Assembly: GCF_018861145.1 (NCBI RefSeq)
Contig: NZ_JAHKQT010000013.1
Coordinates: 62,001 to 126,000, forward strand
DNA: 64,000 nt
Reading direction: 5' to 3'
Source: Poseidonibacter lekithochrous
GTDB taxonomy: Bacteria > Campylobacterota > Campylobacteria > Campylobacterales > Arcobacteraceae
Under the pieces are notes generated by a model. That model was not told the DNA's origin and ran no database searches. It worked only from the letters and a program-made list of their open reading frames with translations. Numbering within the stretch: position 1 is the first letter of the stretch; each line of letters begins with the position of its first letter. Below are positions 1 to 64,000 of this stretch, in pieces. A program made the position numbers and the translations under genes.

Positions 1-1
1 A

Positions 2-883
2 AACTATATGATAGAAAACTTCTCACACTTAAAATTAGAAGATAAAAAGTTTGTATTTGATTGTGGGAATGGAGCAGCAGGCTCTGTAATAAGAGATATT
101 TTAGATGGTTTAAATATAAATCATAACTTGATGTATGAAACTCCAGATGGAACTTTCCCAAATCATCATCCAGATCCAAGTGATGAACATAATTTAGTAG
201 ATATAAAAAAAGAACTCTCTTCAAATAATTACGCTTTAGGATTTGCCTATGATGGAGATGCAGATAGAATAGCAGTATTATCACCTAAGTATAACTTCAA
301 AGGTGATGTTTTAGCTATATTTTTCTCACGATTTATAGAAAATCCCACAGTAATAGGCGAAGTGAAATGTTCACAAATTATGTATGATACTATTAACTCA
401 TATGGTACTGCTATCATGTATAAAACAGGTCACTCAAACCTAAAAGTAAAAATCAAAGAAACAAATGCATCTTTTGCCGCAGAAGTATCAGGTCATCTGT
501 TTTTTAATGACAGATACTTTGGATATGACGATGCTATATATGCAACACTTCGAGCGCTTGAACTTCTAGATAATGGCTTTGATTATGATAAAGAATATGA
601 AAAATTACCACAACTGTTTTCAACAGATGAAATAAATATAAATACAACAGAAGAGTTAAAGTTTAAAACAATTGATGATTTAAAAGAAAATTTAGCGAAT
701 CCTCCAAAAGATTTTCCTATAATAAAAGAAATTATTAATGTAGATGGAGTAAGAGTAGTATTTGAAAATGGTTGGGGCTTAGTACGAGCGTCTAATACAA
801 CACCAAAACTTGTGACTAGATTCGAAGCTAATACCAAAGAAAATGCTTTACTTTATCAAGAAAAATTATTAGAATTAATCTAA
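2..883 (+). CDS. phosphomannomutase/phosphoglucomutase, C-terminal part (5' end outside window)
   Basis: Alpha-D-phosphohexomutase that interconverts hexose 1- and 6-phosphates, feeding the sugar-nucleotide genes that follow. The reading frame is open to the window edge, so the N-terminal domain with the phosphoserine loop lies upstream; the first ATG at 8 is internal. Visible family marks are the metal-binding DGDADR motif, the sugar-binding AEVSGH motif, and the C-terminal phosphate-binding RASNTTP. The gene is followed 22 bp later by galU and then galE, so it probably heads or lies inside a nucleotide-sugar operon. Whether mannose or glucose phosphate is preferred cannot be told from sequence. 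Confidence 0.9.
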   Translation, partial: NYMIENFSHLKLEDKKFVFDCGNGAAGSVIRDILDGLNINHNLMYETPDGTFPNHHPDPSDEHNLVDIKKELSSNNYALGFAYDGDADRIAVLSPKYNFKGDVLAIFFSRFIENPTVIGEVKCSQIMYDTINSYGTAIMYKTGHSNLKVKIKETNASFAAEVSGHLFFNDRYFGYDDAIYATLRALELLDNGFDYDKEYEKLPQLFSTDEININTTEELKFKTIDDLKENLANPPKDFPIIKEIINVDGVRVVFENGWGLVRASNTTPKLVTRFEANTKENALLYQEKLLELI

Positions 884-905
884 TTTAAAAGAAGGAAATT
901 TATAT

Positions 906-1736
906 ATGATCAAAAGATGTTTATTTCCTGCTGCTGGTTATGGTACAAGATTTTTACCAGCAACTAAAGCTACTCCAAAAGAGATGTTACCAGTTCTAAC
1001 TAAACCACTTATTCAGTATGGTGTAGAAGAGGCACTAGAAGCAGGTATTGATACTATGGCAATAGTAACAGGACGAGGGAAAAGAGCAATTGAAGATCAT
1101 TTTGATGTTTCGTATGAATTAGAACACCAAATAAAAGGTACAGAAAAAGAGCACTATTTAACAGAGATAAGAGATGTTATCACAAAGTGTACTTTTTCAT
1201 ATACAAGACAAATAGAGATGAAAGGTCTAGGTCATGCAATTCTTACAGGTGAAACACTAATAGGACCTGAACCTTTTGCAGTAATTCTAGCAGATGACTT
1301 ATGTGATAATACTAGTGAAGCTAATGGTGTACTATCTCAAATGACAAAACTATATAAAAAGTACAAATGCTCAATAGTAGCTATAGAAGAAGTGCCAAAA
1401 GATGAAACAAACAAATATGGGGTAATATCAGGTGAGCAAATAGAAGAGGGAATCTATCAAGTAGATGATATGGTAGAAAAACCAGATCCAAAAGATGCAC
1501 CCTCAAACCTAGCAATCATAGGAAGATATATTCTAACACCTGATATCTTTGATATCATAAGAGATACAAAACCAGGAAAAGGTGGAGAGATACAAATCAC
1601 TGATGCCTTATTATTACAAGCAAAACAAGGAAAAGTAATAGCATATAAGTTCAAAGGTGAAAGGTTTGATTGTGGAAGTATAGATGGCTTTGTAAAAGCT
1701 ACAAACTATTTCTATAAAAAGCAAAAGACTAAGTAG
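906..1736 (+). CDS. galU: UTP--glucose-1-phosphate uridylyltransferase
   Basis: Makes UDP-glucose from UTP and glucose 1-phosphate in the cytoplasm. At 276 residues it has the normal bacterial GalU length. The nucleotide-binding loop AAGYGTRFLPATK spans about residues 9-21, followed by KEMLPV, and the metal-binding ILADD lies mid-protein. GAAGGAAAT precedes the ATG. It sits between a hexose phosphomutase and galE, so glucose 6-phosphate can be carried through glucose 1-phosphate and UDP-glucose to UDP-galactose by consecutive genes. This would supply surface polysaccharide or lipooligosaccharide. No regulatory site was seen, so transcription probably comes from upstream of the window. Confidence 0.95.
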   Translation: MIKRCLFPAAGYGTRFLPATKATPKEMLPVLTKPLIQYGVEEALEAGIDTMAIVTGRGKRAIEDHFDVSYELEHQIKGTEKEHYLTEIRDVITKCTFSYTRQIEMKGLGHAILTGETLIGPEPFAVILADDLCDNTSEANGVLSQMTKLYKKYKCSIVAIEEVPKDETNKYGVISGEQIEEGIYQVDDMVEKPDPKDAPSNLAIIGRYILTPDIFDIIRDTKPGKGGEIQITDALLLQAKQGKVIAYKFKGERFDCGSIDGFVKATNYFYKKQKTK

Positions 1737-1751
1737 AAAAAGGAAAATAAA

Positions 1752-2762
1752 TTGAAAGTATTAGTAACAGGTGGAGCAGGATATATCGGATCGCATACTT
1801 GTATAGCTTTGCATGAAGCTGGATTTGATTTCGTAGTTTTTGATAATCTTTGCAATTCTTCAAAAAAGAGTTTAGAAGCAGTGGAAAAAATCATAGGAAA
1901 ATCTATAGATTTTGTACAAGGTGATATAAGAGATGAAAAAGCTTTAAGTGATGTCTTTGAAAAGTATGATATTGATTCTGTAATTCACTTTGCAGGCTTA
2001 AAAGCTGTCGGTGAATCTGTATCTAATCCTTTGGACTATTATGATAACAATATCAATGGTACAATAGTTTTATGTAATGTTATGAAAAAATATGGATGCA
2101 AAAAGATAGTATTTTCTTCCTCTGCGACTGTCTATGGTGATCCTCATACTACCCCTATACATGAAAACTTTCCTTTATCAGCTACAAATCCTTATGGTAG
2201 AACAAAACTCTTTATAGAAGAGATTCTAAGAGATGTATATATATCAGATGAAAGCTTCAAAATAGTACTTTTAAGATACTTCAATCCTGTAGGTGCTCAT
2301 CAAAGTGGAACTATAGGGGAAGACCCAAATGGTATTCCAAATAATCTTATGCCTTTTATCTCTCAAACGGCAGTAGGAAAAAGAGAATATCTTAGTGTCT
2401 TTGGTGGAGATTATGATACTCATGATGGTACAGGAGTAAGAGATTATATTCATGTTGTTGATTTAAGCTTAGGACATGTAAAAGCATTACAAAAAATAGA
2501 TAGTATTGATACTGTGCTTACAGTAAATCTAGGGACTGGAAATGGCTATAGTGTTTTAGATATGGTAAAAGCTTTTGAAAAAGCTAGTGGAAAGAAAGTA
2601 GCTTATAAAATAGTGGATAGAAGACCAGGAGATATTGCAAAGTGTTTTGCGGATCCAAGCTATGCCAAAGAGGTTTTAGGCTGGGAAGCTAGTCGTGGAA
2701 TTAAGCAGATGTGTGAAGATAGCTGGCGATGGCAATCAAATAATCCAGATGGATTCAAATAA
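1752..2762 (+). CDS. galE: UDP-glucose 4-epimerase
   Basis: NAD-dependent epimerase of the extended short-chain dehydrogenase family, interconverting UDP-glucose and UDP-galactose. The NAD-binding GGAGYIGSH lies at residues 7-15. The catalytic serine is in SSSATVYGD (about S124) and the Tyr-x-x-x-Lys pair in YGRTK (Y148, K152). Length is 336 residues, typical of GalE. The start is TTG at 1752 after AAAAGGAAAA; no better ATG exists before the Rossmann motif. It lies 15 bp after galU and 17 bp before the next gene, in the same operon. Confidence 0.95.
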
Positions 2763-2779
2763 ATAAAAAGGATAAATAA

Positions 2780-3208
2780 ATGAATTGTGAATTCCCAAGT
2801 GTTAATTCAAATGATAAAGAAATTATAGAAATATTTAAAAATACAAAAACAATAGCAATAGCAGGTCTTTCACCCAATGAAGATAAAGCTTCAAATATGG
2901 TTGCAAGATATTTACAAAATGCTGGCTTTAAAGTTGTTCCAATTTACCCAAAAGAAGATACAATTTTAGGTGAAAAAGTTTATAGAAGTTTAGACGAGGT
3001 TCCTTTTAAGATTGATATGGTTGATATTTTTAGAAAACCAAATGCAATAGCAGAAGTAGTTGATGCATGTATAACAAGAGGTGATATTGATACTGTATGG
3101 ACTCAATTAGGTTTAGTAAACAATGAAGCTGCAAAAAAAGCTAGTGATGCTGGTATGAAAGTAGTTCAAAATAAGTGTACAAAGATAGAACACGCTAATT
3201 TTTTCTAA
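2780..3208 (+). CDS. CoA-binding domain protein (YccU type)
   Basis: Small (142 residues) protein made only of a succinyl-CoA-synthetase-like CoA-binding Rossmann domain. Visible marks are IAIAGLSPNEDKASNMVARYL near residues 25-45, then VVPIYPKE and a hydrophobic strand VDMVDIFRKP, which is the order seen in YccU-family proteins. The catalytic ligase half is missing, as is normal for this family. Cellular role is not known; family members are found across bacteria as stand-alone CoA-binding proteins. It is the last gene of the galU-galE run and faces the histidine kinase gene tail to tail. Confidence 0.8.
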   Translation: MNCEFPSVNSNDKEIIEIFKNTKTIAIAGLSPNEDKASNMVARYLQNAGFKVVPIYPKEDTILGEKVYRSLDEVPFKIDMVDIFRKPNAIAEVVDACITRGDIDTVWTQLGLVNNEAAKKASDAGMKVVQNKCTKIEHANFF

Positions 3209-3221
3209 AAGTTTAGCTTTT

Positions 3222-4517
3222 TTAAGACTTCTTTACATCTGATGTGTTGTTGATAACAAGTTTAGCAACACATCCTGTTTTTCCATCTTTTCTATTTTTT
3301 AGTGATATTCTTGCTCTCAAAGCATCAGCTGCATTTTTTGCTAGAAACAATCCTAATCCTACACCACTTTGATTTCCATATCTTTTAAATGGAGCAAAGA
3401 CATCAATCTTTTCATCAATTCCTGAGCCTTCATCTGTAACTGTGATAACTATTTTTGCTTTTGTCTTTTTTAGTCTTATTGCAATTGATTTATTATCAGG
3501 TGTAAACTTAATAGCATTTTGTACGAAGTTTTGAACTATTTGATTGAAAAGTGTTACTTGAAGTGATGTTCTTAGCATATTTACATTTGAGAAAAAAGTG
3601 ATAATTATATTTTTTTGAGCACTTAGCATTCTATAGTCATTGGATTTCTTTTTCATATACTCAACTAAATCTATATCGCTAGTTTGTTCAAACTGTGCAC
3701 CTTCAGCACGTCCTATATCTAAGATTGAGCTAATCATTATATTCATATCATCTATTTGTTTTACAGTTAGTTTTAGTGTTTCTTCATAGGCTTCTATTTC
3801 TCTTTTTTTACGTAATGTCACTTCATTTTTTAGTTTCATTACTGCAAGTGGAGTTTTTAGCTCATGAGCAGCACCTATAAATAACTCTTTTTTAAACTTT
3901 ACATAGGTTTCAATTCTATTTGTTAAAGAGTTAATAGAATCAGATAATGAGTGAAACTCAATAGGTAAATCTTTTTTATCAATCTTTGTTAAAGAGTTTT
4001 CATCCATATTCGATAGTTTTTTATTAATCTGAATAATAGGTTTAAGTAAAGACTTTGAAACAGCTAATGAATATAAAAGCATCAGGATAAATCCAGGAAT
4101 TGCTAAAATAAAAAGGTTTTTGAAAATCACAGAATATAATAAATCTCTTTCAAAATTGATATTTTTTATTATACGTATGTATTGATTTTTCTTTATATTA
4201 ATAGGATAGATTAGTTTTATATAATAATTGTCATTTTTATCATATGTATAAAATTGGTGTTTAACTAACTTCACGTTATTGATAAGATCAATAGTAACAT
4301 TATTAGCTTGTATTGGTTTAAAATTGTTTTTTGTTAGTTCTTTATTTAAAGATAAGGCGTAGATTTTTTTTGCATCTTGTAACATGATTTTCTGAATATC
4401 TTCATAAACAGTAGTTCTTGTGTATTCATAAAAAATAAAAGATAGGGCTATTATAAAAAGCGAAGTAGCAATGATTAGTTTTGTATAAAACTGTTTATAT
4501 ATACTCTTCGCTTCCAT
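3222..4517 (-). CDS. sensor histidine kinase, partner of the HsrA-like regulator
   Basis: Membrane histidine kinase of 431 residues. Transmembrane segment 1 is near residues 13-30, a periplasmic sensor of about 100 residues follows, and segment 2 is near 134-153 before a HAMP-like linker. The phospho-acceptor is H218 in GAAHELKTPL. The catalytic domain shows NFVQNAIKF (N box), DEGSGID (G1), FAPFKRYG (F) and GVGLGLFLAK (G2), so it should be active. The gene follows the HsrA-like response regulator with a 33-bp gap and the same orientation, so they form a two-component pair. The periplasmic ligand is unknown. Confidence 0.88.
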   Translation of the reverse strand: MEAKSIYKQFYTKLIIATSLFIIALSFIFYEYTRTTVYEDIQKIMLQDAKKIYALSLNKELTKNNFKPIQANNVTIDLINNVKLVKHQFYTYDKNDNYYIKLIYPINIKKNQYIRIIKNINFERDLLYSVIFKNLFILAIPGFILMLLYSLAVSKSLLKPIIQINKKLSNMDENSLTKIDKKDLPIEFHSLSDSINSLTNRIETYVKFKKELFIGAAHELKTPLAVMKLKNEVTLRKKREIEAYEETLKLTVKQIDDMNIMISSILDIGRAEGAQFEQTSDIDLVEYMKKKSNDYRMLSAQKNIIITFFSNVNMLRTSLQVTLFNQIVQNFVQNAIKFTPDNKSIAIRLKKTKAKIVITVTDEGSGIDEKIDVFAPFKRYGNQSGVGLGLFLAKNAADALRARISLKNRKDGKTGCVAKLVINNTSDVKKS

Positions 4518-4550
4518 TTTTTTAATCTATTTTAAACTAGTTAAAATTTA

Positions 4551-5261
4551 TTATGCTTGTGCTGCTTTAGCTTTAGCTGATTTTTCTTCTTCTGTTAAGT
4601 TAGGGTAACAAAATCTGTAACCTCTTCTTCTTATTGTCTCAATAGTAGAAATATTTAATGGTTTATCCATTTTTTGTCTAATTTGATTAATTGCTACTTC
4701 AATAACATTTGGAGTAACTAATTCTGGTTCTTCCCAAATTGCGTCTAATAATTGTTCTTTTGAAACAATTTGATCTCTATGTCTTGCTAAGTGAGTTAAA
4801 ACTTCAAAAGGTTTACCTTTTAATTCAATCTCATTTCCAGCATATTCTATTTTTTCTTCATCTGGATTGATGATTAAGTCATCAATTTCAATTACATTAG
4901 TTCCACCAAATCTTAATCTAGCTTCAATTCTTGCAAGTAAAATATCAAAATCAAATGGTTTTTTGATGTAGTCATCAGCCCCTGATTTTAATGCTTCAAT
5001 TTCAGATTCTTTATCATCTCTTGCAGAAATAATAACTACAGCTGTTCTTGAGCTTCTATTTTTTACTAATTTACATAATTCAATTCCATCACCATCTGGT
5101 AACATCCAGTCTGTTAAAACTAAGTCGTAGTTTCTAATATCTATAAAATATTCAGCATCTTTATAATTCTCTGCAGCATCAACTTGGTAACCAAAGTCAG
5201 CTAAGCCTTCTTGCAGTGTTCTATTTAAAGTTATTTCATCTTCTATAATCAATATTCTCAT
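4551..5261 (-). CDS. hsrA: OmpR-family response regulator, HsrA (HP1043/Cj0355c) orthologue
   Basis: Response regulator of 236 residues. The C-terminal winged helix (KGKPFEVLTHLARHRDQIVS and the following EEPELVTPNVIEVAINQIRQ) reads almost word for word like HsrA, the essential orphan regulator of Helicobacter and Campylobacter. In Helicobacter HsrA the receiver has lost its phosphorylation site. Here the receiver looks complete, with acidic E7/D8/E9, phospho-acceptor D51 in LTDWMLPDGDG, and K101 in IKKPF. A kinase gene follows directly, which supports normal phosphorelay control. It is divergent from peb4. The symbol is given by similarity to the DNA-binding half, recalled from memory rather than aligned. 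Confidence 0.85.
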   Translation of the reverse strand: MRILIIEDEITLNRTLQEGLADFGYQVDAAENYKDAEYFIDIRNYDLVLTDWMLPDGDGIELCKLVKNRSSRTAVVIISARDDKESEIEALKSGADDYIKKPFDFDILLARIEARLRFGGTNVIEIDDLIINPDEEKIEYAGNEIELKGKPFEVLTHLARHRDQIVSKEQLLDAIWEEPELVTPNVIEVAINQIRQKMDKPLNISTIETIRRRGYRFCYPNLTEEEKSAKAKAAQA

Positions 5262-5427
5262 AAGTTGTATCCTTTAAATTTAAGTTAAGTTTAAATTTTG
5301 TCGGAATTGTACCATAATTTATGGAATAATTAAAGCTATTTTAAGGTAAATTTTAAAATTTCTTTAAGTTAACCTTTTATTAACTTAGAATTGATAAAAT
5401 AACGCAAACAATCTTTTAAGGAAAAAT
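5262..5427. promoter_or_regulatory. divergent promoter region with TTTAAG-type repeats
   Basis: This stretch separates the HsrA-like regulator from peb4. TTTAAG occurs at 5279-5284, 5340-5345 and 5363-5368, with related TTTAAA at 5273 and 5290 and TTAAG at 5285. A plausible -10 for peb4 is TAAAAT at 5395-5400, putting the 5363 copy near -42. Direct TTTAAG repeats near -37 are the reported HP1043/HsrA target in Helicobacter, so autoregulation plus peb4 control is a fair guess. AT-rich chance matches are possible. Confidence 0.45.
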
Positions 5428-6237
5428 ATGAAAAAAATAATTTCAAGTTTAGTAGCAACTCTAGCAATAACGTCTGTATCGTTAAATGCGGCTGATTATT
5501 ATGCATCAGTAGATGGGGATAAAATCACAAAAGCAGATGTTGCTTTGGTATTGCAAGATCCAAGAATTGATTTTGCTAAATTACCAAAAAACGCACAAAG
5601 TCAAGTTTTAGAGCAAATTATAAACAAAAAGCTTTTAGCAAAACAAGCTATGAAAGATGGAATTGAAAATGACTCTTCATATAAAGATGCATTAAAGAAA
5701 ATGAAACAAGATTTAGCATTCCAAGTATGGCAAAAAAATGAAATTGAAAAAGTTAAACCATCTGAAAGTGAAATGAAAAAGTTTTATGATGAAAACAAAG
5801 CAAAATTTATAGTTCCACCAACACTAAAAGCTAGTCATATTTTACTTAAAGAAGAAGCAGAAGCTAAAAGTATTATCAAGCAAATAAACAAAGCTTCAAA
5901 TAAAAAAGCAAAATTCGAAGCTTTAGCAAAAACTAAATCAATTGGACCTACTGGAAAAAATGGTGGTAGTTTAGGTGAATTCCCAGCAAATCAAATGGTT
6001 CCAGAATTCTCAACAGCTGCACAAAATATGACTCCAGGTTCATATTCTAAGACTCCTGTAAAAACACAATTTGGTTACCATGTAATTTATTTAGATTCTA
6101 AAAAAGCTGGTAAATCATTATCTTTTAATGAAGTTAAAGGTAATATTTCACAAATGTTAATAGGAAACGCTTATAATAAAAAAGTAAAAGAAGTTTCTGA
6201 TAAGTTAAGAAAAACAGCAAAAATCGTAATTAAATAA
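5428..6237 (+). CDS. peb4: periplasmic peptidyl-prolyl isomerase/chaperone (PEB4/SurA-like)
   Basis: Exported parvulin-type isomerase assisting outer-membrane protein folding. A Sec signal peptide covers about residues 1-22 (MKK, then a hydrophobic run, cut near NAAD). A SurA-N-like helical region follows, and the parvulin domain lies at roughly 130-225 (ASHILLKEE, GKNGGSLGEF, QFGYHVIYL). Length is 269 residues, like Campylobacter PEB4 (Cj0596). It is followed 18 bp later by the aldolase gene, the same order as Cj0596-Cj0597. AAGGAAAA precedes the ATG. Confidence 0.9.
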   Translation: MKKIISSLVATLAITSVSLNAADYYASVDGDKITKADVALVLQDPRIDFAKLPKNAQSQVLEQIINKKLLAKQAMKDGIENDSSYKDALKKMKQDLAFQVWQKNEIEKVKPSESEMKKFYDENKAKFIVPPTLKASHILLKEEAEAKSIIKQINKASNKKAKFEALAKTKSIGPTGKNGGSLGEFPANQMVPEFSTAAQNMTPGSYSKTPVKTQFGYHVIYLDSKKAGKSLSFNEVKGNISQMLIGNAYNKKVKEVSDKLRKTAKIVIK

Positions 6238-6255
6238 ATTTTCAAGGAGACTAGT

Positions 6256-7323
6256 TTGGGTGTATTAGAAGTAGTAAAAGCAGGAGTTTTAACAGGAAGT
6301 GAAGCAAAGAAATTATTTGCATATGCAAAAAAGAACAAGTTTGCAATTCCAGCAGTAAATGTTGTGGGAACTGATTCAGTAAACGCAGTATTAGAAGCAG
6401 CGGCAAAAGTTAATTCTCCAATTATTATTCAGTTCTCAAATGGTGGAGCAGGTTACTATGCAGGAAAAGGTTTAAAAACAGAAAATGCAGCAGTTTTAGG
6501 CGGAATAAGTGGAGCTAATCATGTTCATACAATGGCTGAAGCTTATGGTATTCCTGTTATTTTACATACAGACCATGCAGCAAGAAAGTTATTGCCTTGG
6601 ATTGATGGTTTATTAGATGCTGGAAAAGAACACTTTAAAAAAACAGGTCGCCCTTTATACACATCTCATATGTTAGATTTAAGTGAAGAGCCATTAGAAG
6701 AAAATATTGGAACATGTGTAGAGTATTTCAAAAAAATGAAAGAACTTGATATGATGATTGAAATCGAACTTGGAATTACAGGTGGAGAAGAAGATGGTAT
6801 TGACAACTCTGAAGTTGATAATGCACTTTTATATACTCAACCTGAAGAAGTTTCATATGCATATGAAGAGTTAAGTAAAGTTAGTCCAAACTTTACAATT
6901 GCAGCTTCTTTTGGAAATGTTCATGGTGTTTATAAACCAGGAAATGTTCAACTAAGTCCAAAAATTTTAGATAATTCACAAAAATATATTCAAGATAAAC
7001 ACTCTACTGAACTTGAGCCTGTTGATTTTGTATTCCATGGTGGTTCAGGTTCTGAACTTTTAGAGATTAGAGAAGCTATTGATTATGGTGTTATCAAGAT
7101 GAATATTGACACAGATACTCAATGGGCAACTTGGGATGGTGTAAGAAATTATGTTGAAAAAAATCATGCTTACTTACAAGGACAAATCGGAAATCCAGAA
7201 TGTCCTGACAAACCAAATAAATCTTACTATGATCCTAGAAAATGGTTAAGAGCTTCACAAGAATCAATGATTGCAAGACTTGAAATTGCTTTCTCTGATT
7301 TATGTGCCATCAATAAAAACTAA
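6256..7323 (+). CDS. fbaA: class II fructose-bisphosphate aldolase
   Basis: Zinc-dependent aldolase joining glyceraldehyde 3-phosphate and dihydroxyacetone phosphate; in this group it mainly serves gluconeogenesis. At 355 residues it is of the longer class IIa type. H104, D106 and H107 in ILHTDHAARK give a zinc ligand and the catalytic aspartate; the glycine-rich VFHGGSGS and the NIDTDTQWA motif bind phosphate. The start is TTG at 6256 with AAGGAGA six bases upstream, the only good ribosome site. Cotranscription with peb4 is likely. Confidence 0.95.
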   Translation: MGVLEVVKAGVLTGSEAKKLFAYAKKNKFAIPAVNVVGTDSVNAVLEAAAKVNSPIIIQFSNGGAGYYAGKGLKTENAAVLGGISGANHVHTMAEAYGIPVILHTDHAARKLLPWIDGLLDAGKEHFKKTGRPLYTSHMLDLSEEPLEENIGTCVEYFKKMKELDMMIEIELGITGGEEDGIDNSEVDNALLYTQPEEVSYAYEELSKVSPNFTIAASFGNVHGVYKPGNVQLSPKILDNSQKYIQDKHSTELEPVDFVFHGGSGSELLEIREAIDYGVIKMNIDTDTQWATWDGVRNYVEKNHAYLQGQIGNPECPDKPNKSYYDPRKWLRASQESMIARLEIAFSDLCAINKN

Positions 7324-7344
7324 TAAAATAAGAAGTTTATAAAT

Positions 7345-7953
7345 ATGTTAAAATATATAGTTTTAATCATATTTATATTTCTTTCTTTTTCTTCTGCAAA
7401 ACAAAACTCTACAAAAAATAATTGTCCAGTACACTTAAAAGATTTAAAGCTTTTAAGCATTAAATATTTAGGATATGATGGAAGTGATAAGTTGGGAGAA
7501 CTACTAGTTCATAAAGATGTTTCTTCTGATGTTGTAAAAATATTTGATGAATTATATGAAATTAAATACCCAATAAATAAAATGAACTTAATTTCTAAAT
7601 ATAATGGAGATGATTGGCTTTCAATTGAAGATAATAATACTTCAGCTTTTAACTGCCGTTTTATTGAAGGTACAAATAAATGGTCAAATCACGCTTATGG
7701 AAAAGCAATAGATATAAATCCAATTGAAAATCCATATCTATCAAAAAAAGGTCATATCTTTCATAAAGAGTCTTTAAAATATAAAATAAGAGAACATAAA
7801 AGTAATACTTTAAAAGATAGAGCTATTTTGTTAAAAGAAGACAAAGCAGTGAAAATATTTGAAAAGTATGGATGGAAATGGGGTGGTGATTGGATTACAA
7901 TAAAAGATTATCAACACTTTGAATATAAAAAAAGGAAAATAAATGAATATTAA
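7345..7953 (+). CDS. exported M15-family zinc peptidase (D-Ala-D-Ala carboxypeptidase/endolysin-like)
   Basis: Short exported protein of 202 residues with a hydrophobic signal peptide (about 1-18). The M15 zinc site is visible: H116 and D123 in NHAYGKAIDINP and H191 in DYQHFEY, with GWKWGGDW before the last histidine. The GGDW...HFE pattern is closest to the M15C/VanY-like group, which cuts peptidoglycan stem peptides. The role is therefore likely cell-wall trimming in the periplasm. Its end overlaps the start of pepA by 11 bp, so the two are translationally linked. Confidence 0.8.
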   Translation: MLKYIVLIIFIFLSFSSAKQNSTKNNCPVHLKDLKLLSIKYLGYDGSDKLGELLVHKDVSSDVVKIFDELYEIKYPINKMNLISKYNGDDWLSIEDNNTSAFNCRFIEGTNKWSNHAYGKAIDINPIENPYLSKKGHIFHKESLKYKIREHKSNTLKDRAILLKEDKAVKIFEKYGWKWGGDWITIKDYQHFEYKKRKINEY

Positions 7954-9379
7954 ATTATCAAAAAAAGATTTAAAAAAGATTGATTCGGATATAGAATTAA
8001 TTGTAGTAAAAGATTTAGAAAAATTAGAAAAAGCTAAGCAAAAGCTTTTAAAAAAAATATCATTTGATTTAAAATCATTTGATACATATTTTGATGCAAA
8101 TGAAAACATATTTTATGTTTCAAGCCCAAAACTAAAAAAAGAAGATTTAAAACTTTGTTTCTCAAGTGCTATTAGAAATATAAAGAAACTAAATATCAAA
8201 AGTGTAAAGTTTGATTTACTTCAAAATGACAAAGAGTTAAATCTTAGCGAAATAGTAGAAGGTATTGTTTTAGGAGCTTATGAATTTACAAAATACAAAT
8301 CAACAAAAAAGAAAAATAAAAAGATTAGTATTACAATTTCTACACTAAACTCTAAAAAAGATGAAGAAACTTTAGAAAAAGAGCTAGCAAACAGCTTAGC
8401 AATTACATCTAGTGTAAATATGGTAAGAAGTATTATCAATACTCCTCCAGAAGATTATTTCCCAGCTACAATGGCAAATGACGCTAAAAATATTGCAAGC
8501 GAAAATAACTTACAATGTATTATTCATGGGGAAGAGTACCTAATAGAAAACGGAATGAACGCAATGTTTAACGTAGGACGTGCTTCAAGACACGAATCAC
8601 AGCTTATACATCTATCATATAAGCCAAAAGAACCAAAAGGTAAGATTGTCCTAGTTGGAAAAGGTTTGACGTATGACAGTGGTGGATTAAGCTTAAAAGT
8701 TGGTGGTAGTATGGTTTCTATGAAATGTGACAAAGGTGGAGGAAGTGCTGTATTAGGAATTATGAATACTTTAAAAGCACTTTCTTGCGAATATGAAGTT
8801 CATGGAATTATAGGTGCAGTTGAAAATATGATAGGTGGAGATGCTTATAAACCAGATGATGTACTAAAAGCAAAAAATGGTAAAACTATCGAGGTTAGAA
8901 ATACAGATGCAGAAGGACGACTTGTTCTTGCCGATTGTTTATGTTATGCACAAGATGAGATTGAAGATATTGATTATATCTTTGATTATGCAACTTTGAC
9001 AGGAGCTTGTATAGTTGCTCTTGGAAATGAAACAATTGGAACAATGGGACATAGTAATAAACTAAAAGCAAAAATGCAAAAAGCAGCAGACTCATCAGGT
9101 GAATTAATAGGAATATTGCCATTTAATAGATACTTACCAAAACAGTTAAAAAGCGGAATTGCAGATATAGTAAACTCAACAGCATCAAGAGCAGCTGGAT
9201 CTATTACAGCTGGATTATTTTTAGATAACTTTGTAAAAAAAGAAAATAAGAAAAAATGGTTACACTTAGATATAGCAGGTGCTGCTTATAGTGAATCACC
9301 ATGGGGATATCATTCATTTGGTGGAACAGGTGCTGGAATTAGATTGACTTTAGATTTTATTAAAAACTTAAAAAAATAG
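7943..9379 (+). CDS. pepA: leucyl aminopeptidase (M17 family)
   Basis: Cytoplasmic two-metal aminopeptidase of 478 residues. The family signature NTDAEGRLVL is present at 320-329 (D322, E324, R326), and the first metal lysine and aspartate are K240 and D245 in VGKGLTYDSGG. The N-terminal 150 residues form the poorly conserved domain that normally mediates hexamer contacts. AAAGGAAAAT precedes ATG 7943, inside the end of the peptidase gene. A strong palindromic terminator follows. This gene marks the left border of the alcohol-oxidation island. Confidence 0.95.
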   Translation: MNIKLSKKDLKKIDSDIELIVVKDLEKLEKAKQKLLKKISFDLKSFDTYFDANENIFYVSSPKLKKEDLKLCFSSAIRNIKKLNIKSVKFDLLQNDKELNLSEIVEGIVLGAYEFTKYKSTKKKNKKISITISTLNSKKDEETLEKELANSLAITSSVNMVRSIINTPPEDYFPATMANDAKNIASENNLQCIIHGEEYLIENGMNAMFNVGRASRHESQLIHLSYKPKEPKGKIVLVGKGLTYDSGGLSLKVGGSMVSMKCDKGGGSAVLGIMNTLKALSCEYEVHGIIGAVENMIGGDAYKPDDVLKAKNGKTIEVRNTDAEGRLVLADCLCYAQDEIEDIDYIFDYATLTGACIVALGNETIGTMGHSNKLKAKMQKAADSSGELIGILPFNRYLPKQLKSGIADIVNSTASRAAGSITAGLFLDNFVKKENKKKWLHLDIAGAAYSESPWGYHSFGGTGAGIRLTLDFIKNLKK

Positions 9380-9385
9380 TAGTTT

Positions 9386-9415
9386 AATAAATAGTAGGAA
9401 ATCCTACTATTTATT
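9386..9415. terminator. bidirectional terminator between pepA and the metallohydrolase gene
   Basis: A 13-bp perfect stem (9386-9398 pairs with 9403-9415) with a 4-base loop. A and T runs at either end allow it to work for both converging genes. Confidence 0.8.
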
Positions 9416-9432
9416 TCAGATAATCTTACGCT

Positions 9433-10362
9433 TTATTTCATCAAAGCATTTTCATATTTTGGATAAAGATTAATAACAGATCTCTCAAACTCATCTTCAA
9501 TCATTGCAAGATTTGCAAACTCAACTGGTTTAGGAAGTTGTAGTATTTCATATACACTTAGTCCTTGTTCTGCTGAATCTTTTAAAGTCTTATCTAAATA
9601 GATAAGATATCTTTTCATTTGATCAATTGATTCTCTTCCTGTAGATATTGGACCATGTCCTGGAACTAAGACTTTAAAATCAACTTTTCGTAAATCTTCT
9701 AAAGCTTTTATCCAGTTTTCAATATTTGCATGAGGAGTTGCGGCAACTCTATTGTAAAAGATTAAATCAGATGCAAATAAAGTTTTCGTATATTCATCAT
9801 AAAGAGCTATATCAGAACTTGTATGTCCCTCTAGATAAATCACTTTTAATTTATGTTTCCCAAGATTAATATATTTATCTTTTAACTCATCTAACTCTTT
9901 TGTTGGAGCTTTGAGTTTTGTATCTTGCATCCATTTATAAGTTAGATTGAAAAGATTTCCTATATATAAATCTCCATTATCAACAATGTCTTTTTTTGTG
10001 TATTTTGTAGCTAAAATTTCAGAGTCTTTAAAAGCAGAGTTACCTAAAAAATGATCAGGATGATGATGTGTATTTATTACAGTTACAATTGGTTTAGATG
10101 TAATTGTTCTAATTGATTTAAGCATTTGTTCTCCATACTTAGAAGAAGAACCTGTATCTATAACTATCACACCATCTTGTGTAACAATAAAAGCACTATT
10201 TGAAATATCACCACCATTTTTTACATTGAAGAACTCTTTTTTTCCAATAAATACATAAGTGTTTTCTGCAATTTTTTCTGGTTTTAAATTATAGTTATAA
10301 TCATTTGCAAATAAAACTGTAGAAAACAAACTCAAAAATAATAGTTGATTAAAAAATTTCAT
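9433..10362 (-). CDS. quinoprotein relay system zinc metallohydrolase
   Basis: Exported metallo-beta-lactamase-fold protein of 309 residues with a Sec signal peptide (about 1-19). The dinuclear metal motif H99-x-H101-x-D103-H104 (THHHPDHFLGN) is intact, with further histidines in LEGHTSSD and VPGHGPIS. The fold is shared by many hydrolases. The neighbourhood (SoxYZ-like carrier, XoxJ-like protein, PedF cytochrome) matches the NCBI family named quinoprotein relay system zinc metallohydrolase, of unproved reaction. It is the last gene of a four-gene leftward operon with a 9-bp gap to the carrier. A thioester or persulfide on the carrier is a possible substrate (inference). Confidence 0.8.
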   Translation of the reverse strand: MKFFNQLLFLSLFSTVLFANDYNYNLKPEKIAENTYVFIGKKEFFNVKNGGDISNSAFIVTQDGVIVIDTGSSSKYGEQMLKSIRTITSKPIVTVINTHHHPDHFLGNSAFKDSEILATKYTKKDIVDNGDLYIGNLFNLTYKWMQDTKLKAPTKELDELKDKYINLGKHKLKVIYLEGHTSSDIALYDEYTKTLFASDLIFYNRVAATPHANIENWIKALEDLRKVDFKVLVPGHGPISTGRESIDQMKRYLIYLDKTLKDSAEQGLSVYEILQLPKPVEFANLAMIEDEFERSVINLYPKYENALMK

Positions 10363-10371
10363 CCGATACTC

Positions 10372-11130
10372 CTATATTTTTGTTTTTACTTCAAATTTAT
10401 TACCATCCGTATCCGTAATAAATAGTTTATAAGCACCAAGACCTGCTTTTGTTTCAAGAGTAATTCTTGGATTTTCACTAACAGAACCATACAAATCAAT
10501 TTTTCCAATAGTTTGTGAGTCAATTTTTATATCAACTTCTGATATATAAAAAGATGGATTTCCTACAAAAAGTCCTGTTTCCATTGGATGGAAAATTGAC
10601 CATTTGATTCTATAGGTATTATCTTTTTTCCAAACTTTACTTTTTGTTTTTCCTAGCAAGTCTTCAAAACTCTCCATTTGGCTAGCTTCAGATGCAACGG
10701 AACATCCTCCACCAAAACTATTTATATTAGCACTTCCTATATGCCATAAACCATCTTCATCTAAAACAGCAGCTCTAAGTGGTGTACCTTGTGCTACTTT
10801 GATATTTAAAGATAAAATAGCTTTCATCTGACCCAAGTGATAATCTGCAACTTTAACAATAGCATTTATATCTGCAAAGACTAAAAGTCTTGTTGCTTTT
10901 TTGATTTTTGTAGCGTCAATAAATATAGGAACTTGAAGTGGATTATCAGCAAATGAGGGAACATTAATTTTGATATTTTTATCATCGAAGATGTATTTAT
11001 CATCTCCAATCATTTGTTTTATTGTTTCATTCCAAAAGGATGAATTTAGAGGATCTTTAGCGAAGCTTACTTGATTTATTATTAATAGTAAAAAGAATAT
11101 TTTTACTATGTTTTTAATACTTTTTTTCAT
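10372..11130 (-). CDS. quinoprotein-associated SoxYZ-like carrier protein
   Basis: Exported fusion of 252 residues with a signal peptide at about 1-24. The SoxY-like half ends with the carrier cysteine C143 in SFGGGCSVAS, the counterpart of the swinging-arm GGC motif of SoxY. A SoxZ-like immunoglobulin domain follows from about residue 165 to the end. No soxA, soxB or soxX genes are near, and the family is known from PQQ dehydrogenase clusters, so it is unlikely to serve thiosulfate oxidation. It may carry a thiol-linked group made or cleaved by the neighbouring metallohydrolase. Confidence 0.8.
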   Translation of the reverse strand: MKKSIKNIVKIFFLLLIINQVSFAKDPLNSSFWNETIKQMIGDDKYIFDDKNIKINVPSFADNPLQVPIFIDATKIKKATRLLVFADINAIVKVADYHLGQMKAILSLNIKVAQGTPLRAAVLDEDGLWHIGSANINSFGGGCSVASEASQMESFEDLLGKTKSKVWKKDNTYRIKWSIFHPMETGLFVGNPSFYISEVDIKIDSQTIGKIDLYGSVSENPRITLETKAGLGAYKLFITDTDGNKFEVKTKI

Positions 11131-11166
11131 AGCTTACCTTTTAAAGTTTAAGTTTTCATTTTCATC

Positions 11167-12027
11167 TTATTGTAAAGCAAGTGGAAGTTCATAATTAACA
11201 TTGTATTTTTTAAATATTTCTTTTAGTATACCTTTTTGAATATATTCTTCAATATAACCTTCAATCTCATATCCTAAAGGTCTAAAATCAGTTCGTACAG
11301 CGATTCCTAAATCCCACTTAGATTTTACGTAATCTATTTTTTTTGTCATAAAGTACTTGTCTTTATTTTCATTATAATTTAAAGCAAACTCTAATTGTGA
11401 TTTCAATCCTGCAACTGCTTGAATTTTTCCACTTTTTAAATCTTCTATTGCTGTAAGAATTGAAGGATAGTGAATAACATTAGATCTTAATTTTCCCATA
11501 AAAGATGAAGTTAAATGTGCATCGGGAAGAGTGTCTAACTCAACACCAATTTTATTGTACATAAAAACACCAAGAGTATTAATTTCAGGGATCTTTTCTC
11601 TATTTGTTGCTATTACCCAACTTTCAGCATGATAAGGAGCTTTCATAACAACAAGTTCATTACTAAGCTCTCCCGTACTTTTATCTTTTTCTCTAATAAA
11701 TTCATAATCATATGGTATACGAAGCATTACATCCGCTTTTGTTTTGTGGATTAAATGCCCCTTCCAGATTACATTTCTTAAGTCATCATCTAATGTTTCA
11801 TCAGAACCTGTCCAATACCAAGTAGGTTTTACACCCATTGATTTTGCTATTTCTTTTCCTAGATCAATATCAATTCCTTTAGCAATTCCATCTTCAATAT
11901 ATGAATAAGGAGGGAAATTCTCATATATAGCAATGATGATATCACCAGATTCTTTGATTTCTTCTACAGACCTAGCATTTAGGTTTGATATTATTAAAAT
12001 GATTAGAAATGTAATCTTGTATAACAT
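11167..12027 (-). CDS. quinoprotein dehydrogenase-associated periplasmic binding protein (XoxJ/MxaJ-like)
   Basis: Exported type-2 periplasmic binding protein of 286 residues (signal peptide about 1-18), with the SBP_bac_3 pattern of GDIIIAIYENFPPYSYIEDG near the mature N-terminus and GIDIDLGKEIAKSMG after it. There is no adjacent permease in this operon. In methanol dehydrogenase clusters the homologous MxaJ/XoxJ is thought to assist dehydrogenase maturation rather than import. The next gene upstream encodes the cytochrome c partner, as in xoxF-xoxG-xoxJ groups. Family by remembered resemblance; function not proved. Confidence 0.75.
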   Translation of the reverse strand: MLYKITFLIILIISNLNARSVEEIKESGDIIIAIYENFPPYSYIEDGIAKGIDIDLGKEIAKSMGVKPTWYWTGSDETLDDDLRNVIWKGHLIHKTKADVMLRIPYDYEFIREKDKSTGELSNELVVMKAPYHAESWVIATNREKIPEINTLGVFMYNKIGVELDTLPDAHLTSSFMGKLRSNVIHYPSILTAIEDLKSGKIQAVAGLKSQLEFALNYNENKDKYFMTKKIDYVKSKWDLGIAVRTDFRPLGYEIEGYIEEYIQKGILKEIFKKYNVNYELPLALQ

Positions 12028-12036
12028 ATGTTTATC

Positions 12037-12453
12037 CTATAAATCGTCTGTCGGTAAAGTTTCTAGCCATGATCTAATTGACCAAATTGCTTCAGGTGAT
12101 AATACATCACCAAATGGAGGCATATAAACATTTCCATTTCTAACAGCACCTTCTTTTACTTTTGTAATAAAATATTCATCAATATCATCATCAGCTGCAT
12201 CTAAAGCTCTTAAATCCGGAGCAACTCCACCAGACACTGCACCTAACCCATGACATCTTGCACAGTTAGTATTATATGCACCTTTACCTATTTCAATCGC
12301 AATTTCATTACCTCTCAAAGGGTTAACAACTACATCATCTGCAATTTTTTCTAAACCTTTTGTTTCAACAGAATGTGGAACTACATCCCCATGACCAAAT
12401 GCTAATGTAGATGTTGCTAATACTACAAGTGCAATTTTCTTTATATTTTTCAT
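12037..12453 (-). CDS. pedF: cytochrome c-550, PedF type (electron acceptor of the quinoproteins)
   Basis: Single-haem periplasmic cytochrome c of 138 residues. After a signal peptide (about 1-20) the mature chain starts HGDVVP. The haem site is C64-A-R-C67-H68 and the likely axial ligand is M111 in VYMPPFGD. The flanking text GAYNTNCARCHGLGAVSGG closely recalls PedF of Pseudomonas putida, the electron acceptor for its ethanol dehydrogenases. It is first in a leftward operon with the XoxJ-like, SoxYZ-like and metallohydrolase genes. A GCTA tandem box and a TATACT -10 lie just upstream (12482-12513). AAAGGACG precedes the ATG. Confidence 0.85.
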   Translation of the reverse strand: MKNIKKIALVVLATSTLAFGHGDVVPHSVETKGLEKIADDVVVNPLRGNEIAIEIGKGAYNTNCARCHGLGAVSGGVAPDLRALDAADDDIDEYFITKVKEGAVRNGNVYMPPFGDVLSPEAIWSIRSWLETLPTDDL

Positions 12454-12481
12454 TTTCGTCCTTTTTCGTTTCGATATTGGA

Positions 12482-12513
12482 AGTATATATTTATTTTATA
12501 GCTTGATTATAGC
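12482..12513 (-). promoter_or_regulatory. GCTA tandem-box promoter of the pedF operon
   Basis: On the minus strand, GCTA (12513-12510), 7 bases, GCTA (12502-12499), 11 bases, then TATACT (12487-12482). The two GCTA start points are 11 bp apart and no separate -35 is visible. Same geometry as six other island promoters; it is back to back with the box at 12535. Confidence 0.8.
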
Positions 12514-12534
12514 GCTTTTTTAGAAATTTTACTT

Positions 12535-12566
12535 GCTATAGTCAAGCTATAATTTTCTAATACAAT
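12535..12566 (+). promoter_or_regulatory. GCTA tandem-box promoter of the Tau/Ssu-like ABC operon
   Basis: GCTA at 12535 and 12546, then 11 bases, then the -10 TACAAT at 12561-12566. The spacer between the GCTA units is TAGTCAA, close to TAATCAA in the divergent box. The second GCTA also reads GCTATAAT, a possible overlapping extended -10. Confidence 0.8.
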
Positions 12567-12590
12567 TGTGAAACTATTCAAGGAGTAATT

Positions 12591-13559
12591 GTGAGATTAA
12601 AAATACTTATATTTATGTTTATAAGCTTATTAAATTTAAATGCAAATGAAAAGATAAAAGTTGGTGTATTAGCTTTTGGAACTGTAAATTGGGAATTAGA
12701 TGTTTTAAAACACAATAAACTTGATAAAAAATATGGAATAGACGTAGAAGTTGTTAAATTAGCTTCAAAAAATGCAGTATCAATTGCCTTACAATCTAAT
12801 AGTGTAGATGTTATCGTAAATGACTGGGTTTGGGTAAATAGACAAAAGTCAAGTGGAAAGAATATCGCATTTTATCCTTATTCTAAAGCTGTTGGGGCTT
12901 TATATGTAAATGATGAAAAAATAAAATCACTTGAAGATTTATCAGAAAAAAGATTAGGAATAGCAGGTGGAAATGTTGATAAAACATGGCTATTATTTAG
13001 AGCTTATTATAAGAATAAATATAATAAAGATTTAAAAGATATAGTAACTCCTGTCTTTGCAGCACCTCCAATTTTATATAAAAAAATGCTTGATAAATCA
13101 TTAAATGCTACAATTAATTTTTGGCATTTTAATGCAAAATTAGACTCAAAAGGATTTAAAAGATTGTTAGGAGTTAAGGAGATTTTAGAAGAATTAAATA
13201 TAAGTAGTAATATTCCTCTTATTGGTTGGACTTTTAGTAAAGATTTTGCAAATAATAATACAAAAGCAATAAATAGTTTTTTACAAGCCTCTTATGAAAC
13301 AAAAAAATTATTAAGTACTTCACCTTCCCAATGGAATAGAATTAAACCCTTAATGAAAGTAAAAAATGAAGAGATGTTTAAAGCTTTAAAAAATGGTTAT
13401 ATAAATGGTATAGTAAAAAACTTCTCTACAATACATATTGAAAATTCTAAAAAAGTATTTGATATTTTATATAAAGAAGGTGGAAAAAAACTAGTAGGAA
13501 ATAGTACTTCTTTAAATACTGAAATATTCTGGAATTTTAATCCAGATATTAATTGGTAA
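12591..13559 (+). CDS. ABC transporter periplasmic substrate-binding protein (SsuA/TauA/NMT1-like)
   Basis: Exported binding protein of 322 residues; signal peptide about 1-18 (cut near NANEKIKV). Family marks are IKVGVLAFGTVNWELDVLK at the start, then ALQSNSVDVIVNDWVWV and YPYSKAVGALYV. The set SBP-permease-ATPase matches nitrate/taurine/sulfonate importers. The ligand cannot be read from sequence. The island box upstream suggests it imports something for quinoprotein alcohol oxidation, such as a cofactor, metal complex or substrate. The start is GTG with AAGGAGT seven bases before it. Confidence 0.8.
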   Translation: MRLKILIFMFISLLNLNANEKIKVGVLAFGTVNWELDVLKHNKLDKKYGIDVEVVKLASKNAVSIALQSNSVDVIVNDWVWVNRQKSSGKNIAFYPYSKAVGALYVNDEKIKSLEDLSEKRLGIAGGNVDKTWLLFRAYYKNKYNKDLKDIVTPVFAAPPILYKKMLDKSLNATINFWHFNAKLDSKGFKRLLGVKEILEELNISSNIPLIGWTFSKDFANNNTKAINSFLQASYETKKLLSTSPSQWNRIKPLMKVKNEEMFKALKNGYINGIVKNFSTIHIENSKKVFDILYKEGGKKLVGNSTSLNTEIFWNFNPDINW

Positions 13560-13567
13560 AAGCTCAA

Positions 13568-14302
13568 ATGCCAAGCCAAAATAGATTTATTTCTATATTA
13601 ATGATATTTATATTATGGCAGACCTTTGCTTTATTATTAAATACAGATACCTTTCCAAGTGCAATTGATGTTTTTAAAAGCTTATTCTTTCATTTAAATG
13701 AAGGAGAACTTCTTTATCATCTGACTATTACTTTGACAAGAGTTGTTATTACTTTCTTTATTGCAATGGCTATTGGCATTTTATTTGGTATTTTAATGGG
13801 ATCATATAAAAGAATTGATAATGCACTAGATACCTTACTTATAATAGGACTAAATATTCCTGCTCTTGTAACTATTATACTTTGTTACATTTGGTTTGGA
13901 TTAACAGATGCAGCTGCACTTTTAGCAGTAGTTTTAAATAAAGTTCCAACTGTTATTGTAACAGTACGTGAAGGTGCTAGAACAGTTGAGCAAAAATATA
14001 TGCAAATAGCACAAATTTATAAAGTATCAAAAATTGATACCTTAAATAAAATTTATTTACCACAAATTTATCCTTATATAATGGCCAGTGCAAGAACTGG
14101 ACTTTCACTTATTTGGAAGATTGTTTTAGTTGTTGAGTTATTAGGTAGAAGTTCGGGTATTGGGTTTCAATTATCTATGTTTTTTCAGTTTTTTGATATT
14201 ACAAGTATTATGGCTTATTCTTTGGCATTTATTATAGTAATCTTATTAATTGAAACATATATTTTAAGACCCTTAGAGAAAAAAGCAAACAAGTGGAGAT
14301 AA
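13568..14302 (+). CDS. ABC transporter permease (SsuC/TauC-like)
   Basis: Inner-membrane permease of about 244 residues with roughly six hydrophobic helices and the binding-protein-dependent permease loop near GRSSGIGFQLS. I chose ATG 13568; a TTG at 13553 in frame would add five residues and overlap the binding-protein gene by 7 bp. It directly follows the substrate-binding gene and is one base before the ATPase gene, so the three form one importer. Substrate unknown. Confidence 0.8.
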   Translation: MPSQNRFISILMIFILWQTFALLLNTDTFPSAIDVFKSLFFHLNEGELLYHLTITLTRVVITFFIAMAIGILFGILMGSYKRIDNALDTLLIIGLNIPALVTIILCYIWFGLTDAAALLAVVLNKVPTVIVTVREGARTVEQKYMQIAQIYKVSKIDTLNKIYLPQIYPYIMASARTGLSLIWKIVLVVELLGRSSGIGFQLSMFFQFFDITSIMAYSLAFIIVILLIETYILRPLEKKANKWR

Positions 14303-14303
14303 G

Positions 14304-15026
14304 ATGTTAGATATAAATATAAGTTCAAAAAAATATCAAGATAATAAAATTATAGAAAATTTAAAACTTGAAGTAAATGAAAGTGAATTTATATCAATTA
14401 TTGGACCTTCAGGTTGTGGTAAAACTACACTTTTAAACATAATATCAAATACTGATAATGATTTTTTAGGGTCAATTTTATTTGATGAAAGAAATATAGT
14501 AGATAGTAATATTGGAGTTATGTTTCAAGATTCAAGACTTATTCCATGGCTTACAATCTTTGAAAATATAATGCTAGTTTCTAATACTAAAGATGAAGAA
14601 TTGATTTTACAATCTTTAGTAGAAGTTGGTTTAGAAAATTATATAGATTCTTATGCAAAAGAGCTGTCAGGAGGAATGCAAAGAAGAGCAGCATTAGTTA
14701 GAGCTTTTATAAATAAACCTGATGTTTTATTACTTGATGAACCTTTTATCTCATTAGATTATCCAACTGCACAAGCTTTAAGAAGTGATTTTTTAAAGTT
14801 TTATAAAAAGTACAAGCCAACTGTTATTTTTATAACTCATGATTTTAAAGAAGCAGTTTCTTTATCTAATAGAATAATTTTTTTAGATTCAAAACCTATG
14901 AAGATTGTTTTAGATTATGAAAATAAAAATGACTTTTCTTCAAACCTTGAAGACTTAGAAATAGAAAAAATAAAAGAAAATATTTTAGCAAAATATCCTG
15001 GTATTTTATCTGGAAGTATAAGCTAA
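14304..15026 (+). CDS. ABC transporter ATP-binding protein (SsuB/TauB-like)
   Basis: ATPase of 240 residues with a full set of motifs: Walker A GPSGCGKTT near residue 35, Q loop FQDSRLIPW, signature LSGGMQRRAAL, Walker B VLLLDEPF followed by ISLD, and switch histidine in FITHDFKEA. It energises the importer encoded just upstream. Its end meets the DUF302 gene tail to tail across a perfect inverted repeat that works as a terminator. Confidence 0.85.
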   Translation: MLDINISSKKYQDNKIIENLKLEVNESEFISIIGPSGCGKTTLLNIISNTDNDFLGSILFDERNIVDSNIGVMFQDSRLIPWLTIFENIMLVSNTKDEELILQSLVEVGLENYIDSYAKELSGGMQRRAALVRAFINKPDVLLLDEPFISLDYPTAQALRSDFLKFYKKYKPTVIFITHDFKEAVSLSNRIIFLDSKPMKIVLDYENKNDFSSNLEDLEIEKIKENILAKYPGILSGSIS

Positions 15027-15054
15027 ATAGTTTAAAGTACTTAAACTATTTAGC
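15022..15054. terminator. bidirectional terminator
   Basis: Perfect 14-bp inverted repeat: 15022-15035 pairs with 15041-15054, loop AGTAC. It overlaps the stop codon of the ABC ATPase gene and abuts the end of the opposing DUF302 gene. Confidence 0.75.
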
Positions 15055-15525
15055 TTACTCCAAACTATTTTCAATAAGTTGTAAAATCTCTTTATTTACT
15101 TTTTCTAATACTTTACTTTCTTTATTTGATACTTTTGCAAATCTATATACTATTTTTACAAGATTTTTTTCATTATTTAACTCATATAAAGCAATTGATA
15201 AAGGACAAAACATTAGATTATTTGGATTTTCTTCCATCATCTCTAATGTTAAAGTTTGTCTACAAAAACCTATTTTTTGTGCATTTTTAAAAATAGGCTC
15301 TTTTTTATAAAATGAGGAGATGTTTTTTACAGCATTTCCAATATCCGCTTTATATGAGGAAATAAATCCATTTTGGCTTATCTCATCTGAAAGTGTGAAC
15401 ATTATAGTTGAATATCTACCTTGTACTTCATAAATCACATAATCAGAATGAATTGTCTTTTTATACTGTGCTTGCAAGTTTAATGAAAATATTACAAAGA
15501 TAAAAAACAATATAAAAACTCTCAT
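15055..15525 (-). CDS. exported DUF302-like protein
   Basis: Exported protein of 156 residues with a signal peptide at about 1-19. The core IGFCRQTLTLEMMEENPNNL followed by MFCPLSIALYEL resembles the DUF302 fold, with two cysteines (in GFC and FCP) that could form a disulfide or bind something. DUF302 proteins are often exported and of unknown function. The gene is second in a leftward operon, one base after the PQQ-system binding protein, so it is probably an accessory of that ABC system. The family call is from memory of the pattern. Confidence 0.6.
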   Translation of the reverse strand: MRVFILFFIFVIFSLNLQAQYKKTIHSDYVIYEVQGRYSTIMFTLSDEISQNGFISSYKADIGNAVKNISSFYKKEPIFKNAQKIGFCRQTLTLEMMEENPNNLMFCPLSIALYELNNEKNLVKIVYRFAKVSNKESKVLEKVNKEILQLIENSLE

Positions 15526-15526
15526 T

Positions 15527-16675
15527 TTATTTTTTACACTCTACTTTATAAGCTGCAATTCCTAAAGTATCTAAATCATTCGTTGGATGTAAAAAACCAT
15601 CTTGAGGTGAAGTTGAAACTAATGCATTAGGTTGAACAAGAGCCACTGGCATTCTCATTTGTCCATTAAAGTCTCTATATGTTAACTTTCTTCCTTTATA
15701 AGCTCCTAATTCAAAATCTTTTGAATAAATATAATCTAAAGATGTTTTCATATCCATGCTTTTTGTTTTTGTTACACTCGTAACAATAGTTCTAATAGCA
15801 ACCCAAGCTGCAAAATCTTCATCTTCCATCCATCTTGAAGCAAACTTTTCAAACCTTTTTTGCATTTGAGCTGCACCCCATTGTTCAATTACTTTATGCC
15901 AAGTTTTAGAAGTCAAACCTTGTGTTCCAGCAAGCGGTCTTGGAAGCCAAGAGTTAAAATAAATAAATTCTCCAAAGTCCCCATAATTGTCAGCAGTAAC
16001 AATTACATCATAATCACTAGCTTGAGTAAATACAGGTAATTCATCAGCAGCTTTTCTTCTAATATCTGCATCATAAACCCATTGTTTTTCTTCTACTATT
16101 TTTGCATTGAATTTTTTTACTGCTCTTTTAATATCTTTTTTGATTTGTAAATCTTTTTCTTTTGTTCCTGAAATTAAAAAGATATCTTTAAAATTTCTTT
16201 TTATTAAAAATTGAACTAGTCCATCATATAGCATTGCATTTGAAGCAATAGTATGTAAAAGATTGTTTTGACATACATTTTGTCTAAAATCAGAATTTTT
16301 ATTTGCTATATTGAAGAATATTGCTTTTTTAAATAAAGGGTTACTAAGAAGTTCATTTAAGAAATCATCTTCAACTTTTAATAAAACAAAAGAGTTCTTT
16401 TCTTTTATAAATTTTTCTAGTGAAGATAACAACTCTTTTTTATCAGATGAAACTTTTTCTACTAACTTATATTTTTGATTCAAAAACTTTGCTGTTTTAT
16501 TAGAATCTTTTACAGCTATTTTAGCTCCTTGTATTCCTAAGTCCTCAGGTATCTTAATAACATTTGATAAAACAGGAGGTCTTTGTATTTTTTGTTCTAA
16601 GTATAAAATATTTACTTCCAAAATATCTGCTTTTATAAATGAAAATAAAAGTGTAAGAAATAGTACTATTCTCAT
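15527..16675 (-). CDS. PQQ-alcohol-dehydrogenase-system ABC substrate-binding protein (PedC/LutA-like)
   Basis: Exported protein of 382 residues (signal peptide about 1-16) with a periplasmic type-1 binding fold. The N-terminal ILEVNILYLEQKIQRPPVLS and the distal RPLAGTQGLTSKTWHKVIEQ match the family named ABC transporter, substrate-binding protein, PQQ-dependent alcohol dehydrogenase system. Relatives in Pseudomonas putida (Ped ABC system) and Methylorubrum (Lut) are tied to lanthanide-dependent growth. It is transcribed away from the propeller, ATPase and permease genes, from a back-to-back pair of GCTA boxes, so the whole system is co-regulated. Confidence 0.75.
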   Translation of the reverse strand: MRIVLFLTLLFSFIKADILEVNILYLEQKIQRPPVLSNVIKIPEDLGIQGAKIAVKDSNKTAKFLNQKYKLVEKVSSDKKELLSSLEKFIKEKNSFVLLKVEDDFLNELLSNPLFKKAIFFNIANKNSDFRQNVCQNNLLHTIASNAMLYDGLVQFLIKRNFKDIFLISGTKEKDLQIKKDIKRAVKKFNAKIVEEKQWVYDADIRRKAADELPVFTQASDYDVIVTADNYGDFGEFIYFNSWLPRPLAGTQGLTSKTWHKVIEQWGAAQMQKRFEKFASRWMEDEDFAAWVAIRTIVTSVTKTKSMDMKTSLDYIYSKDFELGAYKGRKLTYRDFNGQMRMPVALVQPNALVSTSPQDGFLHPTNDLDTLGIAAYKVECKK

Positions 16676-16699
16676 GATCTTTCCTTCTTTTTTTCTTTA

Positions 16700-16731
16700 A
16701 GTATATATAACTTTTATAGCTTCAGTTTAGC
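16700..16731 (-). promoter_or_regulatory. GCTA tandem-box promoter of the binding protein/DUF302 operon
   Basis: Minus strand: GCTA (16731-16728), spacer AACTGAA, GCTA (16720-16717), 11 bases, TATACT (16705-16700). Same spacing as the other island promoters. Confidence 0.8.
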
Positions 16732-16744
16732 ATATGTATATATT

Positions 16745-16776
16745 GCTAAACTCAGGCTATAATCATTTACTACAAT
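16745..16776 (+). promoter_or_regulatory. GCTA tandem-box promoter of the propeller/ABC operon
   Basis: GCTA at 16745 and 16756, 11 bases, then TACAAT at 16771-16776. It is divergent from the box at 16700-16731, 13 bp away. Confidence 0.8.
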
Positions 16777-16804
16777 TTTAGAATCAAAAAATTAAGGAGA
16801 AGAT

Positions 16805-17224
16805 ATGAAAAAGATTGCAATGTTTGTAATTATGCTATTTTTAACAGGGGAGTTTGCTTTTGCAAAGAACTTAAAAGGTTTATTACATTCAAGAACAACA
16901 TTATCACCTATTAATATTAGTGCAGGTGAACCATTAGCTACTGAACCTTATAAATTAGAAGCAGGAAAATACTACAAGCTTATTATTAAAAGTGATGGTT
17001 CAAGAGAAGTACCTATTGTAGGCGCTAATTTTTTTAGAAATATTTGGGTAAATCAAGTATCTATTAATGACATTGAAGTAAGACCCTTAGGAATAGATAG
17101 TTTTGAATTTGATGATGAAGGTGCTATTGAGCTTACATTTATACCAATTAAACCAGGTACTTATACATTAGGTCTTCCTACAGCAAAAAGTGATAGAGAA
17201 CGAGCTACTTTTATTGTTGAATAA
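16805..17224 (+). CDS. exported small beta-rich protein, cupredoxin-like pattern, function unknown
   Basis: Exported protein of 139 residues (signal peptide about 1-20, cut near AFAKN). The mature part reads as a beta sandwich: LEAGKYYKLIIKSDG, NIWVNQVSIND and FIPIKPGTYTLG recall the strands and the PGTY end of cupredoxins. The mature chain has no cysteine or methionine and its only histidine is near the N-terminus, so a blue-copper site cannot form. It is first in an operon with the YVTN propeller and the PQQ-type ABC genes under a GCTA box, so it probably serves that system. AAGGAGA precedes the ATG. Confidence 0.6.
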   Translation: MKKIAMFVIMLFLTGEFAFAKNLKGLLHSRTTLSPINISAGEPLATEPYKLEAGKYYKLIIKSDGSREVPIVGANFFRNIWVNQVSINDIEVRPLGIDSFEFDDEGAIELTFIPIKPGTYTLGLPTAKSDRERATFIVE

Positions 17225-17249
17225 TATAAAATATTAAAGGAGATAAAAA

Positions 17250-18209
17250 ATGTTAAAAAAAATTGGATTAGTTACTATTTTAGGTTCGTGCTTATTTGCG
17301 GATACAATATTTGTTTCAAATGAAAAAGACAATACTATTTCTGTAATTGATTCAAATACTCAAAAAGTTATAAAAACTTATGAAGTTGGTCAAAGACCAA
17401 GAGGAATTACACTTACAAGTGATTATTCAAAATTATATATATGTGCAAGTGATGATGATACTGTACAAGCTATGGATACAAAAACTGGGAAAATTTTGTA
17501 TAATCTTCCTTCAGGAGAAGATCCAGAACAGTTTTCTTTACACCCAAATGGTAAAGAACTTTATATTTCAAATGAAGATGATGGTATTGTAACAGTTGTA
17601 GATACTGTTAATAAAACTGTTATTAAACAAATTGAAGTGGGTATTGAACCTGAAGGTATGGCTGTAAGTCCAGATGGAACTGTAGCTATTAATTCATCTG
17701 AAACATCAAATTTCTTGCATTGGATTGATACTAAAACTAAAGAGATTATTCATAATACCTTAGTTGATGAAAGACCTAGACATATTGAGTTTTCAAAAAC
17801 TGGAGATAAAGTTTGGGCATCAAGTGAAATTGGTGGTACTGTGATTATTCTTGATACAAAAACTAAAGAAGCTATTTCAAAAATATCTTTTAAAATTCCA
17901 GGAGTTTATAAAGATAAAATTCAGCCAGTTGGTATTAAACTTACATCTGATGGTAAGTATGCTTTTGTAGCGCTTGGACCTGCAAATCATGTAGCAGTTG
18001 TAGATGCAAAAACTTATAAAGTTATTAAGTATTTATTAGTTGGAAAAAGAGTTTGGCAATTAGACTTAGCAAATAATGAAACAAAACTATATACTACAAA
18101 CGGTGTTAGTGGAGATGTATCAATTATTGATGTAGATTCTTTAAAAGTCGAAAAGACAATTAAAGTAGGAAGATTCCCATGGGGAATAGCAGTAAAACCG
18201 ACAAAGTAG
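17250..18209 (+). CDS. PQQ-dependent catabolism-associated YVTN beta-propeller protein
   Basis: Exported seven-bladed propeller of 319 residues (signal peptide about 1-17). Repeats of the type TISVIDSNTQKVIKTYEVG-PRGI occur about every 42 residues (for example VTVVDTVNKTVIKQIEVG, VSIIDVDSLKVEKTIKVG). The family is known from PQQ-dependent alcohol oxidation clusters, including the Ped ABC gene group of Pseudomonas. Its task is unproved; a periplasmic binding or scaffold role is possible. AAAGGAGAT lies before the ATG, and the ATPase gene follows after 5 bp. Confidence 0.8.
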   Translation: MLKKIGLVTILGSCLFADTIFVSNEKDNTISVIDSNTQKVIKTYEVGQRPRGITLTSDYSKLYICASDDDTVQAMDTKTGKILYNLPSGEDPEQFSLHPNGKELYISNEDDGIVTVVDTVNKTVIKQIEVGIEPEGMAVSPDGTVAINSSETSNFLHWIDTKTKEIIHNTLVDERPRHIEFSKTGDKVWASSEIGGTVIILDTKTKEAISKISFKIPGVYKDKIQPVGIKLTSDGKYAFVALGPANHVAVVDAKTYKVIKYLLVGKRVWQLDLANNETKLYTTNGVSGDVSIIDVDSLKVEKTIKVGRFPWGIAVKPTK

Positions 18210-18214
18210 GGTAA

Positions 18215-18934
18215 ATGAAAAATCAGCTTGAAATAAAAAATATTTCTTATAAATATGACAAAGACTTAGTTTTAAAAAATATAAATCTAAATATAAAACA
18301 GGCATCATTTTTAGTCCTTTTGGGACTAAATGGTGCAGGAAAATCCACTCTTTTTGCTTTAATAACAAGATTACTTAAACTCCAAGAGGGAGATATATTT
18401 ATAAATTCATTTCCTATTTCAAACTATAAAAAAGCCTTAGCAAATATTGGTATTGTTTTTCAAGAACCAACATTAGACTTAGATTTAACAGTGAGACAAA
18501 ATCTAATCTTTTATGGTTCTTTAAAAGGGATCTCATTTAAAGAAACAATGGCTTCAATTCAAGAAGAGCTAAAAACACTAGAATTAGAAGAAAAACTAGA
18601 TGTAAAAGTTAGATCTTTAAATGGTGGACATAGAAGAAGAGTAGAAATATTAAGAGCTTTAATTGACAATCCAAAACTAATCTTACTTGATGAAGCAACT
18701 TCAGGACTTGATGTAAAAAGTAGATACTCAATCATTTCTTATGTAAAAGATATTGTTAAAAAAAGAGGAATTTCTGTTTTATGGATTACTCACCTTTTTG
18801 ATGAAGTTGATGATGAAGATGATGTTGCAATTATCAAAAAAGGCGAAATAATTGCTAATGGAATTGTAAAAGATGTGATAAAAGAAAATAATAAAGATTC
18901 ATTAACAGAAGTTTTTGAATACTTAACAAAGTAA
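18215..18934 (+). CDS. ABC transporter ATP-binding protein, PQQ-alcohol-dehydrogenase system (PedA1/LutE-like)
   Basis: ATPase of 239 residues. Walker A is LGLNGAGKSTL near residue 35 and Walker B ILLDEATSGLD. The signature is unusual, LNGGHRRRVEILRAL instead of LSGGQ, a hallmark I associate with the PQQ-system ATPase family. It pairs with the ABC-2 permease that follows. Relatives are part of systems needed for efficient lanthanide-dependent growth. It is co-transcribed with the propeller gene. Confidence 0.8.
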   Translation: MKNQLEIKNISYKYDKDLVLKNINLNIKQASFLVLLGLNGAGKSTLFALITRLLKLQEGDIFINSFPISNYKKALANIGIVFQEPTLDLDLTVRQNLIFYGSLKGISFKETMASIQEELKTLELEEKLDVKVRSLNGGHRRRVEILRALIDNPKLILLDEATSGLDVKSRYSIISYVKDIVKKRGISVLWITHLFDEVDDEDDVAIIKKGEIIANGIVKDVIKENNKDSLTEVFEYLTK

Positions 18935-18951
18935 AAAATGAAAGTAGTAAA

Positions 18952-19734
18952 ATGAGAAAATTATATTATTGTGCCCTTGGAATTATTTATAAAGAATTAC
19001 TTCGTTTTATAAAACAAAAAAGTAGATTTTTCTCAGCTCTTGTTCGACCACTTTTATGGCTATTTATTTTCTCTGTTGGTTTTAGATCCGCTTTAGGTCT
19101 TGCAATTATCCCTCCTTATGAAACATATATTACTTATGAAACATATATTGTTCCAGGTTTAATTGGAATGATTTTACTTTTTAATGGTATGCAAAGTTCT
19201 CTTGCTATGATTTTTGATAGAGAAATGGGAAGTATGAAAATTCTTTTAACTTCAAATATCTCAAGATCTTACTTACTTTTTTGTAAAATGTTTGCAACGG
19301 CTATTGTATCTACAATCCAAGCTATTGTATTTTTAATTATTGCATATTTTTATGGTGTAGAAATTCCTTTATTAGGATATTTACTAGCAATTCCTGCAAT
19401 TTTATTTACCTCAATTATTTTAAATGCCTTTGCTTTATTTATCTCCTCAGTTATAAAACAACTTGAAAATTTTGCTTCAGTTATGAACTTTGTAATCTTT
19501 CCAATGTTCTTTTTATCTTCTGCTTTATATCCTTTATGGAAAATTAAAGATTCAAGCTTGTTTTTATACCAAGTTTGTGTACTAAATCCATTCACATATA
19601 TAGTAGAATTTGTAAGATTTACACTTTATTTAAGATTTGAGTTAAATTCTTTTTTAATTATAATCGCTATCTTTATAATCACTCTAAGCCTCGCATTTAT
19701 AGGCTATAACACTAAGAATGTATTAAAAAGATAA
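18952..19734 (+). CDS. ABC-2 type permease, PQQ-alcohol-dehydrogenase system (PedB/LutF-like)
   Basis: Inner-membrane protein of 260 residues with about six hydrophobic helices and an ABC-2 permease pattern (RPLLWLFIFSVGFRS, FNGMQSSLAMIFDREMGSMK, FPMFFLSSALYPLW). ABC-2 permeases are usually exporters, yet this system also has a periplasmic binding protein, so transport direction is open. It ends the operon; a T-rich hairpin terminator follows directly. Confidence 0.8.
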   Translation: MRKLYYCALGIIYKELLRFIKQKSRFFSALVRPLLWLFIFSVGFRSALGLAIIPPYETYITYETYIVPGLIGMILLFNGMQSSLAMIFDREMGSMKILLTSNISRSYLLFCKMFATAIVSTIQAIVFLIIAYFYGVEIPLLGYLLAIPAILFTSIILNAFALFISSVIKQLENFASVMNFVIFPMFFLSSALYPLWKIKDSSLFLYQVCVLNPFTYIVEFVRFTLYLRFELNSFLIIIAIFIITLSLAFIGYNTKNVLKR

Positions 19735-19768
19735 GTCTTTAAATTATCTGAATTTAAGACTTTTTTTT
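19733..19768 (+). terminator. terminator after the PQQ-system ABC operon
   Basis: Stem of AAGTCTT (19733-19739) with AAGACTT (19756-19762) and AAATT with AATTT, one bulged T, followed by eight T residues. It insulates the dehydrogenase/pqqA unit downstream. Confidence 0.75.
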
Positions 19769-19771
19769 ATA

Positions 19772-19803
19772 CCTATATTCAAGCTATATTTCTCATGTAT
19801 ACT
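19772..19803 (+). promoter_or_regulatory. GCTA tandem-box promoter (one mismatch) of the lanthanide-type dehydrogenase
   Basis: CCTA at 19772 (one base off), spacer TATTCAA, GCTA at 19783, 11 bases, TATACT at 19798-19803. The leader to the ATG is about 45 bases. Confidence 0.75.
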
Positions 19804-19853
19804 TTCATTAAGACAACAAATCGTTGCTTGAGTAATTAAACAAAGGAGAAGGT

Positions 19854-21626
19854 ATGGGAAAGAATAAATTTCTTAATAACGTAGCTAAAATTACATTATC
19901 TACACTATTAAGTGCTAGTGCAGTAAGTTCATTATCTGCTAGTGCAGGGTTTGCACCTGTAACAGATGCAGATATTGCTAATGATGCTAAAACTGTTGAA
20001 GATGTTGTAACATATGGTTTAGGTCAAAAAGGTCAAAGATATTCATCTTTGAAAGAGATTAACAAAAAAACTATTAAAGATTTAGTTCCAGTATGGAATT
20101 TTTCATTTGGTGGTGAAAAACAAAGAGGACAAGAAGCTCAACCTTTAGTTAAAGATGGAGTTATGTATGTAACTGCTTCTTATTCTAGAATGTATGCTAT
20201 TGATATAGCAACTGGTGATGAAATTTGGCAATACGATGCAAGACTTCCAGGTGCTATTTTACCATGTTGTGATGTAATAAATAGAGGTCCAGCATTATAT
20301 GAAAATCTTGTTATTTTTGGTACATTAGATGCAAAATTAGTTGCACTTGATAGAAAAACTGGTAAAGTTAAATGGAAAAAGAAAATTGCTAATTATAAAG
20401 ATGGTTACTCTTATACAGCAGCACCTTTAATTGTTAAAGGTTTATTAATCACTGGAAATTCAGGTGGTGAATTTGGTGTTGTAGGACAATTAGATGCAAG
20501 AAATCCATTAACAGGTGAAATTGTATGGACTCGACCAATGGTTGAAGGTCATATGGGTACTTTAAATGGTAAAGATAATGGAATTACTGGGCAAACAAAT
20601 GCTACATGGCCAGGTGATTTATGGAAACATGGTGGTGCTGCTCCTTGGAATGGTGTTACTTATGATCCAGATGCAGATTTAATTTATGTTCCAACAGGGA
20701 ATCCTTCTCCTTGGAATTCACATGATAGACCAGGTGATAACTTATACTCTGCTTCAAGAGTAGCAATTAATCCTGATACTGGAAAAATTGTTTGGCATTT
20801 CCAAACAACTCCAAATGATGGTTGGGATTATGATGGTATTTCTGAATTTGTAGCTTTTGAGTACAAAGACAAAAATGGTAAAATGGTAAAAGCAGGTGCA
20901 ACTGCAGATAAAAATGGTTTCTTCTATGTATTAGATAGAGTTACTGGAAAATATATTAGATCAGTTCCTTTTGTAGAAAATGTTACTTGGGCAAAAGGTA
21001 TGGATAAAAACGGTCGTCCAATTGTAAATGAAGATAATAGACCTGGTAAACCAAGTGCTGATAAACAAGGTAAAACTGTTTATTCAACTCCATCTTTCTT
21101 AGGTGGTAAAAACTGGAATCCAATGGCATTCTCACAAGATACTGGATTATTCTATGTTCCTGCAAATGAATGGGGAATGGATATTTGGAATAAACCTGTT
21201 GCATATAAAAAAGGTGCAGCTTACTTAGGTGCTGGATTTACAATTAAACCAACATTTGAAGATCATATTGGAGCTTTAAAAGCTGTTGATCCAAAAACTG
21301 GTGAAATTAAATGGACTTATAAAAACAACGCACCATTATGGGGTGGAGTTTTAACAACTGGTGGTGGACTTGTATTTACAGGAACTCCTGAAGGTAAATT
21401 CTTAGCATTTGATGACCAAACTGGTGAAATCCTTTGGAAGTTTAATGTTGGTACTGGAATTGTAGGTTCTCCTATTACTTGGAAACAAGATGGTGAACAA
21501 TACATTGCAATCGTTGCAGGTTGGGGTGGAGCTGTTCCTTTATGGGGTGGTGAAGTTGCAAAAACTGTTAAGTATTTAAATCAAGGTGGATCAGTTCACG
21601 TATTTAAATTACATAAATCAAAATAG
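19854..21626 (+). CDS. PQQ-dependent alcohol dehydrogenase, lanthanide type (XoxF/PedH-like)
   Basis: Exported eight-bladed quinoprotein of 590 residues with a Sec signal in about 1-31. The adjacent cysteines C138-C139 (LPCCDV) form the disulfide ring over PQQ. Metal/PQQ residues are E206 (GGEFGV), N283 (TGNPSPWN) and catalytic D325. The decisive residue is D327 in GWDYDG: the extra aspartate two places after the catalytic one marks lanthanide-binding enzymes, where calcium enzymes have Ala, Ser or Thr. No C-terminal cytochrome domain is present, so it needs a separate cytochrome c. pqqA follows within 32 bp. Substrate (methanol, ethanol or longer alcohols) is not decided by sequence. Confidence 0.9.
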
Positions 21627-21658
21627 ATTATTATAAATCTTGATGAAAGGAGCCGATT

Positions 21659-21733
21659 ATGGAATGGAAAAAACCAACTTATGTAGATAACAGATTTGGA
21701 TTTGAAGTTACAATGTACATTTGTACAGTATAA
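21659..21733 (+). CDS. pqqA: PQQ precursor peptide PqqA
   Basis: A 24-residue peptide, too short for ordinary gene finding. It contains FGFEVTMY: Glu16 and Tyr20 are the two residues joined and turned into PQQ in known PqqA peptides (Glu-x-x-x-Tyr). The N-terminal MEWKKPTYVDNR is also typical. AAAGGAG lies six bases before the ATG. It sits between the lanthanide-type dehydrogenase and a hairpin followed by pqqB, so precursor and apoenzyme are probably made from one transcript. Confidence 0.93.
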   Translation: MEWKKPTYVDNRFGFEVTMYICTV

Positions 21734-21749
21734 TTTCATTTAAGATTTA

Positions 21750-21781
21750 AAAGATTAGAGCTTAGGCTTTAATCTTTTTTT
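21750..21781 (+). terminator. terminator/attenuator between pqqA and pqqB
   Basis: A 12-bp stem (21750-21761 with 21766-21777, one G-T pair) with loop TTAG and a T run to 21781. It would end most dehydrogenase-pqqA transcripts and allow only some read-through into pqqBCDE. No GCTA box lies between it and pqqB. Confidence 0.75.
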
Positions 21782-21838
21782 CATTTAAATGAGCTTTTTT
21801 ATGAGAGCTTATTTTAATGAAAAAATAAAGGATTTATT

Positions 21839-22756
21839 TTGAAAATTCAAGTTTTAGGCTCAGGTGCAGGAGGAGGTCTTCCTCAATTTAATTGTAACTG
21901 CGATAACTGTAGAGGTTATAGAGAAGGTAAAAAAACGATTAAAAGAAGAACACAATCTTCAATAACAGTTAGTGAAGATGGTGAAAACTGGGTTTTATTT
22001 AACACATCACCTGATATTTTAGAGCAAATACATAATTCTCCTTTTTTACATCCAAAACAAAAAAGAGAAACTAAAATAAAAGCTATAGTTTTTAATGATG
22101 GGCAAATAGACCATACAACAGGACTTCTAATGTTAAGAGAAGGCTGTCCTCATGAAGTGTATTGTACTAAAGAAGTAAATGAAGAGCTTAATACTTCTTT
22201 TCCTTTATTTAAGATGTTACAACATTGGGATGGAGGAGGTACTAAATGGAATGAAATTCTTCCAGATAGTACAACAAAGTTTGAAATTCCTGTTATGCCA
22301 TCTTATGAATTTTATGCACATGCTTTAATTTCAAATGCACCACCTTATTCTGCATATAGAGATAAGCCTAGAAAAGGTGATAATATAGGAATTACAGTAG
22401 TTAATAAAAATACTGGCAAAAGGCTATTTTATTTACCAGGTCTTGGAGTTTTAGAAGACCATGTTTTTGAAGAAATGAAGAAAGCTGATGTTTTATTAAT
22501 TGAAGGGACTTTATGGACAAATGATGAAATGATAAAAGGTAACTTTTCAAAAAAACTAGGAACGGATATGGGACATATTCCTTTAAATGGAGAAAGTGGG
22601 CTTATCAAAGTATTAGATACTTTAGAAAAACCACGAAAAATATTAATACATATTAATAATACAAACCCTATTTTAGATGAAGCAAATGACGAATATAAAG
22701 AACTTATATCTCATGGAATTGAAATTTCATATGATGGTATGAGTATTGAAATATAA
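21839..22756 (+). CDS. pqqB: PQQ biosynthesis protein PqqB
   Basis: Metallo-beta-lactamase-fold protein of 305 residues, normal for PqqB. The start [16 protein letters not shown] and the zinc knuckle CNCDNC (about residues 20-25) are characteristic, as are [16 protein letters not shown] and the distal DMGHIPL. PqqB is reported to hydroxylate an intermediate derived from PqqA before PqqC acts. The start is TTG with AAAGGA upstream. It heads the pqqBCDE run, in which successive genes nearly touch or overlap. Confidence 0.95.
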
Positions 22757-22775
22757 GAAAGAAAAGGAAATAAAC

Positions 22776-23516
22776 ATGAGTGAATTATTAAATAAAGAAG
22801 ATTTTGAAAAAAAACTAAAAGATATGGGTTCTATGTATCATATTCATCATCCTTTTCATGTAAGAATGTATGAAGGTACTTGTACTAAAGAAGAGATTCA
22901 AGGTTGGGTTGCTAATAGATTTTATTATCAATGTGCAATTCCTATTAAAGATGCTGCGATTATGTCTAATAATCCTCCTATTGAAGATAGAAGAAAATGG
23001 GTTGATAGAATTTTAGACCATGATAGTGTTGGTGGAGGAATTGAAGCTTGGCTTGATTTAGGAGTTGCAGTTGGTTTAAAAAAAGAGGACTTACTTTCTC
23101 ATAAATTTGTACTTCCAGCAGTTAGATTTGCCGTTGATGCCTATGTAAATTTTGCAAGAAGAGCTCCTTGGAAAGAAGCTGCGATGTCATCTTTAACTGA
23201 AATGTTTGCTCCTCAAATTCATCAACAAAGATTAGATACTTGGCCTAAAAATTATCCATGGATTGAACAAGATGGATTAAAATATTTTCAAAAAAGATTA
23301 AGTGAAGCAAGACGTGATGTTCAACATGGACTTTCGATGACTTTAGTTGAATTTGATACAGCAGAATTACAAAATAGAGCTTGTGAAATATTACAGTTTA
23401 AATTAGATATTCTATGGACAATGTGTGATGCTTTATATTTAGCATATGAATTAAAAAGACCACCATATTTTAACATTAAGGATTGTAATGCAACTAGAAA
23501 AATCACTTGCGATTAA
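22776..23516 (+). CDS. pqqC: PqqC, cofactor-free oxidase of the last PQQ step
   Basis: Closes and oxidises the ring of the PQQ precursor using oxygen. Protein of 246 residues from ATG 22776, which has AAAAGGAAA six bases upstream; an in-frame ATG at 22746 lies inside pqqB and has no ribosome site. Conserved text includes [22 protein letters not shown] and [13 protein letters not shown]. The need for oxygen implies PQQ is made under oxic or microaerobic conditions. pqqD starts inside its last 29 bases. Confidence 0.95.
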
Positions 23517-23757
23517 TTCGCACTTTCAATTGCAATGGGAAGAAAAACAAGATTGTTTTGTATTGTTATATCCAGAAGGAATGGTTCAATTAAGTCAAAC
23601 TGCAGGCGAAATTATGAATCTTTGTGATGGAAAAAATACTACAATTGATATTACAAATATCTTAGAAGAGAAGTTTAATCTTGTAGGTTTATTAAATGAT
23701 ATAAAAGAATTTCTTATAGATGCAATGAATAGAAAGTGGGTAATTTACAATGACTAG
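23488..23757 (+). CDS. pqqD: PqqD, PqqA-binding chaperone
   Basis: Small protein of 89 residues that presents PqqA to PqqE. Family text [20 protein letters not shown] followed by CDGKNT is clear. It overlaps the end of pqqC by 29 bp and the start of pqqE by 8 bp, which suggests coupled translation of a stable PqqD-PqqE complex. It is a separate gene, not fused to pqqC or pqqE as in some other bacteria. Confidence 0.93.
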
Positions 23758-24853
23758 TGAAATAAAACCGCCATTATGGATATTATTAGAGTTAACTCAT
23801 AAATGTCCCTTAGAATGTGCATACTGTTATAATCAATTAGACTTTACAAATACAAAAGATGTTATGAGTAAAGACGATTGGTTTAGAGTAATGGATGAAG
23901 CAAGAGATATGGGTGCTGTTCAATTAGGAATTTCAGGTGGCGAGCCATTATTAAACAAAGACCTTGTTCAAATTGTAGAGTATGCAAACAATAAAAAGTT
24001 TTATACAAACCTTATAACTTCAGGTGTTGGAGCTCCAAAAGGAATAGTACAAAAACTGAAAGATGCAGGACTTAAAACTGTGCAACTTGGAATTCAATCT
24101 CATGATAGAAATACAATGACTTTGATTACAAATAATAAAAAATCATATGATGAAAAAATTGCTTTTGCAAAAGAAGTAAAAGCTGCAGGATTACAGCTTA
24201 TTATTAATACTTGTATTACTAGACAAAATATTCATCAAGTAGGTGAGATTATCGAGTTTGCAGATGAACTAGGTGGAAATTATCTTGAAATTGCAAATAT
24301 TCAGTATTATGGATGGGCTTTAAAAAATATAAATGCCTTACTTCCAACTCAAGAACAACTTGATGAGGCCAAAAAAGTAACTGATTTTTACAGAAGCAAA
24401 GAAAAAGCTATGAAAGTATTTTTTGTGGTGCCTGATTATTTTGCAGATCGGCCAAAAGCCTGTATGAATGGATGGGGAACTACATTTTTAACTATCAATC
24501 CAGATGGTGTTGCCCTTCCATGTAATACTGCAAATACATTACCTTTAGAATTTCCTAATGTAAAAGATTTCTCAATTGAGCAAATATGGAATGAATCTCA
24601 CGCTTTTAATTATTTTAGAGGTGATAGCTGGATGAATCCAACTTGTGCAACATGTGATGAAAAAGAGAAAGATTTTGGTGGATGTAGATGTCAAGCCTTT
24701 GCTTTAACAGGAGATATGAATGAAGCTGATCCTGTTTGCTCTAAATCAGAATTTCATCATGTAGTTACGGATAAAGTAAAAGAGAGTTTAGGTACTACAG
24801 ATGCAAAAATATGGTATAGAAATAGAAAGAATTCTTTAGAATTATCTAAATAA
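23750..24853 (+). CDS. pqqE: PqqE, radical SAM enzyme linking Glu and Tyr of PqqA
   Basis: Radical SAM/SPASM enzyme of 367 residues. The SAM cluster cysteines are in KCPLECAYC (Cx3Cx2C), followed by GISGGEPLL. The C-terminal SPASM region holds the auxiliary-cluster cysteines in LPCNTAN, PTCATCDEKE, GGCRCQAFAL and PVCS. It forms the carbon-carbon bond in PqqA. It closes the operon; no pqqF-like peptidase follows, so another protease in the genome must process the product. A hairpin terminator lies 17 bp after the stop. Confidence 0.95.
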   Translation: MTSEIKPPLWILLELTHKCPLECAYCYNQLDFTNTKDVMSKDDWFRVMDEARDMGAVQLGISGGEPLLNKDLVQIVEYANNKKFYTNLITSGVGAPKGIVQKLKDAGLKTVQLGIQSHDRNTMTLITNNKKSYDEKIAFAKEVKAAGLQLIINTCITRQNIHQVGEIIEFADELGGNYLEIANIQYYGWALKNINALLPTQEQLDEAKKVTDFYRSKEKAMKVFFVVPDYFADRPKACMNGWGTTFLTINPDGVALPCNTANTLPLEFPNVKDFSIEQIWNESHAFNYFRGDSWMNPTCATCDEKEKDFGGCRCQAFALTGDMNEADPVCSKSEFHHVVTDKVKESLGTTDAKIWYRNRKNSLELSK

Positions 24854-24870
24854 ACTAAGTAACAAAAATA

Positions 24871-24904
24871 GAAAGAAACAAATATTTTAATGTTTCTTTC
24901 TTTT
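24871..24904. terminator. bidirectional terminator after pqqE
   Basis: 10-bp stem GAAAGAAACA (24871-24880) with TGTTTCTTTC (24891-24900), then TTTT. It spans the end of the opposing unknown gene. Confidence 0.7.
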
Positions 24905-25573
24905 ATCTCTAATTTTTGATTTTCTAGCTGTATTTATTTTATAAGTGTAATTTAAATATTTTATAACCATTAGTTCAGAAACATCATACATCTCATCAAT
25001 ATTTGTTTTGATTTTCCATACAGAAAGTCCACTTTTCTCTGAGATTCTTTTTTTTAGTTCTAAATTGTTTTTATTATATATATTTACAATTTTTTCAATT
25101 GGTAATTTTTCAAGTTCTGGATATGATAAGAAAGATTTATTATGCTCTTTTTTATAATTGTAAATTAAACTAAAAGCTAGAAGTTCAGGAATCCAATCTG
25201 AACCATTTTTTAATCTACTTGAAAAAGTATTTATTAGATGTTTATAGTATATTTTCATAGGTTCAAGATTTCGTGAGAGTTGATCAAAAATTAGAGATTT
25301 ATTCTGCTCTTTAAATATACTAAATAATGTGTCACTTATAATAATATTGTTTTCAAGATAGTTTTTTAAGTTTTCAACACTATTGTTTATAAACAGAATT
25401 TCATCTTTACTTGCACATATTGTCATAGGGTCAGGAGTTTTATCTGGATCAATTCTTTTATAGTCTTTTAGCAAAAAATGTATAACAAGTAGAAAAGTAT
25501 CAATTTTTAATTTTTTTAAATTTATAGTTTTACATTGATTTAGTGCTAATTGAAATTGCTTATCTTGATACAT
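24887..25573 (-). CDS. protein of unknown function
   Basis: Cytoplasmic protein of 228 residues that I do not recognise. It has no signal peptide or membrane helix, is rich in Lys, Asn and Ile, and looks all-helical. The end is strongly basic (TARKSKIRDKRKKH). A stretch near residues 150-185 (LEKLPIEKIVNIYNKNNLEL and KKRISEKSGLSVWKI) could be a helix-turn-helix-like segment, but this is weak. It lies between pqqE and the AraC gene inside the island, transcribed toward pqqE, with no GCTA box on its own strand. A lineage-specific regulator is one possibility only. Confidence 0.6.
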   Translation of the reverse strand: MYQDKQFQLALNQCKTINLKKLKIDTFLLVIHFLLKDYKRIDPDKTPDPMTICASKDEILFINNSVENLKNYLENNIIISDTLFSIFKEQNKSLIFDQLSRNLEPMKIYYKHLINTFSSRLKNGSDWIPELLAFSLIYNYKKEHNKSFLSYPELEKLPIEKIVNIYNKNNLELKKRISEKSGLSVWKIKTNIDEMYDVSELMVIKYLNYTYKINTARKSKIRDKRKKH

Positions 25574-25643
25574 ATAAAATCCCTCTAAATATTTAAAGTC
25601 TCATATTATAGGATTTAAAGAAAAATATTTCTTCTTTACTTGT

Positions 25644-25695
25644 GCTATATTTATTGTTTATTAGTGCTAATTTTATGGTTCATTTATGCTATAAT
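25644..25695 (+). promoter_or_regulatory. AraC-gene promoter with three GCTA units at 22-bp spacing
   Basis: GCTA at 25644, 25666 and 25688: two steps of exactly 22 bp, i.e. two helical turns each. The last unit is part of GCTATAAT, whose TATAAT (25690-25695) is the likely -10. The ATG begins six bases after it, so the transcript may be leaderless. Geometry to the -10 differs from the other island boxes. Confidence 0.5.
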
Positions 25696-25700
25696 TTTTT

Positions 25701-26576
25701 ATGAAGAAAGAAACTCTTAAAAAAAGAACTAAAATAGCAAATAATATTATGTACTATATTTATACTCATATTGATACAGATATTGATATCGAAGAGTTGA
25801 GTATAGATTTACATGTAAGTAAATTCCATATGCATCGTATTTTTAAAGAAGCTTTTGGAAGAAATATATATGAAAGTATCAAATCAATAAGACTACAAAA
25901 AGCCTCAAATTTACTTTTGACAAATAAATTATCGACAATTTCTAATATAGCAAATATATGTGGATATTCGTCTCAATCATCTTTTATAAAGATTTTTAAA
26001 GAAAGGTTTGAACAAACACCAAAGCAGTGGAGAACTGGAGGATATAAAAATTATTCAAATAAGATTTTAAAACAATCTTTAATAGCAATGAATTCAACAG
26101 CAGATTTTTCTAATATTAAACCTACTATTGTAAAAATGCCAGCATTAAAAAGTTTTTATATTAGAAATAGAGGTTATAACATAAATATCACAAATACATG
26201 GCAAAAATTATATACTTGGGTTTTGAGTAATAATATAAAATCATATAAGCAAATTGCTCTTTTTCATGATAATCCTACAATTACTCCTTTAAATGAATGT
26301 CAATATATCGCTTGTATAGTTCCAGATGAAAATGAGGAGATAACAAGCGATAGATTACCAAACTTTTATATTGCAAAAGGAGTTTATGCAAGATTTGATT
26401 TAAAAGGGAAAAAAGGAGATGCACTAAAATTTATTCATTGGGTTTATCATGAATGGCTTCCAAATAGTGAATATGAAACAACTACAAAACCTTCTTATAC
26501 AGAATACAAGAAGAATAATTATTTAAGTGAAGATGATGAGTTTGATATTAGTTTTTATGTTTCGATTAGTTTTTAA
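25701..26576 (+). CDS. AraC-family regulator with GyrI-like effector domain
   Basis: Transcription factor of 291 residues. The AraC double helix-turn-helix is at the N-terminus (about 20-110: VSKFHMHRIFKEAFG, then ANICGYSSQSSFIKIFKERF and TPKQWR). The C-terminal half (about 130-291) is a GyrI/SOUL-like small-molecule-binding domain, as in Rob- and BmrR-type regulators. The ligand is unknown; an alcohol, aldehyde or PQQ-related compound would fit the island. Its promoter carries phased GCTA units, so it is probably a target of the island regulator. No ribosome site precedes the ATG. Confidence 0.8.
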   Translation: MKKETLKKRTKIANNIMYYIYTHIDTDIDIEELSIDLHVSKFHMHRIFKEAFGRNIYESIKSIRLQKASNLLLTNKLSTISNIANICGYSSQSSFIKIFKERFEQTPKQWRTGGYKNYSNKILKQSLIAMNSTADFSNIKPTIVKMPALKSFYIRNRGYNINITNTWQKLYTWVLSNNIKSYKQIALFHDNPTITPLNECQYIACIVPDENEEITSDRLPNFYIAKGVYARFDLKGKKGDALKFIHWVYHEWLPNSEYETTTKPSYTEYKKNNYLSEDDEFDISFYVSISF

Positions 26577-26597
26577 AAAATAAAATATTTAAAGAAG

Positions 26598-26640
26598 AAG
26601 CTTAAGATAAAAATTAATTTATCTTAAGCTTTATATTTTT
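26598..26640. terminator. bidirectional terminator between the AraC and peroxidase genes
   Basis: Perfect 14-bp stem: 26598-26611 pairs with 26618-26631, six-base loop, followed by TATATTTTT. It serves the AraC gene on + and sits at the 3' end of the peroxidase gene on -. Confidence 0.8.
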
Positions 26641-27661
26641 AATCAAATGCTGGTTTTGAAGTATCCTTAGTAGATTCTGGTAGTTGAGGATATGAGATAT
26701 CTGGTTTTCTACCTTTTACTGTTTTTAAGAAAGTTACAATTGAAGCAGCTTCTTCATCAGAAATTGCAATTCCTAATTGTACAGAACCCATTTCTTGTAC
26801 AGCTTCACTTAAAGACCAAATTTGTCCATTATGGAAATATGGAGCAGTCTCAGTAATATTTCTTAGAGTTGGAGTTTTTACCATCCCTTGTGCATTACCT
26901 TTAAAATCACCTACACTTGCAAATTTATACTTTGCAGCTAATTCAAAAGGTTGCATTGTTCCACCAAGTGCAATTCCATTATGACAAGAAGCACAGCCTT
27001 TATCTATAAAAGTGTTTAATCCTGCTTTTTCTTCTTTTGTTAAAGCGTTTTCATTACCATTTAAATAATCATCAAATGGTGATGGAGTAACTAGAATCTT
27101 TTCAAAAGTAGCTATTGTTTCAGTAATTTTTGTAAAATCAATTTTTACATTTTTTCCATATGCATTTTGGAATTCATTCACATACTCAGGAATTGAGTTT
27201 ATTCTTTGTTCAACAAGTGAAGCTGGTGCAGCCATTTCTGGACCAGCTTCAATAGGACCTTTTGCTTGATCAGCTAAGTGAGGACTTCGTCCATCCCAAA
27301 ATTGCGCTTTAAAAAATACAGAGTTATATACAGTTGGTGAATTTAAGTGATGAGGATTAGCAGTCCAACCATGACCAATTGCAGCTGGAATTCCATCTGC
27401 TCCACCAAGTCCAACATTATGACAAGTATTACATGAGATTATTCCACTCTTTGAAAGTCTTGGATCAAAATATAATTTTTTACCAAGTTCAACTTTCTCT
27501 TTAGTAATTGGATCATTCTTATCATTAATTAACTTCATTAATTCTGCTTTATCAGCAGGAATTGGCATCATGCCATTTTCTGATGCTTTTTGTATTAATG
27601 ATGATGCAAATAAAGAACCTGTACCTAACACACATATTGTTAACGCGTTTACTAATTTCAT
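26639..27661 (-). CDS. di-haem cytochrome c peroxidase
   Basis: Exported protein of 340 residues (signal peptide about 1-19) with two haem c sites, C77-N-T-C80-H81 and C223-A-S-C226-H227. The region PTVYNSVFFKAQFWDGRSPH and PTLRNITETAPYFHNG are typical of bacterial CcpA/MauG peroxidases. It reduces periplasmic peroxide with electrons from cytochrome c. Its place in the island may protect the quinoproteins, or it may share the PedF electron pool (inference). No GCTA box lies upstream. Confidence 0.9.
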   Translation of the reverse strand: MKLVNALTICVLGTGSLFASSLIQKASENGMMPIPADKAELMKLINDKNDPITKEKVELGKKLYFDPRLSKSGIISCNTCHNVGLGGADGIPAAIGHGWTANPHHLNSPTVYNSVFFKAQFWDGRSPHLADQAKGPIEAGPEMAAPASLVEQRINSIPEYVNEFQNAYGKNVKIDFTKITETIATFEKILVTPSPFDDYLNGNENALTKEEKAGLNTFIDKGCASCHNGIALGGTMQPFELAAKYKFASVGDFKGNAQGMVKTPTLRNITETAPYFHNGQIWSLSEAVQEMGSVQLGIAISDEEAASIVTFLKTVKGRKPDISYPQLPESTKDTSKPAFD

Positions 27662-27804
27662 TGTTGTCTCCTTTTAATGAATATAAAATTTTAGGATAAA
27701 AATTATTAAAAGAAGTTTAATATTCTATAAGTTTTACTTATGAAATAAGATAAAATATATCCTATTTAAAGGGGTTTGTGATTTTATTTTTATATGATAT
27801 TAGA

Positions 27805-27837
27805 TAATTAAAACTTATGGAATATAAGTTTTAATTA
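27805..27837 (-). terminator. terminator after the OmpR-type regulator
   Basis: Perfect 14-bp stem: 27805-27818 pairs with 27824-27837, loop GGAAT. It overlaps the stop codon of the regulator and separates it from the peroxidase gene downstream. Confidence 0.7.
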
Positions 27838-28490
27838 GGTCTTTCAACCATATATCCACTACCTCTAATATTTTTGATAAAATCTTCTTTTAGAACTTTT
27901 TTAACTCGATTTACTTCAGCTCTAATAGTAGCATTATCAATAAAATCATCATTCCAAACATAGTTTCTAAACATATCATATTGAACTACTAAACTTCTGT
28001 TATGTGCAAGTAGTTCGATAATTTGTATTTGTCTTTTTGGAAGAATTTGTGGTTCATTATTAAATAATAATGTCATAGTTTCACTGTCATAAGAGTAGTT
28101 TTTTGATAATCTTTTATGTTTTTGGGGAACAATTGTTGTTTTTAAAATTTTATTTATTCTTATTGTTAATTCTTTTAAATGAAAAGGCTTTTTTAAATAA
28201 TCATGACATCCAATATCAAAGGCTCTTGAAATATCTTCTATTTCAATTAGAGCAGAAATATAAATAGTAGGAACCATTCTTTTTTGTTCATGTAAAGTTT
28301 CTAGTACAGTGAAACCATTAATATCAGGTAAATTAATATCTAAAATAAGTAAGTCGAACTTTTCTTTTTCTAATACTTCCATACACTCTTGTCCTGTAGT
28401 TGTACTTTTTACTACATGTCCTGTTGATGCTAAGTATTCACTTATCATCTCATTTAACATTGAATCATCTTCTAATAGTAATATTTTCAT
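27831..28490 (-). CDS. OmpR/PhoB-family response regulator, partner of the FIST kinase
   Basis: Response regulator of 219 residues. The receiver is complete: D8/D9, phospho-acceptor D51 (LILDINLPDING) and K101 (LKKPF). The C-terminal winged helix (LPKRQIQIIELLAHNRSLVV, then NRVKKVL and IRGSGYMVE) is of the OmpR type. Its start overlaps the kinase stop by four bases (ATGA). OmpR/PhoB proteins bind direct repeats spaced one helical turn apart that replace the -35 box, exactly the form of the island's GCTA promoters, so this is the leading candidate for the island activator (inference). It differs from the LuxR-type regulators of Pseudomonas ethanol oxidation. Confidence 0.88.
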   Translation of the reverse strand: MKILLLEDDSMLNEMISEYLASTGHVVKSTTTGQECMEVLEKEKFDLLILDINLPDINGFTVLETLHEQKRMVPTIYISALIEIEDISRAFDIGCHDYLKKPFHLKELTIRINKILKTTIVPQKHKRLSKNYSYDSETMTLLFNNEPQILPKRQIQIIELLAHNRSLVVQYDMFRNYVWNDDFIDNATIRAEVNRVKKVLKEDFIKNIRGSGYMVERPN

Positions 28491-30403
28491 TTTATTTCCT
28501 TAAATATATATGTAAATGACGCCCAGTTTTCACCAGATGCTAATTGTATTCCAACATTTTCTTCACTACAAATACGTTTTACTAAGTTTAATCCAAGACC
28601 AAAGCCTTCTTGGTCATTGATTTGTTCTCTATAATATTCTTCAAATATTTTTTGCTGATCTAGTATCTGTTTTGAACGACTTTCTATTATTAAATGACAA
28701 TCATGATTCATGATATTTAGCTTAACTACTATTGTTTCATTTGGGAGGGAATATTTAATTGCATTTGTAAGATTGTTATCAACTATTCTTTGAAGTTTAA
28801 TTTCATTAAAATCTAATAAAATCTCTTTTCTTTGTGCGGAAAAATCAAATTCACATTTAAATTTTATTGCAGATTGTGTAAAGAAATCAATTCTACTTCT
28901 TACAAAATCTACTAAGTTAATCTCATGTGTTGCTTCATTGACTTGATTCTTTTTTATTAAATAAGATAAATCATCATATATGCTAGAAATGTTTTTCATA
29001 GCAACTTCTATATTTGATAAGTGCTTATTTTTCCCATTTTCCATTTCATACATTTCAATATTTCCCATTATAATTGATAAGGGTGTATTTGTTTCATGAA
29101 CAGCATGTTTTAAAAACTGCTTTTGAGAATCAACTAAATTTTGTGCATAAACTTTACCTTCTTCTAACTCTTTTGATTGTTTGTCATAATCTTCTGATGA
29201 TTGTTGTATTAAATGTGTTAGAGCCTGTAGACTTCTTGCATGTTCACTTATAGGTTGTGTGTCTTTTTCTAATTCACAAGAAACCTTTTTAATATTCTTA
29301 ATATTTTCTAATTCACTTAATGCAACAATTGTAAATGTTTGATTTAATAACTCATTATTTCCATTATCATGATAAAACTCACCATAAGTAAAAAAACCAG
29401 AAGTAGGGGCAATTAGTGAAAATGGCTTTATTTCAATATCAACCATACTTGGCATATATCTTCTTCTTGCCATACATGAATATATAAAAAAAGATTGTGT
29501 ATCTTTTATGTTAGAAGTGTCAAATAAAGATTCTAAAGGATTATTCATAATAAGTTCAACATTACCAAAGCCTAGTTTTACTTTATCTCCTTTATATAAG
29601 TTTCCTGCAAAACTTAAACTTCCATCTTTATGCTTTTGTATAACAGCGCGTGCTACAGGAAGGTTATTTCTTTGTGCAATTAATGGAAATTCAATACCCG
29701 TAGCTGGAAGAGCTTTTGCTACATATTCCCCTAAATATTTTTCATAAAAGTCTAAAGGTTTCATTCCTGATATTTGATAAACTCTATTATCTACTACTTT
29801 TTCAATAGTATGCTCAATACCAATTGGTGACCAATTAAAATTATAGGCATTGTTTACTTTTAATATTTTAGAATCCAAAGCAACACCCACTGCACCTTTT
29901 ACAAGTATTTGATTTTGAGAAGATACAAAGGTTTGCGTAAAGTTTGCATTATCTCCTGCCATTCCCCCTGTTACTATAACTTTGTTATTTACAGATTGAA
30001 TACCTTTTAAAAAGGATTCACCATTTGTTTTATCTCCATCACTAAATGTAATAAGTAGTTTGGTATCTTTAGTACAAAGTTCATTTGCTAAGTCTACACC
30101 ATTACTAAAAGAATCTTTTCTTCTAACAAAGGTAGTCTTTAATTTTGTATTTTCAAATATAGATATAGAAATAATAGTTTTACAAGTAGTTATTTGACTA
30201 TTATTAATTTCTCCATCTGTAGATGAACCAATACAAATAGCTTGAGGTAACTCATCTAATAATGTAGAAACTATTTCCTTTAAAACGGATTTTTTATCTC
30301 CACAAAATATTTGAATTAATATATTTTCTTCTTTTTTTAAGGAATTAAAATCAATTAAGGTATCTAATGCGTTGTTGTTATATGTATAGTTAAATGTTTT
30401 CAT
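28487..30403 (-). CDS. FIST-domain sensor histidine kinase
   Basis: Soluble hybrid of a FIST sensor and a histidine kinase, about 638 residues from ATG 30403. FIST_N lies near 10-200 (ICIGSSTDGEI, VIVTGGMAGDNANF), FIST_C near 200-370 (NRVYQISGMKPLDFYEKYLG, FSLIAPTSGFFTYGEF), then a coiled linker. The phospho-acceptor histidine is in KHAVHETNTPLS, with NNLTNAIKYS and GFGLGLNLVK in the ATPase domain. FIST is a cytoplasmic small-ligand sensor, so the signal is probably a metabolite inside the cell. An in-frame TTG at 30514 would add 37 residues but lies inside the GCTA array; GCTACAAT sits just before ATG 30403, hinting at a leaderless transcript. Confidence 0.82.
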   Translation of the reverse strand: MKTFNYTYNNNALDTLIDFNSLKKEENILIQIFCGDKKSVLKEIVSTLLDELPQAICIGSSTDGEINNSQITTCKTIISISIFENTKLKTTFVRRKDSFSNGVDLANELCTKDTKLLITFSDGDKTNGESFLKGIQSVNNKVIVTGGMAGDNANFTQTFVSSQNQILVKGAVGVALDSKILKVNNAYNFNWSPIGIEHTIEKVVDNRVYQISGMKPLDFYEKYLGEYVAKALPATGIEFPLIAQRNNLPVARAVIQKHKDGSLSFAGNLYKGDKVKLGFGNVELIMNNPLESLFDTSNIKDTQSFFIYSCMARRRYMPSMVDIEIKPFSLIAPTSGFFTYGEFYHDNGNNELLNQTFTIVALSELENIKNIKKVSCELEKDTQPISEHARSLQALTHLIQQSSEDYDKQSKELEEGKVYAQNLVDSQKQFLKHAVHETNTPLSIIMGNIEMYEMENGKNKHLSNIEVAMKNISSIYDDLSYLIKKNQVNEATHEINLVDFVRSRIDFFTQSAIKFKCEFDFSAQRKEILLDFNEIKLQRIVDNNLTNAIKYSLPNETIVVKLNIMNHDCHLIIESRSKQILDQQKIFEEYYREQINDQEGFGLGLNLVKRICSEENVGIQLASGENWASFTYIFKEIK

Positions 30404-30494
30404 GAAATATTGTAGCATATAAAATAAAAAAATTAAAGAAAAAAAACCTTTGAAAAGCTCGAAAAATAGGGAAATTGTAACAAAAAAACGCATC

Positions 30495-30548
30495 GCTATA
30501 TTCATGCTATACAAATGCTAAATTCATGCTATACTAGTCATGTAGAAT
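30495..30548 (+). promoter_or_regulatory. four-unit GCTA array, promoter of the aldehyde dehydrogenase gene
   Basis: GCTA starts at 30495, 30506, 30517 and 30528, each exactly 11 bp apart. The -10 TAGAAT (30543-30548) follows the last unit by the usual 11 bases. This is the longest array in the window and lies between the aldehyde dehydrogenase and the divergent FIST kinase gene. Confidence 0.82.
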
Positions 30549-30623
30549 TTCATCAAGCGAAAAACAATCTTTTTTATAAAGAAGATGTTTTTTCATAAAT
30601 TAAACAAATAAAAGGACTATAAA

Positions 30624-32120
30624 ATGGCATATACTAAACCTCAATATCAAGAACAATTTGAAAACTTTATCGGCGGAGAGTGGGTTGCACCTCTAAGTGG
30701 AGAATACTTTGATAATCTATCACCTGTTGATGGAGAAGTTCTTACAAGAATTCCAAGATCAAACGAAGCAGATGTAGATGCCGCAGTAGCAGCTGGATTA
30801 GAAGCTTTCCAAACTTTTAAGCATTCTTCAGTAATTGAAAGATCAACAATGTTAAATAAAGTTGCAGATGCAATTGAAGCTAACTTAGAAGCAATTGCAA
30901 TTGCAGAAACTTTAGATAATGGTAAAGCAGTTAGAGAAACTTTAGCAGCTGATGTTCCTTTGGTTGTTGACCACTTTAGATACTTTGCTTCTGTAATTAG
31001 AGGTGAATCTGGTGATGTTTCGGATTTAGATGAAAATACTATTTCTCAAGAAATTCACGAACCTTTAGGTGTTGTTGCACAAATTATTCCATGGAATTTC
31101 CCATTATTAATGGCTGCATGGAAAATTGCACCGGCTTTAGCTGCTGGTAATACTGTTGTATTAAAACCTGCATCTGCAACTCCAATGTCAATTTTAATTT
31201 TAATGGAAACAATTAAAGATGTTCTTCCAAAAGGTCTTGTTAATGTTATTAACGGTGCTGGTGGAAAAATTGGTAAACATTTATCAACTCATCCAGATAT
31301 CAAAAAAGTTGGATTTACAGGTGAAACTACTACTGGTCAGTTAATTATGCAATATGCAACTGAAAATATTATTCCTTCTACATTAGAACTTGGTGGTAAA
31401 TCACCAAACATCTTCTTAGAATCAATCATGGATAAAGATGATGAATTCTTTGATAAAGCAATTGAAGGTCTTGTATTATTTGCATTTAACTCAGGAGAAG
31501 TTTGTACTTGTCCATCAAGAGCATTAATTCAAGAATCAATTTATGAACCATTTATGAAAAGATGTTTAGAAAGAATTGAAGCTATTACACAAGAAAATCC
31601 ATTAGATCCTACAACTAAAATGGGTGCTCAGTGTTCAGTTTCTCAAAAACAAAAGATTCTTGAGTATATCAAAATCGGTAAAGATGAAGGTGCTGAATGT
31701 TTAATTGGTGGAGAAGCTTATGATAATAAAACTTATCCAAATGGAAACTATATTAAACCTACAATCTTCAAAGGTCACAACAAAATGAGAGTATTCCAAG
31801 AAGAAATTTTTGGACCTGTTTTAGCAGTTACAACTTTTAAAACTGAAGAAGAAGCACTTGAAATTGCAAATGACACTATCTACGGATTAGGTTCAGGTGT
31901 ATGGTCAAGAGATGCACACCAATTACATAAATTCTCAAGAGGAATTGAAGCTGGTAGAGTTTGGGTAAATTGTTACCACATGTACCCATCTCATGCATCA
32001 TTTGGTGGATACAAAAAATCAGGTATTGGTAGAGAAACACATATGATGATGTTAAACTCTTACAGACATACAAAAAATATTTTAACTTCATACTCAAAAG
32101 ATGCTATGGGATTCTTTTAG
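30624..32120 (+). CDS. NAD-dependent aldehyde dehydrogenase (ExaC/AldB-like)
   Basis: Cytoplasmic aldehyde dehydrogenase of 498 residues that oxidises the aldehyde made by the quinoproteins to the acid. Catalytic residues are E255 in LELGGKSPN and C294 in FNSGEVCTCPSR; the NAD region shows IIPWNFPLLMAAWK and GFTGETTTG. The N-terminal NFIGGEWVAPLSGEYFDN recalls ExaC/AldB acetaldehyde dehydrogenases. Transcription starts from the four-unit GCTA array, so it belongs to the island regulon. A DUF779 gene, often next to such enzymes, follows after a terminator. AAAAGGACT precedes the ATG. Confidence 0.92.
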   Translation: MAYTKPQYQEQFENFIGGEWVAPLSGEYFDNLSPVDGEVLTRIPRSNEADVDAAVAAGLEAFQTFKHSSVIERSTMLNKVADAIEANLEAIAIAETLDNGKAVRETLAADVPLVVDHFRYFASVIRGESGDVSDLDENTISQEIHEPLGVVAQIIPWNFPLLMAAWKIAPALAAGNTVVLKPASATPMSILILMETIKDVLPKGLVNVINGAGGKIGKHLSTHPDIKKVGFTGETTTGQLIMQYATENIIPSTLELGGKSPNIFLESIMDKDDEFFDKAIEGLVLFAFNSGEVCTCPSRALIQESIYEPFMKRCLERIEAITQENPLDPTTKMGAQCSVSQKQKILEYIKIGKDEGAECLIGGEAYDNKTYPNGNYIKPTIFKGHNKMRVFQEEIFGPVLAVTTFKTEEEALEIANDTIYGLGSGVWSRDAHQLHKFSRGIEAGRVWVNCYHMYPSHASFGGYKKSGIGRETHMMMLNSYRHTKNILTSYSKDAMGFF

Positions 32121-32146
32121 ACTCAAAGCTTAGTAGAGTTATAATT

Positions 32147-32180
32147 AATGCATAGAAGTTTACTTCTATGCATTTTTTTT
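32147..32180 (+). terminator. terminator after the aldehyde dehydrogenase gene
   Basis: Perfect 12-bp stem: 32147-32158 with 32163-32174, loop TTTA, followed by a run of T to 32180. Confidence 0.85.
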
Positions 32181-32226
32181 TGGAATTTTTACATATTTTG
32201 AATGATAAAAATTAAAAGGATTTATT

Positions 32227-32607
32227 ATGAGTATTGAAAGAGTAGCTATTACTCCTGCAGCAGCAGAGGTTGTAGAGAAACTTAAAGCCGAACATGGTGA
32301 ATTAGTATTTAACCAAAGTGGTGGTTGCTGTGATGGAACTGCTCCTATGTGTTATGCAAAAGGTGATTTTTATGTGCCTTCACGAAATATAAAACTAGGC
32401 GTTCTTTGTGGTTGTGATTTTTTTATAGATAAAGACCAATTTGAATACTTTAGACACTCACATATTACAGTTGATGTAAAAGAAGAAAAAGCTGCTTTTG
32501 GTAATTCTTTCTCTTTAGAAATAGATTTAGGATATCAGTTTGTTACAAAATCTAGAATCTTCACTGACGAAGAATATGCACAATTAGATGAGAATGAAAA
32601 GAAATAA
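32227..32607 (+). CDS. DUF779 family protein, aldehyde dehydrogenase companion
   Basis: Small protein of 126 residues with a compact cysteine motif: C34-C35 in SGGCCDGTAPMC (next Cys at 42) and a further CGC near residue 60. This is the DUF779 pattern. Genes of this family commonly sit beside acetaldehyde dehydrogenase genes, which is also the case here. The cysteines could bind a metal or a thiol adduct; no reaction is known to me. AAAAGGAT precedes the ATG. Confidence 0.75.
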   Translation: MSIERVAITPAAAEVVEKLKAEHGELVFNQSGGCCDGTAPMCYAKGDFYVPSRNIKLGVLCGCDFFIDKDQFEYFRHSHITVDVKEEKAAFGNSFSLEIDLGYQFVTKSRIFTDEEYAQLDENEKK

Positions 32608-32608
32608 A

Positions 32609-32637
32609 AAGAAGTAGAATTAAGTTTCTACTTTTCT
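32609..32637. terminator. convergent terminator between DUF779 and exbD
   Basis: Eight-bp stem AAGTAGAA (32612-32619) with TTCTACTT (32626-32633), flanked by A and T runs, overlapping the exbD stop. Confidence 0.6.
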
Positions 32638-33014
32638 TCGTTTGTAACTAATGCTAAATTAGTTAGATTATATTTTTGAAGTAAGTCTAATACTCTTACA
32701 ACTCTTTGATACTCCACTTTTTTATCAATTCTTACTATTACTGATTTATTTTTATTTTCAATTACTTTTAAATTATCTTCTAAAGAATCAAAAGATACTT
32801 CAATACCTTTAATTGCCAGTTTCTCAGAGCTTAATTCTATAAATACCTGATCTTTATCTATTTTCATTTCTTTAGCACTTGAGCTTGGTAAATCAAGGAT
32901 TAATGCTAATTCATCTTTTTTAAATACAGAACTTACAATAAAAAATATTAGCAAAATAAATACAACATCAATAATAGGTGTTAAATCTAATCCTAAAGCT
33001 TCTCTTCTTTTCAT
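32628..33014 (-). CDS. exbD: ExbD/TolR-type biopolymer transport protein
   Basis: Inner-membrane protein of 128 residues: a short cytoplasmic start (MKRREALGLDLTPIIDVVFI) with the proton-path aspartate in LTPIIDVVF, one transmembrane helix at about 14-32, and a periplasmic domain. It works with ExbB to energise TonB-dependent outer-membrane receptors. No tonB gene or receptor gene is in the window. It lies inside the island between the aldehyde dehydrogenase and the calcium-type dehydrogenase, so uptake of metal or PQQ is a possible task, but iron uptake is equally likely. Confidence 0.85.
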   Translation of the reverse strand: MKRREALGLDLTPIIDVVFILLIFFIVSSVFKKDELALILDLPSSSAKEMKIDKDQVFIELSSEKLAIKGIEVSFDSLEDNLKVIENKNKSVIVRIDKKVEYQRVVRVLDLLQKYNLTNLALVTNEEK

Positions 33015-33034
33015 ATTATTTACTACTTCTCATG

Positions 33035-33514
33035 TTACTTTGAACCTACTATCTCTTTTTTAGCTTTTAGTTCTATAGCATCAATCATAAAAATAAAGTG
33101 ATTATAAGCAATATGATGGGGAATGGCAACTATTAATCCTGTAATAGTAGTAATTAGAGCAATTGCAATGCCATTTGAGAAAATAGTAGGATCACCTAAC
33201 CCATTTGCTGTTATTGCTTCAAAGGATTTATATACACCTATTACTGTTCCTAATAATCCTAAAAGTGGTGCTATTGTAGCAATATTTTTAATATAAGTAA
33301 GTCCTGACTCTAGTTTCTTTACTTCATATTCAATTTGCGAGATTATACTTGAATTTGATTCTAAATCAGTTTTATTTTTGATTCTTTTTATCATTGCATT
33401 TTTTCTAGGAAGAGTGAAAAACTTCCAAAGAATAATAGTAAAACCAATTGCATTTAATGCAATTAAAATATATACGATTATTCCACCTTTCTCAATATAG
33501 TCCATTAATATCAT
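33035..33514 (-). CDS. exbB: ExbB/TolQ/MotA-type proton channel protein
   Basis: Inner-membrane protein of 159 residues with three hydrophobic helices (about 12-30, 78-100, 112-140). Family text is IATIAPLLGLLGTVIGVYKSF and ALITTITGLIVAIPHHIAYN. Partner of the ExbD gene 20 bp downstream. The short form is common in Campylobacterota. A Fur-box-like palindrome lies upstream in the shared intergenic region. Confidence 0.87.
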   Translation of the reverse strand: MILMDYIEKGGIIVYILIALNAIGFTIILWKFFTLPRKNAMIKRIKNKTDLESNSSIISQIEYEVKKLESGLTYIKNIATIAPLLGLLGTVIGVYKSFEAITANGLGDPTIFSNGIAIALITTITGLIVAIPHHIAYNHFIFMIDAIELKAKKEIVGSK

Positions 33515-33836
33515 AGAAACCTCATTAGTTTTTTGTAATTGTACATAACTTTTGTTAATAGATAGTATATAGATTTATATTGAAAATACGTTAATTTATT
33601 TAATTAATTAAACTAATTTTCTCTTTTTTCTAGTCAAATTAAATAAATAATTAGTTATTGAGAATGATATTTGTTATTGTAAAGCCCATAAAAAGGTACT
33701 TTATTATTAAATAATAATTTTTGCTAAACTTATGCTATATAATCATTGTATCATTTTTGCTAGTTATCTTAATTGGACCAGTTAATGTCTGTTTAAATAA
33801 ATAAGATAATAATTTAATAATATGGGAGTGTGTAAA
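33515..33836. promoter_or_regulatory. 322-bp divergent intergenic region, exbB / calcium-type dehydrogenase, with Fur-like site
   Basis: The only gene-free stretch over 300 bp. It is very AT-rich. GAGAATGATATTTGTTATT at 33660-33678 matches 14 of 19 bases of the Escherichia coli Fur consensus. Farther right is the GCTA tandem promoter of the dehydrogenase (33723-33754), plus one extra GCTA at 33759 out of helical register. Nothing else recognisable. Confidence 0.5.
33723..33754 (+). promoter_or_regulatory. GCTA tandem-box promoter of the calcium-type dehydrogenase
   Basis: GCTA at 33723, spacer AACTTAT, GCTA at 33734, 11 bases, then TATCAT at 33749-33754. A second possible -10, TATAAT, overlaps the box at 33738-33743. 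Leader of about 70 bases. Confidence 0.75.
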
Positions 33837-35723
33837 ATGAAGTACAATTTGTTAAAAAAAACTGCAGTTGTAACATTACTTAGTTTTTTGAGTGTTAACT
33901 CAGCTTTTTCAAGTACATCAACTAAAAAAGTTTCATGGGAAGATATTCTTAATGATCAGAAAACACCTGAAAATGTTTTAATGTATGGTATGGGTCCAAA
34001 AGCGCAAAGGTATTCTACTCTTGAGCAAATCAATACTAAAAGTATTAAAGATTTAGTTCCTGCTTGGAATTATTCATTTGGTGGTGAAAAACAAAGAGGA
34101 CAAGAATCACAAGCTTTAGTTCATGATGGAATTATATATGTTACTGGTTCTTATTCTAGGATTTTTGCATTAGATGCAAAAACTGGTAAAAGAATATGGC
34201 AATATGAACATAGATTGCCTGCTGGGATTCGTCCTTGTTGTGATGTTATTAATAGAGGAGCTGCAATTTTTGGAGATAAAGTATTTTTTGGAACTTTAGA
34301 TGCAGGAATGGTTGCATTAAATAAAGATACAGGAAAAGTTGTTTGGAAGAAAAAATTCGGTTATGCTGATAGACCTAATAAAGGTTATGAAGATGGTTAT
34401 ACAATGACAGGTGCTCCGACTCTTATTAAAGATAAAAAAACTGGTAAAGTACTTCTAATTCATGGTTCATCAGGAGATGAATTTGGTGTAATTGGTAAAC
34501 TTTTTGCATTAGACCCAGATACGGGTAAAGAAGTTTGGATGAGACCACTTGTTGAAGGACATTACGGTAGATTAGATGGTAAAAAATCAACTCCTTCAGG
34601 TGATCCAAAAGCTCCTTCTTGGCCAAATGATCCTAATAATGAAACTGGTAAGAAAACTTCTTGGAGTCATGGTGGTGGTGCTCCTTGGCAAAGTGCAAGT
34701 TTTGATGCTGAAACAAACACTATTATAATTGGTACAGGTAATCCAGCTCCTTGGAATACATGGGAAAGAACTGCAGATGGTGGGGATCCAAGAGATTGGG
34801 ATAGTTTATATACTTCAGGACAAATTGGTATTGATCCAAGTACTGGAAATATTAAATGGTTCTATCAACACACACCAAATGATGGTTGGGATTTCTCAGG
34901 AAATAATGAGTTAGTATTATTTGAATATCAAGATAATGGGAAAACTGTTAAAGCAACTGCTCATGCAGATAGAAATGGTTTCTTTTATGTAATTGATAGA
35001 TCAGAAATGCCTTTAGCTAAAAAACAAAGAGATGATCAATCAAGAAGATTTATTAGAGCATTCCCTTTTGTTGATAAGATTACTTGGGCAAGTCATATAG
35101 ATAAAAAAACTGGTAGACCAGTAGTTGACCCTAAACAATATCCTCCTTTACCAAAAGAAGGTGAATTAAAAGGTGAGTCAATTAATGTTGCTCCTCCATT
35201 CCTAGGTGGTAAAAATTGGAATCCAATGGCATACAGTCAAGATACTGGTTTATTCTATCTTGGAGCAAATCACTGGGAAGAAGAATATTGGACTACACCA
35301 ATTGCATACAATAAAGGTGCAGCTTATTTAGGTCAAGGGTTTAGTATTAAACGAACTTATGATGACCATGTTGGTATTTTAAGAGCAGTTGATCCTATAA
35401 AAGGTGAAATTGTTTGGTCACATAAAGAAGAGTTACCATTATGGTCAGGTGTATTAGCTACTAAAGGTGGATTAATATTTACGGGAACTAGTGATGGTTA
35501 TTTAAAAGCATTTGATGCAAAAACTGGAGAAGAATTATTTAAATTCCAAACTGGATCAGGTGTTATTTCTTGTCCTATTACTTGGGAAGAAGATGGAGAA
35601 CAATATATTGGACTTGCTAGTGGATACGGTGGAGCTGTACCATTATGGGGTGGAGATATGGCTAAATTAACTAAAACGGTTTCACAAGGTGGATCTTTTT
35701 GGGTATTTAAATTAAAAAAATAA
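33837..35723 (+). CDS. PQQ-dependent alcohol dehydrogenase, calcium type (PedE/ExaA-like)
   Basis: Exported eight-bladed quinoprotein, 628 residues from ATG 33837, which has GGGAG eight bases upstream; the ATG at 33822 lacks a site. Sec signal about 1-25. C134-C135 form the vicinal disulfide. PQQ/metal residues are E215 (SGDEFGV), N302 (TGNPAPWN) and catalytic D352. Two places later is Ser354 (GWDFSG), not Asp, which is the calcium-type pattern of ethanol dehydrogenases such as ExaA/PedE. It is clearly related to the lanthanide-type enzyme of this window but longer by insertions. A pentapeptide-repeat gene follows. Confidence 0.9.
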   Translation: MKYNLLKKTAVVTLLSFLSVNSAFSSTSTKKVSWEDILNDQKTPENVLMYGMGPKAQRYSTLEQINTKSIKDLVPAWNYSFGGEKQRGQESQALVHDGIIYVTGSYSRIFALDAKTGKRIWQYEHRLPAGIRPCCDVINRGAAIFGDKVFFGTLDAGMVALNKDTGKVVWKKKFGYADRPNKGYEDGYTMTGAPTLIKDKKTGKVLLIHGSSGDEFGVIGKLFALDPDTGKEVWMRPLVEGHYGRLDGKKSTPSGDPKAPSWPNDPNNETGKKTSWSHGGGAPWQSASFDAETNTIIIGTGNPAPWNTWERTADGGDPRDWDSLYTSGQIGIDPSTGNIKWFYQHTPNDGWDFSGNNELVLFEYQDNGKTVKATAHADRNGFFYVIDRSEMPLAKKQRDDQSRRFIRAFPFVDKITWASHIDKKTGRPVVDPKQYPPLPKEGELKGESINVAPPFLGGKNWNPMAYSQDTGLFYLGANHWEEEYWTTPIAYNKGAAYLGQGFSIKRTYDDHVGILRAVDPIKGEIVWSHKEELPLWSGVLATKGGLIFTGTSDGYLKAFDAKTGEELFKFQTGSGVISCPITWEEDGEQYIGLASGYGGAVPLWGGDMAKLTKTVSQGGSFWVFKLKK

Positions 35724-35733
35724 ATTTTTAAAA

Positions 35734-35759
35734 AAGTAGATAGTTTTAACTATCTACTT
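35734..35759 (+). terminator. stem-loop between the calcium-type dehydrogenase and the pentapeptide gene
   Basis: 12-base perfect inverted repeat: 35734-35745 with 35748-35759, tiny TT centre, no T run on the plus strand, and the next gene's AAAGAGG starts directly after. It may be an mRNA 3' stabiliser or weak attenuator rather than a full stop. Confidence 0.5.
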
Positions 35760-35772
35760 AAAAGAGGCAAAA

Positions 35773-36465
35773 ATGAAAAAAGCGGTTTTAATATTACTAG
35801 CATTATTTTGTTATAGTTATAGTGATAATATTTATCCAACGATTAATGGATGTAAACTTGAACCTAAAACAAGTTGTCCTAAAGTTGATCTTAGCTATCA
35901 AGATCTTTCAAATTTAGATTTACAAAATTCTAATTTTGAAGAAGCAAATTTTGAAGGTGCTATTTTAGATGGAACTAATTTTACTCAAGCAAAACTAAAA
36001 AAAGCAAACTTTAAAAAAGCAAACTTAAGGCACTCAATATTGAAGCAAGCAGATATGTCTCATGTAAATTTAGATAATGCAAACTTAGCTAGAGCAGATA
36101 TGAGACATACAAATATAAAAGCTTCACATGCTTTTAATGCAAACTTTGAAGCAGTAAATGCCTGGGCACTTTTTGGTCAAGGTGGTAAATATGATGGCTC
36201 TTCTTTTCATGGAGCCAATTTAAACTTTGCAAGAATGAGTGGTTCTAGTATGAAAAATTGTAATTTAGTTGCAGTAAACTTTGAGGCTGCATGGATGACG
36301 AGAGTAGATTTTTCCAATTCAAACTTAACTAATGCAAATTTACAAGAAACTAAAATACCTAATTCTTCATTATATAAAGCAACCTTAAGCGGGGCAAGAA
36401 TACATTATGCTAATTTTAGTAGTGTGTATATGGATAAATGTATTGATTGTCCTACTAACTGGTGA
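35773..36465 (+). CDS. exported pentapeptide-repeat protein
   Basis: Exported protein of 230 residues with a signal peptide at about 1-17. From about residue 40 to 215 it is made of A(D/N)LxX pentapeptide repeats (NFEEANFEGAILDGTNFTQA, ANLRHSILKQADMSHVNLDN), predicting a right-handed square beta-helix. A cysteine pair near each end (GCK...SCP and DKCIDCP) may cap the helix through disulfides. It follows the calcium-type dehydrogenase within 49 bp and is likely on the same transcript, so it may assist that enzyme in the periplasm. Function unknown. Confidence 0.75.
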   Translation: MKKAVLILLALFCYSYSDNIYPTINGCKLEPKTSCPKVDLSYQDLSNLDLQNSNFEEANFEGAILDGTNFTQAKLKKANFKKANLRHSILKQADMSHVNLDNANLARADMRHTNIKASHAFNANFEAVNAWALFGQGGKYDGSSFHGANLNFARMSGSSMKNCNLVAVNFEAAWMTRVDFSNSNLTNANLQETKIPNSSLYKATLSGARIHYANFSSVYMDKCIDCPTNW

Positions 36466-36499
36466 TTTATACCTTCTCAAATCAAATCATTAGCTGAAG

Positions 36500-36524
36500 A
36501 ACAGAGATTAATTCTCTGTTTTTC
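36500..36524 (+). terminator. terminator at the right end of the island
   Basis: Eight-bp stem AACAGAGA (36500-36507) with TCTCTGTT (36513-36520), then TTTC and a second T-rich stretch. Confidence 0.75.
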
Positions 36525-36561
36525 TTATTCTTTTTTTTGTAAATAAATGATATTATCATAA

Positions 36562-37428
36562 ATGGATTACACAAACTCCCCAATACAAAAAATCACTTTT
36601 AATAATCAAGAAGTTTTTATAAAAAGAGATGATTTGCTTCATAAAGATTTTTCAGGAAATAAAGCTAGAAAGTTTTTTTATTTTCTAAAAAATGATTTTG
36701 ACAATATTACAAAAGTTATATCTTCTGGTTCAAGCCAATCGAATGCTATGTATTCTTTATCAGTTCTTTGCAAATTAAAAAATTGGGAATTTGATTATTA
36801 TGTTGATCATATTGCTCCATTTATAAAAACAAATCCTGTTGGGAATTATAAAGAAGCTTTAAAAAATGGTATGAGTATAATTGAAAAACAAATTCCCGAA
36901 GAACTATTTCAAAATAAAGATAAAAATACTTTAGTTATTCCTGAAGGAGGAGCTTTAAAAGAAGCAGCATACGGAATAAAAATATTAGCGGACGAAATAA
37001 TAAACTGGGCAGTAGATGCAAATATTAAAGATTTAAAGATTTTTTTACCATCAGGAACAGGTACAACTGCGCTTTATTTACAAAAGTATTTACCTTTTGA
37101 GGTAATAACATGTGCTTGTGTAGGAGATGAAGAGTATTTAGAAAAACAATTTTCATTTCTAGAAAAAGAAAATCACCCTAAAATTTTAAGTTTAGAGAAA
37201 AAATATCATTTTGGAAAACCTTACAAAGAATTTTATGAAATACATAAAGAACTAAAGAAACAAACAGATATAGAGTTTGATTTATTATATGATTCAAAAG
37301 GCTGGTTGTGTGTAAATAAATACTTTGATAACTCAAAATCTACTATATTATATATTCACCAAGGTGGATTATTAGGTAATATCTCAATGTTACAAAGATA
37401 TAAATATAAATATGATAAAATAACTTAA
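36562..37428 (+). CDS. PLP-dependent enzyme of the ACC deaminase/D-cysteine desulfhydrase family
   Basis: Fold-type II pyridoxal-phosphate enzyme of 288 residues, at the short end of the family. The PLP lysine is in DFSGNKARKF (about K43) and the serine loop is SSGSSQSNAMY. A phosphate-binding loop LPSGTGTTALYL follows. Substrate (D-cysteine, ACC or another amino acid) cannot be read. TATTAT at 36551-36556 lies six bases before the ATG and no ribosome site is seen, so the mRNA may be leaderless. It begins the non-island region. Confidence 0.75.
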   Translation: MDYTNSPIQKITFNNQEVFIKRDDLLHKDFSGNKARKFFYFLKNDFDNITKVISSGSSQSNAMYSLSVLCKLKNWEFDYYVDHIAPFIKTNPVGNYKEALKNGMSIIEKQIPEELFQNKDKNTLVIPEGGALKEAAYGIKILADEIINWAVDANIKDLKIFLPSGTGTTALYLQKYLPFEVITCACVGDEEYLEKQFSFLEKENHPKILSLEKKYHFGKPYKEFYEIHKELKKQTDIEFDLLYDSKGWLCVNKYFDNSKSTILYIHQGGLLGNISMLQRYKYKYDKIT

Positions 37429-37440
37429 AAATTATGGATT

Positions 37441-39357
37441 ATGATGCTATCAAAACATGAAACTAAAATATTAAAATTCATCAAATATATACCAGTACTT
37501 GTTTTTAGTTTTTTCTCAATACTGATTACTTATTTGATTTTTCTAGATAAAAATACAGAATATAAAAAAGATATTGAACAATTAAGAAAAACATTTTTAA
37601 ACAATAATAAAAATAAAATAACGTTAGAAGTTAATAAAATTCATGATTACATACTCTATGAAAAAGAAAATAGTGAATTACAACTTAAATCTCTACTAAA
37701 ATCTAAACTTCTATCTGCACATGAAATAATGACTTATATCTATGAAAAATATAAAAAAACTGAATCAAAAGAACAAATTTTAGAAAGAATAAAAGATGCA
37801 TTAAGACATTATCGTTTTAATCAAAATAGAGCATATTTTTTTATATTCGAGAAAAGTGGAAAAAATATAATGTTGCCACCTCAATCACAGATGGAGGGAA
37901 ATAACTTTTGGAATCATAAAGATGCAAAAGGTAAGAAGACAATACAAGAAATAGTTACTTTACTTGAAACAAAAGAAGAGCCTTTTTATGAATGGCATTG
38001 GTATAAACCAAATGACAGAAAAAAACAAAAAAAGAAAATCGGAATAATAAAAGAATTCAAACCTTATAATTTATTCATTGGAACGGGTGATTATATTGAT
38101 GATTATGAAGATGAAGTTAAGGAAAAAGTACTTAAATATGTTCAAAATCTAAAATATTCGAAGAATGGTTATGTCTTTATTACCGATTATAATGGAAAGT
38201 ATTTATCACATGTAGAAAAATCGTATGTTGGTATAAATAGAATAAACTTAAAAGATAGTAATGGCTTTATGATTACAAAAGAGATTATTAATACAGCGAA
38301 AAGTGGTTCGGGTTTTATATCTTATATTGGAACAATAAAACCAGATACAAAGATGCCTGCTAAAAAGATAACTTATGTCAAAGGTTTTGAACCTTGGAAA
38401 TGGACAATTGCAACAGGTTTCTATACTGATGAACTTGAAAATCAGATTACAGAAAAAGAAAAAGAAATAAAAAATAAGAATAAAAACGGTATTATCAATT
38501 TTCTTATTTTAAGTATTTTTGTAATATTGATATTTATACTCTTATCTTTTTATATTTCAAGAGTTTTAAAAAAACAATTTTCAAAATATAAAAAAGAAGT
38601 ATTATCTCATATAAATGAGAATAGAAAAAAAGATAGTGTATACGCACAGCACTCAAAAATGGCTGCAATGGGAGAAATGTTGCAAAATATTGCACACCAA
38701 TGGCGACAACCTTTAAGTTCTATTTCTATGCTTTCAAGTGGTGTAAAATTTAAAAAAGAAATGGATATATTAGATGATGAAGATCTTTTTAAATCAATGG
38801 ATGATATCACTAAATCTACTAAATATTTATCTCAAACAATTGAAGATTTTACAGACTTTTTTAATCCAAATAAAAAAGTTGTTCTTTTTAATTTAGAAAA
38901 AACTATAAACAAAGCGCTTAATCTTTTAGAAGTACAGTTAAAGAATAAAAATATTGAAATAGTACTTAATAGTGAAGATATTGATATTTATGGATATGAA
39001 AATGAATTTACTCAAGTAATTATAAATATTTGTAATAATGCTAAAGATGAATTAATTCAGTCAAATTTAGATGAAAAAGTAATTATAATTGAAGTGAAAA
39101 AACAAAATGACCTTGCTTATATTTCAATCAAAGATAATGCTGGTGGAATTAAAGAAGATATTATAAACAGATTATTTGAACCATATTTTACTACAAAACA
39201 TAAAAGCCAGGGTACAGGAATTGGACTTTATATGTCAAGAGAAATTATTGTTAATCATATGAAAGGTACTTTACTTGTAAAAAATGATGAATTTACTTTT
39301 AATAATAAAGAGTATAAAGGCGCACTTTTCGAAATAATGCTTAACTTTAATATCTAA
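37441..39357 (+). CDS. Cache-domain sensor histidine kinase
   Basis: Membrane kinase of 638 residues: helix 1 at about 16-34, a large periplasmic dCache-type sensor at about 90-335 (two similar halves: AYFFIFEKSGKNIML... and GYVFITDYNGKYLSH...), and helix 2 at about 351-372. The phospho-acceptor is H419 in NIAHQWRQPLSS. The ATPase domain has NICNNAKDEL, DNAGGI and GTGIGLYMSR. No response regulator gene is beside it. dCache domains usually bind small carboxylates, amino acids or similar ligands. The ATG at 37441 or 37444 could be used. Confidence 0.85.
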   Translation: MMLSKHETKILKFIKYIPVLVFSFFSILITYLIFLDKNTEYKKDIEQLRKTFLNNNKNKITLEVNKIHDYILYEKENSELQLKSLLKSKLLSAHEIMTYIYEKYKKTESKEQILERIKDALRHYRFNQNRAYFFIFEKSGKNIMLPPQSQMEGNNFWNHKDAKGKKTIQEIVTLLETKEEPFYEWHWYKPNDRKKQKKKIGIIKEFKPYNLFIGTGDYIDDYEDEVKEKVLKYVQNLKYSKNGYVFITDYNGKYLSHVEKSYVGINRINLKDSNGFMITKEIINTAKSGSGFISYIGTIKPDTKMPAKKITYVKGFEPWKWTIATGFYTDELENQITEKEKEIKNKNKNGIINFLILSIFVILIFILLSFYISRVLKKQFSKYKKEVLSHINENRKKDSVYAQHSKMAAMGEMLQNIAHQWRQPLSSISMLSSGVKFKKEMDILDDEDLFKSMDDITKSTKYLSQTIEDFTDFFNPNKKVVLFNLEKTINKALNLLEVQLKNKNIEIVLNSEDIDIYGYENEFTQVIINICNNAKDELIQSNLDEKVIIIEVKKQNDLAYISIKDNAGGIKEDIINRLFEPYFTTKHKSQGTGIGLYMSREIIVNHMKGTLLVKNDEFTFNNKEYKGALFEIMLNFNI

Positions 39358-39396
39358 GTTAAGAATCCTTTTTATACTCTTTTATTTAAGTTTAGA

Positions 39397-39402
39397 TATA
39401 AT
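39397..39402 (+). promoter_or_regulatory. -10 element of the aroK-hisD operon
   Basis: TATAAT at 39397-39402 ends nine bases before the aroK ATG at 39411 and no ribosome site lies between, so the message would have a leader of two bases or none. Confidence 0.5.
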
Positions 39403-39410
39403 CTCTGACT

Positions 39411-39920
39411 ATGAAAAAGAACAATATAATATTAATAGGTTTTATGGGTGTTGGTAAAGGTACAATTGCAAGAGGATTAGTAAAAAACTCTTCGATGTTT
39501 GCAATAGATACTGATGATTTAATTGAAAGTATGGAAAATCGAAAAATAAAGAAAATTTTTGCTACAGAAGGTGAAGCATATTTTAGAAATTTAGAAAAAA
39601 AGACTGCTATTTGGTTAGAAAAGAATGTATTAAATACAATTATTTCAACTGGTGGTGGATTTTATAAGCAAGAAAATATAAATAATATTGGAAAGGTAGT
39701 CTATTTAAAATCATCTTTTCAAGGAATCTTAGACAGAATTAATGACTGTCCAAATGCAAAAACTAAACTAAAGAAAAGGCCATTACTTCAAAATTTAGAT
39801 GAAGCAATAAAACTTTATGATTCAAGAATAAGTGACTATGAGAAAGTATCAGACATCATTGTAGATGTTGAGAAAAAATCTATAGAAGATATTGTTAATG
39901 AGATACTAGGACAAATTTAA
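39411..39920 (+). CDS. aroK: shikimate kinase
   Basis: Phosphorylates shikimate on the way to chorismate. 169 residues; P loop GFMGVGKGT at about 10-18, shikimate-binding Asp in FAIDTDDLIE, STGGGF for the substrate arginine/glycine loop, and KRPLL in the lid. It abuts hisD directly (zero spacing). The start has no ribosome site and probably sits at the 5' end of the transcript. Confidence 0.92.
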   Translation: MKKNNIILIGFMGVGKGTIARGLVKNSSMFAIDTDDLIESMENRKIKKIFATEGEAYFRNLEKKTAIWLEKNVLNTIISTGGGFYKQENINNIGKVVYLKSSFQGILDRINDCPNAKTKLKKRPLLQNLDEAIKLYDSRISDYEKVSDIIVDVEKKSIEDIVNEILGQI

Positions 39921-41216
39921 ATGAAGATTATAAATACACAAGATTCAAACTTTAAAGAAGAGTTTGATGGAATATTAGCACGAGCAAAAAGTGATATAAA
40001 AGGTGTTTCATCAATAGTTATGAACATTATTGATGAAATTGTTGAAGAGGGAAATACTGCGCTTAAAAAACATATTGAAAAGTTTGACAAGTGGGAAGTG
40101 AAAAATGATGATGATTTAATGATTTCATGTGATGATATGAAAGCAGCTTATGAAAATATTGATGAAAAATTAAGAGCAGCTTTACATACAGCATACGATA
40201 GAATTAAAATGTATCATGAAAAACAACTTCCAAAATCTTGGATTGATTTTGAAAAAAATGGAACTATATTAGGACAAAAAGTAAGCGCAGTTGATAGAGC
40301 AGGGCTTTATATTCCTGGTGGAAAAGCTGCCTATCCTAGTTCACTTTTAATGAATGCAATTCCTGCAATCGTTGCTGGTGTTGATGAAATAGTAGTATGT
40401 ACTCCAACTCCTGATAATGAAGTAAACGAATTATTGCTTGCAGCTTGTCACCTTTGTGGAATTAAAAAAGCTTTTAAAGTAGGTGGTGCTTCTGCAATTG
40501 CTGCAATGGCTTATGGAACGCAAACAATTCCAAAAGTTGATGTTATTACAGGTCCTGGAAATATTTTTGTAGCAACTGCTAAAAAGTTAGTATTTGGTGA
40601 AGTAAATATTGATATGATTGCAGGTCCTTCAGAGATTGGGATTTTAGCTGATAGTACAGCAAAACCTAAGTACTTAGCAATTGATTTATTATCACAAGCT
40701 GAGCATGATGAAATGGCTAGTTCAATTTTAATTACAACAGATGCTGCTATTGCACAAGAAACTAGTGATGAGGTAGAAAACTATCTTAAAACTTTAGAAC
40801 GTGAAACGATTGCTAGAACTTCTATTGAAAATAGAGGTGTGATTATTGTAACTTCTACTATGGATGAAGCACTTGAACTTATGAATGAAATTGCTCCAGA
40901 ACACTTAGAAGTAATGACAGCAAATGCTTTTGAATTATTACCATATATTAAGCATGCAGGTGCTATTTTCTTAGGTGAAAATACTCCTGAACCTATTGGT
41001 GATTATATAGCAGGACCAAATCATACTCTTCCTACTGGAAGTACGGCTAAATTTTATAGCCCATTAAATGTAGAAAATTTTATGAAAAAAAGTTCAATTA
41101 TCAATTTTTCAAAAAATGCAATTGATGAACTAGGTGAAGCTTGTGCGTTACTTGCTGATACTGAAGGTTTAACAGCTCATGCAAAATCTGTAAGAGTTAG
41201 ATTAGAAAATAAATAG
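39921..41216 (+). CDS. hisD: histidinol dehydrogenase
   Basis: Zinc enzyme that performs the last two oxidations of histidine synthesis. 431 residues, the normal length. Family text: DRAGLYIPGGKAAYPSSLLM, DVITGPGNIFVATAK, DMIAGPSEIGILAD, and the catalytic IAPEHLEVM. The start codon follows the aroK stop without a gap, so translation is coupled. Confidence 0.95.
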   Translation: MKIINTQDSNFKEEFDGILARAKSDIKGVSSIVMNIIDEIVEEGNTALKKHIEKFDKWEVKNDDDLMISCDDMKAAYENIDEKLRAALHTAYDRIKMYHEKQLPKSWIDFEKNGTILGQKVSAVDRAGLYIPGGKAAYPSSLLMNAIPAIVAGVDEIVVCTPTPDNEVNELLLAACHLCGIKKAFKVGGASAIAAMAYGTQTIPKVDVITGPGNIFVATAKKLVFGEVNIDMIAGPSEIGILADSTAKPKYLAIDLLSQAEHDEMASSILITTDAAIAQETSDEVENYLKTLERETIARTSIENRGVIIVTSTMDEALELMNEIAPEHLEVMTANAFELLPYIKHAGAIFLGENTPEPIGDYIAGPNHTLPTGSTAKFYSPLNVENFMKKSSIINFSKNAIDELGEACALLADTEGLTAHAKSVRVRLENK

Positions 41217-41251
41217 ATTTTATAAATTATAAAAAAATAAAAGGAAATTAA

Positions 41252-41554
41252 ATGTCAGTTTTTAATGATTGGTTAAGTGAAGATGAAGATGATATATTTA
41301 TGGGAAGCCCTAAATCAAAGTTCTTTGATGTAAGTAGAACTGCATCTGAAGATATTGTAGAAGATGAATGGGACAAGATTGTAGAAAAAGTTGCAGTATT
41401 AGAAATGATGCTTTCAGAAGGAAAAGGCGAAGACTTTGATATCAATCAAGTTATTAAGCAATACTCTTTTGATAATATAGACAAAGTAAATGCAGTAAAA
41501 AAAGGTTTATACGTTGAATTTACTGGTGAGATTATTTGTAGATTAGATTCATAA
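41252..41554 (+). CDS. DUF2018 family protein
   Basis: Small acidic helical protein of 100 residues (FNDWLSEDEDDIFMGSPKSK near the start; LEMMLSEGKG in the middle). It has the look and place of the Campylobacterota DUF2018 family; the Helicobacter member HP0242 is known for its knotted dimer structure. It precedes the polyprenyl synthase, hemA and proS genes, the same order as in Campylobacter and Helicobacter. Function unknown. AAAGGAAAT precedes the ATG. Confidence 0.75.
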   Translation: MSVFNDWLSEDEDDIFMGSPKSKFFDVSRTASEDIVEDEWDKIVEKVAVLEMMLSEGKGEDFDINQVIKQYSFDNIDKVNAVKKGLYVEFTGEIICRLDS

Positions 41555-41562
41555 GGTAGAAA

Positions 41563-42462
41563 GTGGAAGAGTTAGAAGCTGTTAAAAGTCAAATAAAAGA
41601 GTTTGTTAAAGAGTGTAATGATGAAAAAAGTTTAGAACTTTTAGAAAAATTAGCAAGTGGAAAGATGCTAAGATCTAAACTTATTTTAAAAATTGCGGGA
41701 GTAAATATAGAGAGTGTAAAATTATGTGCAGTAGTTGAAATGATTCATGCTGCCTCACTTTTACATGATGACGTTATTGATGAAGCAGATACAAGAAGAG
41801 GTGAACCTTCTGTGAATGCTCTATATGATAATAAAACATCTATTATGTTTGGAGATATATTATATTCAAAAGCATTTACAGTGCTTTCTCAAATGGACAG
41901 AAAAATTGCTTATACAGTTTCAAATGCAGTAACACTATTAAGTATTGGAGAGATGTTAGATGTTGAGTTAACAAATACATTTAATACTTCTTACGAAAAA
42001 TATAATGATATGATTTATAAAAAAACTGCTTCTTTAATAGAAGCCGCAGCAAAAGCCGCAGCTATAATGGCAGGCCTTGATGAAGAAAAATATGCTTTAT
42101 ATGGAAGAAATTTAGGTCTTGCTTTTCAAATGATAGATGATATTTTAGATATTACACAAGATAGTAAAACTTTAGGAAAACCTGCAATGCTTGATTTTGT
42201 TGAAGGAAAAGTTACTATACCTTATCTTTTACTACATGAAAGATGTGAACATAAATTAAAATTAGAAGAATTATATAAAAAAGAATTAACTATTGAAGAA
42301 ACATCTTGGATTAAAGAGCAAATGAATGAAACAAATGCTCTTGAAGATTCTATTAAAATGGCAAAAGATATTGGAAATGAAGCAATACAAGCTGTTAAAG
42401 ATGAAGATAACAGTGAAACTTTGATATTTATAATGAAAGCTATGATTGAAAGAGAGTTTTAA
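41563..42462 (+). CDS. ispB: polyprenyl (octaprenyl) diphosphate synthase
   Basis: Trans-prenyltransferase of 299 residues that makes the side chain of menaquinone. The first aspartate-rich motif is HDDVIDEADTRRG and the second is DDILD. Start GTG at 41563 with AAGGT upstream. It lies 8 bp after the DUF2018 gene and abuts hemA exactly. Chain length is inferred from context, not read from sequence. Confidence 0.88.
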   Translation: MEELEAVKSQIKEFVKECNDEKSLELLEKLASGKMLRSKLILKIAGVNIESVKLCAVVEMIHAASLLHDDVIDEADTRRGEPSVNALYDNKTSIMFGDILYSKAFTVLSQMDRKIAYTVSNAVTLLSIGEMLDVELTNTFNTSYEKYNDMIYKKTASLIEAAAKAAAIMAGLDEEKYALYGRNLGLAFQMIDDILDITQDSKTLGKPAMLDFVEGKVTIPYLLLHERCEHKLKLEELYKKELTIEETSWIKEQMNETNALEDSIKMAKDIGNEAIQAVKDEDNSETLIFIMKAMIEREF

Positions 42463-43755
42463 ATGAGCTACCTAGTAATTAGTTTTTCTCATAAAAATAC
42501 AGATATTGAAATGAGAGAAAAATTAGCTTTTGGATCAGATGAAGATAAAGATAGGTTTATAAGAGCAATATTATCAAATAATGTTACAAATGAAGCAGTT
42601 TTATTATCAACTTGTAATAGAGTTGAAATTATAACAAGATCTGTAAATATTAAAACTGGTGCAAAACTTATCTTGGAAGAATTAGCTAAGTATTCTAGTG
42701 TTGATTTTGATCTTTTATATAAAAGAGCAGATATATATGATAATGATAGTGCTGTTCATCATATATTTTCTGTTGCATCTGCACTTGATTCACTGGTAAT
42801 TGGGGAAACTCAAATTGTAGGTCAATTAAAAGATTCTTTTAGATTTTCACAATCAAAAGGGCACTGTGCTCAAAAAATTACAAGATTAATGCACTTTGCT
42901 TTTAAATGTGCAGCAACAGTTAGAAATGCAACATCATTGGGTACTGGTTCTGTATCTGTAGCTTCTACTGCAGTTGCAAAAGCAAAAGATATTATTAAAG
43001 ATCCTTCTGGAATAAAAGCACTTGTAATTGGTGCAGGTGAAATGAGTGAATTAACAATTAAGCATTTGTTATCTTCAGGTTTTGATGTAATTTTAACAAG
43101 TAGAGATATTAAAAAAGCACAAAACTTAGCTAATACATTTGAGCAAAATATTGATGTTGCTCCATATGAAAATTTAACTTCATTATTAGGACAAATTCCA
43201 ATAATGATTACAGCAACATCAGCACCTTATCCAATTATAACAGCAGAGAATACACCGGATGCTAATTTTAATAGATACTGGTTTGATATTGCAGTTCCAA
43301 GAGATATTGATGATATAGATAGAGCAGGTTTAAATATTTATTCTGTTGATGATTTACAAGATATTGTAGATAAAAATATGAGTTTACGAGCTGAACAAGC
43401 AAAAACTGCATATGGAATTGTAAGTAAAATGTCTTTAGAATTTTATGATTGGTTAAAATCATTAGATATAGAACCAGTAGTTAAAAATCTTTATACAAAA
43501 GCTGATTTAGTAATAGATAAAAAAGTGCAACATGCAATAAAAAAAGGTTTTATAAAACAAGAAGACCAAGAAAATATTAGAAAACTTTGTCAAACAATTA
43601 TAACTGAGTATTTACATGCACCTTCAAAAAAACTAAAAAATATTTCTAAAAATATGGAATGTGATATTGTTATCGCAACAATACAAAATATGTTTTCTCC
43701 AAATATGGAAGAAGACAGTGATCAATTTAAATGTGAACATTTATCAAAAAAATAA
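42463..43755 (+). CDS. hemA: glutamyl-tRNA reductase
   Basis: First enzyme of haem synthesis from glutamyl-tRNA, needed for the c-type cytochromes of the window. 430 residues. Catalytic C51 in LLSTCNRVEI; GETQIVGQLK and the NADPH fold VIGAGEMSELT are clear. Its ATG follows the ispB stop directly; proS follows after 16 bp. Confidence 0.95.
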   Translation: MSYLVISFSHKNTDIEMREKLAFGSDEDKDRFIRAILSNNVTNEAVLLSTCNRVEIITRSVNIKTGAKLILEELAKYSSVDFDLLYKRADIYDNDSAVHHIFSVASALDSLVIGETQIVGQLKDSFRFSQSKGHCAQKITRLMHFAFKCAATVRNATSLGTGSVSVASTAVAKAKDIIKDPSGIKALVIGAGEMSELTIKHLLSSGFDVILTSRDIKKAQNLANTFEQNIDVAPYENLTSLLGQIPIMITATSAPYPIITAENTPDANFNRYWFDIAVPRDIDDIDRAGLNIYSVDDLQDIVDKNMSLRAEQAKTAYGIVSKMSLEFYDWLKSLDIEPVVKNLYTKADLVIDKKVQHAIKKGFIKQEDQENIRKLCQTIITEYLHAPSKKLKNISKNMECDIVIATIQNMFSPNMEEDSDQFKCEHLSKK

Positions 43756-43771
43756 GATAGGAAAATAATTA

Positions 43772-45493
43772 ATGAAATTTACTAATATGTTTATGCCAAC
43801 TACTAAAGAAACTCCAAGTGATGCAACTTTACCATCACATCAATTTTTAGTAAGAGGTGGTTTTATATCTCAATCAGGATCTGGTCTTTATGATTTTTTG
43901 CCTTTAGGAAAAATTGTATTAGATAAAATTAGAGCTATTGTAAAAGAAGAAATGGATAATGCAGGAGCAAATGAAATGTTATGTTCTTTTGTAACTCCAC
44001 AATCTTTCTGGGATGAATCTGGAAGATCATCTACAATGGGAAATGAGCTATTAAGATTTAAAGATAGAAAAAATGCTGAATATGTTTTAAGTCCAACAAA
44101 TGAAGAATCAGTTGTTAATATGGTTAAAAATCGTATTACTTCATATAAAAATTTACCTGTAAATCTTTATCATATCAACTTAAAATTTAGAGATGAAGCT
44201 AGACCTAGATTTGGTTTAATGAGAGGACGAGAGTTTTTAATGAAAGATGCTTATTCTTTTCATTCATCTCAAGAAGATTTAGTAAGAGAATTTAATTTAA
44301 TGGAAGAAACTTATAAAAAAGTTTATGAAAGATTAGGTTTAGAATTTAGAGTTGTTGAAGCAGATTCAGGTGCAATTGGTGGAAGTGGTTCTAAAGAATT
44401 TCATGTATTAGCAAATTCAGGAGAAGATACTATTGTTATATGTCCTGATTGTGAATATGGTGCTAATATTGAAGCTGCAGTTAGAAAAAAAAGACATTTT
44501 GATGCATGGTTTGAGAATACAGATACTCTTGCTTCAATGGAAAAAGTTTTAACAAAAGATTTAAAAACAATTGAAGATGTATCAAACTTTTTAAGTATTT
44601 CAAAAGCACAAAATATAAAAGCTGTTATGAAAAAAGCTATTTATGAAGAAGATACAGAAGCTGTTATTTTCTTTGTACGTGGTGACGATGAATTAGAAGA
44701 AACAAAAGCGTGTAATGCTGTTGATGCTTTAGAATTAGTTGATATAACTGAAGAAGAATTAATTGAAGTTGGATTAACTCCTGGATATTGTGGACCATTT
44801 AATTTACCAAAAGATACAAAGTTTATAATAGATAATGAATTAAAAAATGAAGTTGGATTAGCTTGTGGAGCGAATGAAGAACATTATCACTTTGTTAATA
44901 CTGATTTATCTTTATTAAAAGATGCAGTATATAAAGATTTAATCATTGTTCAAGAAGGCGATATTTGTGCTTGTTGTGGTGGAAAATTAGAATATACAAA
45001 AGGAATAGAAGCAGGGCATATTTTTCAATTAGGAACAAAATACTCTGAAGCTATGGATGCAAAATTTTTAGATGAAAATGGAAAAAGTCAAGCTTTTATT
45101 ATGGGATGTTATGGAATTGGAATATCTAGATTAGTAGCTGCTGTAATTGAACAAAATCATGATGAAAAAGGTTGTATCTGGACTAAATCTACAGCTCCAT
45201 TTATGGTAGATGTTATTGTATCAAATGCAAAAAAAGAAGATGAATTAAATGCTGGTTTAGAAATTTATGAAGCTTTAAAAGAAAAAGGAATTTCTACGAT
45301 TATTGATGATAGAACTAAAGAAAGATTTGGTTTTAAAATGGGTGATTTTGAATTAATAGGATTCCCTTATGCCGTTGTTGTTGGTAAAAAACTACAAGAT
45401 GGTTTAGTTGAAATTGTTGATAGAAGAAATACATCAGAAAAAATTGAAGTATCTATTGACGAAGTTGCAATAAAATTACAAGAATTAATATAA
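43772..45493 (+). CDS. proS: prolyl-tRNA synthetase
   Basis: Class II synthetase of 573 residues in the bacterial long form with an editing insertion between motifs 2 and 3. Motif 2 is [20 protein letters not shown] and motif 3 lies in [15 protein letters not shown]. The anticodon domain is at the C-terminus ([19 protein letters not shown]). Same order as in other Campylobacterota after hemA. Confidence 0.95.
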
Positions 45494-45515
45494 AAATAAA
45501 AGAGACAAAAATTAA

Positions 45516-46343
45516 ATGAACGAATATTTAAGCGAAGAAAAAATACAAAATATAACAGAAATGCTAATGCCATATCTTATAAATTTAGGTATAGCAATAG
45601 CTATTTTTATAATAGGTAAATGGTTAGCAAGAAGAATTACAAATATCGTAGTATCAATTTTAAAAAGAATCAAAGGAATTGATGTAACACTTGTAAAGTT
45701 TATTGAAAATATAATTTATTATATTTTAATGATGGTTGTTATTTTAACAGCTCTTTCAAAACTTGGAGTTGAAACAACATCATTCTTTGCAATCTTAGGA
45801 GCTGCTGGTTTAGCAATTGGTTTAGCATTAAAAGATTCACTAGGTAACTTTGCTTCAGGTGTTATGTTAATATTATTTAAACCTTTTAGAGTTGGAGATT
45901 TTGTTACAGTTGCGGGAGTTTCTGGAACTGTAAATGAAATATCAATTTTCTCTTCAATCTTAACAACAGGTGATAATCAAAGAATGATTGTACCTAATGG
46001 TGCAATTATTGCAGGAACAATTGTAAACGTAAATGCAAATCCTACTAGAAGAGTGGATTTAGTTGTTGGAATTGGTTATGACGATGATATTAAAAAAGCA
46101 AAAGATGTTTTAACAAATATCTTAGAATCAAATGATAAAATTCTTCAAGAAAAAGGATTAACAGTTGCTGTTTCAGAATTAGCTGATTCCTCTGTTAATT
46201 TTGTTGTTCGTGCTTGGGTTAATACGCCTGATTATTGGGCTGTAAAATTTGCTTTAACTGAACAAGTTAAATTAAGATTTGATCAAGAAGGTATTTCAAT
46301 TCCTTATCCACAACAAGATGTTCATCACCACAATCAAGCCTAA
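45516..46343 (+). CDS. mscS: small-conductance mechanosensitive channel (MscS family)
   Basis: Membrane protein of 275 residues with three N-terminal helices (about 18-37, 60-82, 85-115). The third is the Gly/Ala-rich pore helix AILGAAGLAIGLALKDSLGN. The beta domain follows with PFRVGDFVTVAG and the C-terminal PYPQQDVH. It releases solutes on hypo-osmotic shock. The next gene begins inside its last codons. Confidence 0.92.
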   Translation: MNEYLSEEKIQNITEMLMPYLINLGIAIAIFIIGKWLARRITNIVVSILKRIKGIDVTLVKFIENIIYYILMMVVILTALSKLGVETTSFFAILGAAGLAIGLALKDSLGNFASGVMLILFKPFRVGDFVTVAGVSGTVNEISIFSSILTTGDNQRMIVPNGAIIAGTIVNVNANPTRRVDLVVGIGYDDDIKKAKDVLTNILESNDKILQEKGLTVAVSELADSSVNFVVRAWVNTPDYWAVKFALTEQVKLRFDQEGISIPYPQQDVHHHNQA

Positions 46344-47718
46344 TATTCCTTTAATATTAGAAGAGATTGTTTTAAGCTTACAAAAAATAGGAGCTACTCC
46401 TATTTTAGTAGGTGGCTGTGTTCGTGATGCATTACTTCAAATTCCTTGTAAAGATTATGATGTTGAAATCTTTGGAATTGATTCTTTAGAAACTATTTTA
46501 AAATCCCTTGAAAAATATGGCAGTGTTAAACTTGTAGGTAAATCCTTTGGAGTTCTTACTTTAAAAGTAGATATTTATGATTTTGATTTTGCACTTGCAC
46601 GAACTGAGAAAAAAACTGGATTAAGTCATCAAGATTTTGAAGTTACAACAAATGGCAGTTTAAGCTACAAAGAAGCAGCTATAAGAAGAGATTTTACTAT
46701 TAACTCAATAGGATATGATTTTTTAAAAGAAGAGTTTCTAGACCCATTTAATGGAATAGAAGACTTGAAAAACAAAAAAATAAGACATATAAATGATGAT
46801 ACTTTTATTGAAGATCCATTAAGAGTTTATCGAGCAATACAATTTGCTTCAAGATTTGAATTTAATATTGATAATAAAACAAAAAAACTTTGCAAACAAA
46901 TGGTTTTAAATGATAATTTATCTCATCTTGCAAAAGAAAGAGTTTATGAAGAGTTTAAAAAACTATTTTTAAAATCATCTAAACCTTCAATTGGTTTTGA
47001 ACTTTTAAAAGAGTTAGAAGTCCTTAATTATTTCCCAGAACTTAAAGCTTTAATAAATTGTGAGCAAGAAAAAGAATATCATCCCGAGGGTGACGTTTGG
47101 ATTCATACCTTAATGACTTTAGATGAAATGGCAAAGATTATAAAGGATGAAAATATTCAAGATGAATATCGAATTCTTTATCTTTTTTATGCAATTTTAT
47201 GCCATGACTTGGGAAAACCATATTGTACAGAATTTATAAATGGGAAAATAACTTCATACAAACATGAAAGTTTAGGAATAGAACCAACTATATCTTTTCT
47301 TTCAAAGATTACAAATGAAAGTAAATTTATTGAAAAAGTTATTCCACTTGTAAAAAATCATTTAGCACCTTTTCAATTATTTAAAGATAGCTCATCTTTA
47401 AAAGCTGTAAAAAGATTATCACTAAAATGTAATATTGAAGATTTATGTCTTGTTTGTTTAGCAGATTGTAAAGGTAGAACTATTCCAAATAAAGATATAT
47501 GTGATAAGGCAGTTTCCTGGCTTTTAAGTAAGGCTCGAGAATTAAATATCTCGTCAGATGGACTTAAATCATTTGTTCAAGGTAGAGATTTAATAAGTTT
47601 AGGAATGAAACCTAGCAAAGAGTTTAAAGAAATATTAGAGTTTGCACTTGATTTACAAATAGATGAAAATTCAAGTAAAGAAGAGATTATCCAAAGGATT
47701 AAAGAAAAATATCTTTAA
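46318..47718 (+). CDS. cca: CCA-adding tRNA nucleotidyltransferase with HD domain
   Basis: Nucleotidyltransferase of about 466 residues. The catalytic GGCVRDALL with DYDVE is near residues 20-45, followed by AIRRDFTINSIGYD and the arm-binding DPLRVYRAIQFASRF. A C-terminal HD phosphohydrolase region is marked by CHDLGKP. I chose ATG 46318, overlapping mscS by 26 bp; an upstream ATG at 46279 in frame would add 13 residues. CC-adding or poly(A) activity instead of full CCA addition cannot be excluded. Confidence 0.85.
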   Translation: MFITTIKPNIPLILEEIVLSLQKIGATPILVGGCVRDALLQIPCKDYDVEIFGIDSLETILKSLEKYGSVKLVGKSFGVLTLKVDIYDFDFALARTEKKTGLSHQDFEVTTNGSLSYKEAAIRRDFTINSIGYDFLKEEFLDPFNGIEDLKNKKIRHINDDTFIEDPLRVYRAIQFASRFEFNIDNKTKKLCKQMVLNDNLSHLAKERVYEEFKKLFLKSSKPSIGFELLKELEVLNYFPELKALINCEQEKEYHPEGDVWIHTLMTLDEMAKIIKDENIQDEYRILYLFYAILCHDLGKPYCTEFINGKITSYKHESLGIEPTISFLSKITNESKFIEKVIPLVKNHLAPFQLFKDSSSLKAVKRLSLKCNIEDLCLVCLADCKGRTIPNKDICDKAVSWLLSKARELNISSDGLKSFVQGRDLISLGMKPSKEFKEILEFALDLQIDENSSKEEIIQRIKEKYL

Positions 47719-48951
47719 TCAAGGTCTAAATATAAAGTTAGGACTTCCATTTACTACATGAAAAATAGTTACTCCATATTTTTTTGAATAATATCTTAAT
47801 AATAGTTTTTGTAATGTTGGCTCAATAGATGGAGTAAACCAAGCGTTATTTGATGTTACTATCATATATTTTACATCACCTAAATTTTCAAAAATTTTAT
47901 CTGTTGTTGCTTCATAACAAATAGCATTTCTAAATTTTTGACCTTTTATAATAAAGTCTGTAGGTGCTTTTGCTTTTGAATAATCTTGTGCTCCATCATA
48001 AAAAACATCATTAATTAAATCTACAAAAAACTTAGGAAGCGGTATTTCTTCTCCAAAAGGTACAAGAACTAATTTTTTTGCAATTTGAACATCACCGTTT
48101 GAAATATAATAAGTTGCATTGTAAAATTGTTCATTTTCTAGGTATAAAGAACCTGTAATAATATCTATTTTATAAGACTTGTTTTTTAAAATTGAAAGTA
48201 ACTCTTCACTTTTATTTAAAATACTTGGAAAAGCAGTTTCTGGCAATATTACTAAATCTTTTTCATTGTAAATTGCTTTATCTATGTATTCAAAGTTTTT
48301 CTTAAATATAGTAGATTGGTAATCTTTTTGCCATTTTAAATTTTGTTTAATATTTAATTGTGGCATTTCAATTTTTGAATTTGGATTATCAATATATATA
48401 CCTGTGGGAAGGGAAAAAGCAAAAAGTAATGGAATAATTGAAAGAATTTTCATTCTTTTTAATTTTGTCATTATAAATAAAGATAGTAAAATCAATGCAA
48501 AATCTACTTTTGATGTACCTAAATATGAATCAAGAAAAAGCAATTCAAATTTCATCCAATTAAAACCAAAAGGTGCAATAAAGGTAAAAGCAAAAATAGC
48601 TAATAATCTAAAATATATTTTATCATATAAGGAAAAAAGTAAAAAGATTAATCCAAAAGCAAGTCCAATAACTATTAGTAAAATAGGTGTTAAATATACT
48701 AAATCATAATATTTTAAACTAACTGCCATCCAATAACACCAAAGAATACCTGTGGCAAATCCTGCAAAAAACATTGCTTTTCTTGGAATTGTAATTAAAT
48801 AATAAAGACCTAACAGTCCTAAAATAGTGTTAATGAATCGATATTCAATATTAAAATAGCTTAAGTATATGAAAGCACTTAATAAAATAGCTGTAATCAA
48901 GCCCTTTATTATCAAATTTTTGTTAAAATTATCGCGTTTTACTAAAAACAA
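47719..48951 (-). CDS. lnt: apolipoprotein N-acyltransferase
   Basis: Inner-membrane enzyme that adds the third acyl chain to lipoproteins. 410 residues, shorter than Escherichia coli Lnt. About seven hydrophobic helices come first, then a nitrilase domain: the catalytic Glu is in LPETAFPS, the Lys in LVPFGEEIPLPKF surroundings, and the Cys in NAICYEATT. It ends immediately beside the tRNA nucleotidyltransferase stop and is divergent from yajC, as in Campylobacter. LptE in this window is a predicted substrate. Confidence 0.85.
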   Translation of the reverse strand: MFLVKRDNFNKNLIIKGLITAILLSAFIYLSYFNIEYRFINTILGLLGLYYLITIPRKAMFFAGFATGILWCYWMAVSLKYYDLVYLTPILLIVIGLAFGLIFLLFSLYDKIYFRLLAIFAFTFIAPFGFNWMKFELLFLDSYLGTSKVDFALILLSLFIMTKLKRMKILSIIPLLFAFSLPTGIYIDNPNSKIEMPQLNIKQNLKWQKDYQSTIFKKNFEYIDKAIYNEKDLVILPETAFPSILNKSEELLSILKNKSYKIDIITGSLYLENEQFYNATYYISNGDVQIAKKLVLVPFGEEIPLPKFFVDLINDVFYDGAQDYSKAKAPTDFIIKGQKFRNAICYEATTDKIFENLGDVKYMIVTSNNAWFTPSIEPTLQKLLLRYYSKKYGVTIFHVVNGSPNFIFRP

Positions 48952-48979
48952 AATAAACTACTTATAAAAAGGAAATTTA

Positions 48980-49255
48980 ATGGATAGTTCAAGTACTGAT
49001 TTATTAAGCTCATTATTACCTCTTGTTGCATTATTTGCAATATTTTACTTCTTAATTATTAGACCACAACAAAAACAAGCGAAAGCTCATAAAGAAATGG
49101 TTGCTAATTTAAAAAAAGGTGATAAAATTGTAACAAATGGAGGCTTAATCGTAGAAGTTTCTAATGTAGGAGATGAAAGTCTTACTGTTAAAAATAGTGA
49201 TGGAACAGAAATGAAACTTGTTAAAGAGTTTGTTTCAAAACTTTTAGAAGACTAA
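48980..49255 (+). CDS. yajC: preprotein translocase subunit YajC
   Basis: Small SecDF-associated protein of 91 residues with one helix at about 11-28 (LLPLVALFAIFYFLIIRPQQ) followed by KQAKAHKEMVANLKKGDKIV and a small beta domain. AAAGGAAAT precedes the ATG. A stem-loop separates it from secD. Confidence 0.93.
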   Translation: MDSSSTDLLSSLLPLVALFAIFYFLIIRPQQKQAKAHKEMVANLKKGDKIVTNGGLIVEVSNVGDESLTVKNSDGTEMKLVKEFVSKLLED

Positions 49256-49266
49256 TTTTACTATTT

Positions 49267-49293
49267 AAAACATGTAATTATTTTACATGTTTT
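49267..49293 (+). terminator. stem-loop between yajC and secD
   Basis: Perfect 11-bp stem AAAACATGTAA (49267-49277) with TTACATGTTTT (49283-49293), loop TTATT. It ends in only four T residues within the stem, so it may attenuate rather than terminate. The ATG at 49287 lies in its right arm. Confidence 0.55.
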
Positions 49294-49331
49294 ACCCTTC
49301 AAAATACAAAAACCTTACTAAGGACTCAAGA

Positions 49332-50897
49332 TTGAAAATCTTTAATTATAGACTTGTTATCTTTGCATTAAGTATAATTTTTGGTGTTGTTTTTGCAATT
49401 CCCTCACTTATGCAAACAGATAGTGGAAAAAAAATATCTCTAGGACTTGATTTACAAGGTGGGCTTCATATGCTACTTGGTGTAAATACTCATGAAGCAG
49501 TAACTGCTAAAATCAAAACAATCGCAACAACTGTAAAATATTACGCAGATGATGAAGACTTACTAATTGATGGATTATCGATTGATTCAGATAGTGTTGT
49601 TTTTACTGTTTTAGATAAAGATGAAATTCCTAAAATGGATAAGATGCTAGAGCAAATAAAAGGCTTAGATATTTCAAGAAATGATTTATCTTATACTTTA
49701 ATTTTAACAGAAGCAGATATTGAAAAAACAAAAGATTTAGCTGTATCTCAAGCTGTTGAAACTATTAGAAATAGACTGGATCAGTTTGGACTTTCAGAAC
49801 CAACTGTTATCAGACAAGGTGAAACAGCTATTGTTGTTCAATTACCTGGTATTAAAACACAAGCTGAGGAAAAAGCTGCAAGAGAACTTATCTCTAAGCC
49901 TGCAAACTTAGAGTTAATGGCAGTTGATGAAGAAAGGGCTGATCAAGTATATACTTTATCTAGATCTGCTGCTGCTGAATATGGAGATATAATATTAGAA
50001 GATACAAGAGATCCTAATATTAAATATCTTGTAAAAGAAATTCCTATTCTAAATGGTTCTCAAGTTGTAGATGCACAAGTTGCATTTGATCAAGGGAATC
50101 AACCTATTATTAATTTTACTCTAAATTCTACTGGAGCTCGAATCTTTGGAGAGTTTACAGGTAAAAGTGTTGGTAAGAGATTAGCAGTTGTATTAGATGG
50201 AAAAGTTTACTCAGCTCCAAATATTAGAGAAAGAATCGGTGGTGGTTCAGGTCAAATCTCTGGTGGTTTTACAACTTCTGAAGCTGGAAATGTTGCTATT
50301 GCTTTAAGATCAGGAGCACTTCCTGCAACTGTAAACTTACTTGAAAAAAGATCTGTTGGACCATCTTTAGGTGCTGATTCTATTAAAGCTTCAACAATTG
50401 CTTTAATTTCAGGTTTCCTAATAGTATTTGTATTTATGATAGTTTATTATAGACGTGCAGGTGTAATTGCAAATATTGCACTTATTACAAATATTTTCAT
50501 AATTATTTCAGTTATGGCAATGTTTGGAGCAACACTTACTTTACCTGGTATGGCAGGAATTGTATTAACAGTTGGTATGGCTGTAGATGCGAATGTTATT
50601 ATCAGTGAAAGAGTTAGAGAGTTACTTAAAGCAGGAGTATCTGTTCAAAAATCAATTGAAGATGGATATTCAAATGCTATGAGTGCTATTTTAGATGCGA
50701 ATATTACAACTTTATTAGTTGCTGTTATTCTTTATGCATATGGAACAGGAGCTATTAAAGGTTTCGCAATTACAATTTCTATTGGTATTTTAGCATCTAT
50801 GTTAACTGCTATTTTAGGTACTCACGGTATTTATGAAGCAATAGGTGGAAAAATAGCAAAAGATAAAGACTTAAAAAAATGGTTTGGAGTTAGCTAA
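49332..50897 (+). CDS. secD: protein translocase subunit SecD
   Basis: Inner-membrane partner of SecYEG that helps pull proteins across. Six transmembrane helices, the first at about 8-28 and five more in the C-terminal third, with a large periplasmic domain. Family text: LGLDLQGGLHMLLGV, and the proton-path aspartate region TVGMAVDANVIISERVRE. I prefer TTG 49332 (521 residues) because AAGGA lies eight bases upstream. The in-frame ATG 49287 sits inside the hairpin arm and has no ribosome site. Confidence 0.92.
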   Translation: MKIFNYRLVIFALSIIFGVVFAIPSLMQTDSGKKISLGLDLQGGLHMLLGVNTHEAVTAKIKTIATTVKYYADDEDLLIDGLSIDSDSVVFTVLDKDEIPKMDKMLEQIKGLDISRNDLSYTLILTEADIEKTKDLAVSQAVETIRNRLDQFGLSEPTVIRQGETAIVVQLPGIKTQAEEKAARELISKPANLELMAVDEERADQVYTLSRSAAAEYGDIILEDTRDPNIKYLVKEIPILNGSQVVDAQVAFDQGNQPIINFTLNSTGARIFGEFTGKSVGKRLAVVLDGKVYSAPNIRERIGGGSGQISGGFTTSEAGNVAIALRSGALPATVNLLEKRSVGPSLGADSIKASTIALISGFLIVFVFMIVYYRRAGVIANIALITNIFIIISVMAMFGATLTLPGMAGIVLTVGMAVDANVIISERVRELLKAGVSVQKSIEDGYSNAMSAILDANITTLLVAVILYAYGTGAIKGFAITISIGILASMLTAILGTHGIYEAIGGKIAKDKDLKKWFGVS

Positions 50898-51865
50898 TGG
50901 AAATTTTTAAATCAGATAAAATTTATAATTTTATGGGAAAAAGGTTGCCTTTTTTAGGTTTATCTTCTTTACTAGTTATTGCTTCAATTGTTTTATTATT
51001 TACAAAAGGTTTAAACTTCGGTATTGATTTTGCAGGAGGAACTATTGTTCAAGTTAAATATGAGCAAAAAGCTCCAATTGATAAGATTCGAGATACTCTA
51101 AAAAACACAAATTATTCAAATGCTTCTATTTCAGAATTTGGAAGCCCTGAAGAAGTTGTAATAAGAATTACAGGTTCATCTTCTAGTATTACAAATGATA
51201 TTGGTGATGAAATGCATGTTTTATTAAAAACTACAGGTGATTTTGAAATTAGAAGAGTGGATATAGTTGGTCCTAAAGTTGGTGGTGAGTTAAGAGAAAA
51301 AGGTATTATGGCTTTATCTTTATCTTTGATTATTATTCTAGCTTATGTATCATATAGATTTGAGTGGAGATTTGCCATTGCATCTATTCTTGCTTTAGCT
51401 CATGATATTATAATTGCTATGGGAGCAATTAGTCTATTTAGTATAGAAGTTAATCTTGATATCTTAGCTGCTATTCTTACTATTTTAGGATACTCTTTAA
51501 ATGATACAATTATTGTATTTGATAGGGTTAGAGAAGGTGTTCAAACATCAAAAGAATCCATTTTAGAAAAAATTGTAAATGAATCAATAAGTAGAACATT
51601 ATCAAGAACTACTCTTACTTCATTAACAACATTCTTTGTTGTATCTACACTGTTCTTCTTTGGTGGAGAGATTATTCATGGATTTGCATTTACAATGCTT
51701 GTAGGTGTTATTGTAGGTACTTATTCATCAATTTTTATTGCTGCAGCTTTCTTAGTAGAACTAAAATTCTCAATATCAGATTTTAGGTCTAAAGAAGCAG
51801 ATAAAATAAAAAGACAAAAAGAAAAAGACAAATTAAGAGCAATGTACGAACAAGGTACAATGTAG
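50897..51865 (+). CDS. secF: protein translocase subunit SecF
   Basis: Partner of SecD, 322 residues with six helices. Family text: GLNFGIDFAGGTIVQVKY in the N-terminal part and GYSLNDTIIVFDRVRE in helix 4. Its ATG overlaps the secD stop by one base. A GC-rich terminator follows. Confidence 0.95.
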   Translation: MEIFKSDKIYNFMGKRLPFLGLSSLLVIASIVLLFTKGLNFGIDFAGGTIVQVKYEQKAPIDKIRDTLKNTNYSNASISEFGSPEEVVIRITGSSSSITNDIGDEMHVLLKTTGDFEIRRVDIVGPKVGGELREKGIMALSLSLIIILAYVSYRFEWRFAIASILALAHDIIIAMGAISLFSIEVNLDILAAILTILGYSLNDTIIVFDRVREGVQTSKESILEKIVNESISRTLSRTTLTSLTTFFVVSTLFFFGGEIIHGFAFTMLVGVIVGTYSSIFIAAAFLVELKFSISDFRSKEADKIKRQKEKDKLRAMYEQGTM

Positions 51866-51886
51866 TAATATTTTATTAAAAAATAT

Positions 51887-51920
51887 AAAAGGGGAAGAGC
51901 TTTTGTTCTTCCCCTTTTTT
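51887..51920 (+). terminator. strong terminator after secF
   Basis: AAAAGGGGAAGAGC arm (51887-51900) pairs with GTTCTTCCCCTTTT (51905-51918), loop TTTT, followed by more T. It ends the yajC-secD-secF unit before the pentapeptide gene. Confidence 0.9.
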
Positions 51921-52007
51921 ATGTTTAAAATTATATGTAGAAGCAAATGTAATGAATATATAGATAAAATAAAGTTAGTTATTAAAATATATATTAAAAG
52001 AAGTAAT

Positions 52008-53510
52008 ATGAAATTAGACAATATTTTAAATTATATAAAAAAGTTTTTTACCAATAATAAGTCTACAAATCAGGAAATCAATATGGATACAGAAGAAAAA
52101 AAAATTATAGAAAAAATTTACAAATGTGATATATGTAATGATAATTTTGATGAAAATGAATTCAAATTTACAAATGATAAGAATAAATGTATTTTTCACT
52201 GTGATAAAGAGAGTTGGATTACGAAAGATAACCCAGAAAATAATAAATTTAATTTGGGAACTGAAATAGTATATTTTTGGGATGAAGAAAAAGTAAATTT
52301 CTTTTGGAGTAAATTTAAAGAATTCATTGAAAAAAAACGTGATTTATCTGAAAAAAATTTGTATTACAGATTTGATAATTTTATTTTCCCAGAATCAGAA
52401 CAGAACACATTTAAAGATTATTCATTTGAAAGTCCTTTAGTTTTTCAAAGATCTTGTATATTTGAAGGTGATGTGGATTTCTTTAACTCTACTTTCAAGA
52501 GTGAAGTTTATTTTAATAATTGTGAAATAAAAGGGAATATTAGTTTTACTAAATCTATTTTTGCGAAAAGATTTACTTTTAATAATATGAAAAATATAAA
52601 TAAAATTTCATTTCGTTTTTCAAAGTTCGAAGAAAAAGTTGAATTAAAAGAATCGATAATAAAAGGAGATGTTAGTTTTAGAGAAACACAGTTTAATAAA
52701 ACAACTGATTTCTATAGAACAAAATTTAATGGAAAAGTAAATTTTCATAAAACAGATTTTAAAGGAATTTCAGTTTTTACAGAAACAGAATTCTTAAAAG
52801 ATGTAAATTTCAAGTATGTAACTTTTGAAAAAATTGCAATATTTAGAGATGGAATATTCAAAGAAAAATTAGACTTAAGAGATTCTATTTTTAAAGATGA
52901 AAGAAATTTTTTAGATATAAAAGTAAATAAAGTAAATCGTGAAACTGCAAGAATAATAAAAAACTCATTTGAACAACAAAACAATATCATAGCAGCAAAT
53001 AAGTTTTATGCTTTAGAAATGAAAGAGAGAGAAAATGAATTAACTTGGAAAAAAGATTTTTTTGAAAAATTAGTTTTCAAATTTCATGGTATTTCATCAA
53101 ATCATTCTCAAAATTGGCTCTTGGCATTATTTTGGATTATTGTAATTGGAATGTTATCTTCAACAATAGATTTTTTATATTTTTCATGTGAACCTTATGT
53201 TTTTTATGATTTTTCAATTATTAATCTATCTTTAGCTTATTTTGGTGTGTTGATATTTTATTATTTGATTGCAACATATTTTGATGGGAATTATTTTAGA
53301 ACTACACTTAGTTTATTTGCATTAGTTCCTATATATTGGTATTTAACTAATGATTTTTTATTTTATAATTTTTCTAAAACAATAAATCCTTTTTCTATTA
53401 TGTCTGGGCAAGATAATATAAATGGAATTCAACTAATATACAAAATTATTATTGCTTATTTGATTTATCAATTAATTATATCAATAAGACAAAATACAAG
53501 ACGTAAATAA
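52008..53510 (+). CDS. pentapeptide-repeat membrane protein
   Basis: Protein of about 501 residues from ATG 52008 (AAAAGAAG upstream). Upstream in-frame ATGs lie in the secF terminator and are unlikely. The order is: a Lys/Asn-rich start; a possible zinc knuckle (KCDICNDNF ... KCIFHCD); degenerate pentapeptide repeats at about 140-330 (FEGDVDFFNSTFKSEVYFNN, FRETQFNKTTDFYRTKFNGK); an amphipathic linker; then four hydrophobic helices at about 375-495. This is a Pentapeptide_4-type membrane protein of unknown job. The next gene carries a copy of only the membrane part. Confidence 0.7.
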   Translation: MKLDNILNYIKKFFTNNKSTNQEINMDTEEKKIIEKIYKCDICNDNFDENEFKFTNDKNKCIFHCDKESWITKDNPENNKFNLGTEIVYFWDEEKVNFFWSKFKEFIEKKRDLSEKNLYYRFDNFIFPESEQNTFKDYSFESPLVFQRSCIFEGDVDFFNSTFKSEVYFNNCEIKGNISFTKSIFAKRFTFNNMKNINKISFRFSKFEEKVELKESIIKGDVSFRETQFNKTTDFYRTKFNGKVNFHKTDFKGISVFTETEFLKDVNFKYVTFEKIAIFRDGIFKEKLDLRDSIFKDERNFLDIKVNKVNRETARIIKNSFEQQNNIIAANKFYALEMKERENELTWKKDFFEKLVFKFHGISSNHSQNWLLALFWIIVIGMLSSTIDFLYFSCEPYVFYDFSIINLSLAYFGVLIFYYLIATYFDGNYFRTTLSLFALVPIYWYLTNDFLFYNFSKTINPFSIMSGQDNINGIQLIYKIIIAYLIYQLIISIRQNTRRK

Positions 53511-53570
53511 TACGAGTTTTTAATTATATTTGATATAGAATATATATTAATTTACACAAGGTTTTGGGAA

Positions 53571-54065
53571 ATGAAAGAGAATAATACAGCTTCTAGTGAA
53601 TTTAAAATGTATTTTAATAAATTTGATAAAATTACATCAAATAATGGAAAAGATTCATTATTAGCTTTAATATGGATTTTAATTCTTGAGTTTACTTCTT
53701 CAATCTTAGAATATGAATACTTAGATACTTCAGAACAATATATTTTTCATATGCAAGATGGTTTAGCAAAAGAACTATTTATTGCATTATTATTTGTATT
53801 GTTTATTTGGTATTGTGTTTATAGCATAATCTTTATGTATAGAAAACAGTTTATCACTCTTTCTTTGTATGGCTCTTTATGTATTTATTTACTTATTACT
53901 CATGACATTACATTTAACTTATTATTACATAATTTAAATCCAATTCATTTACTTGAAAATGGATTTAGTTTTTATATGATGATACAACTATTTTTAAAAC
54001 TTATTATCATTTATTTACTAATAAAAATGTTTACTATTTTGAAAAAAGAAAAACTAAAACACTAA
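53571..54065 (+). CDS. membrane protein, paralogue of the preceding gene's C-terminal domain
   Basis: Membrane protein of 164 residues with about four helices. It mirrors the membrane tail of the preceding gene: ITSNNGKDSLLALIWILILE resembles ISSNHSQNWLLALFWIIVIG, LLHNLNPIHLL resembles NFSKTINPFSIM, and IQLFLKLIIIYLLI resembles IQLIYKIIIAYLIY. It has no pentapeptide repeats. It probably arose by duplication followed by loss of the repeat domain. Function unknown; the two may associate in the membrane. Confidence 0.65.
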   Translation: MKENNTASSEFKMYFNKFDKITSNNGKDSLLALIWILILEFTSSILEYEYLDTSEQYIFHMQDGLAKELFIALLFVLFIWYCVYSIIFMYRKQFITLSLYGSLCIYLLITHDITFNLLLHNLNPIHLLENGFSFYMMIQLFLKLIIIYLLIKMFTILKKEKLKH

Positions 54066-54174
54066 ATATTCAACTTTATAAATGCCTCTGAAATAGATAA
54101 TAAAAGCAATTTATTATTATATTTTAGCTATTATCTTCTCTTAAATTTAAAAGTAAAACTATAAAAGGATTTAA

Positions 54175-54519
54175 ATGGATTGGGGTAAAGTAATTTATAT
54201 ATTTTTTTCGCTAATGTCATTAACAACTACAGCAGGATTCCTGTATGAGCAAAATGAGATAGCGTTATTCATAGCAGCAGGTGTGAATGTAATATCAACA
54301 ATATTAAAAATTGGTGTTAAAAATTTACTAGCAGCAGAATTATTAGCAAGTTCATTAGTAGCTGATCTACATTTAATTCCAGCTTTTATGGTATTAACTT
54401 TTATGAATGATATATCTTTAGCAATTTCATTAGCTATAGGAGCAATTGTAGCAAATATTTTCTCAATTGCTTTAGCATTAATTGAAAGCGCAAAAAGTCA
54501 CGATAAGGAAGAGTTTTAA
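54175..54519 (+). CDS. small membrane protein (DUF6394-like) before leuS
   Basis: Inner-membrane protein of 114 residues with about four short helices ([69 protein letters not shown]). It lies between the secF and leuS genes, where related Campylobacterota have a similar small protein, I believe the DUF6394 family. Its stop overlaps the leuS start by one base. Function unknown. AAAAGGAT precedes the ATG. Confidence 0.65.
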
Positions 54520-56984
54520 TGGAATATAATGCAAAAGCAATAGAAAATAAATGGCAAAAATTTTGGACAGAGAATAAATCGTTTGAGCCAAGTGATGATC
54601 AAAGTAAAGAAAAAAAATATATCCTAAGTATGTTTCCCTATCCTAGTGGACGAATTCACATGGGACATGTAAGAAATTATTGTTTAGGTGATGCTTTTGC
54701 TAGACATTTTAGAAAGTCAGATTTTAATGTATTACATCCAATTGGATGGGATAGTTTTGGAATGCCAGCAGAAAATGCAGCGATTAAACATAAACTACAT
54801 CCTAAAAAATGGACGTATGAAAACATTGATTATATGAGAGATGAATTAAGAACTTTAGGTTTATCATTTTCTGAAACAAGAGAGTTTGCAACTTCTGATG
54901 AATTATATACAAAATGGGAACAAGAGTTTATCATTAAAATGTATGAAGAGAAGTTATTATATAGAAAATCAACTACAGTAAACTGGTGTGAACCTTGTCA
55001 TACTGTTTTAGCAAATGAACAAGTTGAAGAGGGATGTTGTTGGAGATGTGATACTCCTGTTGAACAAAAAGAAATGCCAGGATACTATATTGGTATTACT
55101 CAATATGCTCAAGAACTTTTAGATGATTTAGATAGTTTAAAAGATACATGGCCATCTCAAGTTTTAACAATGCAAGAAAATTGGATTGGAAGAAGTGAAG
55201 GTTTAGAATTTAAATTTGAATTATCAAAAGATTCAAAAAATAAATTAAATAGATCATTCTCTAAATACTTAGTATTTACAACAAGACCTGATACAATTTA
55301 TGGTGTTTCTTATTCTGCCTTAGCACCTGAACATCCAATTGTAAAATATATTTTAGAACATAAACTTTTACCTCAAAAGAAACTTGATGTAATAAAAGAT
55401 ATGCAAAAAGTATCTGAAAGAGATAGAGCAACACAAGATAAAGAAGGAATTTCTTTAGAAATTGATGTAATGCATCCTTTAACAGGTGAAAAAATTCCAG
55501 TATGGGTAGCAAATTTTGTATTGGCTTCTTATGGTGGTGGTGCAGTTATGGCAGTTCCAGCACACGATCAAAGAGATTTTGAATTTGCAAAACAATATGA
55601 TTTACCAATTACACAAGTAATTGTAGGAAAAGATGGCTTAATTGAAAAACAAACTGAAGCATTTATAGGTGAGGGTGAATTAATTAATTCTGAAAGTTTT
55701 ACAGGATTAAAAAATACAAAAGCTAAAAAAGCAATACTTTATCACTTTGAACAAAACTCGTTAGGAATTAAAAAAATTAATTTTAAACTTAGAGATTGGG
55801 GTGTTTCAAGACAAAGATATTGGGGAGCTCCTCTTCCATTTATACACTGTCCTGATTGTGGTTTAGTTCCTGAAAAAATAGAAAACTTACCAATTGCATT
55901 ACCCGAAGATGTGGAAATTACAGGTGAAGGGAATCCTTTAGATACTCATCCTACATGGAAGCATACCTCTTGTCCAAAATGTGGAAAAGATGCTGTACGA
56001 GAAACTGATACTTTAGATACATTTGTACAATCTTCTTGGTATTTTTTAAGATATGCGACAAATCCTAAAAAATGGAATGATGAAGGAATTTCAAAAGTTG
56101 ATAGTGATTATTGGATGGATGTTGATCAATATATTGGTGGTATTGAACATGCAATCTTACATCTTTTATATTCAAGATTCTTTACAAAAGCTCTAAACTC
56201 TTTAGGATATACAAACTCTAAAGAACCATTTAAAAAACTTCTTACACAAGGTATGGTTTTAAAAGATGGTGCAAAAATGTCAAAATCAAAAGGAAATGTA
56301 GTAGATCCTGATTTAATTGTTGAAAAATATGGAGCTGATACTGCAAGATTATTTATGTTATTTGCTGCACCACCTACAAAAGAATTAGAGTGGAATGATT
56401 CAGCAGTTGATGGAGCTTTTAGATTTATTAAAAAGTTTTTTGAAAGAGCATCAAATGTTACTAAAGTAGGAGTTGATACATTTAAAGATATTGATCACAA
56501 ATCTTTAAATAAAGAGGAAAAATATGCTAGAAAGAAAGTTTATGAAGCCTTAGTAAAATCAAATGAAGTATTTAATAAAACATATACTTTTAATACTTTA
56601 ATTGCAGCTTCTATGGAAGCTTTAAATGCCTTATCAACACAAAAAAACGAAGTAGTTTGGACTGAAGGTTATTATATATTATCTAATATTTTAGAGCCAA
56701 TAATTCCTCATGCATCTTGGGAAATATCAAATGCATTATTTAACCAAGAAAACTTTAACAATACAATTGAAGTAAAAGAAGAAGTTTTCCAAATGGATTC
56801 AATAGTTTTAGCTGTTACTATTAATGGTAAGAAAAGATGTGAAATTGAAGTTGAACCAAATGCTTCAAAAGAAGATATTTTAGTAATTGCAAAAGAAAAC
56901 TCGATCAAATGGATAGAAGGTAAAGAGATTATTAAAGAGATTGTTGTTCCTAACAAACTAGTTAACTTAGTAATAAAAGGATAA
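54519..56984 (+). CDS. leuS: leucyl-tRNA synthetase
   Basis: Class I synthetase of 821 residues. HIGH motif as [10 protein letters not shown] near residue 46; KMSKS as [14 protein letters not shown] near 588. The zinc knuckle [20 protein letters not shown] and the editing domain (TTRPDTIYG, and [13 protein letters not shown]) are present. Starts at the stop of the small membrane-protein gene; lptE follows after 7 bp. Confidence 0.96.
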
Positions 56985-56991
56985 TTAAAGC

Positions 56992-57531
56992 ATGAAAAGT
57001 ACGAATAATATTAAAAAAGTACTATTGGTACTTTTTACTTTAAGTTTTTGTTTTTTTACATTTAGTGGATGTGGATATAAACCAACAACGTATTATGCAA
57101 AAAAAGAGCTTTCTGGTAAAGTTTTTGTAAAACTATTTATTGATTTAAAAGATCCACAAAATAGTGTTTTAATTAAAGATGCTATTAATCAATTACTTGC
57201 CCATAAACTTGACTCAAAACTTGTATATGAGGAAGCATTAGCTGATACTATAATGAATATTAAAATTAACTCTGTAAGTATGACTGAACTTCAATATGAT
57301 GCTGATGGATATAATAACTTATATAGAGCAACTGTTATTATTAATGTAAAATATGATAAAAAAGCAGAAAAAATATCAAGAAATTTTACAGTTAGTGGAG
57401 AGAATGATTTCTCTTTAGGAAGTAGTACAACGATTACAGATACTAAACGTTTTGAAGCTATTAAAAGTGCCTCAGATGAAGCTTTAGATGAAGTTTTATC
57501 AAGAATAGCAATTCAATCTTTTAAAAAATAG
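56992..57531 (+). CDS. lptE: LPS-assembly lipoprotein LptE
   Basis: Outer-membrane lipoprotein of 179 residues. The lipobox FSGC gives lipidated C27, followed by GYKP, a typical LptE start. The remaining part is a small alpha/beta domain. LptE plugs the LptD barrel that inserts lipooligosaccharide. The leuS-lptE-folC order is the same as in Campylobacter, which supports the call since the sequence itself is poorly conserved. Confidence 0.8.
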   Translation: MKSTNNIKKVLLVLFTLSFCFFTFSGCGYKPTTYYAKKELSGKVFVKLFIDLKDPQNSVLIKDAINQLLAHKLDSKLVYEEALADTIMNIKINSVSMTELQYDADGYNNLYRATVIINVKYDKKAEKISRNFTVSGENDFSLGSSTTITDTKRFEAIKSASDEALDEVLSRIAIQSFKK

Positions 57532-57534
57532 TCA

Positions 57535-58704
57535 ATGAAAGTTGATTTAAAAAAAGCTAATTTAGCTAAATTCTTAGAATTTAAAACTCTTTATTATGAC
57601 AAGATTGATTTTACAACTGTAGAATCATCTTGGAATTTACTATCACAAAAAATCTCTTTACCTTTTGTTATTCACATTGTTGGTACAAATGGAAAAGGAA
57701 GTACGGGAAGATTTCTTTCTCACTATTTAAATAAAAGTAATTATAAGGTACTACACTATAGTTCACCTCATATTGTTAAATTCAATGAACGCATTTGGAT
57801 AAATGGACAAGATATTAGCGATGAAGATTTAGAGCATGCACATAAGTTTTTACAAGAATTATATCCTTTAAATTTATTGGAGAAATTGACATATTTTGAA
57901 TATACAACGCTTTTATCTTTTTATCTAGGAAAAGATTGTGATTATCTAGTTTTAGAAGCAGGTCTTGGCGGAGAGTTTGATGCAACAAATGTTGTAAAGA
58001 ACAACTTATCTTTAATTACTACAATTGACTTAGATCATCAAAACTTTCTAGGAAATACTGTTGAAGAAATAGCTCAAACAAAAATGCGTTCAGTTGATAA
58101 TAAAATGATTATAGGTTATCAAATACATAAAAGTGTTTATGATACAGCTTTAAAAGTAAAAGAACAGCTTTTAAGAGAAAGAAACACTAAAATAACAATT
58201 AAAGAAGTAAAAGATTTTAATAAATATAAATTAAATAAGAAGTTTGCAAGCTATTTAAAAAGAAACTTACATCTAGTAATAGCTTGTTTAGAAGAATTAA
58301 AAATAGATATAAATTTAAGTTTATTTGATGATGTCGAACTATTTGGAAGGTTTCAAAAGATAACAAAAAATATAACTATTGATGTAGGACATAACCCTTT
58401 AGCTGCAAGAGTTTTAAAAGAAGAGTTTGCAAATAAAAAGATTACATTGATTTATAATTCCTATAAAGATAAAGACTATGAAGAAGTATTGCAAATATTA
58501 AAACCTATAATAAATAAAATAATTATTATAGATATTGATGATAAGAGAATGGTTTTAAAAAATAATTTATTAAAGATTATAGATAAATTAAATATAATGA
58601 AAGAAAATACAATAAAAATTAATGATAATGAAGAGTATTTAGTCTTTGGTTCATTTTTAGTTGTAGAAAAATTCTTATATTTGATTGGGATGAATGAAAA
58701 ATAG
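57535..58704 (+). CDS. folC: folylpolyglutamate/dihydrofolate synthase
   Basis: Mur-ligase-family enzyme of 389 residues. ATP loop VGTNGKGSTGRFLSHYL near residue 50, SSPHIVKFNERIWING, and AGLGGEFDATN are clear. C-terminal DVGHNPLAARVL is the second ligase motif. It adds glutamate to folates. Three bases separate it from lptE, and its end overlaps the M23 gene by 11 bp. Confidence 0.93.
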   Translation: MKVDLKKANLAKFLEFKTLYYDKIDFTTVESSWNLLSQKISLPFVIHIVGTNGKGSTGRFLSHYLNKSNYKVLHYSSPHIVKFNERIWINGQDISDEDLEHAHKFLQELYPLNLLEKLTYFEYTTLLSFYLGKDCDYLVLEAGLGGEFDATNVVKNNLSLITTIDLDHQNFLGNTVEEIAQTKMRSVDNKMIIGYQIHKSVYDTALKVKEQLLRERNTKITIKEVKDFNKYKLNKKFASYLKRNLHLVIACLEELKIDINLSLFDDVELFGRFQKITKNITIDVGHNPLAARVLKEEFANKKITLIYNSYKDKDYEEVLQILKPIINKIIIIDIDDKRMVLKNNLLKIIDKLNIMKENTIKINDNEEYLVFGSFLVVEKFLYLIGMNEK

Positions 58705-59596
58705 ATTAATAATTACAGTTTCAGACATAAAAGGTACAAAGTCCTACAATGTTCATCAGTTTATAAAAAAAGTTTTACTTTCCGTAATTTTAGTAATTTT
58801 ATTAGTAATTGGTGGAAGTTTTTGGTTAATATCCTATTTAAATCAAGAAGTTGAGAGTGTAAAGAAAACTAAAGAAACAGAATTTAAAATATTAAATGAA
58901 AAAGAAGAAAAACTTCTTGCTCAAAATAAACTTTACTCAATACAAATAAAAAGTAAAGTAAAAGATATTGATGAATTAAATCAAAAGTTAGATGAAATTC
59001 ATACTATTATTGGTGTTGGTAAAAATGCTACAAAAAATGAAATTACTAAAAAAACTTTAGCTGCAATAAATATTAATAAGAAAAAATATACTTTAATGGT
59101 TATTCCAAATGGTAAACCACTTAAACAAAGTAGAGTTTCTTCAAATTTTGGATATAGAATAAATCCAATTACAAAAAGAAAACAGTTTCATCGAGGTTTA
59201 GATTTAGCAGCACCTAGAAAAACTCCAATTAGAGCAACTGCTGATGGAATAGTTGAACATGTGCAATCAAAAAATATAGGAGATTATGGTAGAGTTATAA
59301 GATTAAGTCATAATTATGGATTCAAATCTACCTTTGCTCATATGAGTAAAACATATGTAAAATTAGGTGATATAGTGAAAAAAGGTCAAATTATTGGTTT
59401 AGTAGGGACTTCAGGAAGAAGCTCTGGACCACATTTACACTATGAAATAAGATATGCAAGTACACTTTTAAATCCAAAAAACTTTATAAACTGGAATTTG
59501 GATACATACGATACTATTTTTAAAAATGAAAGGAAGGTTGAATGGGAGTCTTTAATAAGTCTAATAAAGGATCAACACCAAATGGCGCTACAGTAA
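58694..59596 (+). CDS. membrane-anchored M23 peptidoglycan endopeptidase
   Basis: Protein of 300 residues: a membrane helix at about 29-49, a coiled coil at about 55-115, then an M23/LytM domain at about 155-260. Metal ligands are visible in HRGLDLAAP (H and D) and GPHLHYEIR. It cuts peptidoglycan cross-links. The paired bactofilin gene overlaps its end by 55 bp; in Helicobacter and Campylobacter such pairs shape the cell curve. Confidence 0.85.
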   Translation: MKNRLIITVSDIKGTKSYNVHQFIKKVLLSVILVILLVIGGSFWLISYLNQEVESVKKTKETEFKILNEKEEKLLAQNKLYSIQIKSKVKDIDELNQKLDEIHTIIGVGKNATKNEITKKTLAAININKKKYTLMVIPNGKPLKQSRVSSNFGYRINPITKRKQFHRGLDLAAPRKTPIRATADGIVEHVQSKNIGDYGRVIRLSHNYGFKSTFAHMSKTYVKLGDIVKKGQIIGLVGTSGRSSGPHLHYEIRYASTLLNPKNFINWNLDTYDTIFKNERKVEWESLISLIKDQHQMALQ

Positions 59597-59979
59597 TAGC
59601 GCAAGGTACATGTATAATTGGTGGAATTAATACAAAAGGTACAGTTAATATTGATGGAAAATTTGAAGGTGTTATTTTAGAAGCAGATGTAATTGCTATT
59701 GGATTAACAGGTGAGGTTATTGGTGATATTAAAGCTAATAATTTAATTGTTAATGGTTTATTTGATGGAAAGATTGATTGTAATATTGTTCAGATTTTAG
59801 AAAATGGAAAAGTAATTGGTGATATGAAATATAATGAACTAATAATTGAACCAAATGGAAAATTTGAGGGAAGAGGAGTTAGAAAAGATTCTGATTTAAA
59901 AAGTAGATATAATGAAGTAGAACAAAAAATCAATAATATTATAGTAAGTCCTTCCGCAATAGCTCATGATAAATCTTGA
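59542..59979 (+). CDS. bactofilin
   Basis: Cytoskeletal polymer protein of 145 residues. The beta-helical core reads GTCIIGGINTKGTVNIDGKF, GEVIGDIKANNLIVNGLFDG, GKVIGDMKYNELIIEP. The unusually long 55-bp overlap with the M23 gene in another frame suggests tight coupling of scaffold and enzyme. AAAGGAAGG precedes the ATG region. Its end overlaps the helicase gene by 14 bp. Confidence 0.85.
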   Translation: MGVFNKSNKGSTPNGATVIAQGTCIIGGINTKGTVNIDGKFEGVILEADVIAIGLTGEVIGDIKANNLIVNGLFDGKIDCNIVQILENGKVIGDMKYNELIIEPNGKFEGRGVRKDSDLKSRYNEVEQKINNIIVSPSAIAHDKS

Positions 59980-62095
59980 AAAAAAACTTAAAAACCTTTA
60001 CTTACAAAAAGAGAATATAGAAGAAGAAATAAAGAGTTTAGAAGAGCAAATAAAAAATGAAAAAGAAAAAGTTACTAAAGCTATAAAAACTACATTTACT
60101 AAAGATGAAAAAATTGATATTTTCAAATCTTTATTTATAGCAAGACAAGATATATATGCAAAAAAATGGGTAAGTAAAGATGGAAATAAACAAGGTTTTT
60201 ATCCAGTTACTAGAACTTTTCAAGGTGAAGATTATATTCCTTTAACAAATAAAGAAATAGAGAGTCATTTAAGAGGGTTAGTACATCTTGCAACTTTTTG
60301 TATTGACTCAAATAATATGTCTAAATTTTTAGTTTTAGAAATTTTAGATGAAGACAAATTCAAAGTTCAAATTGCATTAAATAGTCTAAATATAAAAGCT
60401 TATTATGAATTGAATTCATTCAACTCCTTAATCGTATGGATTTTTTTAGAAGAAAGTATTGAAACAAAAGTTGTTTACAATTTTGGAAAATATCTTTTAA
60501 AAAAAGCTAATATAACAGCAAAAATGTATCCTAATAAGGAGTTTGCAAATAATGCTAATTTAGGATTAAGTCTTGAACTACCTCTTTATTTAAAAAGTAG
60601 GAATAAAAATAAAACAGTTTTTATTGATACAAATACGAGTAAAATTTATGAAGATCAATGGATGCTTTTAAATAGTGTTAAAAAAGTCCCCAAACAAATA
60701 ATTTATAATAATGCATCAGTTAGTAATAGTGTAAATAGTGAAAAAGATTTTGGTAATATAGAGTTTCCAATTGAAAAAATAAAAATAGTATTATATGATT
60801 TTTTATATATTCCTATTTCACTATTATCAAAGTCTTTAATAAATAAATTAAAATCCTTTGCTTCTTTTGAAAATCCACAAATAAAAGTTTTATTAGGACT
60901 TCGAAAGCCATTATATAATACACCAAGGCTAATTCAAAGTTTTGAAGAAGATGAAAATTATCTAATGCTTCCTAGAGGTTTATTAAATACAGTTAGTGGT
61001 TTCTTAAATTCCAATGGTGTTTCATTTTCTATAGAGGATAAAAGACATTTAGATGCATGTCAGACTAAAGAAGTGAAGTTTAAATTAAGACCAGAACAAA
61101 ATGATGCAATAAATCAAATAATAAAAAATGACTTTTGTATTTGCGTAGCACCTCCTGGCTTTGGAAAAACATTAATAGGTGCAAAAATGTTTGAAGAAAG
61201 AGCATGTAAAACGCTTATTATTGTAAATAAAAATATGCTATTAAATCAATGGATTGAGCGTTTTGTTGATTACTTTGAATATGATAAAAAAGATATAGGA
61301 TATTTAGGAAAAAGTAAAAATAAACTAAATGGAAATATTGACGTAGCAACAATGCAAAGTTTAAAAAATTCACCTGATTATATTCATAATTACTCTTTTG
61401 TGATTATAGATGAATGTCATCATATTCCTGCCATTACTTTTGAACAAATTGTGAAAAACTTTAGAGGTAAATATATTTTAGGTTTAAGTGCAACACCAAA
61501 TAGAAAAGATGGATTACAAGCAATTTTATATCAACAATTAGGTGATATTGCGTATGAATATAAAAAGAAAAAAACTCATTATAATAAATTAAAAATAGTT
61601 AGAACAGATTTTATTAGTCAAGCTGATAATTATGCGAGTATTATAAATGAATTATGTATTAATGAAAAAAGAAATAATTTAATTGTAGAGGAAATAAAAA
61701 ATAATATTGATAGAAAAATTTTACTTTTAACTGATAGAATAGAACATATAAATATACTAGAGCATTTACTTACTTTAGAAAATATTGATTATGTGAGTAT
61801 TCATGGAAGTCAAAATAAAAAAGAACAAGTAGAAAATATGAATCTAGTAAAAGAAAAGTCTTTGATACTTGCAACTACATCATATTTTGGAGAAGGAATT
61901 GATTTCCCTCATTTAAATACTATTTTTTTTGCAACACCAATTTCTTATTATGGAAGATTAGTTCAGTATTTAGGTCGAATAGGAAGGGGAAATCAAGAGT
62001 GTTTAGCTATTGATTTTTTAGATACAAACAACGTAATGCTTAATTCAGCTTTTAAAAAAAGAGCTGAAGGTTATAAGCAAATGCATTATAAGTAA
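59966..62095 (+). CDS. TOTE-like SF2 helicase with degenerate primase (AEP) domain
   Basis: Protein of 709 residues: a coiled coil at about 1-40; an archaeo-eukaryotic-primase-like region at about 50-240 (SLFIARQDIYAKKWVSKDG, FLEESIETKVVYNFGKYLL, IYEDQWMLLNSV); then an SF2 helicase. Walker A is APPGFGKT (395-402), motif II IIDECHH, motif III GLSATPNRKDG, motif VI QYLGRIGRG. In TOTE proteins I know the primase has D-x-D and a histidine before WxF. Here they read D114-x-N116 and I156, so the primase is probably inactive. Found beside housekeeping cell-shape genes rather than in a mobile element. DNA repair or replication restart is possible. Confidence 0.75.
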   Translation: MINLEKKLKNLYLQKENIEEEIKSLEEQIKNEKEKVTKAIKTTFTKDEKIDIFKSLFIARQDIYAKKWVSKDGNKQGFYPVTRTFQGEDYIPLTNKEIESHLRGLVHLATFCIDSNNMSKFLVLEILDEDKFKVQIALNSLNIKAYYELNSFNSLIVWIFLEESIETKVVYNFGKYLLKKANITAKMYPNKEFANNANLGLSLELPLYLKSRNKNKTVFIDTNTSKIYEDQWMLLNSVKKVPKQIIYNNASVSNSVNSEKDFGNIEFPIEKIKIVLYDFLYIPISLLSKSLINKLKSFASFENPQIKVLLGLRKPLYNTPRLIQSFEEDENYLMLPRGLLNTVSGFLNSNGVSFSIEDKRHLDACQTKEVKFKLRPEQNDAINQIIKNDFCICVAPPGFGKTLIGAKMFEERACKTLIIVNKNMLLNQWIERFVDYFEYDKKDIGYLGKSKNKLNGNIDVATMQSLKNSPDYIHNYSFVIIDECHHIPAITFEQIVKNFRGKYILGLSATPNRKDGLQAILYQQLGDIAYEYKKKKTHYNKLKIVRTDFISQADNYASIINELCINEKRNNLIVEEIKNNIDRKILLLTDRIEHINILEHLLTLENIDYVSIHGSQNKKEQVENMNLVKEKSLILATTSYFGEGIDFPHLNTIFFATPISYYGRLVQYLGRIGRGNQECLAIDFLDTNNVMLNSAFKKRAEGYKQMHYK

Positions 62096-62109
62096 GGAGG
62101 AGTTTTAGA

Positions 62110-63732
62110 ATGTTAGGAACAATCGTAGCTACAATTTTTATTGCACTTGTAATAAATTTAATATTAAAAAGATTCCAATTACCAACAATCATTGGATATA
62201 TTTTTACTGGAACAATAATTGCTTATGTTTTTAATTTACATACAGCTGTTAATAATCATGACTTAAAAGAAATAGCAGAGTTTGGTGTAGTTTTTTTAAT
62301 GTTTACTATTGGTTTAGAGTTTTCAATAGAGCATTTAAAAAAGATGAAAAAAGAGGTCTTCTTTACAGGTTCTTTGCAAATTATAATAACAACTTTATTT
62401 GTTTTTGTAATTTCACATTTTGTTTTAGGAATAGATTTAAAATCTTCTTTAGTAATAGGAGCTGCACTTTCTTTATCCTCAACAGCAATTGTTTTAAAAA
62501 CCTTTAATGAAACAAAAGAGATTAGAAAACCCTATGGTCAAAGAGTTTTAGGTATTTTAATCATGCAAGATATTGCAGTTATTCCTATTTTACTTATGAT
62601 ATCTTTTTTTACAATGAATGAGAGTAATAGTGTTGGATTAATGATTTTAAAAACTGTAATTGCAGCTATTGTTTTATTATCGGTACTTTATTTTTCAGGA
62701 AAATATTTACTAGAACCATTTTTAAATCATGTATCTAAAACAAAATCAGATGAATTATTTGTAGCTTCTGTTTTGCTTCTTGCAATTGGATCTTCTTATT
62801 TAGCATATTATTTCGGTTTTTCATATTCTTTAGGTGCCTTTGTTGCTGGTATGATGATTGCAGAAACTAAGTTTAAGCATCAAGTCGAAGCTGATCTTAT
62901 TCCTTTTAGAAATATATTATTAGGTGTCTTTTTTATAACAGTTGGTATGCAAATTAATTTTGCTGTAATTTCAGAATATATTTTGGTGATTCTTGTTTTA
63001 TTACCAATTTTAATGGGTTTAAAATATATTATTATTTACACATTAGTAAAGCTTGAAGATACAAGAAGAATTGCATTTAAAACAGCATTTTCATTAATTC
63101 AAATAGGTGAATTTTCACTAGCAATTATAGAACTTGGAAGAAGTCAAGGTTTAGTTGACCAAACTTACTCTCAAATATTAATTGTTACTATTGTTATCTC
63201 AATGATTTTAACACCAATTATTTTAAAGAATTTAACAAAAGCATCAAGATTATTAATTAGTGAAGATACTTTAATGGTATGTAATTCATATAATGTTGAT
63301 AAAGATACAGCAGATCATGTTGTAGTTTTAGGATATGGACGTTATGGACAAGCTATTGTAGAAGAGTTAAAAGTATTAAGTAGAAAATATATAATAATTG
63401 AACACAATATAAAGTTTTATCAATTAGGGCTTGATAGAAATGAACCAATTGTATTTGGTAATGCAGCACAAAAACATATTTTGAATTCTGTAAATATTAC
63501 AAGTTCTTCCGCTGTTATTGTTGCGGTTAATAATCCTGATTCTTTACATATAATTTGTGAAGCAATTGATTCTTTAACACATAATACAAAAACTATTGTT
63601 ACTGTTACAAATGAGAGTGAAAAAGAGCTTTTAGAAAGCCTTCATTTAGAACATATAATTGTTGAAACAAAGCAATTATCAAAAGCAGTAGTTGATGAAG
63701 TTATGTATTGTTCCTTAGAGACTAAAGTATAA
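62110..63732 (+). CDS. CPA2-family cation:proton antiporter (KefB/YbaL-like)
   Basis: Inner-membrane antiporter of 540 residues with about 12 helices at 1-375, then a TrkA-N (RCK) nucleotide-binding domain at about 395-520 (VVVLGYGRYGQAIVEEL). Family text: PTIIGYIFTGTIIAY, FTIGLEFSIEHLKK, SLSSTAIVLKTF, ILIMQDIAVIPI. Exchanges potassium or sodium for protons. AAGGAGG lies upstream of the ATG. An inverted repeat covers its stop codon. Confidence 0.87.
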   Translation: MLGTIVATIFIALVINLILKRFQLPTIIGYIFTGTIIAYVFNLHTAVNNHDLKEIAEFGVVFLMFTIGLEFSIEHLKKMKKEVFFTGSLQIIITTLFVFVISHFVLGIDLKSSLVIGAALSLSSTAIVLKTFNETKEIRKPYGQRVLGILIMQDIAVIPILLMISFFTMNESNSVGLMILKTVIAAIVLLSVLYFSGKYLLEPFLNHVSKTKSDELFVASVLLLAIGSSYLAYYFGFSYSLGAFVAGMMIAETKFKHQVEADLIPFRNILLGVFFITVGMQINFAVISEYILVILVLLPILMGLKYIIIYTLVKLEDTRRIAFKTAFSLIQIGEFSLAIIELGRSQGLVDQTYSQILIVTIVISMILTPIILKNLTKASRLLISEDTLMVCNSYNVDKDTADHVVVLGYGRYGQAIVEELKVLSRKYIIIEHNIKFYQLGLDRNEPIVFGNAAQKHILNSVNITSSSAVIVAVNNPDSLHIICEAIDSLTHNTKTIVTVTNESEKELLESLHLEHIIVETKQLSKAVVDEVMYCSLETKV

Positions 63733-63742
63733 ATTTAGTCTC
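63718..63742. terminator. bidirectional stem-loop covering both stop codons
   Basis: GAGACTAAA (63718-63726) pairs with TTTAGTCTC (63734-63742), loop of seven bases. It spans the ends of the antiporter gene (+) and the partial acyltransferase gene (-). Confidence 0.65.
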
Positions 63743-64000
63743 TATTTATATATCTTTTTCTAGGAGCATCTTTTATCATGTCAACATCAACTAGAATAAA
63801 CCCATCAATACAATCAGAAAATTCTTTATCTATATTAAATCCCAAAAACTTTACTCCGCCATCTTGAGTAATTTCACTATACTGTTTATAAAGTGTAGGG
63901 ATAGAAATACCCATATTTAAAAGTGTAGATTTTAAGTATTTAAAGTCTTTTCTTTTATCATCTAATACAAAATTGTTTTTTATTTCATTAATACTTGTTG
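63735..64000 (-). CDS. C-terminal part of a GNAT/acyltransferase (COG3176 hemolysin-like, OlsB type)
   Basis: Open on the minus strand from the window edge to a TAA at 63737-63735, giving 87 residues of a C-terminus; the start is outside. The stretch MGISIPTLYKQYSEITQDGG then VKFLGFNIDKEFSDCIDGFI and LVDVDMIKDAPRKRYI resembles the end of OlsB/COG3176-type putative hemolysins, which acylate lipids or ornithine. Family by pattern from memory. Confidence 0.55.
   Translation of the reverse strand, partial: TSINEIKNNFVLDDKRKDFKYLKSTLLNMGISIPTLYKQYSEITQDGGVKFLGFNIDKEFSDCIDGFILVDVDMIKDAPRKRYINRD

Follow-up and report, generated by a model that had tools for sequence, protein, structure and literature searches.

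The response regulator RR1 and the FIST-domain sensor kinase encoded beside it most probably form a cytoplasmic two-component switch for aldehyde oxidation, and here also for PQQ-dependent alcohol oxidation, that would act through tandem GCTA half-sites; judged from sequence, we put the probability of this reading at about 85%. The window, to which all plain coordinates refer, is a 64,000 nt stretch of Poseidonibacter lekithochrous DNA within contig C2 of a 2.996 Mb genome of Arcobacteraceae type in 44 contigs, and its features are collected in Table 1 (G, C and L numbers denote genomes, contigs and loci). An earlier note on this DNA had named the pair as the likely controller of the GCTA promoters, and that proposal is strengthened by the comparison of genomes given below, in which the boxes track the pair through loss, unlinking and target swap.

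Table 1. Features of the window that belong to the proposed switch and its candidate targets.
Feature	Position	Strand	Basis or remark
RR1, OmpR/PhoB-type response regulator, proposed binder of GCTA repeats	27831..28490	-	Pfam Response_reg + Trans_reg_C
Soluble sensor kinase: FIST N, FIST_C, HisKA (H436), HATPase_c	28487..30403	-	Pfam
Four-copy GCTA array of aldH promoter, 11-bp period, between kinase and aldH	30495..30531	+	
-10 hexamer TAGAAT of aldH promoter, 15 nt from G of last GCTA	30543..30548	+	
aldH, ExaC-like acetaldehyde dehydrogenase, constant target within family	30624..32120	+	Aldedh
DUF779 protein downstream of aldH, conserved	32227..32607	+	PF05610, synteny
GCTA pair, promoter of ExaA-type PQQ-ADH; -10 TATCAT at offset 15	33723..33737	+	
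PQQ-dependent ethanol dehydrogenase, closest to 1flg (ExaA); metal-site motif WDFSG	33822..35723	+	
CCTA-N7-GCTA pair, promoter of PedH-type PQQ-ADH and pqq genes; -10 TATACT at offset 15	19772..19786	+	
PQQ-dependent ethanol dehydrogenase, closest to 6zcv/6zcw; metal-site motif WDYDG	19854..21626	+	
GCTA pair, promoter of 16805-19734 (PQQ-associated beta-propeller, ABC genes); -10 TACAAT	16745..16759	+	
GCTA pair, promoter of PQQ-associated binding protein 15527-16675; -10 TATACT	16717..16731	-	
GCTA pair, promoter of ABC operon 12591-15026; -10 TACAAT	12535..12549	+	
GCTA pair, promoter of cytochrome c / binding protein / SoxYZ / MBL operon 12453-9433; -10 TATACT	12499..12513	-	

RR1 is a protein of 219 aa, and its Response_reg and Trans_reg_C domains score 92.3 and 40.4 bits, above the curated cut-offs of 30.2 and 26.2 bits. 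The kinase carries FIST N (124.9 bits), FIST_C (70.1 bits), HisKA (34.0 bits) and HATPase_c (43.4 bits) on one chain, and this combination is kept across 20 orthologues. The identification of 27831-30403 as a FIST kinase and an OmpR/PhoB-type regulator was confirmed. Residues M1, H198, C310 and H436 are invariant in the 20 orthologues, and since M1 is one of them and an extended frame from a TTG (to 30514) would overlap with the GCTA array, translation of the kinase probably begins at the ATG at 30403. No transmembrane segment was found in the kinase, the hydropathy of all its 19-residue windows being 1.08 or less, so the protein is predicted to be soluble and it is reasonable to expect that the signal it reads is cytoplasmic. 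The NosP equivalog (NF041558) matches residues 20-362 at 52.8 bits, far under its cut-off of 450, and the kinase was therefore not filed as NosP. An AlphaFold model of the kinase had a pLDDT of 73.9 and a pTM of 0.57, and in a Foldseek search of this model against the PDB the best 50 matches listed were mostly histidine-kinase cores, with no informative FIST match among them. Poseidonibacter ostreae is among the named relatives nearest to the kinase (about 90% identity).

Seven promoters in the window (12513-, 12535+, 16731-, 16745+, 19772+, 30517+ and 33723+) share one layout, six with GCTA-N7-GCTA and one with CCTA-N7-GCTA, and in all seven the distance from the G of the last GCTA to the -10 hexamer downstream is exactly 15 nt. 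The chance of a -10-like hexamer at one fixed offset in these promoter regions is 0.043. GCTA-N7-GCTA occurs eight times in the window against 0.96 expected, a count reached in none of 100 shuffles. The same spacing dominates in relatives: in the sense of the target gene, 66 of 76 orthologous divergent regions contain GCTA-N7-GCTA (the exact pair is missing from the other 10), other gaps occur five times or fewer each except for N18 (48; 22 bp, or two turns), and the opposite strand has the pair in one region. The best -10 falls at offset 15 in 51 of the 66 orthologous promoters. The earlier description of the GCTA promoters as direct repeats of 11-bp period that replace the -35 box is thus borne out as to layout, which is that of a putative tandem, directional operator of one helical turn in the place of the -35 box.

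The four-copy array between the kinase and aldH, whose layout is kept in most orthologous loci, is the largest in the window, and to that extent the pair is, as had been stated, divergent from the largest GCTA array; the genome holds a larger one, of six copies, at G000:C1:3460-3518. That array (L001 3460-3518) precedes a cytochrome c gene and is divergent from a MOMP-like porin, and a similar array lies between the same types of gene at L233. Arrays of five to six copies are also found before the gene for a 314-aa protein without a Pfam match (L234 8742-8799 and equivalents), and they recur in several g2 genomes. A whole-genome scan with SCTAWANTNANGCTAWA gave 23 matches, compared to seven for the reversed control, and the matches outside the island look like background, except for the C1 array and a ccoN-side site.

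In this phylum AT-rich promoters often have no clear -35 box, and together with the rigid -10 offset this could be taken to mean that the repeats serve a sigma factor or the structure of the promoter instead of a regulator. Such an element is hardly credible, however, given that copy number reaches four to six repeats, that the strongest matches in the genome are nearly confined to functionally related genes, and that aldH in genomes lacking the pair has no repeats.

Genes of aldehyde and alcohol oxidation are among those behind the boxes (Table 1). For AldH the best-scoring model is the ExaC equivalog NF050026, at 817.6 bits and thus under its cut-off of 900. The two PQQ-dependent dehydrogenases (PQQ-ADH) are of opposite metal type by motif, and both have GCTA promoters; by inference, the enzyme encoded at 33822-35723 would be of the Ca type and that at 19854-21626 of the lanthanide type, a couple that resembles the PedH/PedE lanthanide-switch pair of Pseudomonas. 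The CCTA-N7-GCTA variant upstream of the latter gene is kept in relatives. A PQQ-ADH orthologue in another genome (G067:C6:119294-121036) has one in-frame TAG stop.

The distribution of the pair was compared with that of the boxes in a sample of 104 genomes of the family, an orthologue of the kinase being counted at about 480 bits or more; 62 genomes carry one and 42 do not. A GCTA triple is found in 54 of the 62 pair-positive genomes, as against 6 of the 42 pair-negative, and when either a triple or the 17-mer is accepted the counts become 62/62 and 10/42. GCTA boxes in genomes without the pair had been named as an observation that would speak against control by RR1, and matches do occur in these ten pair-negative genomes. 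Five of them have been traced: those in G025 and G031 fall in a conserved stretch of helicase codons, that in G039 touches open reading frames, and those in G016 and G086 lie at the RR3 locus (see below). The other five are single matches (G046, G047, G049, G070 and G101). Control by RR1 withstood this check, as it did the other checks that were run.

Loss and unlinking of the pair are also informative. An aldH gene of 74-82% identity is retained by 14 genomes without the pair, and in all 14 the 260 bp upstream of the gene are free of GCTA pairs. In a tree of aldH the pair-less rows group as a single clade (support 99/87; 13 rows used) and hence represent about one loss event, not 14 independent ones, and Fisher p-values overstate the independence of the genomes. 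In G041 and G042 the RR1/kinase pair has neither aldH nor a box alongside, and aldH, located elsewhere, retains an upstream GCTA pair. The box upstream of aldH in G042 is GCTATATTCAGGCTATA, and the PQQ-ADH retains CCTATATTCATGCTA (loci L260, L261, L264 and L265 for these aldH and PQQ-ADH genes). PQQ-ADH itself is confined to pair-positive genomes, of which half have it (31/62, versus 0/42). Aldehyde oxidation appears to be the constant target of the module and the PQQ-alcohol island an optional addition, a point on which the earlier note needs correction.

Two paralogues of RR1 in the same genome provide the main rival explanation, in which RR3 or RR2 would bind the island boxes in place of RR1 or alongside it. 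Over the DNA-binding domain RR2 shares 69% identity with RR1, and RR3 53% (33% or less for the other OmpR-type regulators compared), and among these regulators only RR2 and RR3 have a recognition helix near-identical to that of RR1 (IDNATIRAEVNRVKKVLKEDF). RR2 is encoded at G000:C23 with a second FIST kinase, and RR3 at G000:C7 with a dCache kinase, beside genes for a sodium:solute symporter, DUF485 and DUF294. GCTA-N7-GCTA is present near both, which supports GCTA as the predicted core site of an RR1/RR2/RR3 subfamily, and the similar helices and nearby GCTA pairs make cross-talk possible. As the binder responsible for the island, however, either paralogue is unlikely. Matches to RR3 are present in genomes that lack RR1 and keep aldH without boxes, and RR3 is thus not sufficient; sites at RR3 loci also prefer GCTATTTTAAT or GCTACCYTTTT spacers to GCTAWANTNA. 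RR2-type matches (at least 63% identity) are listed mainly in the genus of the window, while every one of the 62 pair-positive genomes of the family has boxes. The RR3 loci themselves (L221-L227 and L240) have arrays of the GCTATTTTAAT type and a GCTA pair just downstream of the regulator gene. Close to the RR2/second FIST kinase pair (L220 7141, L231 3901) are genes for an AraC protein, an MFS transporter and an aminotransferase, and GCTAGTTTAATGCTA is conserved there.

A different OmpR-type regulator might also read the boxes, with the FIST pair merely sharing the locus. RR1 had been described as the only OmpR-type regulator of the island, which is correct for the PQQ island proper; the window encodes a second one (RRx, 4551-5261, minus strand, with a kinase at 3222-4517, minus strand), and the genome has 44 Trans_reg_C matches, 42 of them over the cut-off. 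In addition, the distant PceP of Sulfurospirillum, with a DNA-binding domain 28% identical to that of RR1, binds CTATA repeats of 11-bp period, which shows that repeats of this kind are used by more than one clade, and a PceP-like protein with a CTATA preference is a further candidate. Against this, RRx sits in a conserved fba-peb4-coaB neighbourhood, unrelated to the island and present even in genomes without a PQQ island nearby, and its DNA-binding domain is 19-20% identical to that of RR1; RRx was rejected as the controller on these two grounds. Among RR1, RR2, RR3, RRx and the AraC/Rob-type regulator considered next, none but the RR1 pair tracks the boxes through loss, unlinking and target swaps, and we consider control by some other OmpR-type regulator improbable.

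The AraC/Rob-type gene (25701-26576) is located in the island, and its leader (25642-25695) has three GTGCTA-like sites at 22 bp that are kept in several relatives. These sites are without the 11-bp, offset-15 layout, the last overlaps the gene's own -10, and they are probably the operator of the AraC gene itself. Runs of four to six sites at 11 bp suit binding by an OmpR-type protein better than by AraC. Moreover, AraC orthologues of at least 66% identity occur in many genomes that have neither pair nor boxes, while several box-bearing genomes have only AraC matches below 60%. Since its orthologues do not track the boxes across genomes, AraC was rejected as the controller, and its control of the GCTA promoters is very improbable.

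RR1 thus remains the preferred binder, and orthologous pairs in other families of the order indicate what the module may respond to. In Sulfurospirillaceae the gene divergent from the pair is usually a molybdopterin (MOP) aldehyde oxidoreductase (NF045668, 1591 bits against a cut-off of 1100; best PDB matches 1dgj and 1sij), and GCTATATTCATGCTA or a close variant lies between the two. In one genome of this family (L325) the box is found at an aldehyde:ferredoxin oxidoreductase (AFOR) just downstream of the regulator gene, and among the loci of f7, f8 and f16 it is at ALDH-DUF779 in four of five. The -10 is at offset 15 in all seven of the unlinked, swapped or chemoreceptor targets that were read, and it is so placed at L325, L333, L334, L335, L316, L321 and L238. 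GCTA pairs also precede genes for FIST-domain chemoreceptors (L316 3222, L321 5408, L238 5329 and L329 10972), of which the first three are the chemoreceptor promoters with the -10 at this offset. Because three unrelated aldehyde-oxidizing enzymes share one regulator and operator, an aldehyde switch is preferred over an ethanol-specific reading, and the exchange of the target enzyme around a constant regulator and operator suggests that the signal of the kinase may be a metabolite of the aldehyde pathway.

The following sequence of events is proposed. The FIST domain would sense an intracellular small molecule that reports aldehyde or alcohol catabolism, and the kinase, from its domain make-up and the pairing of the genes, would phosphorylate RR1. 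RR1 is expected to bind head-to-tail on GCTA half-sites, which are seen to lie one helical turn apart. With 15 nt between the first base of the last half-site and the -10, bound RR1 would stand in for the -35 box and could recruit RNA polymerase as PhoB does. In this way RR1 would activate aldH-DUF779 in nearly all pair-carrying genomes of the family, and in those that have the PQQ island also the ADH, pqq, cytochrome and ABC operons of the island; outside the family, the same switch may be wired to other aldehyde-oxidizing enzymes. A more specific version is offered tentatively, as somewhat less than an even chance: that the FIST domain directly senses an aldehyde or its carboxylate product, and that the pair serves Campylobacterota as a general switch for aldehydes, connected to ALDH, MOP, AFOR or PQQ-alcohol oxidation depending on lineage. 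If so, the FIST chemoreceptors, whose genes have the same kind of GCTA promoter, would guide cells by the signal that the kinase reads. A metabolite of the aldehyde pathway as the signal would also offer a way to approach the ligands of FIST domains, about which little is known. Many Arcobacter-type genomes encode dozens of two-component systems, and for the RR1 pair a binding site can now be predicted, along with a rule for promoter layout (the -10 lying 15 nt from the last GCTA) and a candidate regulon. The pair, its targets and its distribution appear to be undescribed in the literature searched.

The classic system of this design is PhoB and the pho box, in which a response regulator of the OmpR/PhoB type occupies direct repeats at 11 bp that replace the -35 box. 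RR1 differs in its half-site (GCTA, compared to TGTCA for PhoB) and its non-phosphate targets, and it scores 93 bits with the PhoB equivalog TIGR02154, below the cut-off of 296.2. The closest precedent is PceP, the OmpR-family regulator of the PceS/PceP system (TCS2), which belongs to the same phylum and governs the tetrachloroethene regulon of Sulfurospirillum in response to PCE. Gel shifts showed that (C)CTATA repeats of 11-bp period are required, most of these repeats overlap the -35 box, and the published consensus is CTATW-N17-CTATW (PMC7755780). The promoter design was therefore already known in the phylum. The two regulators are not close homologues, with DNA-binding domains only about 28% identical, and the word FIST is absent from the text of the PceP paper (PMC7755780).

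The ped/exa cluster of Pseudomonas resembles the island in gene content, with ABC, SoxYZ-like, MBL, PQQ-ADH and aldehyde dehydrogenase genes as similar cargo. It also has a FIST protein and a soluble kinase within a PQQ-alcohol cluster: NosP (PA1975/PP_2663) is co-cistronic with the kinase PedS1/ErcS'/NahK (PA1976) (PMC12997753). NosP, like the kinase described here, has both FIST_N and FIST_C, and FIST domains of the NosP type bind heme and sense NO (PMC12570481). In Pseudomonas, FIST forms a protein of its own and activation is by a LuxR-type regulator (AgmR/PedR1/ErbR), whereas in the island FIST is fused to the kinase and the output regulator is of the OmpR type. The suggestion in the earlier note that the island represents a control solution independent of Pseudomonas accordingly holds for the output regulator but not for the FIST component, which the ped cluster also encodes as NosP (PMC12997753). 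As far as gene content can tell, FIST is linked to PQQ-alcohol clusters in both Pseudomonas and the Arcobacter-type groups.
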